Of a DNA stretch of 64,000 bases, positions 1-64,000 are shown one piece after another. Each line of letters opens with the position of its first letter. Positions within the stretch are counted from its first letter, which is position 1. The DNA lies in assembly GCA_038049695.1 (NCBI GenBank), contig CP142458.1, positions 41,385,501 to 41,449,500 of the forward strand. Direction: 5' to 3'. The position numbers were made by a program, and so were the translations under genes. The DNA is from Cinnamomum chago (taxonomy: Eukaryota; Streptophyta; Magnoliopsida; Laurales; Lauraceae). Under the pieces are notes generated by a model. That model was not told where the DNA came from and did no database searches. It was given only the letters and a program-made list of their open reading frames with translations.

Positions 1-1532
1 ACATTCTTCCTTTCTTAGGTGGCTGGTTAAACTCCACAAACCTTTTCTTATTGACCATCTCAATACTAGGCTGAATTTGAAGCTTTGTAGCCTTGAGAGG
101 TATAGCACTCTGTTTCATAAACAAAGAAGGTGCAGCCTTAGAGGACTCTCCGATCTCAAATCCAATACCAAATTTATTGTGGAAGGGCTTTTGAACTTTC
201 GGAATTTCATTGAGTTTCATTGTCCCTTCAATCGCTTGGAGCGCTTTGAGTTTTTGGCTACTTTCCAAGTTTTCAGCCTTTGCTCTAGCGATTTCAGTTT
301 CAAGTTTCATAGCCTCTTCCTTTTTATACTTATTTGATTTTCAAGGCCTTCCACCATTCTTTTATATTCTTTAACTTGAGTTTTCAGAGCAATAACTGAA
401 CTTTCATATTCATGGAGAAGTTTCAGATTTTTCTTACTTGTTTTACATTCCATGCTAAGTTCCTCAAGTGCAGCAATGAGTTCTTCTTCAAGATTGACCT
501 TAGCCTCCTCTTCCTCTTCCAGCTCTTGCTCCTCTTCTTCTTCAACAGTAACCATGAAGAGAGCTTCAGTTGCTTCAGCTGATTCATCATCGTCTGAAGT
601 TTCAGACGTGCTGTCATCTTGTTGACTTATAAAGTTTTTGCTTTGCCCCTTTTTCTGAAATTTTTCTTCCCTTTACTCTTATCAGCATAAGAGTCATTAT
701 CATTGTTTTCTTTCAGTGGACACTTCGCAGCAAAATGACCAACACCTCCACAATTGAAGCATTTAAAGGGTAGCTTCCCTTTGTACTTTCCATTGCTTCC
801 TTTCTTCAGCTTTCTAACAAATTGAGCCTCAAGCTCATCATCCTCAGTATCAGCATCATGACCAGCAATCTCTTTCCCCTTTTTCTGAGCTTTGAAGGCC
901 GCTTCTCTATCAGATGAGGACGTCTTGCCTATGCGCATCTCGTAGGCAGTGAGAGAACCATGCAATTCATCCACGGTGAAAGCATTCAGATCCTTAGCTT
1001 CTTCAATGGCAGAGACTTTGGAATCAAACCGGGAAAGGAGAGATCTTAGAACCTTTTTTACGATGACTGGTTCCTTAATCTCCTCCCCTAGTCCACGAAT
1101 GTCATTCGTGACTTCATTCACTCGTTGCAAGTAAGAGTCAATATTCTCGCTTTCCTCCATGCGAAGAGACTCGAATTGAGAGCGATGAGTTTGCAACTTT
1201 GCCTCTTTAATCTTCTCATCACCTTCATGAATGCTTTGCAACTTGTCCCATATTTCCTTGGCTGTTTTGCATGCAATAACTTTGACCAGCTCGCTGTCCA
1301 CAAGGCCACTAAAGAGTGCATTCTGCGCCTTGGAGTCGTTGTCTGCTAACATCTTCGTTGCAGCATCAGTGGGTACGATGGCAGCATTGTAACCGACTCT
1401 GACAGCCTCCCAGACATCATAGCCAAGTGATTTGATGAAGGCCTGCATTCTGATCTTCCAGAAGGAGTAATTAGAACCATCAAACAAAGGTGCTTTCATA
1501 TTCCCTGTATTAGATGCCATGTGATTTGACAA
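1..1532 (-). pseudogene. Copia gag (capsid/nucleocapsid) with frameshifts
   Basis: A 301-codon reading frame starts at 1532 with a typical plant Copia gag N-terminus (GSNYSFWKIRMQAFIKSLGY), followed by the helical UBN2-type capsid region. A zinc knuckle follows, C-x2-C-x4-H-x4-C (residues CFNCGGVGHFAAKC), encoded near 720-761. The frame then stops at 627. Homologous coding continues in another frame from about 655 to 310 as an acidic, Glu-rich coiled coil, and in a third frame from about 330 to the edge. That gives at least two frameshifts. It is not expected to make a full-length product. The coiled coil after the capsid resembles the intact protein at 39273-40847. Confidence 0.85.
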
Positions 1533-1570
1533 GAGATCACCCTCAGCGTGTTAAGCTTATCAAGGGAACC

Positions 1571-1584
1571 TGTCTCTGATACCA
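1571..1584 (-). other. Primer-binding site, initiator tRNA-Met
   Basis: The minus strand reads TGGTATCAGAGACA two bases inside the LTR. This matches the plant PBS complementary to the 3' end of initiator tRNA-Met (TGGTATCAGAGC) with one change near its end. It fixes the strand and the LTR boundary. Confidence 0.85.
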
Positions 1585-1586
1585 AT

Positions 1587-2856
1587 TGTTGGATATCGCG
1601 ATCACTGAGAGGGGGGGGGGGTGAATAAGTGATTTCTTAAAACCAGGTCCAATTTCAACAACAAAAGATCAAATCACACACACGGACAACGGATTTAACG
1701 TGGTTCACCAAAAAAGGCTACGTCCACGGTTCAAAGACTGTCCGAACACCGATCCGGAATAGGTCTGAATCTATTTAGTCGCACCAACGACAAAGAGCAC
1801 CAACCCTTGAGTTTCAGATAGCACCCACTATCTAGGAAGCACCTACTCCCTTTCCAAGATGTCTGCACCCACAGACAGGATCACCAAATCCCCAACACCA
1901 AGCACCCACTTGATGTTTTACAGAATAAAAGTTTAGATCTTTCTACAGCCCTTCCCCTCTCCAATCTCTCTCTCTCAATCCCTTACAGATCGAAATTTAA
2001 GCCATAAACAAAGAGACACTTATCTATGGACGAATCATCATCTTCATGAGCACATTCTCGTCCACACTTGCTGTAGAAACGTGCAACACAGCAACCCCAG
2101 CAGCACCTTCTTCTCACAATCACTCTTCTCTCTAAATCTTTCTTCTTTTAATAATGCCGTTTTCCAACCTCATATTTTCAGATCCTAAAAAGTTGGATCT
2201 CTAGCCAATAGAGGAAATTGCTCACAACAAAAAGATAGGAGGAATATCTTTTTGGCTTTCTTGCCAAGCAAAAGAACCCAACATGAAATTTCACGTTTTG
2301 GCTAGGCTGACTTACCATTTGGGTCAGATGAATATGATGGGCCATCTGCTTATTACTTTCCAGCACATAATGGGACCCACAGCAACCTACCCAAAAGATA
2401 TATTAATCTCGTAGTGCAGAAAAACTGCAAAATATATCTCCACTAGAAAATTCATAACTTCCTCTTCCGAGCTCGAAATGACATGATTCTTGAGCCAAAT
2501 GAAAGATATATCATAGGGCTACAACTTTCATGTTTTGAGATTTAACCCAGATTGACTGGACGGTAGAGTAAAAACACCTTGAAGCTGACTGGTTTAGGAA
2601 AAACAGCAACCTGAGAGAGATAGAGTTGTCCCGCTGTACGGGCCATAACTTTAAAACCTAAAGTCAGATCAACCCGATTCCAAGACCAAAAATCAAGTCC
2701 TATCACTGATGCACAAAAGTCATGTTGACCACTTTTTAGTCCAGATGTTAGTTGTGAAGATATAAGCACAACAACAGTTGGTTCATAGTTGTGTTGTTGT
2801 ACTTCACCACACTTGTTTGCAAAGTTTGTGACAATGTGTTGACAGTAATTCCAACA
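1587..2856 (-). repeat. 5' LTR of the Copia element, 1270 bp
   Basis: The ends are TGTTGGA (1587-1593) and TCCAACA (2850-2856), perfect terminal inverted repeats beginning TG and ending CA. A G-run at about 1611-1620 (a C-run on the coding strand) lies just inside the 3' end. The small ORFs inside look fortuitous. Confidence 0.85.
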
Positions 2857-4425
2857 CATAATCATGCTGGACACTTCATCAAAAACTCTCCATAACATCT
2901 CAAATTATAACACTAACCGCCAGGTGACCGAAATCTCCCAGGTTCCAGAGAGCTCCTCGCTCGAGCAAACTCTCCAGTTCACTCGAGCGCTGAGCTTTGT
3001 CGATCAAAGGAGATTCACTAGGCATTGTATGAGGCCATTCGAGAAAGAAACCATATCACGAAGATGTCATTCGAAGTTTTGAAAATTCAAAGTGTATAAG
3101 GAGCTCGGAATGTCCCCAAACTCAAAGAGTACCAAATTTTTATCAGATCGACATACGGGGTCCCTATTCACCTTGACCTAGTTTTGAACCCCGATACTTG
3201 TCTTGAGATTTCAAAAGCTCTATAGTATTTCATTGTTCCCTAGATTTATACTACATGCCTTGTTTTCCCGAAAGTATTGAATTACACTTGAAATAGTTAC
3301 TTGTCTTGAAGTGCATTGCACCACATGATATGACAGTGTGCCCTTAAGCACCCCCGTCTTGCCCGTTTGTTTATGTATTTGTACTCGATTTACTTGCATA
3401 TGTCTCGATTGTATTTGACCTATGAGTCGGCACCACTAAGCTTGGATAACCATGTTGGTCTGATCCACCGACTTGGAGATCCCCCTCTTGTCCCGCCAGC
3501 TGCAGTTTGGATCCCGCTATCCGGTCATTACTGTGGTCTTGTCCCGATGCCGCAGATTGCTACTGTGGTCCCCGATGCCCGGCTCGCTACCGTGGTCATG
3601 TATAGTATATGTATATGTATATGTTTTTATATGAGATCCATTGTTTCTCCTCACCTCGAGTGACTGAGATCAGTGCCTAGTTATTGCTCTATCACCTTAG
3701 TGATAGAGGACTTAGCTTCGTGTGGTTGCCATCTTGCTTGTTTCCCGTTTCCTTGGTCACCTTACATGTTTTACATTGCATCCTTGTAATTGAATAAATG
3801 TTTTATCTCGTTCATAGAATTTGTGATTTGAACAGGTTCACATGTTTTGAAGGTATATTCTTTTATTATCATATTGTCGTTGTTTTTCCCTCCATTTGCC
3901 AAATCGTCGTGTTTGATCTACTCTTTGGTACTCAGGTCCCGTTGTCGGTTATCTCGAGGAGGAGCTCGAGGAGGCGGTCGTAGAACCGCAGCAGTTAGTT
4001 GAGTGGCGTGCTGATGACATCATGTAGACGTTCGGTTGCTATGAGAGACTTATCTTTTTGGGGAAACTGTCTAACCATTCTTTGGATTGGTATTTTGGTT
4101 ATATTGGCCTGGTGGGCCTCTATTTTTGGGAAATGTAATTAAATGATATTTGTATAAACTTTAACTTACTTTGGGTAAACATGCTATAGATCATTGCTCA
4201 TTCTGATACAGTATCTTTATACTTGTGATATTGTTTTATGACCAAGGATGGTTGACTATATGATTTGCTACACGCTTCCGCACTTAATAGAAATGTTAAT
4301 TTATGGTTGCGATATCCTCACCGCGGACACCTGTGGGAAATTAAATAAACGTATGTTATTATTAAACAGATGTAATGTCCCGATCCCGGATCCGTCCTTC
4401 GGATTCCCGGTCCGGGGTCGCGATA
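2857..4425 (+). repeat. Gypsy-type LTR, family B, 3' part
   Basis: This stretch is a diverged copy, opposite strand, of the LTR at 52695-55690. Shared landmarks are the CTCGAG palindromes near 2960-2990, the text around 'aaggagctcggaatgtc' and the stretch near 4280-4330 with a chronic CGGAAG and CACCGCGG signature. It contains about the last half of the LTR. The 3' end reads ...GGGGTCGCGATA, apparently a mutated ...GCGACA; a related copy at 62465 begins TGTCGCGACC on the opposite strand. The 5' part is missing or lies beyond the Copia insertion. No coding potential. Confidence 0.7.
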
Positions 4426-5566
4426 GTGCTGGTGGCCTAGCCTGCTGCTGCTACTGAGGTGGTCTAACTTGGTTCTGAGCTGGTGCTTGATTCTGATGAG
4501 CTGCTTGTCTCTGTTGTTGGTTTCTATTTCCTTGGTTCTGAAGTTGTGGGCAATCCTTGATTGCATGGTTCATAGCCCCACATTTGAAACAGGCACCTGT
4601 GGCCTTACGACATTTATGAGTTTCGTGGTTCTTGCCACAGTGACCACGACCCTGCCTCACTTGACTATGCTCTTGTTTCGGTTTCTTGTTATGGTGCTGC
4701 TTCTGATTCTGCTGTTGGTAGTGTTGCTTCCTGTCTTAAACGATCAGGTTGTTAATATCCTCAAACTTATATGCCCGTTTGACTGCCTCATCATTTGTAG
4801 CTGGTGGAATTACTCCTATTGCATCCCTCATGATAATCGGGTTCAGTCCTTCCAAGAACTTCGTTATTTTCTTCTGCTTAGTGTCAATCAACTCAGTAGC
4901 ATATCTAGCCAATCTCTCAAACTTGGTGACATAGTCTAGCACAGTCATGCTGCCCTGCTTGAGCTGCTGAAATTCAATAGCCTTTTGTCTCTTAACATGG
5001 GAGGGAATGTACTTATCCTGGAATTCTATCTTGAATGCCGCCCATGCTTCTTCGTTAGCCATTACCGTGTATGGGTCCTTGACCGTTTGCCACCATCGAT
5101 CTGCAAGCCCATAGAATAGTGAAGCTGTGAGATTGACCTTCTGTCTCCCCATGCACGTAAAGACATCAAAGATTTTCTCGGTGTTAGCCAGCCAATCATC
5201 GGCAACTAACGGGTCCTCATTGCCCGAAAATACCTTCGGTGCTCTCTTCCTGAACCTCTCAAATAGCGCGTTAGGGTCATGATCCCTATTATGGATAACA
5301 ATCTGTGGACCCAAAGGTTGAGGCTGTGGAGCTAGATTTCTGTTCTTAAGAACTTCCAAGAGTTGCCTCTGGACTTGAGCCATTTCCTCATCTTTCTTTG
5401 CTATCTGTTCTTGAAATTTTGCTTAAGTCTCATTTGCATGCCTTTGTTGTACTATCATAGCTTGCATGAGTTCTTAGAACTGTGTAGCTGTTTGCGTATT
5501 AGTCGTGTCTGACTCATTCTGATTACTGCCTGAAGCATTATTGTTTGGAAATTTTCTTGGAGGCAT
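4426..5566 (-). pseudogene. Gypsy gag with four in-frame nonsense codons
   Basis: One frame runs from ATG at 5566 (MPPRKFPNNN) through a proline/Gln-rich N-terminus and a Retrotrans_gag capsid domain. Landmarks of that domain are FSGNEDPLVADDWL, ADRWWQTVK, FKIEFQDKYIP and SMTVLDYVTKFERLARYA. A Gln-rich linker and zinc-knuckle motifs follow (CGKNHETHKC and CFKCGAMNHAIKDC). The frame is interrupted by TAA at 5474-5476, TAA at 5423-5425, TAA at 4736-4738 and TAG at 4451-4453. No frameshift was seen between them. All four stops can be explained as CAA or CAG changed to TAA or TAG. The C-terminus is lost at the 4425 junction. Confidence 0.85.
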
Positions 5567-5710
5567 GATGCTATAAAACAAGGTGTTAGTACACAATAAA
5601 CATGGTATAAGGGTTTCTAAGGTCTTATACCGAACGAATCTATCAAACTCATGAATCCTCGCCACGTTCCTAAGACCTTTCTAGTTTCTTTTAAGTGCCT
5701 GAAACAAGTC

Positions 5711-5724
5711 CCGCTCTGATACCA
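5711..5724 (-). other. Primer-binding site, initiator tRNA-Met
   Basis: The minus strand reads TGGTATCAGAGCGG four bases inside the LTR end at 5729. It matches the initiator tRNA-Met PBS for 12 bases and anchors the adjacent 5' LTR and the gag. Confidence 0.85.
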
Positions 5725-8700
5725 GTCCTGTCACGACCCCAGAACGGGTCCCGGGCCCGCGACGTTGATTATGTTGTTTGTTTTCCCACAGGTTCCCACG
5801 GTGAGGATTCCCGAAACACGCAGAATCTGTCTCACACGATCAAGTTTGCGGAAGCGTGTAGCAAATCACATCCAGATGAGCACCAATAAAATTTTAAGTG
5901 CCATAACAAATTAATATCAAGACATAGTATCACAAGAAAGGAGTTAACATGGCATTCTCATCACAATTCAAGTTATGAGACTAACACAAAAAGGTAGTTA
6001 AGTTTAGTTACATCCCATAAGAGGCCAATAGAGGCTAATACAATTCTCAAAAATGATAAAAGAAACCCATGACCAAAATGGAGCGTAACTCAAAAACCGC
6101 CCGACGTCTAGTTGACATCGTCGGGTTGTCACTCTTTGACAGGGGGTGGCTCAAGAGCCTCCTCCTGACGCTCCTCCTCAAAGGCAACGTCACCTGTACC
6201 TGGGCACCAACATTCAAGGGTCAAACACAACGGTTTGGCAGGTAATCAATTTAGGCATGAGCATGTAATAAGTAAATGCTTAAAGAAACAAATAAGACAT
6301 TTTGCTGAATTGTAAATAGTTACATGACTAAGGTACATTTCAAAATACGAGCAAAGCTAACATGCATACTTATAATATCATGAATAGTTACAATCCACAG
6401 TGAGCCCATCCTTTCTTTATCATTTATAATGAAAAGAGCAAGCACGATATACATAATATAATCACGACACGATTCCCACATATACGGGGATTCCAGCCGC
6501 GGAACCAGACACACACGATGTGTAATAAAATACACAACCAGTCTACAGACAGTTCACATGTTTAAGGACCCCTAGGCAGTGGATCAAACTGAAAGGGCAG
6601 TCCAAGCTCAGTGGTGTTCACTTAAATTCATGAATGCAAAAAACACGGCGAAACACGTCTTAAACCAAATCAAGCTTGAAGGGGGAAATCACTAATCAGG
6701 ACTAAGCAAGACACGGCTAGCAAGAGGCATAAGTTTATATATGCAAAACACGTGTATGAAGTGACCCCCTTTCTATCCTCGGAACAATTTTCAAACGAAC
6801 TTATACTTAACTTCAAAACGAGTACATGATAATACTTGTTGCATCAAAACTAAAGTTCGAAACCAAAGTCTATCAAGCGTATGTAATGACCTTCGGTTGA
6901 CCCTTGTGTAATTGAAACCCAAATGTTGGAATTGCAAAGAGAATTGGGTGCCCCCGAAGTTAAAGACATTTCAAATTTCAATCACACAATGTCAGGCTAA
7001 AAGCCCCATAACATATTCTAGTTTTCATCCCTGTAGAAATCCTTCTAAAACAACTCATCTTGAAATTTTGGTCACCTGTCGGTCGGCCGAGACGAATATG
7101 TCAGTCAGCCGATGTCACGCCCCCAAACCAGAACCTCGGGGGCGGGAAATGGGATTAAGCATAAATGTATTTTACTTCTCCCAGGATCCGCGTGTGTGAA
7201 GACAACACATTCCAACACGTTCCGAATATTTTGCGGAAGCTTTTGTGGCGTTGCGACCCGAAGTCCGTGGCCATCGGATTCCGCGTCGCACTCAACCTTT
7301 AGCATATAGCTATTATATCAAGAATCATATCAGACTGGAGTAACCATCACAATAAATTACAGAGCTGACAGTAACAGGATATTACATTCCCAAATATGTT
7401 CAAGTTACAATTATCAATGTACATTAATTAAGAGTCCTAAGAAAAGGCTAATAAAAGCCATACAACAATAAGTTATAAACTACTACCCAAATGTGACGTA
7501 GCTCCGATGTCAAGCTCAATGTCTACATGACATAGCCGACAAACCAACCTGCAAGGCATGGCTCCACAGCCAATAAAACACTCAACTCGGGGCGAAGAAA
7601 TCTGAACCTGAGTACCAAAAGTAGTGGGTTAGACACGACGGTCTAGCAGGTGGATGAAAAGATAACAAATATACTGAAGGATAAAACATAAGATAAATCA
7701 TGATACTCGATCAAATGCTGCATATAATTAAACGGGTGCAAAGTCGGGAGTCTCGGGAAAAACCTGTATTCATTTCAAGCATGGGTAAAACATGAATATC
7801 TAATAAAACATGTGTTCGTTTACATCATCTATAATCATAGATATTTGACAATCGGGAGTTCATCTAAAACATGTATAAATATAGTGGTATGGCAAAACAA
7901 CGTTCATTTGAAACTTAAGTAAAAACATGAGTATACAACAAACCAGGTATTCATAGCAGTCTAGCAAAACCAATGTCCATTTGAAACATATGTGAAAATA
8001 CGGATGTTTAACAAACCGGGTGTTCTTTTAAAACCGATGTAACCAAAGAAATCTGACAAAACTAGTGTTCATTTAAACGTATTTCAAAGCATGGATATTT
8101 AAACAAATCGGGTATCATTTAAAACAGGTATAAACGTAGGGATCGGGCAAACAAGTGTCATTTGAAACAAAGCACGGATATTTAACAATTCGGGTATTCA
8201 TTTAAAACATGTGTAATCACATAAATCTAGTAAAACCATCAATCGTGTGAAACTTATGTAAAAGCATGGGTATTCGCCCAACCGGCATTCATTTAAAACA
8301 TGTGCGGGTACAAAGAACAGAAGGCAATATAATAATAACTGAATTTACATTGGAGAATATTAACACTTGTTTAAATAACAACTTTCATAAAGGAAACGAA
8401 TCATTCATCGGAAAGCAAGTAAGCAATATAAAACATGTCGGGTATCCAAGGAATCGGAAACTGGCAAGATGGCAATCACAAGAAGCTAAGTCCTCTATCA
8501 CCGAAGTGACAAGAGTATAACGGGACGTTGGTCTCAGTCACACAAGGTGAGGAGACTCAACGTAAATCATATATACAATATAAATATACGGGAACGGGAC
8601 CACGGTAGCGAACCGGGTATCGGGACGGGACCACGGTAATAACCGGGTATCGGGATCCAAACTGCAGCTGGCGGGACGGGAGAGGGATCTCCAAGTCGGT

Positions 8701-9579
8701 GGAACAAACCGACAACGTATCCAAGCTTAGTGATGCCGACTCATAGGTCAAATAACAAGCGGGACATATGCAAGTAAATCAAGTACAATAAATAAACGGG
8801 TAAAACGGGGGTGCTCAAGGGCACACTGTCATTTCATATCGGGAATACATCTCGGGACAAATAACTGTTACTAGAGTAACTTCAATGCTTTCGGGAAAAT
8901 AAGTCATATAATGCAAATCTTGGAAATGAGGTGAAACAATAAACTATAACAATTTCGGGAAAAATATTAATTTCAAGATCTATTTAAGTGAATAGGGGTC
9001 CCGTATGTCAATCATAGTCATTACTTGGTACTCTTTGAGTTGGAAGACATTCCGGGCTCCTTATGCACTTTTACTATTTTAAAATATTAACATGAGCTTA
9101 TGGGTAGTACTAGATGTTACAATAGCAAGAATCAAGATTATAAACGGTCCATCCTAGGCATGACATTAATCCGGAAACATCGAGCAACCTATTCAGTCAC
9201 CGAAAGGAATGGAATTCGCGATAACCAAGGGAAAGACTTGTGTTTAGATGTAAAGAAGATATCGCGTCGTTCCATCCCGTTCAAGATTGAAATGGATTGA
9301 ACTCCGATGCCACCGAATCAACCGTGAGGCATGTCGGCTCAAGACATTCTCACACATGGTCCAAACAGTCCAAAGAGGGTAGCCAGGGTCCCACCTAAAA
9401 CCAAGAATTAGTGTCTAGATCATCACCATTCTTTCCTTTTTGTTCCCTAGTCTTAGAGACCTTAGATTAGGGTACAATTGGTCTTAACACTAAGGTATAT
9501 ACCTCTAGGACTCATAGAAAGCCCAAAGGTTTCCAAAAAAAAAACAATATCAAATTTCACTGGGTCCAGAAATGCACAG

Positions 9580-9671
9580 GGTCCGATCGATCGGCCGATC
9601 GATCGGCCCAAAAAGCCTTACAGTTAAAAGACAGGCCGATCGATCGGCCTGTAGGTCCGATCGATCGGACC
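9580..9671. repeat. Palindrome cluster CCGATCGATCGG, LTR A copy 1
   Basis: Four closely spaced palindromic units share the core CCGATCGATCGG. They include an 18-bp perfect palindrome AGGCCGATCGATCGGCCT at 9633-9650 and GGTCCGATCGATCGGACC at 9654-9671. Sequences between the units are unique. The equivalent block in copy 3 is 36210-36300; in copy 2 (about 32340-32410) the palindromes are largely lost. The block lies several hundred bases downstream of the LTR TATA box, so it would be transcribed. Confidence 0.85.
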
Positions 9672-10128
9672 TGGGCGTGCAGCAGGTCCGGGACACTGAT
9701 CTTTCCTTCCTTTTTCCTTTCCTTTCCAACACTTAAACAATCACATAGAACTATAAACAAGAGGACTAAAACACATGTTTCCAAGACATTAAAATGAGCT
9801 AAAGAGCTCCTCATTTCAAGTTTCTCCCTTTCCATTCTTTCCATTCACAATAAATCTCAAGGTGGAGAAAACTCATTCATGTGAAACCATTTGAAACCTT
9901 GACAATATGATGCATACATTTTCCAAGCATGAACAAGAGGGAAATAACTCATCAATAAGCACATTTCGAAATCAATATTAATCATAGTGAAGACAACTAC
10001 TAAAATCACCAAAACCCTTAATGAAACAAGATTTTTCTCACAAAACATGTTAATAATCAAAACAATCCATTCATCCACTTGCCTTTGACTCTAATCAAGC
10101 AAATCAAGCTCCTAATCACCTCTCAAGC

Positions 10129-10428
10129 TCAAGATCCACAATCTTTGCAAGGTCCTCTAATGGACAAGGTAAGCTCAAAGGAAGTCTTGTGATGGAGGGT
10201 TCTCTTCACAAATGGTATCAATGGAAAGCTTGCAAGATGAGGAAGAAGAAGGTGGTCTCCATTTCTTGATTGATGAACTATTGGTGTGGCTTGGAGATGG
10301 AGAAGCAAGAAGAAGAAGAGAAGCACAAGGGAAAACCCTAGGCTGCTGGTTTGTGCTGGAAAATGAGGAATGGAATGGAATGAAAGGGGATGGGTTCCTC
10401 TTATAAGCAAGTGAGGTTTGGGTCCCAC
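10129..10428 (-). other. LTR A copy 1 leader: TATA region, short ORF, intron-less junction
   Basis: A TATA-like box (TATAAGA, 10406-10400) is followed by a leader with a short frame that ends at 10129. Its hydrophobic start (LVLLFFFLLLHLQA) and end (GPCKDCGS) can be read across the point where copies 2 and 3 carry a 131-132 bp GT-AG intron. Here the flanks are joined directly between 10145 and 10144 (TTGCAA then AGATTG). The peptide is conserved among copies, but translation is not proven. Confidence 0.5.
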
Positions 10429-10916
10429 AACTTAAAGAACTTGGGTGGCTGAAATCATCTAATTCGGGACCTCGGATGGATTCGACGAAGAAGGAAGAAA
10501 TGATCGTCGAAATATCTAGTTTCCAAAAAGTATATGTTTCACGGATTTCGAGAATATCGAGTCTTGGGTACAGATTTGGTGTGCAATGACTGTTTGGCCC
10601 TCAAGGCCAAGAAATCGGGTTTCGGGTTCTCAAATGGATACGAGGTCAACATGAAAGTTGTAGGGTTCCTCAAGATGAATGCAACGGGCCAAAAACACAA
10701 TACGAAACAAATCGGGAAAATCTCACAAGTAAATGCAAAGCCGAAAAGGGAACCCCAAAAGGGCCCCACAAGCTACCAAAGCACTCAAAAGCCCAAAACT
10801 AGAAGAAAACCCATTCTAGCTCACAAACTCAACCCAACAAATACTAATCCCACTAAAAGAACTAATCCACAAATAAAACAACACTAATCCAAGAGATTAG
10901 CGGTCGGGTTCTCACA

Positions 10917-11166
10917 GCCGACAGCTGACCGACGAGCTGACCGACCGATTTTCCTAGAAAACCTCAACTCTCGGGAAAAGGAACTGAACTGACTTTGGTT
11001 GGCTATCGGTCGACCGAGGTGGGAAACGTCGGTTAACCGACAGCTAACCGAAATCTCCTTGACGAAATGCAGGTCTCGGGAAAAGGAGCCGACTAAGTTC
11101 GGTTGGCTGTCGTCGACCGAAGTTTGAATTTCGGTTAGCCGACAGCTGACCGACACTGCGCGGTCA
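10917..11166. repeat. Palindrome cluster in LTR C (GTCGGTTAACCGAC type)
   Basis: This cluster of GC-rich inverted motifs includes TCGGTCGACCGA, GTCGGTTAACCGAC and several partners such as CAGCTGACCGAC and GGTTAGCCGAC. It continues on the other side of the solo LTR at about 7079-7112. In LTR orientation it lies about 700-950 bp downstream of the TATA-like box at 11879, as in families A and B. Confidence 0.7.
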
Positions 11167-11632
11167 GTGCGTTTCAAGTCAGATTTTTACATTTCTTCTT
11201 CCCTTCTTTTTATTTCTCCTTCAACCTGCACTTCCCTGAGCCTACAAGCTCTCCAAGGGATTAAACATACGTATTCAAGCACAATTTAAAACATCTCATT
11301 CCCATTCTCCAATCTAAAACAAAATCCCTAAAATTTCCATTCAAGACATAATTTTCCAATGAAATGAAGAGAATGAAAAGAAAGCAAACCAAATGCACAC
11401 ATGCTAACATCCATTCTAAATTGTTTACTTGCCTTAGTCAAAAGATGTCACAATCTTCTTCAAGCACTCCCACTTAAGCTAAGCCAAAGGCTACAAAACC
11501 CAATGAAAACCATTCAAAACTCACTCAAACTTGAAAACAAGAAACCCATTTTCACAAAAGGTTTGCAAACATGAAAAACAAGATCTTTAGGAACCAAAAA
11601 GGCTCCATTAAAAGGATGGGTTGGATCTCTTA

Positions 11633-11886
11633 CCTAGAAAAGGCCAAACAAGAGAGAAGGAAGGAAATGGAGATCTTGCCCAACTAGAAACTTCAAGAAA
11701 CTTGTATCAATGGAAAGCTTGGGATGAGAGGAAAAAGATGATGGTCTTGGAATTCCATTTGGAGTCTTCTAGCTTGATCATTCAAGAGAAATGAAGTGGA
11801 AAGAAAAAGGGCTTTCTCTCCTTGGCTGCTCTAGGGTTAGGGTTTAAGAGTGAAAAGAGGGAAGGAGAAGGAGTTAACTTATAAAT
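11633..11886 (-). promoter_or_regulatory. LTR C putative core promoter and leader splice donor
   Basis: On the minus strand, TTTATAAG (11886-11879) is a TATA-like box. About 250 nt downstream is CTAG|GTAAGA, a near-consensus plant 5' splice site, with its first intron base at 11633. The spacing is close to that in family A, where intron removal can be inferred. The acceptor was not identified here. Confidence 0.4.
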
Positions 11887-12390
11887 CCTAGCAAATGGGG
11901 CCCAATGAGCCTAAACTTTGTATTGACAAAAACATGATCTTGCGGACCTCGAATGAACTCGACGAAGAAGGATAAAATGATCCTCGAAATATCTAGTTTC
12001 CAAAAAGCATATTTTTGAATGGTTTTGAGATTTCGAAATTTGTGTCCAGATTTGTGTATAAAAGACAACTTTACCCTTTTGGGGCCAAAACTTGGGTTTT
12101 GGGCTTCAAACACGAATGGGTTGAAAATAAAAGTTATAAAAAATAATAAAACGATTCAAATGAAATCAAAATCATAATTAAAAACGGAAACCGATATGAT
12201 CCTCCCAAGCTTACACGTGCACTCAAGCCTTTTTGAGTGTGTCTTACTAACACTAAACGCCCTCAAAATTCCCAAAGCTATATCCGGGACTAAAGCTAAT
12301 TACTTCTAACCCATCGATAACTAAACTCACTTAAGACTAAACACATACTAATCACACACTAATCGAATTATTCTGGGTCGGGGTCTAACA

Positions 12391-13615
12391 ATGTGTGTGT
12401 GTGAAAACCTCAATCAAGTTAAAAAGTAAGATCAATCAATATATGCTCAAAGCAATTAAAAGTTTAGAGCACTTAAAAGATTTTGATTGAAGTGAAATAC
12501 AAATCACATGTATGAATACAAACTTGTTGATGGAGTGAAAATCAAAGGCTCACAAGTTGTATGAAGTTAATTAACTCTAAACATGTGATGCATGTGCAAT
12601 GTTGTTTTCAAAACTAAACAAATTTGACTAAGATTTAAATGAATGAAAACAACGAATAAAGTTTCAACCAAGTAAATGAATCATGCTATAAAAGAAATCA
12701 AAGATTTAGGCTAAGCATGATTAAAGAAGATTTTAAAACAAACTTGGTTTAAAATCAAGGTGAAGAATCAAATCCAACTTAGATCAAAGATTAAATGAAG
12801 AATGGATTCAACACATTATAGTTATCAGGCTAAAAATTATTTACCAATAAATTAAACAATGCATATAACATATGATTTATAAGAATAAAGCTTACTTAGA
12901 GATTTAACTTCATTGATCCAAGCTTTAGCTTCACTAATGACCCCTTGGTCTCTCTTAGTTCATCCCATTTTTCTTGTCTCAAAACACCTCAAGAGTGGCT
13001 CTTGGTTCCTAGCTTTTTCAACACTTTTTCCAAAGGAATGAACTTGTATTTATACTCAAAAATTGAGTTCCTGCGTCTCCCCGGTCGACCTGCACCCTTC
13101 CCGATCGACCTGGCCTTCAATGGTCATAAATCTGACCATTTGAAAAGAGCTCCAACGGCTCTTTACCCGGTCGACCTGTTGTGTGCTCGGTCAACCAGGT
13201 CCATGGGCTCGGTTGACCGAGCACACTGCAGGTCGATTCGGGCCCAGGGACCAAATTTCCCAAAAATGCATATTTCAAAGTAATTTCTTATGGGAACTTT
13301 TGGGTCACTGAATCAAGCTTGGAATCATGATTTAAATCAAACTAAGAGGTTTAAAATCATGAAACATAACTAGCCTAAAATGATTTGAAAGATTTAAAAC
13401 ATAGGCTAGCTTGATTTATAAAATATCTTTTCAAAACTAATTGCATCCAAGTTTAAAATCAAAACATGCATAAATCAATATTTTTACAAGTCTTAAAAAC
13501 AATGCATGTAAAAATCAAGATTTCAAGATTTTCTAAATCAATACATGTGTGAAAATTCAAATGATGCTAAAATGTTAATGCATCCATCAAATTGCAATAT
13601 ACAAAATCCCTAACA
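12391..13615 (-). repeat. Truncated Copia-type LTR of the hairpin-element family
   Basis: On the minus strand it starts TGTTAGGGATTTTG at 13615 and is homologous to the first 1.2-1.3 kb of the LTRs at 14995 and 37263. It is cut off at 12391, where the family C LTR begins; the 3' third is missing. It keeps palindromes of the GGTCGACC type (about 13080-13245) and, downstream on the minus strand, TATAAATA (near 13057-13050). The sequence right of 13615 is not a polypurine tract, so this is an outer end rather than a 3' LTR/internal boundary. Confidence 0.75.
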
Positions 13616-13820
13616 ATTAAATCCCCACAGTTTTCCACCGTAGGTCCATAGTAAGGGGTGTGGATGCCTCGTGCCATCGATAAAATGGTTGTTCCCCAAG
13701 GAGGGTGCTCATTTTGCACCCCATGGTTAAGGGTGCCCCGACCAAGTTCTCACAATCAGCAGATATCAATCTAACCCATGTCTTGATCACTGGACTGTTG
13801 TAAAATGTGTTCTCAAATAT
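13616..13820. other. Unassigned stretch between LTR fragment and Copia remnant
   Basis: I see no ORF, RNA or repeat that I can name. It leads into the degraded Copia RNase H that follows and may be eroded pol sequence or the insertion site of the LTR fragment to its left. Confidence 0.4.
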
Positions 13821-14358
13821 ATTGAGAAGGACTATAGATTACATATTGATTTATGGCTGTGATGAGTTGAATGCAGTTGGGTATACAGATTCTGACTTAA
13901 TGTCAGATAAGGACTTGAGGAAGTCAACATTTGGGTATGTGTTTATGCTTGGCGGAGGAGCCATTAGTTGGAGGAATGTAAAATAGAACTATACTGTTGA
14001 TTCCACATCGAAAGTTGAGTATGTAGCCGCTTCTGAAGCAATTAAGGAAGCAATATCGCTCAAAAGGTTTCTTTTGGAACTTGGGGTAGTACCATTAGTG
14101 TAACAACCGCTTATAGTCTTTTGTGACAGTAGCAGAGCAGTTGCTCAATTGAAGAAAATGGGGAACCATAAAAGCCAAATGCATATAGAGTGGAAATATC
14201 ATATGGTCATAGAAATTATGCAGAGAGGTAATATTGCTATTACCAAGATTACATCTGCAAATAATCTTACAGATTCCTTTACTAAGCATTTGGCCACAAA
14301 CGTCTTTGAGCGTCATGTTGATGGGATGGGTGTAAGATGTAATCCTCATTGGATTTGA
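13821..14358 (+). pseudogene. Copia RNase H / pol C-terminus, decayed
   Basis: A frame ending with TGA at 14356-14358 reads through RNase H landmarks of Copia pol: YTDSDLMSDKDLRKSTFGY, GGGAISWRNVK, VEYVAASEAIKEA and ITSANNLTDSFTKHLATNVF. Two in-frame stops (TAG near 13985, TAA near 14101) interrupt it. Upstream RT is not recognisable. A polypurine tract and LTR follow immediately, as expected for the 3' end of a Copia element. It resembles the same region of the intact element at 21268-25200 but is clearly diverged. Confidence 0.85.
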
Positions 14359-14373
14359 GTTCAAGTGGGAGAT

Positions 14374-14994
14374 TGTTAGATTGTATGTCCTCAATCCAGT
14401 GGATAATATGAACAATTTTATCTTTATTAATATCTTTATGCATATATTCATAAGATGGATAGGTTTTTGTTATTTATTGCACGTATTATGATACAAAAAA
14501 TGACATGGTTATTCATGATATGAATCGGAGTCGTTAAGTATATTAAAAGTGATCTGTGTGTGTGGATGAGATTTACATACAGAAGATATAAGTTACAATT
14601 CTTACATTTAAAATTTTTTCACAATCACTGATGAGAATTGGCATCTCATCTGAAAGGTTGTAGCACTACAGTTGCTATGAGATAACGTGGTTTGTTTCGA
14701 CTATCGGAGTGAAAGACTCCGGATTGTTGTGCCAGTACATTGAATGTGCTAAAGGACAATGAGTAGCACCTTATATAAAATACTGTGAAAAGACTAGATG
14801 TACTCAACATGGCCCCATGACCAAAAGGGGCGTTTTAAAAGTGGGGCGTTTTTTAGAATTTCCATATATATATATATGGACTCATGAGAGTAAAGAGGGG
14901 TGTGTGCATGAGAGAACCCTAGAGGCCCTGGACGTCCATTTCCATTTGGACGTTTTTTCTCCTCTTCTCTTTCGCTCTCTTCTCTCCTCCTCTC
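14374..14994 (+). repeat. 3' LTR of the decayed Copia element, truncated
   Basis: It begins TGTTAGATTG directly after a polypurine tract (AAGTGGGAGA, about 14363-14372). It is interrupted at 14995 by the next element's LTR, and the remaining LTR was not found in the window. It ends in a pyrimidine-rich stretch (CTCTTCTCT repeats) and contains a TATATATA run near 14865-14876. Confidence 0.75.
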
Positions 14995-15361
14995 TGTTAG
15001 GGATTTTATAGATTGCAATTTGATGGATGCATAATCATTCAAGCATCATTTGATTTACACACTTGCATTGTTTTAGTTAAACTTGAAATCTTGTTTTAAA
15101 CATGCATTGTTTTTAAGAGTTGTAAAAGTATTGATTTATGCATGATTTGTTTTTAAATCTTGGATGCATTTGATTTGAAAAGAGTTTTAGAAAATCAAGC
15201 TAGCCTATGAGTTTTAAATCTTTCAAAATGTTTTAGGCTTTTTATAGTTCATGTTTTAAAACCCATAGAATGATTTAAAACATGTTTTTAAGCTTGATTA
15301 TATGGCCCAAAAAGTTCCACAAAGAAAACCTTCAAATATTGCAAAAGTTGGAATTTTTGGC

Positions 15362-15539
15362 CACTGCAGTGTGGCCGGTCGACCGGCCCAGTGGTCCCGG
15401 TCGACCGGGAACACTGCAGGCAGAAAATGCCCTGGCGCCTCCAACGGTCAGAAATATGACCGTTGTGTGTTGTCGGTCGACCGAGACCTGTTTGCAGGTT
15501 GACCGAGGACTAGCCGTTGGGCACTTTTTGCTATAAATA
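15362..15539 (+). promoter_or_regulatory. LTR promoter: GGTCGACC palindromes upstream of a TATA box
   Basis: CCGGTCGACCGG units (near 15375 and 15399) and related half-units (near 15473 and 15498) precede GCCGTTGGGC and then TATAAATA (15532-15539). The GCCGTTGGGC plus TATAAAT plus GAGTTCTTTCC arrangement is conserved in the LTRs at 33965, 37263, 43262 and 49257. That places U3 upstream of about 15560. The palindromes are candidate binding sites for a dimeric factor; this is inference. Confidence 0.6.
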
Positions 15540-15700
15540 TGAGTTCTTTCCTTTGCCAAAAGTTGGGAATTTTAAGCCCCTCCTTGAGAGGTTTTGAGGC
15601 ATATTCAAGGGAAAAGAACCAAGGGATGAAGGGGAGCATTAGGAAAGCTAAAGCTTGGATTAATGAAGTTAAATCTCCAAGTAGGCTTTACTTTCCTTAG

Positions 15701-16317
15701 TCATATGTTTTCATGCTTTGTTTTATTTTTGGTAAATCATTTCTAGCATGTTAAACTATGTTTGTGTTGTGTCCTTAACATGTTTTATGTTTTGAGTTGA
15801 TTTATTGTTTTGGATACAAACACCATATGATTCAATCCAAGTAGTACTTAATCTTTGGTAAATCTAAGTAGATCATGTTAATGAAAGAACCTTTGAAATT
15901 ATATGTAACATGATTCCTATACTTGGTTGAATCTTTGGTTGTTGTTTTCCATCATAAGAAAATCACTTTCAAAACTATCTTATGTTTTGGATTCAACTTC
16001 TTTACAAATCATATGTTTTCATGTTTTGTTTTATCTTTGATAAATCTTTAGTAGCATGTTAACCTATGATGTGTTGTATCCTTAGCATGTTTTATACTTT
16101 GAATTGATCTATTGTTTTGGATGCATCACCATTGATTCAACCCAAGTAGTACTTTAACCTTGGTAAATCTAAGTAGATCATGTTAATGGAAACATCTTTG
16201 AAATTAGATGTAACATGATCCATATACTTGGTTGAATCTTTGGTTGTTGTTTTTCCATCATAAGAAAATCTCTTTCAAATGTATCTTATGTTTTGGGTTC
16301 AACATCTTTACAAATAA
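15701..16317 (+). repeat. 308-bp tandem duplication inside the 5' LTR
   Basis: The segment starting TCATATGTTTTCATGCTTTG at 15701 is repeated from 16009 with many small differences. Both copies contain the GTAGTACTT, AAGTAGATCATGTTAATG and TTGGTTGAATC landmarks in the same order. The duplication is old relative to the element's insertion, judged by its divergence. Confidence 0.8.
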
Positions 16318-17208
16318 TATGTGTATTATTGTTTTAAAGTTTCACAACTTGCCTTACTTTGATAGGTATATCACTTTCAAGTTGTATTTATAATTACATA
16401 TGATTTTTCCCCTCTTTTCAATCAAATCTATTTTTATGTTTTGAGCTACATGTTGATTTGATTGACATCCCTATGCTTCACATGTTTAGAGCTAATTAAT
16501 TTCATACAACTTGTAAATCTTTGATCTCATTAACAAGTTGTTACTTTTAACATGTGATTAGCATTTCCTCAATCATAAATGTTTTTGAGCTAAAACTTTC
16601 AAAAGCCTTAAGCATACATTTATGAGCTTTCATTTTCAAAATGATTGAGGACCACACACACACTTCATGTACTTTCATCTTTGCATTCATAGTGTGAGTG
16701 TGTATTAGATTTTCACTTCCATATCCGCCTAATTAAGAGGCATTGTAATGAGCTAAATAGAATCTCCATCAAGTGTATGTTAGACACTAATTTAGTGAGA
16801 TAACCAACCTACGGTTGAAGAGGTTATTGCTTAGCCTATAAAAGCATAGTGTATAGGTTGATGTTAAGCCTTGAAAAACATCAATGTAAAGGTTATTGCT
16901 TAGCCTTGGAAAGCATATTGTAAAGGTTACTGCTTAGCCTATTGAAAAGCATAAATAGTGGAAATCCGGTGGGGTGTTGGTTCACAAGCCGGTAGTGGAT
17001 GTAGGCATTGAGGCCGAACCACTATAAATCCTTGTGTGATGGTGATTGCTTTGTGGTGATTCTTTTGTTAGCTTCCGCATCTTGTATGATAACTCATCAC
17101 ATGTGACTAGTTTGTTTTAAAGAAGTTAAAATTGTTTATAATTGGTCATAAATGAAGCTCACCCTATTCACCCCCCCTCTAGGGTTCGGATCCCCATGGA
17201 CTTACAAT

Positions 17209-17220
17209 TGGTATCAGAGA
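17209..17220 (+). other. Primer-binding site of the hairpin element
   Basis: TGGTATCAGAGA follows the LTR end by two bases and matches the initiator tRNA-Met PBS over 11 bases. Further in, at about 17370-17400, CACCACTCTAA and TTAAGAGTTGGTG flank AAGTTATATC. This is an isolated unit of the hairpin type found in bulk after 27241. Confidence 0.8.
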
Positions 17221-17491
17221 CGGGTTACTCCATTTTAGGGCTTAACAACCCGGAGTTGATCCTTGCTAGATTTGAACCCTAGTGTAGTGATTTATTGCAT
17301 ATCTTTTTAAAGATTTCCACTATGTTTGAAAATGGAATTTCCCCTAGTTTCTTTGCACCACTCTAAGACTTTTTCAAGTTATATCTTTAAGAGTTGGTGA
17401 GTCCTCAAAGTGTTCTCTCAAGGACATCCTTTTCAAGACCTTAGGTGAATCTTCATTGGTACACATTTAGACTAACCTTTAGGCCTTGATC

Positions 17492-19512
17492 TGTTGGGAT
17501 TGGTGTATGCCCTAAAGCCCACTGACTGCACTCTCATCTCTGTAACTGAATATTTATTGGTTATTTAATGGAATGACTTCTTTCTCTTTATACTTGTGTA
17601 TATGTATGGTTGTGTAAGGCCCATTGTTTTCTATTAATGACTTAGGTGTGTAGTGGCTACACACAGTTAGGTCTGAGTCATGGACACTTGAAACAATAAA
17701 TTTGTTCATAACTGAGAGATGGAGTTGGGCACTTCATCTTGGTATAAGTTATAATGAGATACTCTCCTGTATTCAGGGTGACTTACCTTAGTCAAGGAGG
17801 TCTTTCCGGATTTATCTCATTAGTGCATGTGTCATGCATTGAACAGGACCACTTGTAGGTGTGATCTCTAAAATAGTACTATCACAGAGAGAGATCAAAT
17901 CACCTCTTGCTACTGAGTGACCAGTGCTCTTAATCTTGAGCATTTGTGGATGAACTGACGAAGTCAAGTTCTTGTGCTTTAATTCACTATGGGTGAGATC
18001 CTGTTCATGGGTCAACAGCTCTGTGTTTTGGGTGCTTGGGCTTGATTAGTTGGGACGTGTAAATGCAATATGGAATCTATGCCATCACATGATGGAATGA
18101 TCGTCCCCTTAGAATTATCCGATTAATCATCAGAATCTAAGATCTTAGTATATGGATGTTCCATATGGATATTGAACTTGTGGGTCGCTCCCTGGATCAA
18201 GAGAATGATATCCGGATGATGATTAAGTCAAGGGTATGAAGTTCTAAGGTTGAGATGTAATCAAGAAGGTAGATAGTACATCGGTTAACCTACTTGATTA
18301 TGGATGTTACATAGAGGGGCATTATGGTCATTGTACTTGGTAGGTCAAAGACAATCGTCAGTCTATGATGAGCTTTAATTGCAATTTAATATTTGTCCCT
18401 GGAGTGCAACCATAACTCTTTAGTGGAATGAGTTAGGGTTAAAATGATCTTGATGTTGCTATGGGGTTAGCATGGACATTTTGGTCATTTTGGGAGCCAA
18501 GGGCAAGTATGTCTTTTGGTCCCTTCTCTAGCCACTTTCCTAGATTGGCAAGGTTTCCTAAATTGTTTAAATGTGTGGAGAAATAATTTTGAGTGTAAAT
18601 TCAAATAGGCCCATTATGGCATACATGAATTACAACTCTAGAAAAATTATTTGGTACATGGACCATAGTATGTGTGGGCTAACCAATGTGGTCCCTAGTA
18701 TGTGGGTCCCAAGGTTGTGTAGGTCCTATCACTTGGAAGGATTTCTTTTTGTGCAAGTTTTCCTTAAGTTTAGTAACCTTCTAATTATTTTTAGAAACTA
18801 AACTAAATGGAATAAGGGGCTGGACGTCCACAATGGGGGTGGTTTCCTTTTTGGAAAGTTCCTATTTTCTCTCTTGGTTTCCTAGTTCATTCAAGAGACT
18901 TTCTCTCCAAGCCTTTCAGATATTATATAATGGGGCTTCTCTTGGGCGTGAATGAGTAATTGAAAAAGAAGAAGGAGAGGAACTCTTTTGGGCGTGAGAG
19001 AGAGAAAGAAACCAGCCAGCCCCACTCTTGGACGTCCATTGTCATCTTGCACAAGAAAAGTGTCCCTGCTGGTCCACGTTTTTGCTCCTAGAGAAAGACC
19101 ATATCAGGTCTGGTTTTCTCACATAAAATCAAGGGAAAACAGTTAGGAGGAAGCCTAGTTTGTTCCCACCAGCAATAGCCAATCAGATTGTAGAAAGGGG
19201 AATAGAGGAGAAGACCAGAAGGAGCATTGTTGCAGGAAATTCCTGCACAAAGATTTCTGCACCTGTGCAGTCTTCTGCTGGCTGATTTCAGATCTTTGAA
19301 GCTTCTTCTTTCAGAGGTTTAAAGCATACAAATCATCAAGGTAATAGTCTTCTATCTTATCCTTGATTAAGACACATGTTGATCATGATTTCATGGACTT
19401 TTATGCATGGTTACATGGCTGGAATCAGATCTGATTTCTAGTTTTAAAAACTCTGAAAACTCATATCAGCCATGATTAGTCTCTTTTAAGATCTGATATG
19501 CATAATCTTTCA
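17492..19512 (+). repeat. 5' LTR of intact Copia, 2021 bp
   Basis: It is bounded by TGTTGGGATTGG and AATCTTTCA, directly followed by the primer-binding site. It is identical in length to the 3' LTR. A TATA box lies near 18924, leaving about 0.6 kb of R-U5. Small ORFs inside appear identically in both LTRs and are fortuitous. Confidence 0.95.
18924..18931 (+). promoter_or_regulatory. LTR TATA box
   Basis: TATATAAT lies about 590 bp before the LTR 3' end, followed by GGGGCTTCTCTTGGGC. It is the best TATA match in the LTR and repeats exactly in the 3' LTR. Transcription probably starts about 30 bp downstream. Confidence 0.5.
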
Positions 19513-19513
19513 T

Positions 19514-19526
19514 TGGTATCAGAGCC
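19514..19526 (+). other. Primer-binding site of intact Copia
   Basis: TGGTATCAGAGCC is a perfect match to the initiator tRNA-Met PBS, one base after the LTR. Confidence 0.92.
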
Positions 19527-19606
19527 TTTCCATGTGATATCATGATCCCATGTTGTGTTTCTTACATTCCTAGATTAATTAAGGGCATGGTGGCTGCCTA
19601 TTAGGA

Positions 19607-19850
19607 GTGCAGAAATTATTTCAAAGCTGCTGGAATTTGCACAGATCATAGTTTACTGCAGGATAGGAGTGCAGAATTTTTTTTAGGCTGCTGGAACAAT
19701 TTCAGATTGTTGTATGCTGCCTATATAGTGTGCAGAAATTGTTCCAGGGTGCTGGAATTTTGCAAAACTCAGTTTACTGCAGTTGTAGTGTGCAGAAAAA
19801 ATTTTCCAGATTGCTGGAATAATTTCAGGTTGATGAATAGTGCTGTACCA
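19607..19850 (+). repeat. About 60-bp degenerate tandem repeats in the Copia leader
   Basis: Four units begin GTGCAGAA (about 19607, 19669, 19730 and 19790), each with GCTGGAAT or GCTGGAAC and, in two of them, AGTTTACTGCAG. Unit spacing is about 60 bp and divergence is high. They lie in the untranslated leader between the primer site and gag. Function is unknown. Confidence 0.7.
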
Positions 19851-20649
19851 AGCACAATTGCATGCACTAACCTCTTTGTTTGCAGCCATATATTGCATCC
19901 TTGATGGTTCGCATGTATGTGTGTGGATTTGGATGTTTTTATTAGTTGAAATATGTACGATTGCGCGGTTAGCAATCATAGGAAGTTGTAATTATTTCCT
20001 TACTTTTATTTCAACTAGTCTTGATGTAAGCTTTCATGAAAAGCATAGGAATCTCCAATGTAATTTTGGGTTTTTGTTTTTCATTGGGTTGCTTGTATAA
20101 ATTTTGATTTATTGTAACAAGCAAGAAAAGGAAAGTTTCAAGCGAGGAAGGTTGCAACAAACCGGGTCCCATGGTGACGGAGGCAATGGAGGTTTCCTAG
20201 CGTAAGAAGGACTCTTTACCAAGTTTCCTCATTGGAAAAGGATTTGAAGTCCGAAATAGCAGGGAGCCATCAAGGATTGCATTCTTTTATTAGCTTTTAT
20301 ATATGGAATGCATGGTTTATGCTTTATATAATTGCTATGTTTATCACCTAGTAACATGGCCACCACTAGGTTCTTAAAATTGGCATCTTTCTATATTGGA
20401 TTGGTTTTAGTTTGGCAATTGTTTTTAAACGGCTCTTAGACCAGCACCTTCTATTTGTCTAAGGTTTAAAATTGGATAGGGTTTAGTTTACCTTGGTACC
20501 CTTAGTTTCCAAAAGAGGCCAAACTAAAATCTAATATGTTGTTACCAAAGTGGGCCCATAACCCTAGTGTTAAATAATCAAGTGGGAGAGGGATTTGGAA
20601 AAATCCCACGGCCTTCCAATTTCGGTTCATGCTAACTCATTGGAGTGTT

Positions 20650-21118
20650 AGTGGGAGCGGCCATCCCTTCGGTGGAGTTCTTTACTAAAGATCACTTTTA
20701 TGAATTAGTAGGTGAACTAATGTGAATATTCGTAATGAGGTGTTAGTAGGAGCGGCCATCCCTTCGGTGGAGTTCTTTACTAAAGATCACTTCTATAGAA
20801 TGTCAATGAAGCGTTAGTGGGAGCGGACATCCCTTCGGTGGAGCTCTTTACTAAAGATCACTTCTAGATTGGATTAAAGTCTCTTCCCTTCGGAGGACTT
20901 AAGTCGTAGACATTTTGGGAACGTTCATAAGAGATGGTAATACACTTGACATAAGACGGTAATAACCTCTCCCTAGGAGTTAGTGTTATTTGTCATATGA
21001 GGCCAAACCAATCAGTGATTGGGTTATCACTGGGTATGCGTATCCAGACAGTGATGATCCAAATAAGCTAGGCTTAACTCAACGTGACTGTAGGCTCGGC
21101 CATCCCTTCGGTGGAGGG
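20650..21118 (+). repeat. Repeated CTTCGG hairpin motif in the Copia leader
   Basis: CCATCCCTTCGGTGG occurs at 20661-20675, 20756-20770 and 21100-21114, with near copies at 20827-20841 (ACATCCCTTCGGTGG) and about 20884-20897 (CTTCCCTTCGGAGG). The first two are followed by GAGTTCTTTACTAAAGATCACTT and the third by a close variant. Each can form a short stem capped by C(UUCG)G, a very stable RNA tetraloop. They lie in the 600 nt before the gag start codon, where packaging or translation signals would be expected. Confidence 0.7.
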
Positions 21119-21267
21119 TCTATGAGGAGGTTGAGACACTGATACATTATTATTAGGGTTATATAATGTAAAAAGTCTTGTGCATGTTTTTCCTTTTACT
21201 ACAAGCACCATATACATATTACATATATACTACCTGTCTAATTATAACCTGTTATATATCCAGAGAG

Positions 21268-24200
21268 ATGGGGAAGGACTCTTTTAGCCCATTGATGAGT
21301 ATTCTGCGTGAGAACAAATTGACTGGCCCTAATTACGTAGACTGGAAAAGAAACCTGAACATAGTACTCACCGCTGAGGAGTACAAGTATGTTCTGACGG
21401 AACCCTGTCCTACCGTTGATGATTATTCTACAGATGACCAGCTAGAGGCTGAAAAGAAATGGAAAAAGGCTAATAGCATGGCTAAATGTTATATGCTTGC
21501 TTCCATGTCCAACGTGTTGCAAACGCAGCATGAGCAAATGGACACAGCTGCAGACATCATGTTGTCCTTGTCTGAGATGTTCGCAGACAAAAGCAGGCCA
21601 GCTAGGCAAGCTGCTTTAAGGACAATCATGAATACCAGGATGGCTGAGGGAACACCTGTCAGAGAGCACATGCTCAAGATGATGGATTGTTTCAATGAAG
21701 CTGAGATCCTAGGGGCTGAGATTGATGCAGGGAGTCAGACTGATATGATTCTCGAAACTCTACCGGGGTCTTTCAACCAGTTCAAGCTCAACTTCAACAT
21801 GAGTAAGTTGGACATGACTCTCTCTGAGTTAATGAAAGAACTCCAGGCGGCAGAGGCCATCGTGAAGCCTAAAGGCCAAGCTCATTTTTCCCAGTCTTCC
21901 TCTAAACTGAACCCGAAAGGGAAAAAGTTCAAGAAGAAGCAGGGTAAGGGAAAAGGGCAGAAAAAGGGCAATGCTGGTAAGAAGGACAGAGGTACAGGTG
22001 ATAAGCCCAAAGGGAAATGCTTCAAGTGCGGCCTAAAAGGTCACTGGAAGAAAGATTGTCCCAAGCTCCTAGGCTCAGATAAGAAAGGTATATCTCTTTC
22101 CTATTACATTGAAACCTGTCATGTGGTTGATTCTACTGATTCATGGATAGTAGACTCTGGAGCCACTAATCACATATGCAATTCATTGCAGGGGTTTCAG
22201 ATAATGAAAAGGCTTGAGAAAGGAGAATTTGACCTAAGAGTCGGAAATGGAGCAAAGATATGGGCTGTTGCAGTGGGAGCAGTTACCTTACATTTTCCGC
22301 AAAATAGGATATTAGTTTTAAACAATGTTATCTATGTTCCGGACATAAGGAAGAATTTAATTTCAGTTTCCAGACTCATTGAATTTAATTATTCAGTTTC
22401 TTTCCATTCTGGTGTTGATATCGGTAGAGATGGAAATATTATATGTTCCGGTAGAATGCATGATAACTTATTTTATATATATCCTATTGCTCCCTCACTG
22501 CACAATGTACAACTAGAAAGCTCAGCTTCCCATAAGAGGAAGGTATCTTCGGCCAATGACACTTATCTTTGGCACTTACGTTTGGGTCACATTAACCTAA
22601 AACGGATTCAGAGGTTGGTAGAGGATGGGCCTTTGAGCTCATTAGATCTCGAACCTTTACCTCAGTGTGAATCTTGTCTCATGGGAAAGATGACCAAAAG
22701 GTCATTCTCTGGAAAGGGACTAAGGTCAAAGGAGTTGTTAGAATTGGTTCACACTGATGTGTGTGGTCCTATGAACAAACTAGCTAGAGGAGGTTATGAG
22801 TATTTCATCACCTTCACCGATGATTACTCTAGGTATGGATATGTGTACCTAATGCGACGCAAGTCTGAAGCGTTTGATAAGTTCAAACAATTCAAGGCTG
22901 AGGCGGAGCTACAACTAGGGAAACATATCAAAGCTCTTCGATCTGATCGAGGTGGCGAATACCTCCTGGGTGAGTTCAAGGAGTACCTCACACAACATGG
23001 GATTGTGTCTCAGTTGTCTGCACCGGGTACACCCCAGCAAAATGGTGTAGCAGAGAGAAGAAACCGTACCCTTCTAGATATGGTAAGGTCCATGATGAGT
23101 CATGCAACCCTACCCATATCATTTTGGGGATATGCCCTAGAAGCAGCAGCATACATTTTGAATCTGGTACCTTCTAAATCAGTACCTAGGACACCTCAAG
23201 AAATGTGGACAGGTCGAAAACCCAGTTTAAGACATATTCACATTTGGGGTTGTCCAGCCTATGTACTGAATGATAAAGCTACCAAGCTAGAACCCAGATC
23301 GGAAATGTGCTACTTCATTGGGTATCCTAAGGGAACGAGAGGAGGCATCTTTTATCATCCAAAGGAGCAAAAGGTGCTTATCAGCACTCATGCTAGGTAC
23401 TTGGAGGATGATTGCATGATGCGCCAAGAGCTTGGTTGTAAGGAAACCATTGAGGAGATTCTTTCAGAAACTCCTGCAACATCTGTGCCAGAACCTGAGA
23501 CTGTAGAAAATCTAGACATTCCTTTTAACACTCCGGAGCCTCGTCGTAGTGGGAGAATTTCTAGACCACCAGATAGATACCTAGGAGTGTCTTTTATGAC
23601 AGACTCCGAGGATCTGGTTGAGGATCCTACTAGTTACGATGAAGCAGTAACGGATATAGATGTTGACATGTGGCAGCAAGCGATGAAATCTGAATTGGAT
23701 TCTCTGTATTCCAATCAAGTCTGGGAACTTGTGGATGCACCTGAAGGGATCAAACCCATAGGGTGCAAATGGATCTACAAGAGAAAGAGAGGAGTGGATG
23801 GGAAGGTTGAAACCTTCAAAGCAAGATTGGTGGCGAAAGGATATACTCAGAAAGAGGGTATCGATTATGAGGAAACCTTTTCACCAGTGGCTATGCTTAA
23901 GTCCATAAGGATTCTCTTAGCCATTGCATGTCATTATGACTACGAGATATGGCAGATGGATGTCAAGACAGCTTTCCTTAATGGAAGTCTTGACGAATGC
24001 ATCTATATGATGCAACCAGAGGGATTCATTGCTGGTGGCCAAGAGAACATGGTCTGTAAGCTTAAGAAGTCCATTTATGGACTTAAGCAAGCATCTAGGG
24101 CATGGAACATCAAGTTTAATCAGGCAGTCAAATCCTTTGGCTTTGATCAAAACATTGATGAACCATGTGTGTATAAGAAAGGGAGTGGAAACGCAGTTGC

Positions 24201-25200
24201 ATTTTTAGTCCTGTATGTGGATGACATATTACTCATTGGAAATGATGTTGGCATGATGTCTTCTACAAAGGTTTGGTTATCATCTCAATTTCAAATGAAG
24301 GATTTGGGTGAGGCAAGCTATGTCTTAGGGATCAAGCTTATGCGAGATCGCAAGAACAAGATGTTAGCATTATCCCAATCTTCGTATATTGAGAAGATAT
24401 TGGTCAAGTATAACATGCATGACTCCAAGAAGGGCTTGCTACCTTCTAGACATGGAGTACCACTATCTCGGAATCAATGTCCGAAGACACCCGAGGAGAT
24501 AGAAAGCATGAGGAGAGTACCATATGCTTCAGCTGTTGGAAGCCTCATGTATGCAATGTTGTGTACTAGACCAGATATCTGCTTTGCCGTTGGCATGGTT
24601 AGTAGATATCAATCAAACCCTGGACCAATGCACTGGACAGCTGTTAAGCATATATTCAAGTATCTTCGGAGAACGAAAGATTATATGCTAACCTACCGAG
24701 CAGATGATCTAACGCCACTGGCGTATACAGATTCTGATTTCCAGTCGGATGTAGATGGCAGAAAGTCTACCTCAGGATACGTATTTACTCTATCAGGAGG
24801 GGCTATATCATGGAGAAGTATCAAGCAAGATTGTACTGCTGATTCTACCATGGAAGCAGAGTATGTGGCGGCATCGGAAGCTGCAAAGGAAGCAGTATGG
24901 CTCAGAAAATTCCTTTTGGAATTGGGAGTAGTTCCTGCTGTGCAAAAACCGATTGTCATGTACTGCGACAATACTGGTGCAGTAGCTAACTGCAAAGAGC
25001 CCAGGAATCACAAGAAAGGCAAGCATATTCAGAGAAAGTACCACTTAATCCGGGAATTCGTTCAGGATGGAGAAATAGTGGTAGAGCAGATTGCCTCAGC
25101 AAATAACTTAGCTGACCCATTTACTAAGACTCTTACTGAGAAAGTCTTTACTTCACATGTTGAGTCTATGGGAGTTAGGTTAGGTCGTAGTGATCTTTAG
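21268..25200 (+). CDS. Copia Gag-Pol polyprotein, 1310 aa, intact
   Basis: The frame opens upstream at 21178, but the start at 21268 (MGKDSFSPLMSILRENKLTG) fits Copia gag N-termini; the 30 residues before it are hydrophobic leader read-through. Order, numbered from that Met: UBN2-type capsid; Lys-rich linker; zinc knuckle CFKCGLKGHWKKDC at 251-264; aspartic protease DSGA at 296-299; integrase HHCC region from about 436 (HLRLGHINL ... CESC); catalytic D497, D560 and E596 (D,D-35-E); reverse transcriptase with YVDD at 983-986; RNase H from about 1153, ending near DPFTKTL. The order Gag-PR-INT-RT-RH defines Copia. No stop or frameshift was seen, so it is probably functional. It should make the capsid and all enzymes for cytoplasmic reverse transcription and nuclear integration. 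Confidence 0.95.
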   Translation: MGKDSFSPLMSILRENKLTGPNYVDWKRNLNIVLTAEEYKYVLTEPCPTVDDYSTDDQLEAEKKWKKANSMAKCYMLASMSNVLQTQHEQMDTAADIMLSLSEMFADKSRPARQAALRTIMNTRMAEGTPVREHMLKMMDCFNEAEILGAEIDAGSQTDMILETLPGSFNQFKLNFNMSKLDMTLSELMKELQAAEAIVKPKGQAHFSQSSSKLNPKGKKFKKKQGKGKGQKKGNAGKKDRGTGDKPKGKCFKCGLKGHWKKDCPKLLGSDKKGISLSYYIETCHVVDSTDSWIVDSGATNHICNSLQGFQIMKRLEKGEFDLRVGNGAKIWAVAVGAVTLHFPQNRILVLNNVIYVPDIRKNLISVSRLIEFNYSVSFHSGVDIGRDGNIICSGRMHDNLFYIYPIAPSLHNVQLESSASHKRKVSSANDTYLWHLRLGHINLKRIQRLVEDGPLSSLDLEPLPQCESCLMGKMTKRSFSGKGLRSKELLELVHTDVCGPMNKLARGGYEYFITFTDDYSRYGYVYLMRRKSEAFDKFKQFKAEAELQLGKHIKALRSDRGGEYLLGEFKEYLTQHGIVSQLSAPGTPQQNGVAERRNRTLLDMVRSMMSHATLPISFWGYALEAAAYILNLVPSKSVPRTPQEMWTGRKPSLRHIHIWGCPAYVLNDKATKLEPRSEMCYFIGYPKGTRGGIFYHPKEQKVLISTHARYLEDDCMMRQELGCKETIEEILSETPATSVPEPETVENLDIPFNTPEPRRSGRISRPPDRYLGVSFMTDSEDLVEDPTSYDEAVTDIDVDMWQQAMKSELDSLYSNQVWELVDAPEGIKPIGCKWIYKRKRGVDGKVETFKARLVAKGYTQKEGIDYEETFSPVAMLKSIRILLAIACHYDYEIWQMDVKTAFLNGSLDECIYMMQPEGFIAGGQENMVCKLKKSIYGLKQASRAWNIKFNQAVKSFGFDQNIDEPCVYKKGSGNAVAFLVLYVDDILLIGNDVGMMSSTKVWLSSQFQMKDLGEASYVLGIKLMRDRKNKMLALSQSSYIEKILVKYNMHDSKKGLLPSRHGVPLSRNQCPKTPEEIESMRRVPYASAVGSLMYAMLCTRPDICFAVGMVSRYQSNPGPMHWTAVKHIFKYLRRTKDYMLTYRADDLTPLAYTDSDFQSDVDGRKSTSGYVFTLSGGAISWRSIKQDCTADSTMEAEYVAASEAAKEAVWLRKFLLELGVVPAVQKPIVMYCDNTGAVANCKEPRNHKKGKHIQRKYHLIREFVQDGEIVVEQIASANNLADPFTKTLTEKVFTSHVESMGVRLGRSDL

Positions 25201-25203
25201 TGC

Positions 25204-25214
25204 AAGTGGGAGAT
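25204..25214 (+). other. Polypurine tract of intact Copia
   Basis: AAGTGGGAGAT immediately precedes the 3' LTR (TGTTGGG at 25215), the expected plus-strand primer site. Confidence 0.85.
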
Positions 25215-27235
25215 TGTTGGGATTGGTGTATGCCCTAAAGCCCACTGACTGCACTCTCATCTCTGTAACTGAATATTTATTGGTTATTTAATGGAATGAC
25301 TTCTTTCTCTTTATACTTGTGTATATGTATGGTTGTGTAAGGCCCATTGTTTTCTATTAATGACTTAGGTGTGTAGTGGCTACACACAGTTAGGTCTGAG
25401 TCATGGACACTTGAAACAATAAATTTGTTCATAACTGAGAGATGGAGTTGGGCACTTCATCTTGGTATAAGTTATAATGAGATACTCTCCTGTATTCAGG
25501 GTGACTTACCTTAGTCAAGGAGGTCTTTCCGGATTTATCTCATTAGTGCATGTGTCATGCATTGAACAGGACCACTTGTAGGTGTGATCTCTAAAATAGT
25601 ACTATCACAGAGAGAGATCAAATCACCTCTTGCTACTGAGTGACCAGTGCTCTTAATCTTGAGCATTTGTGGATGAACTGACGAAGTCAAGTTCTTGTGC
25701 TTTAATTCACTATGGGTGAGATCCTGTTCATGGGTCAACAGCTCTGTGTTTTGGGTGCTTGGGCTTGATTAGTTGGGACGTGTAAATGCAATATGGAATC
25801 TATGCCATCACATGATGGAATGATCGTCCCCTTAGAATTATCCGATTAATCATCAGAATCTAAGATCTTAGTATATGGATGTTCCATATGGATATTGAAC
25901 TTGTGGGTCGCTCCCTGGATCAAGAGAATGATATCCGGATGATGATTAAGTCAAGGGTATGAAGTTCTAAGGTTGAGATGTAATCAAGAAGGTAGATAGT
26001 ACATCGGTTAACCTACTTGATTATGGATGTTACATAGAGGGGCATTATGGTCATTGTACTTGGTAGGTCAAAGACAATCGTCAGTCTATGATGAGCTTTA
26101 ATTGCAATTTAATATTTGTCCCTGGAGTGCAACCATAACTCTTTAGTGGAATGAGTTAGGGTTAAAATGATCTTGATGTTGCTATGGGGTTAGCATGGAC
26201 ATTTTGGTCATTTTGGGAGCCAAGGGCAAGTATGTCTTTTGGTCCCTTCTCTAGCCACTTTCCTAGATTGGCAAGGTTTCCTAAATTGTTTAAATGTGTG
26301 GAGAAATAATTTTGAGTGTAAATTCAAATAGGCCCATTATGGCATACATGAATTACAACTCTAGAAAAATTATTTGGTACATGGACCATAGTATGTGTGG
26401 GCTAACCAATGTGGTCCCTAGTATGTGGGTCCCAAGGTTGTGTAGGTCCTATCACTTGGAAGGATTTCTTTTTGTGCAAGTTTTCCTTAAGTTTAGTAAC
26501 CTTCTAATTATTTTTAGAAACTAAACTAAATGGAATAAGGGGCTGGACGTCCACAATGGGGGTGGTTTCCTTTTTGGAAAGTTCCTATTTTCTCTCTTGG
26601 TTTCCTAGTTCATTCAAGAGACTTTCTCTCCAAGCCTTTCAGATATTATATAATGGGGCTTCTCTTGGGCGTGAATGAGTAATTGAAAAAGAAGAAGGAG
26701 AGGAACTCTTTTGGGCGTGAGAGAGAGAAAGAAACCAGCCAGCCCCACTCTTGGACGTCCATTGTCATCTTGCACAAGAAAAGTGTCCCTGCTGGTCCAC
26801 GTTTTTGCTCCTAGAGAAAGACCATATCAGGTCTGGTTTTCTCACATAAAATCAAGGGAAAGCAGTTAGGAGGAAGCCTAGTTTGTTCCCACCAGCAATA
26901 GCCAATCAGATTGTAGAAAGGGGAATAGAGGAGAAGACCAGAAGGAGCATTGTTGCAGGAAATTCCTGCACAAAGATTTCTGCACCTGTGCAGTCTTCTG
27001 CTGGCTGATTTCAGATCTTTGAAGCTTCTTCTTTCAGAGGTTTAAAGCATACAAATCATCAAGGTAATAGTCTTCTATCTTATCCTTGATTAAGACACAT
27101 GTTGATCATGATTTCATGGACTTTTATGCATGGTTACATGGCTGGAATCAGATCTGATTTCTAGTTTTAAAAACTCTGAAAACTCATATCAGCCATGATT
27201 AGTCTCTTTTAAGATCTGATATGCATAATCTTTCA
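25215..27235 (+). repeat. 3' LTR of intact Copia, 2021 bp
   Basis: It is a full-length match to 17492-19512 with one substitution noticed by eye. It is followed by the target duplication TGATC (27236-27240) and then the resumed hairpin-element sequence. Confidence 0.95.
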
Positions 27236-27240
27236 TGATC

Positions 27241-29300
27241 CCCCTAGACCAACCTATTCTTTTTAGTTATATCTATTTGTTGGTCATGTTACATTTGCAT
27301 TTTGTTTCTTTAAAAGTCACATCTTTTAAAATGCAATGTTTCTTTGTGATCATTTGATTTTGTCTTCATGAACTTTTAAGTTATATCTCATGGTTTTCAA
27401 AATCATTTGATTGCAATACTTTCATGATGGATTTGCATTTTGTTCATATTATTATATCTCTTGTATTGCATATCTATTCATGATCAATTGATTGTGATTA
27501 AAAATGCTTTCTTAGCTAGATTTTTCATGATCAATTGATGTTGGAAAATCATTTGATGTTTGTCGTAGTTAGATCCTTTTTGTAAATCAAATGATTTGAA
27601 TCTATTTAAGTTTTCCATTGTTTTTCAAAGTTATATCTCTTGGTATGGAAACTTTGTGAGTGTCTATTGTTTTACAATTTGAAATTTTACAATAGTACAC
27701 TTCTTGTTTTTCAAATTCACTTGCTCTTAATTCTAAATGATTCTTTATTGGAATTTCATTTTTTTGAAGTGATTTGAGAAACTTTGGAAAATGTTCTATG
27801 CTTTATTGGTTGTATTTCTAGAAGCATTTTCCTTGAATTTATTTCCTTGTGCTTAATTATGATTTTATCATTTGAAAGGAAATAATTTTTACAAACAATT
27901 TGCAACTTTGCTCATTTAGTGACATTCTTTTTATGCAAATTGATTGTGTTGTCTTACATTGCTTGGTTGGATATGGTTTCATTGATTTGCATGTTTGTGC
28001 CTTTCTTGGTATATTTTTTTTCATTAATGCAAATTGATGATTGTTTATGTGCTTTATTGTAAAATCTTGTATTTGAGCTTTTTAAGTACATATGTGATTT
28101 TATGTGCTAAGTTCATTTTGTTTAAACCTCATATCCATTTTCCATTGCATAGTAAGCTTTGTACATTTGCTAAGAGTGGAGAGGTTGCATGATAGATTGC
28201 TACCTTTAACTTCATACCTTCTTGTGCTTAAATAGTTATATTCCTTTTTGATGATTGGTATGAGTTAGATCTTGAATGTTGATTAATCCTCTCTATGCAA
28301 ATGTCAAATCGTTCTATGTATGGTTGTGATCTTAGTTATATTTGTAGAAACCATACTAGAACTAAAATCCATCCTCTATGCTCTCTAGTCATTTCTATTT
28401 GGATGGTTATGATGTTGATTCATGGACTTTCTCTAAATGATGTCACCCTTATACATGTTTCAACTTCATAGTAGTGTTCTTGATCATATGAAACTCTTTG
28501 AAATCTATTCCTCATATTTCTATATGTTTGATGGATATCTTAGATGTTAAATTCATATGATTTTGACACTTTGGAAATTGCATGCATTACAAAGTCATAT
28601 CCTTTTGCATTGCAATTTATCTTGTTCATCACTATGCTCATTAGTCATATCTTTAAAAGTGATGAATATCAATTTTATGATGCTTGATGGAATTTTGTGT
28701 TTGCCACATTCTTGCTCTTTATCATGTTATCAAATCCAATTGGTTTCAATTGGTATATTTTTTGATTGATTTGATTTCTTGTGAATGTGATAAACCTTGT
28801 GTGCATTGGATTGAACTTGATTAGTAATATGATTGTTCCATGTCACACACCATTAGCATCATAATTTTCATGTTGCCACCTCTTTTGCTCATATAGGTAT
28901 ATCTCATGACCACCATGTTTATGTGTTCATAATATTGGTTGGTTATTAGTTGAGGTTGGCTTCATGTTTGAATTTCATTTCACTCATCTTGCACTTTAAT
29001 AAGTCATATTTGTTGATTGAATGAAATGATTTTCAAAACCTTCATAGCATATGCTTTCCATAGTTAGATTACTTGATGCTATGATTAATAAACCCCATTT
29101 CATCATGGATAGCTCTAATTTGGATTTTTCCTAATAGTTATATTTTTAAATCCATTTTAGAGTGATTGTGTTTAATAGACTTATCTTTAAATCTCAATTG
29201 GTATTCTTTGTTTTTCCAATTGGTATCCATGATTGCTTCTCTCATTGACCTTGCTTTCTTTTGGTAATTTGATCATATTGAGCGTTATAGTTAAATGAAT
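27241..29300 (+). repeat. Array of covarying hairpins, ORF-less hairpin element
   Basis: This AT-rich non-coding stretch is built of short inverted repeats with loops of about 23-30 nt. Perfect examples: GACCAAC/GTTGGTC (27247-27253/27279-27285); AAATCATTTGAT/ATCAAATGATTT (27546-27557/27586-27597, 12 bp); TTATTTCCTT/AAGGAAATAA (27839-27848/27876-27885); CAATTTGCA/TGCAAATTG (27896-27904/27934-27942); TTCATCACT/AGTGATGAA (28625-28633/28658-28666). Many loops contain AGTTATATCT or a close variant (AGTCATATC, AGTTAGATC). Stem sequences differ from unit to unit. It is homologous to 40864-42640 but clearly diverged. Confidence 0.75.
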
Positions 29301-29790
29301 CTAATCCTTTCCTTGAAGTTGACCCTCAATTGGTTAAACCATCTTCTTCTTGCACCTAATAGTTAAATCTTTGTCAAAAGTTTGACAAAAGGAGAGAATG
29401 GATTGAGGGGGAGTGTAAACCTTCATGGGAAGTATTAGTTTTGATCAAATTGACCCTTGGATTGCCTTTGAGCCCATAGAGACTTCTACCTCACATGATA
29501 GCCTGTTTTGTATTTCACTTTCGATTTCTTTTGTTAACAGGTGCTACTAAAGGTATTTTCCTTGTTTCATGTATGTAGGTACCTTTGCAATTTAATGGCA
29601 AAGGGGGAGAAAGTATTTAAGTTCTCAAAAGGGTGAAGAGAATTTCCAAGCTTCCTAAGGGGAGGTTTTGTATGATCTTCTACAAGGGGAGAGAATACAT
29701 ACCTTGCCAAAGGGAGAAAGAGGCATGGTCAAAGAGGGAAAGCAAATAGAAGAAAGAAAGCTTGGAAGCTAAAGAAGATGCTTGGCTAAA

Positions 29791-32700
29791 TGTCACGCCC
29801 CCGAACCAGAACCTCGGGGGCGGGAATGGGATTAAGCATAAATATTATTTTTCTCCCAAGATCCGCGTGTGTTAAGACAACACATTTCAACACATTCTGA
29901 ATATTTTGCGGAAGCTTTCGTGGCGTTGCGACCCGGAGTCCGTGGCCATCGGATTCCGCATCGCACTCAACCATTAGCGTATAGCTATCATATCAAGAAT
30001 CATATCAGACTGGAGTAAACCATCACAATAAATTACAGAGCTGACAGTAACAGGATATTACATTCCCAAATATGTTCAAGTTACAATTATCAATGTACAT
30101 TAATTAAGAGTCCCAAGAAAAGGCTAATAAAAGCCATACAACAATAAGCTATAAACTACTACCCAAATGTGACGTAGCTCCGATGTCAAGCTCAATGTCT
30201 ACATGACATAGCCGACAAAACAACCTGTAAAACATGGCTCCACAGCCAACCCAAGCACTCATCTCGGGACGAAGAAATCTGAACCTGAGTACCAAAAGTA
30301 GTGGGTCAGACAAGACGGTCTGGCAGGTGGATGAAAAGATAACAAATATACTGAAGAATAAAACATAAGATAAATCATGCTAATCGATCAAATGCTGCAT
30401 ATAACTAAACGGGTGAAAAATCATGGATCTCGGGCAAAACATGTATTCGTTTCAAGCATGGGTAAAACATGAATATCTAATAAAACATGTGTTCATTTAC
30501 ATCATCTATAAACATAGATATTTGACAATCGGGTGTTCGTCTAAAACATGTATAAATATAGTGGTTTGACAAAACAAACGTTCATTTGAGACTTAGGTAA
30601 AAACATAAGTATACCACAAACCAGGTATTCGTAGCAGTCTGGCAAAACCAATGTCCATTTGAAACATATGGGGAAATACGGATGTTTAACAAACCGGGTG
30701 TTCATTTAAAACCGGTGTAACCAAAGCAATCTGTCAAAACTAGTGTTCATTTAAACATATTTCAAAGCATGGATATTTAACAGTCCGGGTATTCATTTAA
30801 AACAGGTATAAGCATAGATATCTGACAAACCAAATGTCGTTCAAAATAAAGCACGAATATTTAACAACTCGGGAATTCCTTTAAAACATGTGTAATCATA
30901 TAAATCTAGCAAGATCATTGATCGTTTGAAACATATGTAAAAGCATGGGTATTCACCCAACCGGCATTTATTTAAAACATGTGCGTGTACAAGGGACATA
31001 AAACAATATAATAATAACTGAATTTACATTGGAGAATATGAACACTTGTTTAAATAACAACTTTCATAAAGGAAACGAATCATTTATCAGAAAGCAAGTA
31101 AGCAATATAAAACGTGGCGGGTATCCAAGGAATCGGGAATTGGCAAGATGGCAACCACACGAAGCTAAGTCCTCTATCACTAAAGCGATAGAGCAATAAC
31201 TAGGCCCTGATCTCAGTCACTCGAGGTGAGGAGAAACAGGGGATCTCATATAAATACATATACATATACTAGGCACTGATCTCAGTCACTCGAGGTGAGG
31301 AGAAATAGTGGATCTCATGAATGCATATACATATACTATACATGACCACGGTAGCGAGCCGGGCATCGGGGACCACAGTAGCAATCTGCGGTATCGGGAC
31401 AAGACCACGGTAATGACCGGGTAGCGGGATCCAAACTGCAGCTGGCGGGACAAGAGGGGGATCTCCAAGTCGGTGGATCAGACCAACAGGGTTATCCAAG
31501 CTTAGTGGTGCCGACTCATAGGTCAAATACAATCGAGACATATGCAAGTAAACCAAGTACAAATACATAATCAAACGGGCAAGACGGGGGTGCTCAAGGG
31601 CACACTGTCATTTCATGTCGGGCAATACATTTCGGGACAAGAACTGTTACTAGAGTAACTTCAATGCTTTCGGGAGAACAAGTCATGTAATGCAAATCTT
31701 GGAAATTAAGAAATATAATGCACTATACCATTTCGGGAAGAATATTGATTTCAAGATCTATTTAAGTGAATAGGGGTCCCGTATGTCGATTATAATAATT
31801 ACTTGGTACTCCTTGAGTTTGAAGACATTCCGGGCTCCTTATGCACTTTTACTATTTTCAAAACTTAAAATGAGCTTATTGGTAGTACTAGATGTTACAA
31901 TAGCAAAAATCAAGATTATAAACAGTCCATCCTAGGCATGACATTAATCCGGAAACATCGAGCAACCTATTCAGTCACCGAAAGGAATAGAATTCGCGAT
32001 AACCAAGGGAAAGACTTGTGTTTAGATATAAAGAAGATATCGCGTCGTTCCATCCCGTTCGAGATTGAAATGGGTTGAACTTCGATGCCACCGAACCAAC
32101 TGTGAGGCGTGTCTGCTCAAGACATTCTCACACATGGTCCAAACAGTCCAAAAAGGGTAGCCAGGGTCCCACCTAAAACCAATAATTAGTGCCTCGATCA
32201 TCACCATTCTTTCTTTTAGATCCCTAGTCTTGGAGACTTTAGATTAGGGCACAATTAGTCTCAACACTAAGGTATATACCCCTAGGACTCATAGAAAGCC
32301 CAAAGGTTTCCAAAAAAAACAATATCAAATTTCACTGGACTCAAACTGAGTCCTCCAATCGGCCTGAAAAGCCTCCCAGTTAAAGACAGTCCGATCGATC
32401 TGGCGTGCAGGTCCGGGAAACACTTGATTTTTCCTTCCTTTTTCCTTTCCTTTCCAACACTTAAACAATCATATAGAACTATAAACAAGAAGACTAAAAT
32501 ACATGTTTCCAAGACAATAATATGAGCTAAAGAGCTCCTCATTTCAAGTTTCTCCCTTTCCATTCTTTCCATTCACAACAAATCTCAAGGTGGAGAAAAC
32601 TCATTCATGTGAAACCATTTGAAACCTTGCCAATATGATGCATACATTTTCCAAGCATGAACAAGAGGGAAATAAACTCATCAATAAGCACATTTCGAAA

Positions 32701-33778
32701 TCAATATTAATCATAGTAAAGACAACTACTAAAATCACCAAAACCCTTAATGAAACAAGATTTTTCTCACAAAACATGTTAATAATCAAAACAATCCAAT
32801 CATCCACTTGCCTTTGACTCTAATCAAGCAAACCAAGCTCCTAATCACCTCTCAAGCTCAAGATCCACAATCTCTACAAAAACCCCCAAAACAAACCCTA
32901 AAATGGGTTAAACAAGAAATGACAAGGAAACCTTTCAATAATCAAGGTGGAGCTTCTCTAAGGCTAGAAGATTACAAATCTAGAAGATGAAGAAGAACAC
33001 TTACTTGCAAGGTCCTCTAATGGACAAGGTAAGCTCAAAGGAAGTCTTGTGATGGAGGGTTCTCTTCACAAATGGTATCAATGGAAAGCTTGCAAGATGA
33101 GGAAGAGGTTGGTGATCTCCCTTTCTTGATTGATGAACTCTTGGTGTGGCTTGGAGATGGAGAAGTAAGAAGAAGAAGAGAAACACAAGGGAAAACACTA
33201 GGTTCAGCTGGCTGTGCTAGAAAAATGGAGAATGGGATGCAATGAAGGGGGTGGGTTCTCTTATGTTAACAAAGGAGGTTGGGTCCCACAACTTAAGGGA
33301 CTAGTTTGGCTGAAATCATCTAATTCGGGACCTCAGATGAATTCGACGAAGAAGGAAGAAATGATCGTCGAAATATCTAGTTTCCAAAAAGTATATGTTT
33401 CGTGGGTTTCGGGAATATCAAGTTTTGGGTACAGATTTGGTGTGCAATGACTGTTTTGCCCTCAAGGCCAAGAAATCGGGTTTCGGGTTCTCAAATGGAT
33501 ACGGGATCAACATGAAAGTTGTAGGATTCCTCAAGATGAATGCAACGGGCCAAAAACACAATACGAAACAAATCGGAAAAATCTCACAAGTAAATGCAAA
33601 GCCGAAAAGGGAACCCCCAAAGGGCCCCACAAGCTACCAAAGCACTCAAAAGCCCAAAACTAGAAGAAAAACCATTCCAGCTCACAAACTCAACCCAACA
33701 AATACTAATCCCACTAAAAGAAACTAATCCACAAATAAAATAACACTAATCCAAGAGATTAGGGGTCGGGTTCTCACA
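29791..33778 (-). mobile_element. Solo LTR, Gypsy-type family A, copy 2 (3988 bp)
   Basis: The + strand starts TGTCACGCCCCC and ends GGGTTCTCACA. It is flanked by perfect CTAAA duplications (29786-29790 and 33779-33783). It interrupts the hairpin element near its 3' end. It retains the leader intron (32874-33004). Its palindrome cluster is degraded (only CCGATCGATC remnants near 32390). Around 31199-31320 a segment of about 75 bp (TAGGC..TGATCTCAGTCACTCGAGGTGAGGAGAAA) is duplicated in tandem. No internal primer site or gag/pol is present. Confidence 0.85.
32874..33004 (-). other. Putative leader intron, LTR A copy 2 (131 bp)
   Basis: On the minus strand the segment begins CAA|GTAAGTG and ends TTTTTGTAG|AGATTG, with canonical GT and AG. 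It is precisely the segment missing in copy 1 and present in copy 3. Confidence 0.65.
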
Positions 33779-33964
33779 CTAAAGAAAAAAAGATTGAAGA
33801 ATGATCAAGCTCCAAGCATCATGAAGAATGAAGAAAAGAAAAGAGCCCAAGCTAAGAGAAGCATCCAAGAAGATTTCAAGACTTGTCCAGCTGAGGGGGA
33901 GTTGAAGACTTGGTGTGTTATTTCAGTGGTGAGTGTGTTGCCATCAAATTGCAAAGGGGAAGAT
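33779..33964 (+). other. 3' end of hairpin-element internal region with polypurine tract
   Basis: After the CTAAA duplication the element resumes with purine-rich DNA, homologous to 43060-43261, ending GCAAAGGGGAAGAT. That is its polypurine tract, directly before the 3' LTR. Purine-rich tracts resembling the tract also occur before the solo LTR, near 29598-29740. Confidence 0.75.
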
Positions 33965-34825
33965 TGTTAGGGATTTTATAGATTGCAATTTGATGGATGC
34001 ATAATCATTCAAGCATCATTTGAATTACACACTTGCATTGTTTTAGTTAAACTTGAAATCATGTTTTAAACATGCATTGTTTTTAAGAGTTGTAAAAGTA
34101 TTGATTTATGCATGATTTGTTTTTAAATCTTGGATGCATTTGATTTGAAAAGATTTTTAGAAAATCAAGCTAGCCTATGAGTTTTAAATCTTTCAAAATG
34201 TTTTAGGCTTTTTATGGTTCATGTTTTAAAACCCATAGAATGATTTAAAACATGTTTTTAAGCTTGATTATATGGCCCAAAAAGTTCCACCAAGAAAACC
34301 TTCAAATATTGCAAAAGTTGGAATTTTTGGCCACTGCAGTGTGGCCGGTCGACCGGGAACACTGCAGGCAGAAAATGCCCTGGCGCCTCCAACGGTCAGA
34401 AATATGACCGTTGTGTGTTGTCGGTCAACCGAGACCTGTTTGCAGGTCGATCGAAGACTAGCCGTTGGGCACTTTTTGCTATAAATATGAGTTCTTTCCT
34501 TTACCAAAAGTTGGGAATTTTAAGCCCCTCCTTGAGAGGTTTTGAGGCATATTCAAGGGAAAAGATCCAAGGGATGAAGGGGAGCATTAGGAAAGCTAAA
34601 GCTTGGATTAATGAAGTTAAATCTCCAAGTAGGCTTTACTTTCCTTAATCATATGTTTTCATGCTTTGTTTTATTTTTGGTAAATCATTTCTAGCATGTT
34701 AAACTATGTTTGTGTTGTGTCCTTAACATGTTTTATGTTTTGAGTTGATTTATTGTTTTGGATACAACGCCATATGATTCAATCCAAGTAGTACTTACTC
34801 TTTGGTAAATCTAAGTAGATCATGT
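33965..34825 (+). repeat. 3' LTR of the hairpin element, first 861 bp
   Basis: It starts TGTTAGGGATTTTATAG and is homologous to 14995-15855. A family A LTR begins at 34826, and the rest of this LTR is not found to the right. Relative to the 5' LTR it has lost one CCGGTCGACC unit (about 22 bp near 34345-34360). The TATAAATA box and its surroundings are kept (near 34481). Confidence 0.85.
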
Positions 34826-35336
34826 TGTGAGAACCCGACCCCTAATCTCTTGGATTAGTGTTGTTTTATTTGTGGATTAGTTCTTTTAGTGGGATTAGTA
34901 TTTGTTGGGTTGAGTTTGTGAGCTAGAATGGTTTTTCTTCTAGTTTTGGGCTTTTGAGTGCTTTGGTAGCTTGTGGGGCCCTTTGGGGGTTCCCTTTTCG
35001 GCTTTGCATTTACTTGCGAGATTTTTCCGATTTGTTTCGTATTGTGTTTTTGGCCCGTTGCATTCATCTTGAGGAATCCTACAACTTTCATGTTGATTCC
35101 GTATCCATTTGAGAACCCGAAACCCGATTTCTTGGCCTTGAGGGCAAAACAGTCATTGCACACCAAATCTGTACCCAAAACTCGATATTCTCGAAATTCA
35201 TGAAACATATATTTTTTGGAAACTAGATATTTCGACGATCATTTCTTCCTTCTTCGTCGAATCCATCCGAGGTCCCGAATTAGATGATTTCAGCCACCCA
35301 AGTTCTTTAAGTTGTGGGACCCAAACCTCACTTGCT

Positions 35337-35343
35337 TATAAAA
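35337..35343 (+). promoter_or_regulatory. TATA box of family A LTR
   Basis: TATAAAA lies about 510 bp into the LTR, preceded by CACTTGCT and followed by GGAACCCATC. The corresponding site in copy 1 is TATAAGA. It predicts a transcription start near 35370, upstream of the short ORF and intron. Confidence 0.5.
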
Positions 35344-35413
35344 GGAACCCATCTCCCTCATTCATTCCATTCCTCATTTTCCAGCACAAACCAACAGCCT
35401 AGGGTTTTCCCTT

Positions 35414-35599
35414 GTGCTTCTCTTCTTCTTCTTGCTTCTCCATCTCCAAGCCACACCAATAGTTCATCAATCAAGAAATGGAGACCACCTTCTTCTTCCT
35501 CATCTTGCAAGCTTTCCATTGATACCATTTGTGAAGAGAACCCTCCATTACAAGACTTCCTTTGAGCTTACCTTGTCCATTAGAGGACCTTGCAAGTAA
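35414..35599 (+). other. Possible leader peptide ORF in LTR A (61 aa)
   Basis: This is the first sizeable frame after the TATA box. A very hydrophobic N-terminus (MLLFFFLLLHLQA, signal-peptide-like) leads to a basic C-terminal half, and the stop TAA lies inside the intron donor (GCAAGTAAGT). Versions with the same C-terminal half occur in copies 1 and 2, with different N-terminal extents. If the intron is removed, four residues are added, as in copy 1. Family membership is unknown and translation is unproven; conservation may simply reflect the youth of the copies. Confidence 0.3.
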
Positions 35600-35727
35600 G
35601 TGTTCTTCTTCATCTTCTAGATTTGTAATCTTCTAGCCTTAGAGAAGCTCCACCTTGATTATTGAAAGGTTTCCTTGTCATTGCATTGTTTAACCCATTT
35701 TAGGGTTTGTTTTGGGGGTTTTTGTAG
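35596..35727 (+). other. Putative leader intron, LTR A copy 3 (132 bp)
   Basis: The segment reads CAA|GTAAGTG ... TTTTTGTAG|AGATTG, with strong donor and acceptor and a pyrimidine-rich stretch before the acceptor. Copy 1 has exactly TTGCAA joined to AGATTG with no residual bases. The segment lies in the predicted transcribed part of the LTR. Confidence 0.7.
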
Positions 35728-36209
35728 AGATTGTGGATCTTGAGCTTGAGAGGTGATTAGGAGCTTGATTTTCTTGATTAGAGGCAAAGGCAAGTGGATG
35801 AATGGATTGTTTTGATTATTAACATGTTTTGTGAGAAAAATCTTGTTTCATTAAGGGTTTTGGTGATTTTAGTAGTTGTCTTCACTATGATTAATATTGA
35901 TTTCGAAATGTGCTTATTGATGAGTTATTTCCCTCTTGTTCATGCTTGGAAAATGTATGCATCATATTGTAAAGGTTTCAAATGGTTTCACATGAATGAG
36001 TTTTCTCCACCTTGAGATTTATTGTGAATGGAAAGAATGGAAAGAATGGAAAGGGAGAAACTTGAAATGAGGAGCTCTTTAGCTCATATTAATGTCTTGG
36101 AAAATATGTGTTTAAATCATCTTGATTGTAGTTCTATGTGGTTGTTGAAGTGTTGGAAGGAAAGGAAAAAGGAAGGAAAAATCAGTGTCCTGGACCTGCT
36201 GCACGCCCA

Positions 36210-36300
36210 GGTCCGATCGATCGGACCTACAGGCCGATCAATCGGCCTGTCTTTAACTATAAGGCTTTTTGGGCCGATCGATCAGCCGATCGATCGGACC
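36210..36300. repeat. Palindrome cluster CCGATCGATCGG, LTR A copy 3
   Basis: There are four units: GGTCCGATCGATCGGACC (36210-36227, 18-bp perfect), AGGCCGATCAATCGGCCT, GGCCGATCGATCAG and CCGATCGATCGGACC. The order and spacing match copy 1 in reverse, with a few point changes. Confidence 0.85.
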
Positions 36301-37747
36301 CTGTGCATTTCTGGTGAAATTTGATATTGTTTTTTTTTTTTTGGAAACCTTTGGGCTTTCTATGAGTCCTAGAGGTATATACCTTAGTGTTAAGACCAAT
36401 TGTACCCTAATCTAAGGTCTCTAAGACTAGGGAACTAAAAGAAAGAATGGTGATGATCTAGGCGCTAATTCTCGATTTTAGGTGGGACCTTGGCTACCCT
36501 TTTTGGACTGTTGGACCATGTGTGAGAATGTCTTGAGCCGACACGCCTCACGGTGGGTTCGGTGACATCGAAGTTAATCCATTTCAATCTTGAACGGGAT
36601 GGAACGACGCGATATCTTCTTTATATCTAAACACAAGTCTATTTCCTTGGTTATCGCTAATTCTATTCCTTTCGATGACTAAGTAGGTTGCTCGATGTTT
36701 CCGGATTAATGTCATGCCTAGGATGGACCGTTTATAATCTTGATTCTTGCTATTGTAACATCTAGTACTACCCATAAGCTCATTTTAAGTTTTGAAAGTA
36801 GTAAAAGTGCATAAGGAGCCCGGAATGTCTTCAAACTCAAGGAGTACCAAGTAATTGTTATAATTGACATACGGGACCCCTATTCACTTAAATAGATCTT
36901 GAACCGATATTTTTACCCGAAATTGTTATAGTTCATTGTTTCACCTCTTTTCCCGAGATTTGCATTACATGACTTGTTTTCCCGGAAGCATTGGAGTTAC
37001 TCTAGTAACAGTCATTTGTCCCGAAGTGCATTGCATCACATGATATGACAGTGTGCCCTTGAGCACCCCGTTTTGCCCGTTTAATTATTGTACTTGATTT
37101 ACTTGTTTCCCCAAAAGCATTGAAGTTACACTAGTAACAGTTATTTGTCCCGAATGTATTGCCCGATATGAAGTGACAGTGTGCCCTTGAGCACCCCCGT
37201 TTTACCCGTTTATTTACTGTACTTGATTTACTTGCATATGTCTCGATTGGTTTTGACCTATGTGTTAGGGATTTTGTAATTTGCAATTTGGTGGATGCAT
37301 TTGCACTTTAGCATCATTTGAATTCACACACTAGCATTGTTTTTAGAAACCTTGAAATCTAGTTTTATTCATGCATAGCTTTTAAGATTTGGAAAAGCTT
37401 TTGTTTTATGCATGGTTTGGTTTTAAACTTGGATGCATTAGTTTTGAAACCCAAACTCTTTTGAAAACCTATTTCCTTGTGCATTATATTTGGAAAATCA
37501 TCTTGACAATTTAGGTTTGAACTTTGCATACATTCATCCCTTCATAATCAAATGTGTATGCATTGTTTTTGAAAAAGGAGTTTTTAGAAAATCAAGCTAG
37601 CCTTTGGTTTTAAAGTTTTGAATCTTTTTAGGCTTTGTGTGTTTCATGTTTTTATACTTCTTTGAATGATTTAAAACATGTGAAAAAGCTTGATTTTAAT
37701 GGCCCAAAAGATCCCCAAAGAAAATCTTCAAAAACCCAATAAATGGG

Positions 37748-37928
37748 AATTTCTGGACAGGCCCGGTCAACCGGCCAAGAGGCCCGGTCAACCGGCCAGA
37801 CTGCCGGTTAACCGGGTTTCTGAAGCTCAAACGGGCATTTTTATGACCGTTGTGTTTGGCCGATCAACCTGCCTGTCATGGCCGGTCAACCGGGGATATA
37901 GCCGTTGGGCTGTTTTGGGGATATAAAT
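37748..37928 (+). promoter_or_regulatory. LTR 1 promoter: CCGGTCAACCGG units and TATA box
   Basis: CCCGGTCAACCGGCC occurs twice, followed by CCGGTTAACCGG (perfect palindrome), GGCCGATCAACC and GGCCGGTCAACCGG. Then come GCCGTTGGGC and TATAAAT (37922-37928). LTR 2 is the same. LTR 3 has one additional CCGGTCAACCGG unit (22 bp inserted near 49771) and minor changes. Architecture matches the promoter at 15362-15539, though the palindrome sequence differs. Confidence 0.6.
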
Positions 37929-38722
37929 GAGTTCTTTCCTTTGTCTTTGGTTGGAGATTTTAAAACCTTCTTTGAGGAGCTTTGAGAGAAGACAAAGGGG
38001 ATGATCTAAGAGACATCAAGGGGTCATTAAGTAAAGCTTAAGCTTGGATCAACTAAGTTAAATCTCCAAGTAAGTTTTACTTTTAATTAATCATTTGTTA
38101 TGTGCTTTATTTGAATCTTTGGAAAATGATTTCAAGCATGATAACAATGATGTGTTGAATCCTTTCTTCCTTTCATCTTTGATATTCAAGATTGGATTCA
38201 TCACTTTGATTTCAACCCAAGTTTTGTTTTAAACTTTCTTAATCATGCTTAGCCAAAGTCTTTGATTTCCTTTAATGCATGATTCTTTGTCTTGGTTGAA
38301 ACTTGCTTGTTGTTTTCATTCATTTAAACATTAGTAAAATCTATTTGTTTTTGAAAGCAACATGCACATGCATCACATGTTCTAAATTAGTCATTTTCAT
38401 ACAACTTGTTAGTCCTTGATTTTCATGTCATAAACAAGTTGAATTTCATACATGTGATTTGCATAAGACTTCAATCAAATCTTTTATGAGCTTTAAACTT
38501 TGAAATGCCTTGAGCATACATTTGAATAAGCCTTATTTTTAAACTTGATTGAAGTCATCACACACACACATCATGAGCATACACTTTTGCATACATAGAG
38601 TGTTTGTGTGAGTTTGTATTACACTTTCATATCCGCCTATTTAAGAGGCAATTTCATTGAGCTAAAATTGTAATCTCTTAGAGTGTTGAGTAAACACTTT
38701 CTTTGAGAAATCTTGAATTGTG

Positions 38723-38890
38723 TAAGGTTATTGCTTAGCCTAAGAAAAGCATCTTGTAAGGTTATTGCTTAGCCTAAGAAAAGCATTTTGTAAAGGTTAT
38801 TGCTTAGCCTAGAAAAGCACATTGTAAGGTTGTTGTTGAGCCTAGAAAAACAACTTTGTAAGGGTTATTGCTTAGCCTTTGAAAAAGCAT
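38723..38890 (+). repeat. Tandem small hairpins with covarying stems in LTR R-U5
   Basis: Five units of about 34 bp carry the constant loop text AGCCTAAGAA or AGCCTAGAAA. Four have stem TGCTT/AAGCA (38732-38751 and following), and one has GTTGTT/AACAAC (38832-38854). The related LTR at 14995 has one unit with GATGTT/AACATC around 16861-16882. The block is downstream of the TATA box, so it would be in the RNA leader. LTR 3 has one unit fewer (35-bp deletion). Confidence 0.7.
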
Positions 38891-39272
38891 ACATAGTGGA
38901 AATCCGGTGGGGTGATTGGATTCACAAGCCGGTAGTGGACGTAGGCACTGAGGCCGAACCACTATAAACATTGGTGTTGTGGTGCTTGCTTTTGTGGTGA
39001 TTGTTTATTTTAGCTTCCGCATATTGTATGGTTAATCATCACATGTGACTAGTTTTTGTTAAGAATTTAAAATTGGTCTAAATTGGTCATAGTTGTAGCA
39101 AACCCTATTCACCCCCCCCCCCCCCCCCTCTAGGGTTAGGATCCTCGTGGACTTTCAATTGGTATCAGAGCCAAGTGCTCTATCCCTTAGGATCAAGTGT
39201 TTGGAACTCTTGATTAGGTGTAAAAACCTAGAGTTAAAATCCTAGAGTTGTGCTTATTTGAAAATCATTAGA

Positions 39273-40847
39273 ATGGACTCCACTATGCTAGACTTTTTAG
39301 ATTCTTCTAGACCCCTCATTCTTCCTTCTCTTGGAGATTCAAACCCTCACTTAAATGAATATCAATTTGACTCTAAAGAGGAAGAAAATGAGTATGATGA
39401 AGATGAACTTCAACAAGCCTATAATGAATTATATACATTATCTTCAAAGCTTGATAAGAGAAATAAAAGTCTAAAAGAAGAATCAAATAGACTAAACAAA
39501 GAGCTAGACTCTTCTAAAGATGAACTTAGAGAGAAAGAAGAAGTAATAAAATGTCTAGACTCTAAGTTCATGATCTCTTTAAATAACCTATCCAACATTC
39601 AAGATGAACTAAAAGAATTAAAGATGGGTTATGAAAATGTCAATAAGGAAAATCTAAAACTAAGAGATAAATTACAAAGGCAAGGTAAAGACTCTAACAA
39701 TCTTGAATCTAAATTGACTATCTCTAAAGAAAATTTATCAAATGCTCAAGATGAATTAAATAAGACTAAGATAAATTGTGATGAGCTTAAAAAGGAAAAT
39801 TGTAACCTAAGAGATACAATTAAAAGACAAGATGAAAACATTAACTATTTAAAATCCAAGTTGACAATTTCAAATGAAAATTTGTCTAATGCACAAAGTA
39901 ATTCAAAAACTTTAGAACTTGGATCTAATGCTGTTAATGAGCTTAATTCTAAGTTAAAACTTGCCTATGAAGAGCTAAACAATTATAAGGAAATTGAAAA
40001 TGAACTTTCAAAAGTCAAACATGAAAATTCAATCCTTATAACCAAAGTCACTCAACTTGAAAACTATAAACAAAAGTATGAGTGCAAGGTTACCCAAAGT
40101 GAAGATAGACTTGAAAAATTATTTAAAATGGGTAAACCTCATGGAGATAGGACGGGTATTGGATTCAATAGGAATATGTCTTATGACCCTAAATTCACCA
40201 ACACTTTTGTGAAAGGTGAGTCCTCTTTCTCTAGCACTCTTCCTCCCTTGCCCAAATCAAAATGTAATTATTGTGGCATTGAAGGGCATTTTACATTTGA
40301 GTGCAAACTAAGGAAAAGAAGCTATGTGTCTAAACCCATCTTTGAACTCAAGAAGGGAGAATCTAAATCTATGAAGGGTAAGACACTTAAAAACAAAGAA
40401 GACTCCAAAAAGACTAAACAAGTTAAACCAATTAACAAGGAGTCTCCTAAGATAGATTCTAAAAAGCTTAAACAAGTTAAAACAAGCTTGAAAGAATCTA
40501 AGAACAAAAAGCTTCTCAACCTATCTCCCTTATATGAACCCATGAAAGAACTTTTGAAGAAAGTTGCTAAGTTAAATCTAAATTTCAAAAGTCAAGTAAA
40601 GGGAGAAAATAAGAAGAAAAGAAAAGTGAAGCAATCCCCTAAGAAACAAACTCACCAACATCAAAAGACTAATCACCATTCCAAGCCAAATTTAGTAAAA
40701 TCTAAATATCATGGTGATAAGTTCAAATTGAAAATTTATCAAGTTAAATCTCCTATAGTTGGTGAGAAGTCCAAAATAGACCTCAAAGTTCAACCCTCCC
40801 AAGACCTTAGGTGGATTCCCAAAGTTATCTACTTAGACAAACCTTAG
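39273..40847 (+). CDS. Gag-like coiled-coil zinc-knuckle protein, copy 1 (524 aa)
   Basis: The frame opens at 39258, but the Met at 39273 (MDSTMLDFLDSSRPLILPS) looks the better start. Order: acidic N-terminus; long coiled coil to about residue 285 with degenerate internal repeats (LTISKENLSNAQDEL and LTISNENLSNAQ); a short conserved stretch (GKPHGDRTGIGFNRN) typical of the region before a Copia zinc knuckle; one CCHC knuckle (CNYCGIEGHFTFEC); and a very Lys-rich C-terminal tail. The N-terminal capsid domain and all pol domains are absent. It lies about 115 bp after the primer site. It probably binds element RNA and self-associates through the coiled coil; that is inference. It is identical in sequence to the second copy at 45268. 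Confidence 0.75.
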   Translation: MDSTMLDFLDSSRPLILPSLGDSNPHLNEYQFDSKEEENEYDEDELQQAYNELYTLSSKLDKRNKSLKEESNRLNKELDSSKDELREKEEVIKCLDSKFMISLNNLSNIQDELKELKMGYENVNKENLKLRDKLQRQGKDSNNLESKLTISKENLSNAQDELNKTKINCDELKKENCNLRDTIKRQDENINYLKSKLTISNENLSNAQSNSKTLELGSNAVNELNSKLKLAYEELNNYKEIENELSKVKHENSILITKVTQLENYKQKYECKVTQSEDRLEKLFKMGKPHGDRTGIGFNRNMSYDPKFTNTFVKGESSFSSTLPPLPKSKCNYCGIEGHFTFECKLRKRSYVSKPIFELKKGESKSMKGKTLKNKEDSKKTKQVKPINKESPKIDSKKLKQVKTSLKESKNKKLLNLSPLYEPMKELLKKVAKLNLNFKSQVKGENKKKRKVKQSPKKQTHQHQKTNHHSKPNLVKSKYHGDKFKLKIYQVKSPIVGEKSKIDLKVQPSQDLRWIPKVIYLDKP

Positions 40848-40863
40848 GGTCTTGAACTTTCAT

Positions 40864-42640
40864 TGACCAACCTATTCTTTTTAAGTTAAATCACTTTGTT
40901 GGTCATGATTGCTTTGCATTTTTGTTCTTTCTTAGTTACATTTCATAAAATGCATTGTTTCTTTATGATCAATTGATTTTGTTTTCATACACCATTCTAA
41001 GTTACACCTCATGGTTTTCAAAATCTTTTGATTATAATTTCATCATGTTTGATTTGCTTTTTGCACTCATATGTCTTGCATTGCATTTCATTACATGACT
41101 AATTGATTGTGTTTTTAAAAGCTTTCATAGCTAATTTATTCATGATCAATTGTTGTTGAATCATTTGTGTATATGTCATAGTAAGATTATTTGAACAAAT
41201 GATTTGAATCAATTCAAGTTTTTCCATGGATTCCTAAGTTATACTTTAATATGGAAAATCATTGTTTTGAAAATTCAACTTGTATGTGTTTCAATTAAGT
41301 TATATCTTTTAATATACATGTTGAAAATTGTTCTTCAAAGCCATTCTTTTATGCTCATTGTTGGATTTTGTTTATTGAAATGATTTGAAGATTGTTTAAT
41401 GGAAATGCTTTTTAACATCATTAGTTATAATCTTCTAAGCATGTTCCATGTTATCATTTCCTTTTCTTTTGGTTTCATTATCTTAGAATTGGAAATGTAT
41501 GTTGTTTGCATCTTTGCTTATTTAGTTATTCTTTTTATATGCAAATGACTATTGGTTCCATGTATGGTTGTGATCTTAGTTATACTTGTAGAAACCATAC
41601 TAGAACCCAAATCCATCCTCTATGCCTTATGGTTATTTCTTTTTGGATGGTTATGATGTTGATTCATGTATACCTTCTTAATGTTGTCATCTTTGTACAT
41701 GTTTCAACTTCATAATAGTGTTCTTGATCATATGAACCCCTTTGAAATCCATTTCTTGTATTTCATAGTTATAACTCTTGTTTGATGGATATCTTAGTGT
41801 TGAATTCATATGATCTAGACACTTTGGAAATTGCATGCATTTCAAAGTCATATCCTTTTACATTGCAATTTACCTTGTTCATCACTATGCTCTATAGTTA
41901 TATCTATATAAGTGATGAATATGCATTTATGATGCTTGATGGAGTTTGCCACATTCTTGCTCTTTATCATGTTATCAAATTCAATTGGTTTCTATTGGTA
42001 TAATTTTTGATTGATTTGATTTCTTGAGAATGTGATAAACCTTGTGTGCATTGGATTGAACTTGATAAGTAATATGATTGTTCCATATCACACACCATTA
42101 GCATCATAATGTTCATGTTGCCACCTCTTTTGCTCATATAGGTATATCTCATGACCACCATGTTTATGTGTTCATAATATTGGTTGGTTATTAGTTGAGG
42201 TTGGCTTCATGCTTGAATTTCATTTCACTCATTCATGCACTTTAATAGTCATATTTATTGATTGAATGAAATGAGTTCAAAACTTACATAGCATATGATT
42301 TTCATAAGTTATATTGATTGATGCTATGTTTGAGTAAACCCCATATCATCGATAGCTCTAATTTGGATTTCTCATAATAGTTATACTTTTAAATCCATTT
42401 TAGAGTGATTGAGTTTATAGTCACATCCTTTAATCTCAATTGATATGTTTATTTCAATTGGTATCCATGATCGTTTCTCCCATTAGACCTTGCTCTCTTT
42501 TGGTAATTTGATCATATGAGCCCTATAGTTAAATGAATCTAATCCTTTCCTTGAAGTTGACCCTCACTTGGTTAAACCATCTACTTCTTGAATCTAATAG
42601 TTATATCTTGTCAAAAGCTTGACAAAAGAAGAGAATGGAT
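40864..42640 (+). repeat. Array of about 20 covarying hairpins, tandem unit 1
   Basis: Inverted repeats with 20-32 nt loops occur about every 75-80 bp. Examples: TGACCAAC/GTTGGTCA (40864/40898), GCATTTT/AAAATGC (40916/40947), AATCATTTGT/ACAAATGATT (41159/41195), TTTTCCAT/ATGGAAAA (41220/41251), TTCAACTTGTAT/ATACATGTTGAA (41274/41314), AAATTGCA/TGCAATTT (41828/41864), TTCATCACT/AGTGATGAA (41878/41911), ACATAGCAT/ATGCTATGT (42286/42321) and CTCTAATTTGGATTT/AAATCCATTTTAGAG (42356/42391). Loops repeatedly carry AGTTATATCT, AGTTATACTT, AGTCATATCC or similar in the same orientation. No ORF spans the region. Confidence 0.8.
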
Positions 42641-42830
42641 TGAGGGGAGTGTAAACCTTCATAGGAAGAATTAGTTTTGATCAAATTCACCCTTGGATTG
42701 CCTTTGAGCCCTTAGAGATAACTTTCATGCATGATAGCCTGTTATGAATTTCATTTTCAATTCCATTTGTTAACAGGTGCTACTAAAGGTATTTTCCTTA
42801 TTTCATGTGTGTAGGTTCCTTTGCAATTTA

Positions 42831-43261
42831 ATGTCAAAGGGGGAGAGAGTTTAAGTACTCAAAGATCTCCTACTCATCAAAGGGGGAGAGAGTTCGAGAG
42901 TTCAAGTACTCGAAGATCTCCTATCCATAAAAGGGGGAGAGTTGTCCAAGCTTCCAAAGGGGAGAGAATGCATACCTTGCCAAAGGAAGAAAGAGGCATG
43001 GTCAAAGGGGGAGAGCAAATAGAAGAAAGAAAGCTTGGAGCTAAAAGAGATGCTTGGCTAAAGAGAGGAAGATGGAAAGAAAGCTTGAAGAATGATCAAG
43101 CTCCAAGCATCAAGAAGATTGAAGAAAAGAGCCCAAGAGCCCAAGCTAAGAGAAGAAGCATCCAAGAAGATTTCAAGACTTGTCCAGCTTAGGGGGAGCT
43201 GAAGACTAAGTGTGAAATGTCAATGATGAGTAAGTTGCCATCAAATTGCAAAGGGGGAGAT
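42831..43261 (+). repeat. Multiple polypurine tracts before LTR 2
   Basis: AAAGGGGGAGAG or near copies occur at about 42836, 42878, 42930, 42957 and 42999. The true polypurine tract AAAGGGGGAGAT at about 43250-43261 directly abuts LTR 2. A 123-codon frame covers the block (42821-43192), but its Arg/Ser-rich composition simply follows the purine repeats. A short repeated text TCAAGTACTCGAAGATCTCC also occurs within it. Confidence 0.65.
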
Positions 43262-45152
43262 TGTTAGGGATTTTGTAATTTGCAATTTGGTGGATGCATT
43301 TGCACTTTAGCATCATTTGAATTCACACACTAGCATTGTTTTTAGAAACCTTGAAATCTAGTTTTATTCATGCATAGCTTTTAAGATTTGGAAAAGCTTT
43401 TGTTTTATGCATGGTTTGGTTTTAAACTTGGATGCATTAGTTTTGAAACCCAAACTCTTTTGAAAACCTATTTCCTTGTGCATTATATTTGGAAAATCAT
43501 CTTGACAATTTAGGTTTGAACTTTGCATACATTCATCCCTTCATAATCAAATGTGTATGCATTGTTTTTGAAAAAGGAGTTTTTAGAAAATCAAGCTAGC
43601 CTTTGGTTTTAAAGTTTTGAATCTTTTTAGGCTTTGTGTGTTTCATGTTTTTATACTTCTTTGAATGATTTAAAACATGTGAAAAAGCTTGATTTTAATG
43701 GCCCAAAAGATCCCCAAAGAAAATCTTCAAAAACCCAATAAATGGGAATTTCTGGACAGGCCCGGTCAACCGGCCAAGAGGCCCGGTCAACCGGCCAGAC
43801 TGCCGGTTAACCGGGTTTCTGAAGCTCAAACGGGCATTTTTATGACCGTTGTGTTTGGCCGATCAACCTGCCTGTCATGGCCGGTCAACCGGGGATATAG
43901 CCGTTGGGCTGTTTTGGGGATATAAATGAGTTCTTTCCTTTGTCTTTGGTTGGAGATTTTAAAACCTTCTTTGAGGAGCTTTGAGAGAAGACAAAGGGGA
44001 TGATCTAAGAGACATCAAGGGGTCATTAAGTAAAGCTTAAGCTTGGATCAACTAAGTTAAATCTCCAAGTAAGTTTTACTTTTAATTAATCATTTGTTAT
44101 GTGCTTTATTTGAATCTTTGGAAAATGATTTCAAGCATGATAACAATGATGTGTTGAATCCTTTCTTCCTTTCATCTTTGATATTCAAGATTGGATTCAT
44201 CACTTTGATTTCAACCCAAGTTTTGTTTTAAACTTTCTTAATCATGCTTAGCCAAAGTCTTTGATTTCCTTTAATGCATGATTCTTTGTCTTGGTTGAAA
44301 CTTGCTTGTTGTTTTCATTCATTTAAACATTAGTAAAATCTATTTGTTTTTGAAAGCAACATGCACATGCATCACATGTTCTAAATTAGTCATTTTCATA
44401 CAACTTGTTAGTCCTTGATTTTCATGTCATAAACAAGTTGAATTTCATACATGTGATTTGCATAAGACTTCAATCAAATCTTTTATGAGCTTTAAACTTT
44501 GAAATGCCTTGAGCATACATTTGAATAAGCCTTATTTTTAAACTTGATTGAAGTCATCACACACACACATCATGAGCATACACTTTTGCATACATAGAGT
44601 GTTTGTGTGAGTTTGTATTACACTTTCATATCCGCCTATTTAAGAGGCAATTTCATTGAGCTAAAATTGTAATCTCTTAGAGTGTTGAGTAAACACTTTC
44701 TTTGAGAAATCTTGAATTGTGTAAGGTTATTGCTTAGCCTAAGAAAAGCATCTTGTAAGGTTATTGCTTAGCCTAAGAAAAGCATTTTGTAAAGGTTATT
44801 GCTTAGCCTAGAAAAGCACATTGTAAGGTTGTTGTTGAGCCTAGAAAAACAACTTTGTAAGGGTTATTGCTTAGCCTTTGAAAAAGCATACATAGTGGAA
44901 ATCCGGTGGGGTGATTGGATTCACAAGCCGGTAGTGGACGTAGGCATTGAGGCCGAACCACTATAAACATTGGTGTTGTGGTGCTTGCTTTTGTGGTGAT
45001 TGTTTATTTTAGCTTCCGCATATTGTATGGTTAATCATCACATGTGACTAGTTTTTGTTAAGAATTTAAAATTGGTCTAAATTGGTCATAGTTGTAGCAA
45101 ACCCTATTCACCCCCCCCCCCCCTCTAGGGTTAGGATCCTCGTGGACTTTCA
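43262..45152 (+). repeat. LTR 2 (shared middle LTR), 1891 bp
   Basis: It begins immediately after a polypurine tract and ends immediately before a primer site, so it serves as 3' LTR of unit 1 and 5' LTR of unit 2. It has LTR 1-type palindrome number and small-hairpin number, a 13-C run, and T at the position where LTR 1 has C. Confidence 0.92.
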
Positions 45153-45267
45153 ATTGGTATCAGAGCCAAGTGCTCTATCCCTTAGGATCAAGTGTTTGGA
45201 ACTCTTGATTAGGTGTAAAAACCTAGAGTTAAAATCCTAGAGTTGTGCTTATTTGAAAATCATTAGA

Positions 45268-46842
45268 ATGGACTCCACTATGCTAGACTTTTTAGATTCT
45301 TCTAGACCCCTCATTCTTCCTTCTCTTGGAGATTCAAACCCTCACTTAAATGAATATCAATTTGACTCTAAAGAGGAAGAAAATGAGTATGATGAAGATG
45401 AACTTCAACAAGCCTATAATGAATTATATACATTATCTTCAAAGCTTGATAAGAGAAATAAAAGTCTAAAAGAAGAATCAAATAGACTAAACAAAGAGCT
45501 AGACTCTTCTAAAGATGAACTTAGAGAGAAAGAAGAAGTAATAAAATGTCTAGACTCTAAGTTCATGATCTCTTTAAATAACCTATCCAACATTCAAGAT
45601 GAACTAAAAGAATTAAAGATGGGTTATGAAAATGTCAATAAGGAAAATCTAAAACTAAGAGATAAATTACAAAGGCAAGGTAAAGACTCTAACAATCTTG
45701 AATCTAAATTGACTATCTCTAAAGAAAATTTATCAAATGCTCAAGATGAATTAAATAAGACTAAGATAAATTGTGATGAGCTTAAAAAGGAAAATTGTAA
45801 CCTAAGAGATACAATTAAAAGACAAGATGAAAACATTAACTATTTAAAATCCAAGTTGACAATTTCAAATGAAAATTTGTCTAATGCACAAAGTAATTCA
45901 AAAACTTTAGAACTTGGATCTAATGCTGTTAATGAGCTTAATTCTAAGTTAAAACTTGCCTATGAAGAGCTAAACAATTATAAGGAAATTGAAAATGAAC
46001 TTTCAAAAGTCAAACATGAAAATTCAATCCTTATAACCAAAGTCACTCAACTTGAAAACTATAAACAAAAGTATGAGTGCAAGGTTACCCAAAGTGAAGA
46101 TAGACTTGAAAAATTATTTAAAATGGGTAAACCTCATGGAGATAGGACGGGTATTGGATTCAATAGGAATATGTCTTATGACCCTAAATTCACCAACACT
46201 TTTGTGAAAGGTGAGTCCTCTTTCTCTAGCACTCTTCCTCCCTTGCCCAAATCAAAATGTAATTATTGTGGCATTGAAGGGCATTTTACATTTGAGTGCA
46301 AACTAAGGAAAAGAAGCTATGTGTCTAAACCCATCTTTGAACTCAAGAAGGGAGAATCTAAATCTATGAAGGGTAAGACACTTAAAAACAAAGAAGACTC
46401 CAAAAAGACTAAACAAGTTAAACCAATTAACAAGGAGTCTCCTAAGATAGATTCTAAAAAGCTTAAACAAGTTAAAACAAGCTTGAAAGAATCTAAGAAC
46501 AAAAAGCTTCTCAACCTATCTCCCTTATATGAACCCATGAAAGAACTTTTGAAGAAAGTTGCTAAGTTAAATCTAAATTTCAAAAGTCAAGTAAAGGGAG
46601 AAAATAAGAAGAAAAGAAAAGTGAAGCAATCCCCTAAGAAACAAACTCACCAACATCAAAAGACTAATCACCATTCCAAGCCAAATTTAGTAAAATCTAA
46701 ATATCATGGTGATAAGTTCAAATTGAAAATTTATCAAGTTAAATCTCCTATAGTTGGTGAGAAGTCCAAAATAGACCTCAAAGTTCAACCCTCCCAAGAC
46801 CTTAGGTGGATTCCCAAAGTTATCTACTTAGACAAACCTTAG
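45268..46842 (+). CDS. Gag-like coiled-coil zinc-knuckle protein, copy 2 (524 aa)
   Basis: This is the same protein as at 39273-40847, residue for residue, from the second unit of the tandem array: acidic start, coiled coil, CCHC knuckle, Lys-rich tail. The complete identity points to a duplication too recent for any substitution in the coding region, or to an assembly duplicate. The unit's primer site (TGGTATCAGAGCC near 45155) precedes it. Confidence 0.75.
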   Translation: MDSTMLDFLDSSRPLILPSLGDSNPHLNEYQFDSKEEENEYDEDELQQAYNELYTLSSKLDKRNKSLKEESNRLNKELDSSKDELREKEEVIKCLDSKFMISLNNLSNIQDELKELKMGYENVNKENLKLRDKLQRQGKDSNNLESKLTISKENLSNAQDELNKTKINCDELKKENCNLRDTIKRQDENINYLKSKLTISNENLSNAQSNSKTLELGSNAVNELNSKLKLAYEELNNYKEIENELSKVKHENSILITKVTQLENYKQKYECKVTQSEDRLEKLFKMGKPHGDRTGIGFNRNMSYDPKFTNTFVKGESSFSSTLPPLPKSKCNYCGIEGHFTFECKLRKRSYVSKPIFELKKGESKSMKGKTLKNKEDSKKTKQVKPINKESPKIDSKKLKQVKTSLKESKNKKLLNLSPLYEPMKELLKKVAKLNLNFKSQVKGENKKKRKVKQSPKKQTHQHQKTNHHSKPNLVKSKYHGDKFKLKIYQVKSPIVGEKSKIDLKVQPSQDLRWIPKVIYLDKP

Positions 46843-46858
46843 GGTCTTGAACTTTCAT

Positions 46859-48635
46859 TGACCAACCTATTCTTTTTAAGTTAAATCACTTTGTTGGTCA
46901 TGATTGCTTTGCATTTTTGTTCTTTCTTAGTTACATTTCATAAAATGCATTGTTTCTTTATGATCAATTGATTTTGTTTTCATACACCATTCTAAGTTAC
47001 ACCTCATGGTTTTCAAAATCTTTTGATTATAATTTCATCATGTTTGATTTGCTTTTTGCACTCATATGTCTTGCATTGCATTTCATTACATGACTAATTG
47101 ATTGTGTTTTTAAAAGCTTTCATAGCTAATTTATTCATGATCAATTGTTGTTGAATCATTTGTGTATATGTCATAGTAAGATTATTTGAACAAATGATTT
47201 GAATCAATTCAAGTTTTTCCATGGATTCCTAAGTTATACTTTAATATGGAAAATCATTGTTTTGAAAATTCAACTTGTATGTGTTTCAATTAAGTTATAT
47301 CTTTTAATATACATGTTGAAAATTGTTCTTCAAAGCCATTCTTTTATGCTCATTGTTGGATTTTGTTTATTGAAATGATTTGAAGATTGTTTAATGGAAA
47401 TGCTTTTTAACATCATTAGTTATAATCTTCTAAGCATGTTCCATGTTATCATTTCCTTTTCTTTTGGTTTCATTATCTTAGAATTGGAAATGTATGTTGT
47501 TTGCATCTTTGCTTATTTAGTTATTCTTTTTATATGCAAATGACTATTGGTTCCATGTATGGTTGTGATCTTAGTTATACTTGTAGAAACCATACTAGAA
47601 CCCAAATCCATCCTCTATGCCTTATGGTTATTTCTTTTTGGATGGTTATGATGTTGATTCATGTATACCTTCTTAATGTTGTCATCTTTGTACATGTTTC
47701 AACTTCATAATAGTGTTCTTGATCATATGAACCCCTTTGAAATCCATTTCTTGTATTTCATAGTTATAACTCTTGTTTGATGGATATCTTAGTGTTGAAT
47801 TCATATGATCTAGACACTTTGGAAATTGCATGCATTTCAAAGTCATATCCTTTTACATTGCAATTTACCTTGTTCATCACTATGCTCTATAGTTATATCT
47901 ATATAAGTGATGAATATGCATTTATGATGCTTGATGGAGTTTGCCACATTCTTGCTCTTTATCATGTTATCAAATTCAATTGGTTTCTATTGGTATAATT
48001 TTTGATTGATTTGATTTCTTGAGAATGTGATAAACCTTGTGTGCATTGGATTGAACTTGATAAGTAATATGATTGTTCCATATCACACACCATTAGCATC
48101 ATAATGTTCATGTTGCCACCTCTTTTGCTCATATAGGTATATCTCATGACCACCATGTTTATGTGTTCATAATATTGGTTGGTTATTAGTTGAGGTTGGC
48201 TTCATGCTTGAATTTCATTTCACTCATTCATGCACTTTAATAGTCATATTTATTGATTGAATGAAATGAGTTCAAAACTTACATAGCATATGATTTTCAT
48301 AAGTTATATTGATTGATGCTATGTTTGAGTAAACCCCATATCATCGATAGCTCTAATTTGGATTTCTCATAATAGTTATACTTTTAAATCCATTTTAGAG
48401 TGATTGAGTTTATAGTCACATCCTTTAATCTCAATTGATATGTTTATTTCAATTGGTATCCATGATCGTTTCTCCCATTAGACCTTGCTCTCTTTTGGTA
48501 ATTTGATCATATGAGCCCTATAGTTAAATGAATCTAATCCTTTCCTTGAAGTTGACCCTCACTTGGTTAAACCATCTACTTCTTGAATCTAATAGTTATA
48601 TCTTGTCAAAAGCTTGACAAAAGAAGAGAATGGAT
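46859..48635 (+). repeat. Array of covarying hairpins, tandem unit 2
   Basis: It is an exact-looking repeat of 40864-42640, offset by 5995 bp, with all hairpins conserved. It gives no independent evolutionary evidence because the units are virtually identical. Confidence 0.8.
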
Positions 48636-48825
48636 TGAGGGGAGTGTAAACCTTCATAGGAAGAATTAGTTTTGATCAAATTCACCCTTGGATTGCCTTT
48701 GAGCCCTTAGAGATAACTTTCATGCATGATAGCCTGTTATGAATTTCATTTTCAATTCCATTTGTTAACAGGTGCTACTAAAGGTATTTTCCTTATTTCA
48801 TGTGTGTAGGTTCCTTTGCAATTTA

Positions 48826-49256
48826 ATGTCAAAGGGGGAGAGAGTTTAAGTACTCAAAGATCTCCTACTCATCAAAGGGGGAGAGAGTTCGAGAGTTCAA
48901 GTACTCGAAGATCTCCTATCCATAAAAGGGGGAGAGTTGTCCAAGCTTCCAAAGGGGAGAGAATGCATACCTTGCCAAAGGAAGAAAGAGGCATGGTCAA
49001 AGGGGGAGAGCAAATAGAAGAAAGAAAGCTTGGAGCTAAAAGAGATGCTTGGCTAAAGAGAGGAAGATGGAAAGAAAGCTTGAAGAATGATCAAGCTCCA
49101 AGCATCAAGAAGATTGAAGAAAAGAGCCCAAGAGCCCAAGCTAAGAGAAGAAGCATCCAAGAAGATTTCAAGACTTGTCCAGCTTAGGGGGAGCTGAAGA
49201 CTAAGTGTGAAATGTCAATGATGAGTAAGTTGCCATCAAATTGCAAAGGGGGAGAT
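48826..49256 (+). repeat. Multiple polypurine tracts before LTR 3
   Basis: This is a copy of the block at 42831-43261. AAAGGGGGAGAG tracts are repeated within about 200 bp, followed by the terminal tract AAAGGGGGAGAT adjoining LTR 3 at 49257. Confidence 0.65.
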
Positions 49257-51129
49257 TGTTAGGGATTTTGTAATTTGCAATTTGGTGGATGCATTTGCAC
49301 TTTAGCATCATTTGAATTCACACACTAGCATTGTTTTTAGAAACCTTGAAATCTAGTTTTATTCATGCATAGCTTTTAAGATTTGGAAAAGCTTTTGTTT
49401 TATGCATGGTTTGGTTTTAAACTTGGATGCATTAGTTTTGAAACCCAAACTCTTTTGAAAACCTATTTCCTTGTGCATTATATTTGGAAAATCATCTTGA
49501 CAATTTAGGTTTGAACTTTGCATACATTCATCCCTTCATAATCAAATGTGTATGCATTGTTTTTGAAAAAGGAGTTTTTAGAAAATCAAGCTAGCCTTTG
49601 GTTTTAAAGTTTTGAATCTTTTTAGGCTTTGTGTGTTTCATGTTTTTATACTTCTTTGAATGATTTAAAACATGTGAAAAAGCTTGATTTTAATGGCCCA
49701 AAAGATCCCCAAAGAAAATCTTCAAAAACCCAATAAATGGGAATTTCTGGACAGGCCCGGTCAACCGGCCATGTGTGGCCGGTCAACCGGCCAAGAGGCC
49801 CGGTCAACCGGCCAGACTGCCGGTTAACCGGGTTTCTGAAGCTCAAACGGGCATTTTTATGACCGTTGTGTTTGGCCGGTCAACCTGCCTGTCATGGTCG
49901 GTCAACCGGGGATATAGCCGTTGGGCTGTTTTGGGGATATAAATGAGTTCTTTCCTTTGTCTTTGGTTGGAGATTTTAAAACCTTCTTTGAGGAGCTTTG
50001 AGAGAAGACAAAGGGGATGATCTAAGAGACATCAAGGGGTCATTAAGTAAAGCTTAAGCTTGGATCAACTAAGTTAAATCTCCAAGTAAGTTTTACTTTT
50101 AATTAATCATTTGTTATGTGCTTTATTTGAATCTTTGGAAAATGATTTCAAGCATGATAACAATGATGTGTTGAATCCTTTCTTCCTTTCATCTTTGATA
50201 TTCAAGATTGGATTCATCACTTTGATTTCAACCCAAGTTTTGTTTTAAACTTTCTTAATCATGCTTAGCCAAAGTCTTTGATTTCCTTTAATGCATGATT
50301 CTTTGTCTTGGTTGAAACTTGCTTGTTGTTTTCATTCATTTAAACATTAGTAAAATCTATTTGTTTTTGAAAACAACATGCACATGCATCACATGTTCTA
50401 AATTAGTCATTTTCATACAACTTGTTAGTCCTTGATTTTCATGTCATAAACAAGTTGAATTTCATACATGTGATTTGCATAAGACTTCAATCAAATCTTT
50501 TATGAGCTTTAAACTTTGAAATGCCTTGAGCATACATTTGAATAAGCCTTATTTTTAAACTTGATTGAAGTCATCACACACACACATCATGAGCATACAC
50601 TTTTGCATACATAGAGTGTTTGTGTGAGTTTGTATTACACTTTCATATCCGCCTATTTAAGAGGCAATTTCATTGAGCTAAAATTGTAATCTCTTAGAGT
50701 GTTGAGTAAACACTTTCTTTGAGAAATCTTGAATTGTGTAAGGTTATTGCTTAGCCTAAGAAAAGCATCTTGTAAGGTTATTGCTTAGCCTAGAAAAGCA
50801 CATTGTAAGGTTGTTGTTGAGCCTAGAAAAACAACTTTGTAAGGGTTATTGCTTAGCCTTTGAAAAAGCATACATAGTGGAAATCCGGTGGGGTGATTGG
50901 ATTCACAAGCCGGTAGTGGACGTAGGCATTGAGGCCGAACCACTATAAACATTGGTGTTGTGGTGCTTGCTTTTGTGGTGATTGTTTATTTTAGCTTCCG
51001 CATATTGTATGGTTAATCATCACATGTGACTAGTTTTTGTTAAGAATTTAAAATTGGTCTAAATTGGTCATAGTTGTAGCAAACCCTATTCACCCCCCCC
51101 TCTAGGGTTAGGATCCTCGTGGACTTTCA
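49257..51129 (+). repeat. LTR 3 of tandem element, 1873 bp
   Basis: It has the same ends as LTR 1 and is followed by the CTATG duplication. Differences from LTR 2 account exactly for the length change: +22 bp (extra palindrome unit near 49771), -35 bp (one small-hairpin unit lost near 50780) and -5 in the C-run (8 C). At least three substitutions occur, near 49877, 49898 and 50372. Confidence 0.92.
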
Positions 51130-54068
51130 CTATGAGTCGGCATCACTAAGCTTGGATACCTTGTCGGTTTGATCCACCGACTTGGAAATCCCTCTCCTGT
51201 CCCGCCAGCTGCAATTTGGATCCCGATACCCGGTTATTACCGTGGTCCCGTCCCGATACCTGGTTCGCTACCGTGGTCCCGTTCCCGTATATTTATATTG
51301 TATATATGATTTACGTTGAGTCTCCTCACCTTGTGTGACTGAGACCAACGTCCCATTATACTCTTGTCACTTCGGTGATAGAGGACTTAGCTTCTTGTGA
51401 TTGTCATCTTGCCAGTTCCCGATTCCTTCGATACCCGACATGTTTTATATTGCTTACTTGCTTTCCGATGAATAATTCATTTCCTTTATGAAAGTTTTTA
51501 TTTAAACAAGTGTTAATATTCTCCAATGTAAATTCAGTTATTATTATATTGCCTTCTGTTCTTGGTACCCGCACATGTTTTAAATGAATGCCGGTTGGGC
51601 GAATACCCATGCTTTTACTTATGTTTCACACGATCGATGGTTTTACTAGATTTATGTGATTTCACATGTTTTAAATGATTACCCGATTCGTTAAATACCC
51701 ATGCTTTTACATATGTTTCAAACGATCAATGATTTTGCTAGATTTATATGATTACACATGTTTTAAAGGAATACCCGAATTTTTAAATATCCGAGCTTGC
51801 TTTAAAGGACATTTGGTTTGTCAGATATCTATGTTTATACCTGTTTTTAAATGATACCCGATTTGTTAAATATCCATGCTTTGAAATATGTTTCAAATGA
51901 CACTTGTTTGCCAGATCCCTACGTTTATACCTGTTTTAAACGATATCGGCTTGTTAAATATCCGTATTTTCACATATGTTTCAAATGGACATTGGTTTTG
52001 CTAGACTGCTATGAATACCTGGTTTGTTGTATACTTGTGTTTTTACTTAAGTTTTAAATGAACGTTGTTTTGCCATACCGCTATGTTTATACATGTTTTA
52101 GACGAACACCCGATTGTCAAATATCTATGATTATAGATGATGTAAATGAACACATGTTTTATTAGATATTCATGTTTTACCCATGCTTGAAATGAATACA
52201 GGTTTTCCCGAGATTCCCGACTTTACACCCGTTTAATTATATGCAGCATTTGATCGAGTATCATGATTTATCTTATGTTTTATTCTTCAGTATATTTGTT
52301 ATCTTTTCATCCACCTGCCAGACCGTCGTGTCTGACCCACTACTTTTGGTACTCAGGTTCAGATTTCTTCGCCCCGAGTTGAGTGTTTTATTGGTTGTGG
52401 AGCCATGCTTTGCAGGTTGGTTTGTCGGCTATGTCATGTAGACATTGAGCTTGACATCGGAGCTACGTCACATTTGGGTAGTAGTTTATAGCTTTTTGTT
52501 GTATGGCTTTTATTAGCCTTTTTCTTGGGATTCTTAATTAATGCACATTGATAATTGTAACTTGAACATATTTGGGAATGTAATATCCTGTTACTGTCAG
52601 CTCTGTATTTTATTGTGATGGTTAATCCAGTCTGATATGATTCTTGATATAATAGCTTAGTGCTAAAGGTTGAGTGCGACGCGGAATCCGATGGGTGTCC
52701 GCGGTGAGGATATCACAACCATAAATGAATATTTCTAATAAGTGCGGAAGCATGTAGCAAATCAAATAGTCAGACTATCTCTAGTCATGAAAGCATTAAC
52801 ATCAAGTATAAAAAACTGTATCAGAATGAGCAATGCTCAAATAATATGTTTCCCAAAAGTAAGTTAAAGTTTAACAAAAGATCACTTATTTACATTTTCC
52901 AAAACTAGAGGCCAACAAAGGCCAATATAAACAAAACAATAACCCAATGAATGGTTAAATAGTTTTCCCCAAAATGTTACGCTTCTTATAGCAACCCGAT
53001 GTCTACATAACATCGTCAGCACGCCACTCGACTAGAGGTTGCGGCTCACCTACCGCCTCCTCAGGCTCCTCCGCAAGGAAACCGGCAACGGGACCTGAGT
53101 ACCAAAGCAAATGGGTCAGACACGACGGTCTGGCAAGAGAATGAAAGATACAATAACAGGTAGTAATAAAGGAAATACCTTGAAAAGCATAGAATCTGTT
53201 TAAACAAGAACTCTCATAAAGTAGATAAATCATTTGTTAGAAAATGGGCAAATAAGATAAAACATATAAGGTAACTAAGGAATCGAGAACTAATCAAGAT
53301 GGCAATCACATAAAGCTAAGTCCTCTGTCACTAAAGTGACAACAGTATAACGGGACGTTGATCTCAGTCACACAAGGTGGGGAGATTCAACGTAAATTAT
53401 ATATACAATATAAATATACGGGACGGGACCACGGTAGCGAACCAGGTATCGGGACGGGACCACTATAATAGACCGGGTATCAGGATCCAAACTGCAGCTG
53501 GCGGGACGAGAAGGGATCTCCAAGTCGGTGGATCAAACTGACAAGGTATCCAAGCTTAGTGATGCCGACTCATAGGACAAATAACAAATCGAGACATATG
53601 CAAGTAAATCAAGTACAATAAATAAACGAGCAAGACGGGGATGCTCAAGGGCAGACTGTCATTTCCTGTCGGGCAATACATTTCAGGACAAATAACGTTA
53701 CTAGTGTAACTATCATGCTTTCGGGAAAACAAATCATATAATATAAATCTTGGAATGAAGTGAAACAATGAACTATAACCATTTCGGGTAAAATACTGGT
53801 TTCAAGATCTATTTAGTATATAGGGGTCCCGTATGTCGCTTATAATAAAGACTTGGTACTCCTCAAGTTAGAAGACATTCCGGGCTCCTTATGCACCTTG
53901 AATTTCCAAAACTTCGAATGAAATCTTTGTGATATGGTTTCTTCCTCAAATGACCTCATACAATGCTTAATCAATCTCCTTGGCATAGAGGGGTTCCCAG
54001 AGAATAGACCCAACCATTGAAACAGTTGAACATTGTCCCAAACATAGCCTATGCCAGACGAACCGCAT

Positions 54069-54330
54069 CGCTCGAGCGGACTGGAGGGTTTGCTCGAGCG
54101 AGTCGCTCGCTGGAATGGTTGTCTGGGTGGGTTCGCTCGAGCGAAGTGGAGGTCGCTCGAACGAACTCATTGGGGCGAGCGAATATTTAAATGCGTTCGA
54201 ACGAACAACTCTCTGGAATGAGTTCTGGGATGTCCGCTCGAGCGACCACGGGTCCGCTCGAGCGACCAGGCTACTGGAATGCTCTGAACCCTTTCCTGGA
54301 CAGGTCGCTCGAGCGAAGTGTCATGGTTGC
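54069..54330. repeat. Palindrome cluster CGCTCGAGCG, LTR B
   Basis: About eight units share CTCGAGCGA, with variants such as CTCGAACGAAC. They are spaced 10-45 bp apart and include CGCTCGAGCG at 54069-54078 and two GTCCGCTCGAGCGACC units near 54230-54265. A reduced version remains at 2958-2990. It lies at the same relative place in the LTR as the CCGATCGATCGG cluster of family A. Confidence 0.85.
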
Positions 54331-54793
54331 TCGAGCGAACTGTCCAGAACCTGAATTCGGACCAGTTCAGCTCCACAATAACTCTTCCTTTTTACAACCC
54401 CTTGTTAACCACTTTCATACATCAAATGAGGAGTATAAATCTCCATTCAAATGACCTCAAATCTCCAACCACATCCATCACATTCTCCTCCATCCATATC
54501 ACATTCCATATAAGCAAAGAGGAGAAGGAAACCATTTCACACAATATACATATTCAAGACAAAACAAGAAAACATTAATTGCTATGAGCTAACACATCTA
54601 TATGACCATAAATGCATCCTTTAATACTCCATCAAGAACATTTATTTCAACTATAAACATATTAATGAAAACATGAAAATCCATAAATGCTTCACCAACC
54701 ATTTAAAACTTAAAACACCCAATCATTCACTTGCCTTATGTCCAAGCTAGCCAAAAATCAAGCCTCTAATCACTTCTCAAGCTCACTTCCAAG

Positions 54794-54929
54794 CTACAAT
54801 CAAAAGCCCCCAAAACAACCCTAAAATGGGTTACACAAGGAATGAAATTGAAAGAACTAACAATAATGCACATGGAGCTCATCAAGGGCTAGGAGACAAC
54901 AAATCTAGAAGATGAAGGGGATTACTTAC
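54794..54929 (-). other. Putative leader intron in LTR B (136 bp)
   Basis: On the minus strand: TTGCAA|GTAAGT ... GATTGTAG|CTTGG. The donor context (ACCTTGCAAGTAAGT) is the same as in family A, and the body shares CATCTTCTAGATTTGT and AACCCATTTTAGGG with the family A intron. Confidence 0.5.
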
Positions 54930-55690
54930 TTGCAAGGTTCTCTAATGGCAATGGTAAGCTCAAAGGAAGTCTTGGAATGGAAGGATTTCTCCACAAAACC
55001 ATCCAGAGAAAGCTCTCAAGGAGGTGAAGAAGAAGATGACCTCAACTCTCCTATTGGTGCAAGCTTGGGAGTGGATTTAGGATGAAGAAGCAAGAAGAAG
55101 AAAGAGTTGCTCACAAAACCCTAGGTTTTCTCTCTTGTGCTGGAAAAAGAAATGGAATGAATGAAGGGTTGAGTTCCCCTTTGTTAACAAATGGATTGGG
55201 TCCCACTACTAAAGGAACTTGGATGACTAAAATCATCTCTTTCGGGACCTCGGATGGATTCGACGAAGAAGGAAGAAATGATCGTCGAAATATCTAGTTT
55301 CCGAAAAATATATGTTTCGCGGGTTTCGGGAATATCAAGTTTTGGGTACAGATTTTATGTGCAATGACTGTTTTGCCCTCAAGGCTATGAAATCGGGTTT
55401 CGGGATCTCAAATGGACACGGGATCAACATGAAAGTTGTAGAGTTTATCAATACGAATAAAACGAGATCAAAACAATGAATGCAAAAATCTCCGATAAAT
55501 CCTCAAACATATGCAATGTCATGAAAAGGAACCCCCAAAGGGCCCTACTAGTTACCAAAGCATTCAAAGTAGCCCAAAACTAGAATCAAAGCTATTCCGA
55601 ACCCAACTTAGCCAAAATCACTAATCAAGCTTAGCACTAACACGCAACTTAATTAGCACTAATCGGGTTCACTCGGGTCGGGGTCTTACA

Positions 55691-56212
55691 TTGGTGACTC
55701 AAAGCAAATGAATAGATAGAAACTTGAGTTCATTAATGTCTCAGGATTATGAGCCTATTGCTAGGAAATCATGAGAGCAGACCTTAAAATAAAGACAGTG
55801 TACATAAGGTGCTTCTCATGGTCCTTCAATACATCCAATGTACCAGCACCATGATCCAGAATCTTACATTCTGATGATCGAGACAAATCACACTATTTCA
55901 TAGTGATCAAAGTGATGCAACCTTGTCAGATAAGATGCTCAATCTCATTACTAGTTGTGAAGATATTTAAGTATAAGATTTGCAATACATGTCTCCTGTA
56001 TGTGGATCTCATCCATACACATGTATTACATCTAGTATACTTGTGGACACCGGTTCATCTCATGAACTATTATGTCATTCATATTAGTTATGTGCAAACA
56101 AGTAATAAAACATCATTCATCTCATGAAAGGAAAGCAATAATATATATGGATAAATAAAGAAATTAATCAATTATTACATCATATACTGGTATTGAGACC
56201 AGAAAACTAACA
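55691..56212 (-). repeat. Copia 3' LTR fragment
   Basis: On the minus strand it starts TGTTAGTTTTCTGG at 56212, right after the polypurine tract AAGTGGGAGAT. It is cut at 55691 by the family B LTR. No partner LTR is in the window. Confidence 0.75.
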
Positions 56213-56690
56213 ATCTCCCACTTGGGCTCAATGCCAGTCAGGGTTGCATCTCATGCAGATCCCATCTACTTACTGCTCAAAGACTTTGGTAGTCAAAGGC
56301 TTAGTAAAGGGATCTCCCATATTGTCTGCAGAGTCTATCTGGGTGATAGCAGTATCACCTCTCTGCACAATCTCTCTGACCATTTGTTATAACCTTTGTA
56401 CATGTTTTTGGCTCCTTGGTTTCTTGGACTTATCGACTGCTCTCTGACCATTTGTTATAACCTCTGTACATGTTTTTGGCTCCTGGGTTCCTTGGACTTA
56501 TCAACTGCCCTGTTGTTATCAAAGTAAACTGTGAGCGGCTGTCCTGCCAAAAGTACCACTCCAAGTTCCATAAGGAATCTTTTGAGTCAATCTGCTTCTT
56601 TAGCTGCTTTTCAAGTAGCTACAACATAAACACATACCCAGAAGTTGATTTCTTGGAATTTATGTATAAGTCTGACCGTCGGGCTTTTTA
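56213..56690 (-). pseudogene. Copia RNase H / pol C-terminus remnant
   Basis: On the minus strand one frame reads EIVQRGDTAITQIDSADNMG followed by DPFTKPLTTKVFEQ (about 56375-56270), the hallmark end of Copia pol. A stop follows, then the polypurine tract. Further upstream (56510-56690) only scattered antisense similarity to the RNase H of the intact element is visible. A 68-bp direct repeat (56372-56439 and 56440-56507) interrupts it. Not functional. Confidence 0.75.
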
Positions 56691-58639
56691 AGAGGTTGGG
56701 TTGGGCTGGATGCATAGAACAGCCCGATTAACATCCCTACCTAAATCTCATTTAAAACTACCAATCAGAAATTTTCATTCCTATTAAGTTTTATAAATGA
56801 GTCTTATAAATTCCCTCACTACTACTATCTGATAAAAACCCCTCCCCTATCTGATAAAAGGGGTTGAGACTAAGAGAGAAGAGGAGAGGGGAAGGGGATG
56901 AAAGGAAGGAAAAAGGAGGTGAGGGCATTGATAAAAAAAGTAGTTTCTTCGTGTTGTTTTCTTTTTAGGGAAGATGAGAGAAAATAGGGGTGGTATGATT
57001 TTGAAATAAAGAGGAGGGAAAACATGAGAGGTCGTTTATTTATTTCTTAACGTAAGACAGGCTGTCAGAGGGAAACGATACTTCACCGCACCCCTTTCAT
57101 AGTTTTTCATCGCATGGGATCAAAAAGCCTTATACATAGCACAGGTGTTCTCGTTATGGTGAGCACCACACCAAGTGGGCTCACCTTATTACCCATTTTA
57201 GTGGACTCATCCTTTGGATGAATTGCGCACTTGTTTAGATAGTGAAAACTTGTGGGATATTGGTCAAGTGGTTAGAGTAATAATCTGAGCGTCTGCCGCC
57301 ATACGTAAGAGTGTGGGGGTGACGATATAAATTACATTAATAATACAAATAAATTTGAAGGCTTTAATATCAATTATTAAGATCAGATAATCATAGTGGT
57401 ACTCGGCCTAAAGCTAATCCATGATATCCTACATTTCTAGGCAGCTCCTCAAAGAATGAAGTGAACCCCTCGTAATCGAACTTGTATTCTTATTAGAGCC
57501 CTCTCCAGGCTAATGGCTGAAGGTGATTTTCTGCCTCAAGAGATTGCTGTGATTGATATTAATGAGAATTTTTCAAAGGAAATAAAAGTTGACAGGTGAT
57601 GGGGGTGCAGGGCTACAGTTGTATTGCTTCCGGTCAGTGTTCAATCATTTCTCTGGTTAAAATTATCACTCCACTTTTACTCTAGTGTCAGTCATGGCCA
57701 ACCGTCCCAGTCGCTTTTAATCGTGACATGGCGTTCATTGCAAAATATAACAATAAAAACTTAGGCGGAAATTTTAGGGATATATGTCCGAATGCCCTAA
57801 TTTGAGGGAATTTTGGAACTAAAAAGAGTGGCTAAAGTGGGTCCTATTAATTAAAAATTAAATTAACGCCTTCGTTCATTTATTGCATATAGATATTTCA
57901 AATTTCACTCTAATAAAAATTAGCCCTATCATAAATTGAGCATGTCATGAATAATATACACGATTACCTTACTAATTGCATTATTTATCATATGATCGAT
58001 CTTTTAAGTGGAGAAAAACTTTAGGATAAGTTAGAAAAGATGAGAACATTTATTTTGAGCTACTCGTTTTTCGGTAGGTGGAGGCCTTCCACTCTTTTAG
58101 ATGAGTTGGCCAAGATGTAATTAAGCTTGAAAAAGGCAGTCAAAGCCTACTCTTTGGGCCCCATGTGAATCATAGTTCACATGGTGCGTTCAAAAATAAT
58201 AAAATAATCCCACCCATGTGCAAAGTGCAATCCTTCATAAATATAATTGAATCAATCAGTGACGCCCAACTGATATCCAGCTACACACCTCTCACCTTTC
58301 CCAATTCCAAACCCACTGTATATACAAGAACAAAACAAAACACAAACACAAACACAAACAGAGCACGTAGGTACACACAATAGATAAGAAATAAAAATCC
58401 ACAGCTGTCTATCTCAACTCATAAAAATTGTGAAATACTATCTATATGTGTTATAAATTTTATCAGATACATTAATCAACAGCCGCGGCAACAAGAAGAA
58501 GAAGACGACGACGACAAAGACGACAATCCAATCCCTTCTCAAATGGTACTCAGTGAAACTCATTCTTCCTCAACCTCTTTTCTTTTTGTTCTCTCCCTCT
58601 CAACTGGAATTTAATCAATCAAATCTGCATATTAATCAA
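56691..58639. other. Intergenic DNA left of the peroxidase gene
   Basis: No convincing gene was found. Around 56690-56745 the minus strand reads TAGGGATGTTAATCGGGCTG, which resembles the end of plant hAT-type small transposons; only one end was seen. Near 57255 is a stretch with a tRNA-like A box, which I rejected as a tRNA gene. A purine-rich tract occupies 56875-56935. The last few hundred bases are the 3' flank of the peroxidase gene and should contain its poly(A) site. Confidence 0.5.
58493..58516 (+). repeat. AAG/ACG trinucleotide microsatellite
   Basis: Four AAG units pass directly into about four ACG units, about 125 bp beyond the peroxidase stop codon. Such compound repeats are often polymorphic. 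Confidence 0.8.
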
Positions 58640-60060
58640 CTAATTATGCGTGTCCAAAGAATTAAATGTATCACATCTCTTCCTCACCTCTCCCTGATTC
58701 CCAGTCTTGACTCCATAGAGTCCCAGCTTCTCAATAGCCTGAACAAAGTCCTCAAAGAATGCAGTCTGGTTCGCCGCATATGTCTCGACGAGCCCCTTCG
58801 TCCGGTCGTCGGCGATCAGAGCATGGTCCGAATCGAGCAGCCCCAGGCCCCTGGGGAGGTTCTGGAAGTACATGTTGTCGAATTTGCTGGGGGTCATGAC
58901 ATCATTAAAGGCGGACATGGAGGGGTCCTTGTGATAGGTGGAACAAGCCTTCTGCAGCCCCTCGGCATAGCGTGGGTTCAAGGAGGGGTCATAGGACTGG
59001 GTGTTGCTGTAATTGTAGATTCGGTGCGCGAACTGGCTGCAGTGGGAGAAGCCAATGGTGTGGGCACCAGAGAGCGCAACCATGTCGCGTACAGAGAAGC
59101 CCTTTTTGGCAAAGAGGGCGATCAAATCGGACATGGGCATGGTGGGTTGGGGCAGGTTGCCCTTTACATCGGTAACCTTGGCCGTGATGCTGTCCTTGCG
59201 CCCCAAAGGGACATTGTAGAAGGGGCCTCCCACCTGTTTGTTGTAATGCTCAGTTAGTTATTGGATGACTTTAGCATGATGTGAGTGATTAGAATTGAAA
59301 TCATTGATTTATGATGTTAGCATTCGAACTACTACGATGATGGTTTTTCCTATAACCAAATGTGATTTTGGGGATTTTATGGAAAACGAGCTATTAGGAT
59401 TTGGGTTTTTCCTATAACTACAATGTGATTGCGATTTTGGGAAACGTTTTCGGAAAATGAGCAAGTGGGTGACAATTAACATCCTGAGTTGAGTTGATTT
59501 TTCAGAAATCTTAGCTTGATTCTAGTGATTTGCATTGAAATCATGGATTGAAAATGCTACTATTAGAACTTATAAGATTCCTATAACAGAATGTTTTGAC
59601 TGTGATTTTAAAAAGTTAGAAGTAAAATGAGCAAGTGGATGAGACAATTTACCATGGTGATGAGATCGCGGGCAGCAACAGCAAGAATGTCGGAACAGGA
59701 GACGACGCCGGGGCAGGTGAGCTCGAGAGCGGTCTTGGCTCGGACAATGGCGTCGAATCCGTCACCGGGGAGGGAGAGGTTGTCATCGGCATCGCGCTCA
59801 CCCTTGTTAAAAGAGTTAGAACTAACGAGAACGGAAGCGTCGCAGCCACCCACAAAGCAGTCGTGGAAGAAGAGGCGGACAGTGCCCGCGGCTGTGGTGG
59901 GGCTCGTGATCTGCTTGTCAACTATAGTGTTGCGAATAATGTCCAGCGCGCTGGGGCAGCTGCTCTTGTAATAGTCTGTGGAGAGCTTTTCCCCCTCAGA
60001 AAGATGGATCATCATTGACATGGACAGGAGAAGAAACAGGAGAGGTTGCTTCAATGCCAT
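58640..60060 (-). CDS. Class III (secretory plant) peroxidase, 333 aa, two exons
   Basis: Exon 1 is 60060-59653 and exon 2 is 59233-58640. The 419-bp GT-AG intron (59652-59234, phase 0) falls inside DLITM|VGGPFYN. The start ATG has a good plant context (ACACAATGGCA). Residues 1-23 form a signal peptide. The distal haem site is R62-x3-H66 (VRLFFHDCF); the proximal haem ligand is H194 (LSGAHTIGFSHC). Eight cysteines (35, 68, 73, 116, 122, 201, 233, 323) fit the four conserved disulphides. N-glycosylation sequons lie at N94, N210 and N291. The length is normal for the family. The enzyme oxidises phenolics with H2O2 in the cell wall or apoplast (lignin, suberin, defence). SLPGDGFD and KQITSPTTA resemble the Arabidopsis PRX31/41/63/65-type group from memory. 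Many family members have three introns; this one has one. It appears intact. The exact substrate is unknown. Confidence 0.95.
59234..59652 (-). other. Intron of the peroxidase gene, 419 bp
   Basis: Donor ATG|GTAAATTG and acceptor AACAAACAG|GTGGGAGG give an uninterrupted family-typical protein across the junction. A roughly 130-bp segment inside is repeated imperfectly (TTCCTATAAC and GATTTT-rich text around 59345, 59400 and 59577). No ORF inside. Confidence 0.92.
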
Positions 60061-60300
60061 TGTGTTAGTACCAGTTATTTCTAGTTATTAGATCTGCTCC
60101 CTTTCTTCCTTTTTCTTCTTCCCTTCTTCTTTTCAGATGGTCATTGAAGAGGGAAAGGGGGGAGGGGGAGAGAAGAAGCAGATCTGTTAAAGAACGATGA
60201 AACGGAGGGAAGGGAAGAAAAGGGGGATGGGGGAGGGGGAGGGGGATGTGGAGGAGAGGGAGTGTAGGGAAGAAAGAGTTATATTTAGGGAGATAGGGTT
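60061..60300 (-). promoter_or_regulatory. Peroxidase 5' leader and candidate TATA box
   Basis: On the minus strand TAAATATAA (60289-60280) lies about 220 bp before the start codon and is the best TATA-like site. Between it and the ATG is a strongly pyrimidine-rich leader (CT stretches at about 60105-60260), common in plant core promoters and 5' UTRs. The upstream region contains no LTR that I can recognise within 1.9 kb. Confidence 0.45.
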
Positions 60301-62202
60301 TAATGTGCTGTTAGGTGTTTGTCGTTTGTTTCTGAAATGGATGTTAACCCGCGTGAGAAAAGGGGGCGGTGGGGTCATCAGGACAACCAGACGTTAGATG
60401 GACTCTGTGGTAGAGATAATGAAGTGGTTTCGGAGCGTGACTTGCGGTGTGAGCACCGACAGGGGCACATGGAGACCTGGAATCGCGTTTGGTGGCGGTG
60501 TGGCCCGTCTCTAATGTAGATTTTGATCGGCCTTGTTTTGATGGAGATTGGGATCCAACCGTTTGGAGCAAGGGATTTGGAGCAAGTTATAACTGGAGAT
60601 GGCAATACGTAGGGTAACTAATATGGATCTGGAGTCTCAACTCACCGCTATCAAGGGCTTTTTTATTTTTTTATTTTGTTAAATGACTGCCGTTTTTTAA
60701 GTTTAGGACGAATACACTGATCTGTGTACTCGTCGAACCTAGGTTATAGGTTCGAGGAGAGTTTATATTTGGGAGGTGAGGAGAGTTTATATTTGGGCTA
60801 CCTCACCCTTTTACGGGTCTTGTTTGTGAATAGTTTAGATATTGATTACAAAATATTGTATAGAAATTACTTATAACTGGACTAGTATTAGACTTTGATA
60901 AAGCTAAGAAATATGGCATGTTCTTTTATCAGAATTTTTAATTAGAATTTGTGTTGTTAGGTATTTATAGACATGATTTGATTACTTGCCTCTTGGCATT
61001 TGCAAATATCATATTTCCTTATTAGAATTACAAATCTCAGCCACCTAAAAAGCCACAACAGACATTTGGAATTTTTAGAATTCCAATCTCCTTGCCATAT
61101 TTAGGACTTCCACCTCAAGGGCAGATTTTGGGGCACCTTTCTTCACAAGAACTCATAGAATTCTTATCTGGATATTTCAAAATTTTGAAAAGCTATCCAT
61201 TGACATGGAATTTCTAATATGGATTAAAATAACGGCCATTGTGAAACGGTTATGGCCATACTATCACATTATGAAATCAGCCAAAATATCACCAATATAT
61301 TGGCCGTTATGGACGATATTTCAAAATATTAGCTAAAATATCTACCGAACCCTTCATTTTCTAAAAACACTTTATTCTTCTCCTCTTTCACTCATTTCTT
61401 CCCCAAGATGTATCTATCTGATCCTCACTCTCATCGTGCTTGAGCTTCCCAAGCACCAAAAACTCTGGAGTTTTTCAAGATTTGGGTGGATTTCTTTGTG
61501 GGATAAAATAAGGAACTCAAGAAAACATATTTAGTAAGACTCTTTTGTCACTTTTTGAGTTTTTTCCCAAGATTGAACCTCAAAATAGCTTAGAAATTCA
61601 TGAGACATGTTAGATCTAGAGTTTTGGAGCATCATATTGTAGATTTTAGCACTTTTGTTTTTTTTTTTTTTTTCAATTTCTCATTATTTAAATCTCAACT
61701 TTTGTTGTATGAAAGTTTGTGTAAATACATGTAATGGAGTCTTTTATTGAGTTAAATACTTAAATTTTATGTTGTTCACTTAGTTTTTCTTAGATCTAGT
61801 GTTTTTAGTGTAGATCTAGCTTTTTTATTTTTAAAATTTGGAGATTTTCTTGAAATCATTTAAATTTTCTCAAACTAGTTTGTCAAATGTGTTTAAAATG
61901 TGTTAGACTTTCTTTTGGGTTCCATATCTGTCATAGATCTAATGATTTTTAGTCTAGGTCTAATTTATTTTATTTTTCAAAATTTGGGGCCCTTTTTAAG
62001 TATATTTTTTATCCAATCTCTTTGTTAATGCATGACAATGATGTTTAATCTTAGTAGACCTACTTGAAGAATGTGTAGATCAAAAAAACTCTTATCCAAA
62101 ATCTATTTTTTATTAAGTATTTATTTGCAGGTTTTTAAATAAATTGATATTTTTTTATAATATATTAAAAAATTGTTTGTAATTTGTTTTAGATTAATAA
62201 TG
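60301..62202. other. Upstream flank of the peroxidase gene, no other gene seen
   Basis: It is AT-rich without a convincing ORF. A direct repeat GAGGAGAGTTTATATTTGGG lies at about 60755-60800. Around 61225-61340 is a repeat-like stretch with AACGGCCATTGTG, TTGGCCGTTATGG and AAAATATC motifs, possibly an old transposon fragment. T-runs occur near 61660. Confidence 0.5.
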
Positions 62203-62464
62203 TAACATCCCGGCCCTTAATCCTATATTAATTATAATTAATTTCTTGTTAGGTAATTAAGTGTGTTTAGAGTCTTAGCGAGTCAGGTTTGATGTGTGGG
62301 TCATGCATGCGAAGTCTCATGCGATTCGGAATGTGTTTGGGTAGAGTAGGTGGTTGGTTTACAATTTCGGAAAAATTTCAAGGGTTTATTATGAGATTAT
62401 AAGTTTTGTGAGTTTGGGTGCATCGGATAGGTCTCAACATTTTATGAACTTTAGCCTTCGGTCG
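62203..62464 (+). repeat. Start of another Gypsy-type LTR (TGTAACATCCCGG)
   Basis: TGTAACATCCCGGCCC is a typical start of a plant Gypsy LTR. About 260 bp are present before an inverted LTR end interrupts it at 62465. No coding capacity. Confidence 0.5.
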
Positions 62465-63557
62465 TGTCGCGACCTCGGACCTAGCACGCGGGCTTAATCC
62501 GGGATCGGGACTTCATTTGGAAACTTAATGAATGATGATGCCATTATGCAATAGAATATATTTATTTATTTTGGCCAATACGTACACGAGTCAATAAAAC
62601 GATGCCTCTCGTGTACGTGATTTCCTACATGTGTCCGCGGTGAGGATATCACATCAATATAACATTTTTGTTTAAGTGCGAAAGCGTGTAGCAAATCAAT
62701 TTCATGAAATCATCCCATAATAAGAAGAATGACAAAACATATAATCAACTAGATGTCAAAGTGAGCAATATTCATAAGCATTTTCCCAAAGGTGAAGTTA
62801 ATGTTTATACTAAAGATCATTCAATTAACATTCCCCAAAAATAAAGGCCAACAAAGGCCAGTACGACCCAAAACAATTTCCCAAAAGAATGAGTTAATCA
62901 CTATCCCAAAATGTTACGTCTCTCATGGCGACCGAATGTCTAAACGACATCATCAGCTTGCCACTCAACTACTGGATTCGGCTCTCTGACCGCCTCCTTG
63001 TACTCCTCCTCGGGATGACCGGCAACGGGACCTAAGTACCAAAGAGTGGGTCAAACACAATGGTCTGGCAGGTGGGTGAAGAGATAAAACAATACAATAA
63101 TAAATGAATTTACCTTGGAAAACTTTTAAACATGTTAGAACAATAATTTCTATGAAATGACTAAATCATTTATTCAAAAACATATGTACAATATAAAAGC
63201 ATGTAAGTGCACCAAGGAATGGGAAACAAGCAAAATGATAGTCACACAAAGTTAAATCCTCTATCACCAAAGTGATAAGAGCACATCGGGGCGTTGATCT
63301 CTGTCACACGAAGTGAGGAGAATTAACGAAATATACATATACATATAATTATACGGGACGGGACCACGCTAGTGAGTCGGGTATCGGGACGGGACCACGG
63401 TAATAAACCGGGTATCGAGACCGGAGTGGGATCTCCAAGTCGGTGGATCAAACCGACAAAGTCATCCAAGCTTAGTGGTGTCGACTCATAGGTTACATAA
63501 TAGGAATCGGGACATGTATAAAATACATATGATGCAATTGTATAAACAAGCGGGATG
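62465..63557 (-). repeat. Gypsy-type LTR fragment related to family B
   Basis: On the + strand it starts TGTCGCGACCTCGG (the LTR 3' end inverted). It continues through GTGTCCGCGGTGAGGATATCAC and text parallel to 52695-53640 (GACCGGCAACGGGACCT, GGTCTGGCAGG, GGGACCACGGTAATAAACCGGG). It breaks at 63558, where another LTR end begins in the middle of conserved text. Confidence 0.7.
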
Positions 63558-63723
63558 TGTCAGGACCCCGGACCGAGGAGGTGGGCCCGGGCCCGCGACT
63601 GTCGAGTTGGTGGATTGATTTGAAATTTCCCATAGGTTGCCGCGGTGAGGATTCCGAGACACGTGGAATCTAACTCACACGATCAAGTATACGGAAGCGT
63701 ATAGCAAATCACATCATGTCAAG
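63558..63723 (-). repeat. LTR fragment related to family C
   Basis: TGTCAGGACCCCGGACC and the following CGGGCCCGCGAC, CACGGTGAGGATTCC-like and GCGTATAGCAAATCACATC parallel 5729-5875. After 166 bp a family A LTR end begins. Confidence 0.7.
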
Positions 63724-64000
63724 TGTCACGCCCCCAAAACAAGAACATCGGGGGCGCGAAATGGGATTAAGAATAAATGTATTTTTCTCCCAAGATCCGC
63801 GTGTGTGAAGACAACACATTCTGAATATTTTGCGGAAGCTTTCGTGGCGTTGCGACCCGAAGTCCGTGGCCATCGGATTCCGTGTCGCACACAACCTCTA
63901 GCATATAGCCATAATATCAGGAATCATCTCAAACTGGAGTAAACCATCACAATAAATTACAGAGCTGACAGTAACAGGATATTTCATTCCCAAATGTATT
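63724..64000 (-). repeat. Gypsy-type LTR, family A, copy 4 (cut by window edge)
   Basis: TGTCACGCCCCCAAAAC starts at 63724 and the next 277 bp parallel 7113-7390. The left flank is TCAAG; the matching duplication would lie beyond the window. Whether the intron is present cannot be seen. Confidence 0.8.

Follow-up and report, generated by a model that had tools for sequence, protein, structure and literature searches.

Results

Organization of the locus

The window analyzed here, a stretch of 64,000 nucleotides of the Cinnamomum chago genome (contig CP142458.1, positions 41,385,501 to 41,449,500, forward strand), contains two related LTR elements on the + strand, designated A and B. Element A begins with LTR 1 (37263–39157; TGTTAG...TTTCA), which carries four exact CCGGTYAACCGG palindromes at 37763–37893 and a C17 run at 39112–39128. 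The LTR/internal junction with the primer-binding site ATTGGTATCAGAGC follows at 39158–39171, in agreement with the published Sirevirus junction (Bousios et al, 2010; PMC2829016). The sole open reading frame (ORF) of at least 150 aa in the element (39273–40847, 524 aa from ATG) encodes a protein with a CCHC zinc knuckle and, by eye, a coiled coil; the knuckle scores below the Pfam cut-off (E 0.0001), and the Pfam domain search returned no match to a capsid domain. The linker between this gag-like ORF and the polypurine tracts is occupied by an array of 27 motif-centred stem-loops (40848–42660), which confirms that the array belongs to the non-coding part of a retroelement internal region, as an earlier sequence-only reading had stated. 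The polypurine tract (PPT) cluster (42836–43260) comprises five exact AAAGGGGGAGA tracts (six AGGGGGAG octamers), the terminal AGGGGGAG octamer lying at 43252–43259 and starting 10 bp upstream of LTR 2. An inverted repeat spans the PPT/LTR junction (43242–43289), with CAAATTGCAAA at 43242–43252 and TTTGCAATTTG at 43279–43289.

LTR 2 (43262–45152) is common to two internal regions. The second contains a further copy of the array (46843–48655), 100% identical to the first, and is followed by LTR 3 (49257–51129). A 5-bp repeat, CTATG, flanks the whole three-LTR block (37258–37262 before LTR 1 and 51130–51134 after LTR 3). The stretch 37263–51129, with its three LTRs and two internal regions, thus has the appearance of a single insertion, at or after which the doubling probably took place.

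Element B is older, with LTRs at 14995 and 33965 and later insertions. A copia element (17492–27235; repeats at 17492–17791 and 25215–25514, open frame at 21172–25200) splits it between leader and array, and another insertion lies at ~29790–33780. Elsewhere in the window, positions 1–1550 (− strand) and genomic locus L073 represent a Sirevirus-like element with a canonical copia Gag (PF14223, E 1.5e-31), further CCHC-like knuckles and pol in broken frames; its tail contains three AGGGGGAG tracts. The translated open frames at 58640–60084 (− strand) suggest a plant gene for a class III peroxidase.

Sirevirus-type features of elements A and B

Judged by their sequence features, A and B are non-autonomous Sirevirus-type (Ty1/copia) LTR derivatives. 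Six AGGGGGAG tracts lie in the linker of A and none in its LTR 1, leader or ORF. The terminal tract, 10 bp from the 3′ LTR, reads AGGGGGAG-AT-TGTTAG and is flanked by CAAATTGCAAA/TTTGCAATTTG. The 5′ junction reads TTTCA-ATTGG-TATCAGAGC (39153–39171), and poly-C runs near the LTR 3′ end measure 17, 13 and 8 in LTRs 1, 2 and 3, respectively. Multiple AGGGGGAG tracts, the 10-bp terminal tract, the junction inverted repeat, CA/ATTGG followed by TATCAGAGC, poly-C at the LTR end and CCGG..CCGG LTR palindromes are likewise features of Sireviruses (Bousios et al, 2010; PMC2829016). Each LTR of A has four exact CCGGTYAACCGG palindromes, and LTR 3 has six with at most one mismatch, compared with a repeated palindromic CGG-CCG motif described as present at least eight times in all Sireviruses (PMC2829016), a count that may be per element. 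Such palindromes are already known from Sirevirus LTRs (PMC2829016) and are a different, DNA-type feature from the array.

A differs from the published Sireviruses (PMC2829016) in having neither pol nor a Gag capsid domain. In place of a large Sirevirus Gag, with central CCHC, downstream coiled coil and capsid, A encodes a CCHC protein without a capsid match, and the GIGF-CCHC stretch of this protein is only weakly similar to the Gag tail of the Sirevirus-like neighbour (hhalign E 0.029, probability 1.7%). No pol-sized ORF that could encode a Sirevirus-clade pol was present in element A or in the B-type genomic copy L061. Because capsid and pol are missing, we regard the elements as non-autonomous derivatives. 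Viral relatives of the A ORF were also sought, and none of 23 pattern matches in viral contigs was confirmed. The Sirevirus linker is reported to be very divergent, and the account of it in PMC2829016 has inverted repeats where gag meets pol and at the PPT border, and describes no hairpin array. Scanning the Sirevirus-like neighbour L073 gave 0–3 matches per block and strand, against 0–2 in shuffles, so that an array of hairpins was rejected there.

The array combines a recurring loop motif with private stems

Loops of the array units contain AGTTATATCTT-like motifs on one strand, and the stems have no common sequence between units. With at most two mismatches, the motif TAGTTATATCTT occurs seven times on the + strand of the array (30 shuffles: mean 0.4, maximum 4) and never on the − strand; with at most three, it occurs 16 times on + (shuffles 4.0, maximum 9) and three times on − (shuffles 1.3). 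When 32 window blocks of 2 kb were scanned, the top + strand counts (18, 18, 14 and 11) were those of the A and B array blocks; the next-highest block count was 8, in the LTR/leader block of B, and the − strand of the A blocks gave 9. The motif is absent from the LTR of A at up to two mismatches.

Stems were scored at 28 sites, 16 found by the motif alone (at most three mismatches) and 12 degenerate ones chosen by eye. The best flanking stem averaged 11.43 at the 16 motif-only sites, compared with 7.71 in 40 shuffles (sd 0.47, maximum 8.99), and 11.50 at all 28 sites, compared with 7.82 (sd 0.32, maximum 8.43; 40 shuffles). Taken individually, 27 of the 28 stems exceeded the shuffled median, and 17, 13 and 8 lay above the 90th, 95th and 99th percentiles, respectively. 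Block-shuffling gave a similar contrast (7.81, sd 0.40, maximum 8.60, n = 60, against 11.59 observed). Swapping arms between units lowered the score from 11.58 for 26 own pairs to 8.04 over 650 combinations (sd of the mean 0.38), and information outside the motif (0.084 bits) equals sampling noise (0.086 bits), so the stems differ between units. These controls bear out the sequence-only reading in its central claims: that the hairpin array is real, that its stems are unlike one another and yet self-complementary, and that the loop motif keeps one orientation.

Two motif-only sites share one unit, and one of them was dropped, leaving 27 units where the sequence-only reading had counted at least 20 between 40864 and 42440; the array continues to ~42643. 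Unit spacing is 40–108 nt, with 19 of 26 gaps at 50–75 nt, and not 75–80 bp as first read. Stems in A consist of 9–21 interrupted pairs and loops of 13–42 nt. The first unit (40860–40908) has its stem at 40860–40871/40898–40908 and its motif at 40883; a later one (41274–41325), with the motif at 41297, pairs 41274–41287 with 41312–41325. The unit with the motif at 41766 (41726–41815) does possess the second, outer stem previously noted, at 41726–41736/41805–41815. Among the strongest is the unit at 42349–42412 (stem 42349–42370/42391–42412, motif at 42378), and the last one spans 42572–42643 with its motif at 42598. Watson-Crick pairs account for 301 of 380 stem positions. The minimum-energy fold keeps at least half of the designated stem pairs in 26 of the 27 units, whose borders are set by the stem.

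The array is thus defined by the motif and own-arm pairing, rather than by unusual overall stability. A generic hairpin finder run without the motif detected 17 hairpins in the array, against 15.2 in 60 shuffles (maximum 18), whereas their summed score was 229.5, against 183 (sd 13.7, maximum 209.5; 60 shuffles); the LTR and the ORF likewise had elevated summed scores (12 shuffles each). RNAfold z-scores of 300-nt windows in the array ranged from −0.25 to −4.56 on the + strand, and LTR parts reached −5.4. Energies in the array were moderately low on both strands, which fold equally well (mean z −2.32 on −, −2.14 on +), and no lower than in LTR parts. Of the two comparisons with shuffled sequence suggested in the sequence-only reading, the inverted-repeat search therefore sets the array apart by summed strength and not by hairpin number, and RNA folding does not distinguish it from the LTR.

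Hairpin content is raised in the LTR of A at 37713–38612 too (z to −5.4 on +), in part through the CCGGTYAACCGG palindromes. A plain tandem repeat was rejected: Tandem Repeats Finder reported just two tiny repeats in the array (41980–41999 and 42607–42628), since nothing but the loop motif and the pairing is repeated from unit to unit. Nor is the array a known RNA family, Rfam giving four sub-threshold matches in 39100–43300 and none above the gathering score, or coding sequence, with zero open stretches of at least 150 aa.

Sister element B retains the array after loss of the protein gene

The hairpin array of B (27247–29424, + strand) is 78% identical to that of A in its 5′ part (27247–27651) and 89% identical in its 3′ part (28294–29424), which enclose a strongly diverged middle with nine scored units (27652–28293, + strand). 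The array stretch 42108–42227 is almost identical in A and B, much of the remainder diverging more; it may be under extra constraint or reflect recent exchange. In the window, the B middle shows only short matches to A, the best covering 44 columns at 84%. In the B-type genomic copy L060, part of the middle aligns to A 41358–41546 at 67%, which rules out a sequence unrelated to A and makes the middle in part a distant homologue, so that tests on it are not fully independent. At the top 10 motif sites of the middle, the motif scored 5.72 against 4.01 in shuffles (maximum 5.18), and the stems 10.16 against 7.19 (sd 0.57, maximum 8.49; 60 shuffles). Own arms in B scored 11.84 and swapped arms 8.06, a control that leans towards the claim, since the score used to choose the B sites takes the stem into account.

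First-look candidates in the genome (14 contigs, 1.06 Gb) came to 6331 with the A array as query, 6528 with that of B and 2535 with the B middle; the best 40 of each search were scored. Almost the whole ORF is gone from B-type copies, and the array, LTRs, junction and PPTs are kept. These copies align to just the last ~110 bases of the A ORF, and tblastn with the A ORF gave zero matches in L060, L061 and L070. The longest open stretch of L061 is 109 aa in 5188 bases, which makes it a large internal region without coding capacity, as in large retrotransposon derivatives (LARDs). Our main argument for a role in cis is that a family without the protein gene has kept the array together with its LTR ends and priming sites. 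Among the best-scored genome candidates, which here are close copies, there was no autonomous partner sharing these LTRs.

Copies of both families are also strung head to tail at regular intervals, sharing LTRs in the window (37263–51129), and elsewhere at C7:21182746-21282562, C10:6674560-6729496, C11:25430321-25474051 and C5:55728517-55828863. Head-to-tail B-type copies account for 20 of 40 matches at ~5221-bp spacing and 11 of 40 at ~5275 bp; A-type ones account for 8 of 82 matches. Near C5:55.7-55.8 Mb lie 15 of 40 scored places. In copy L045, a stretch of ~226 bases (~4270–4495) matches its own reverse complement at 81% and is probably a MITE inserted into the array.

Stems vary less than loops among genomic copies

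After removal of identical copies and of rows with more than 20 N, 45 rows, including a shorter duplicate of A (L029) left out of the later row set, mismatched A at 4.4% of stem, 10.2% of loop, 7.7% of motif and 5.5% of spacer positions. In the B set (seven rows), variants per site amounted to 0.065 in stems, 0.221 in loops, 0.140 in the motif and 0.116 in spacers; the B middle alone showed a weak stem/loop contrast (stem 0.108, loop 0.167, motif 0.063). Overall, the variability of stems is about half that of loops.

As a yardstick, we compared the array with codon positions of the ORF in two sets of copies, whose choice biases each set in the opposite direction. Four array-selected copies (of six loci, L003–L008) diverged by 2.4% in stems, 5.7% in loops and 12.2% at ORF third positions, and 12 ORF-selected copies (of 30 loci, L029–L058) by 6.8%, 13.1% and 5.5%, respectively. 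Averaged over both sets, loops (9.4%) resemble third codon positions (8.8%) and stems (4.6%) second positions (4.3%). Copies near one another in the array may be far apart in the ORF and vice versa (L003–L008 compared with L031–L056). This rank reversal points to recombination between ORF and array and suggests mosaic elements made by template switching.

The compensatory changes looked for in genomic copies did not exceed expectation per changed pair. Double Watson-Crick changes numbered 15, against 2–11 in 12 slid registers, the true register having about three times more Watson-Crick pairs; an early covariation signal (20 double types against 4–14 in slid registers) was gone after normalization by changed Watson-Crick pairs. 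Between A and B, the compensatory rate was 7 of 85 changed pairs (8.2%; slid registers 0–14%), and no double changes were seen among the seven B rows. In the 67% stretch, 21 of the 26 Watson-Crick pairs compared were unchanged, one had changed but still paired and four were broken. Changes from Watson-Crick pairs were single in 391 cases and double in 15. The ratio of G-U to A-C was 17:8 in A (64% G-U expected) and 18:6 in B (68% expected), in stems found by symmetric scoring. In a tree analysis with loops as reference, changes forming G-U had a stem/loop ratio of 0.44 and those forming A-C one of 0.29, an excess that disappears with ORF third positions as reference; L045 was left out of the former analysis and of part of the latter because its long branch appears to come from the insertion. 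The structural case therefore draws on the pairing seen in units of unlike sequence and on the slow evolution of stems, and not on covariation between copies.

Discussion

From the anatomy of the element, the retention of the array and the constraint on its stems, we infer binding and packaging. Our tentative but preferred reading is that the array serves as a cis-acting multivalent recognition array on the genomic RNA, which would be bound by an RNA-binding protein and used in packaging. Many weak, similar loops (roughly AGUUAUAUCUU) would be presented by locally folding hairpins, whose private stems would let each fold on itself and avoid its neighbours. The protein, in all likelihood either the nucleocapsid part of a helper-Sirevirus Gag or the CCHC protein that the element itself encodes, would bind the loops repeatedly and so capture the element RNA and condense it into particles. 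A loop motif shared across several stem-loops is also what characterizes viral packaging signals, the analogy from which binding is proposed; the looseness of the motif, which across copies is more variable than the stems, counts against recognition. Also to be set against this reading are the compensatory rate, not raised per changed pair, the lack of a clear preference for G-U over A-C, the equal folding of both strands, folding z-scores that parts of the LTR match, the weak stem/loop contrast in the B middle and the missing capsid domain of the gag-like protein. Packaging and protein binding had both been put forward in the sequence-only reading, and the retention of the array in ORF-poor B favours such cis roles over ones tied to the ORF. 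On balance unlikely, though conceivable, is the further step that the array and LTR ends would suffice for capture by another element's particles, loss of the ORF with the array kept having made a reduced, multiplied parasite. This B type may comprise perhaps thousands of copies, judging from the 2535 first-look candidates of which the best 40 were scored.

Five other explanations were weighed, of which RNA stability or compaction survives best and is nevertheless improbable. The hairpins would then compact a long 3′ region without coding function, or shield it from decay, from RNA interference or from surveillance coupled to translation, with no specific protein reading the loops. Slow stems next to a more variable motif and fast-evolving loops fit such a role, as do the mostly Watson-Crick pairs (301 of 380 in A). 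It has no need, however, of a recurring, strand-specific loop motif, and motif-like sites with stems are found even in the diverged middle of B.

A role at the DNA level is less probable again. Hairpins in cDNA, or cruciforms, might for example cause reverse transcriptase pausing or template switching near the polypurine tracts, or provide sites for DNA-binding proteins. Both strands fold equally well, the preference for G-U is not clear, and the differing ORF/array divergence of the two copy sets suggests recombination, all of which such a role would accommodate; against this, a strand-specific loop motif on unlike stems would be more natural for a single-stranded RNA ligand. We give about as little weight, or slightly less, to a functionless mutational product, in which template switching during reverse transcription (quasipalindrome correction) makes and equalizes the hairpins. 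Stem sequences private to units and largely Watson-Crick are what this process would leave behind, but correction predicts many double changes, where 15 double and 391 single ones were seen, and no slowing of stems, which evolve at about half the loop rate. It also leaves the loop motif unexplained.

It is very unlikely that the hairpins act as a miRNA-like source of small RNAs, or a decoy, for host silencing or for the element against silencing. Stems of 9–21 interrupted pairs with loops of 13–42 nt are short for plant Dicer substrates. In favour of such a role, small RNAs and miRNA-like structure are correlated in maize transposons (PMC10760457). Dimerization, another idea of the sequence-only reading, can practically be set aside in the form of loop-loop kissing, which has a parallel in Ty1 RNA, modelled to dimerize via kissing hairpins (PMC5454406): AGUUAUAUCU is almost self-complementary by eye, but the loops of the 27 units pair no better than shuffled ones (−4.08 against −4.11 kcal/mol, sd 0.15, 40 shuffles).

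The sequence-only reading knew of no described feature of this kind, and no such hairpin array in retrotransposons appeared among the matches listed in the open-licence literature, at the level of titles and abstract openings; the host element itself is recognizable as Sirevirus-type. A known type of non-autonomous element thus apparently carries an undescribed ordered structure. The terms "packaging signal", "stem-loop" and "secondary structure" are absent from the main text of a December 2025 review of host factors (PMC12786077), a silence which suggests that the choice of plant LTR retrotransposon RNAs for packaging is little known. Should the array prove to be a packaging device, multivalent RNA recognition would gain a model system that is compact and testable, the persistence of gag-less families would be explained, and a linker domain noted for its divergence would be shown to be able to hold ordered RNA structure.

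Among known systems, element A resembles TR-GAG elements, LTR elements with a gag-like ORF only, and differs from them in that its ORF lacks a capsid domain. Element B corresponds to LARD elements, defined by LTRs and a large non-coding internal region (PMC7215508), and the head-to-tail arrays of both families are comparable to the tandem arrays of Cassandra (PMC7215508). BARE2 of barley sets a precedent for the maintenance of a gag-less family through signals in cis: it cannot make Gag, its signals for dimerization and packaging are conserved, and BARE1 particles package it; the account of this pair in PMC3735527 describes no hairpin array. In RNA viruses and hepatitis B virus, many stem-loops share a common coat-protein recognition feature (PMC6281560); those signals are dispersed over the genome and backed by experiments with coat proteins, whereas the units described here form one non-coding block known from its sequence. 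Another plant LTR element with repetitive 3′ non-coding sequence is Retand, whose tandem repeats lie between pol and the 3′ LTR (PMC11963269). The Retand repeats are alike in sequence, whereas the units of the present array share only their loop motif and the pairing of their own arms.
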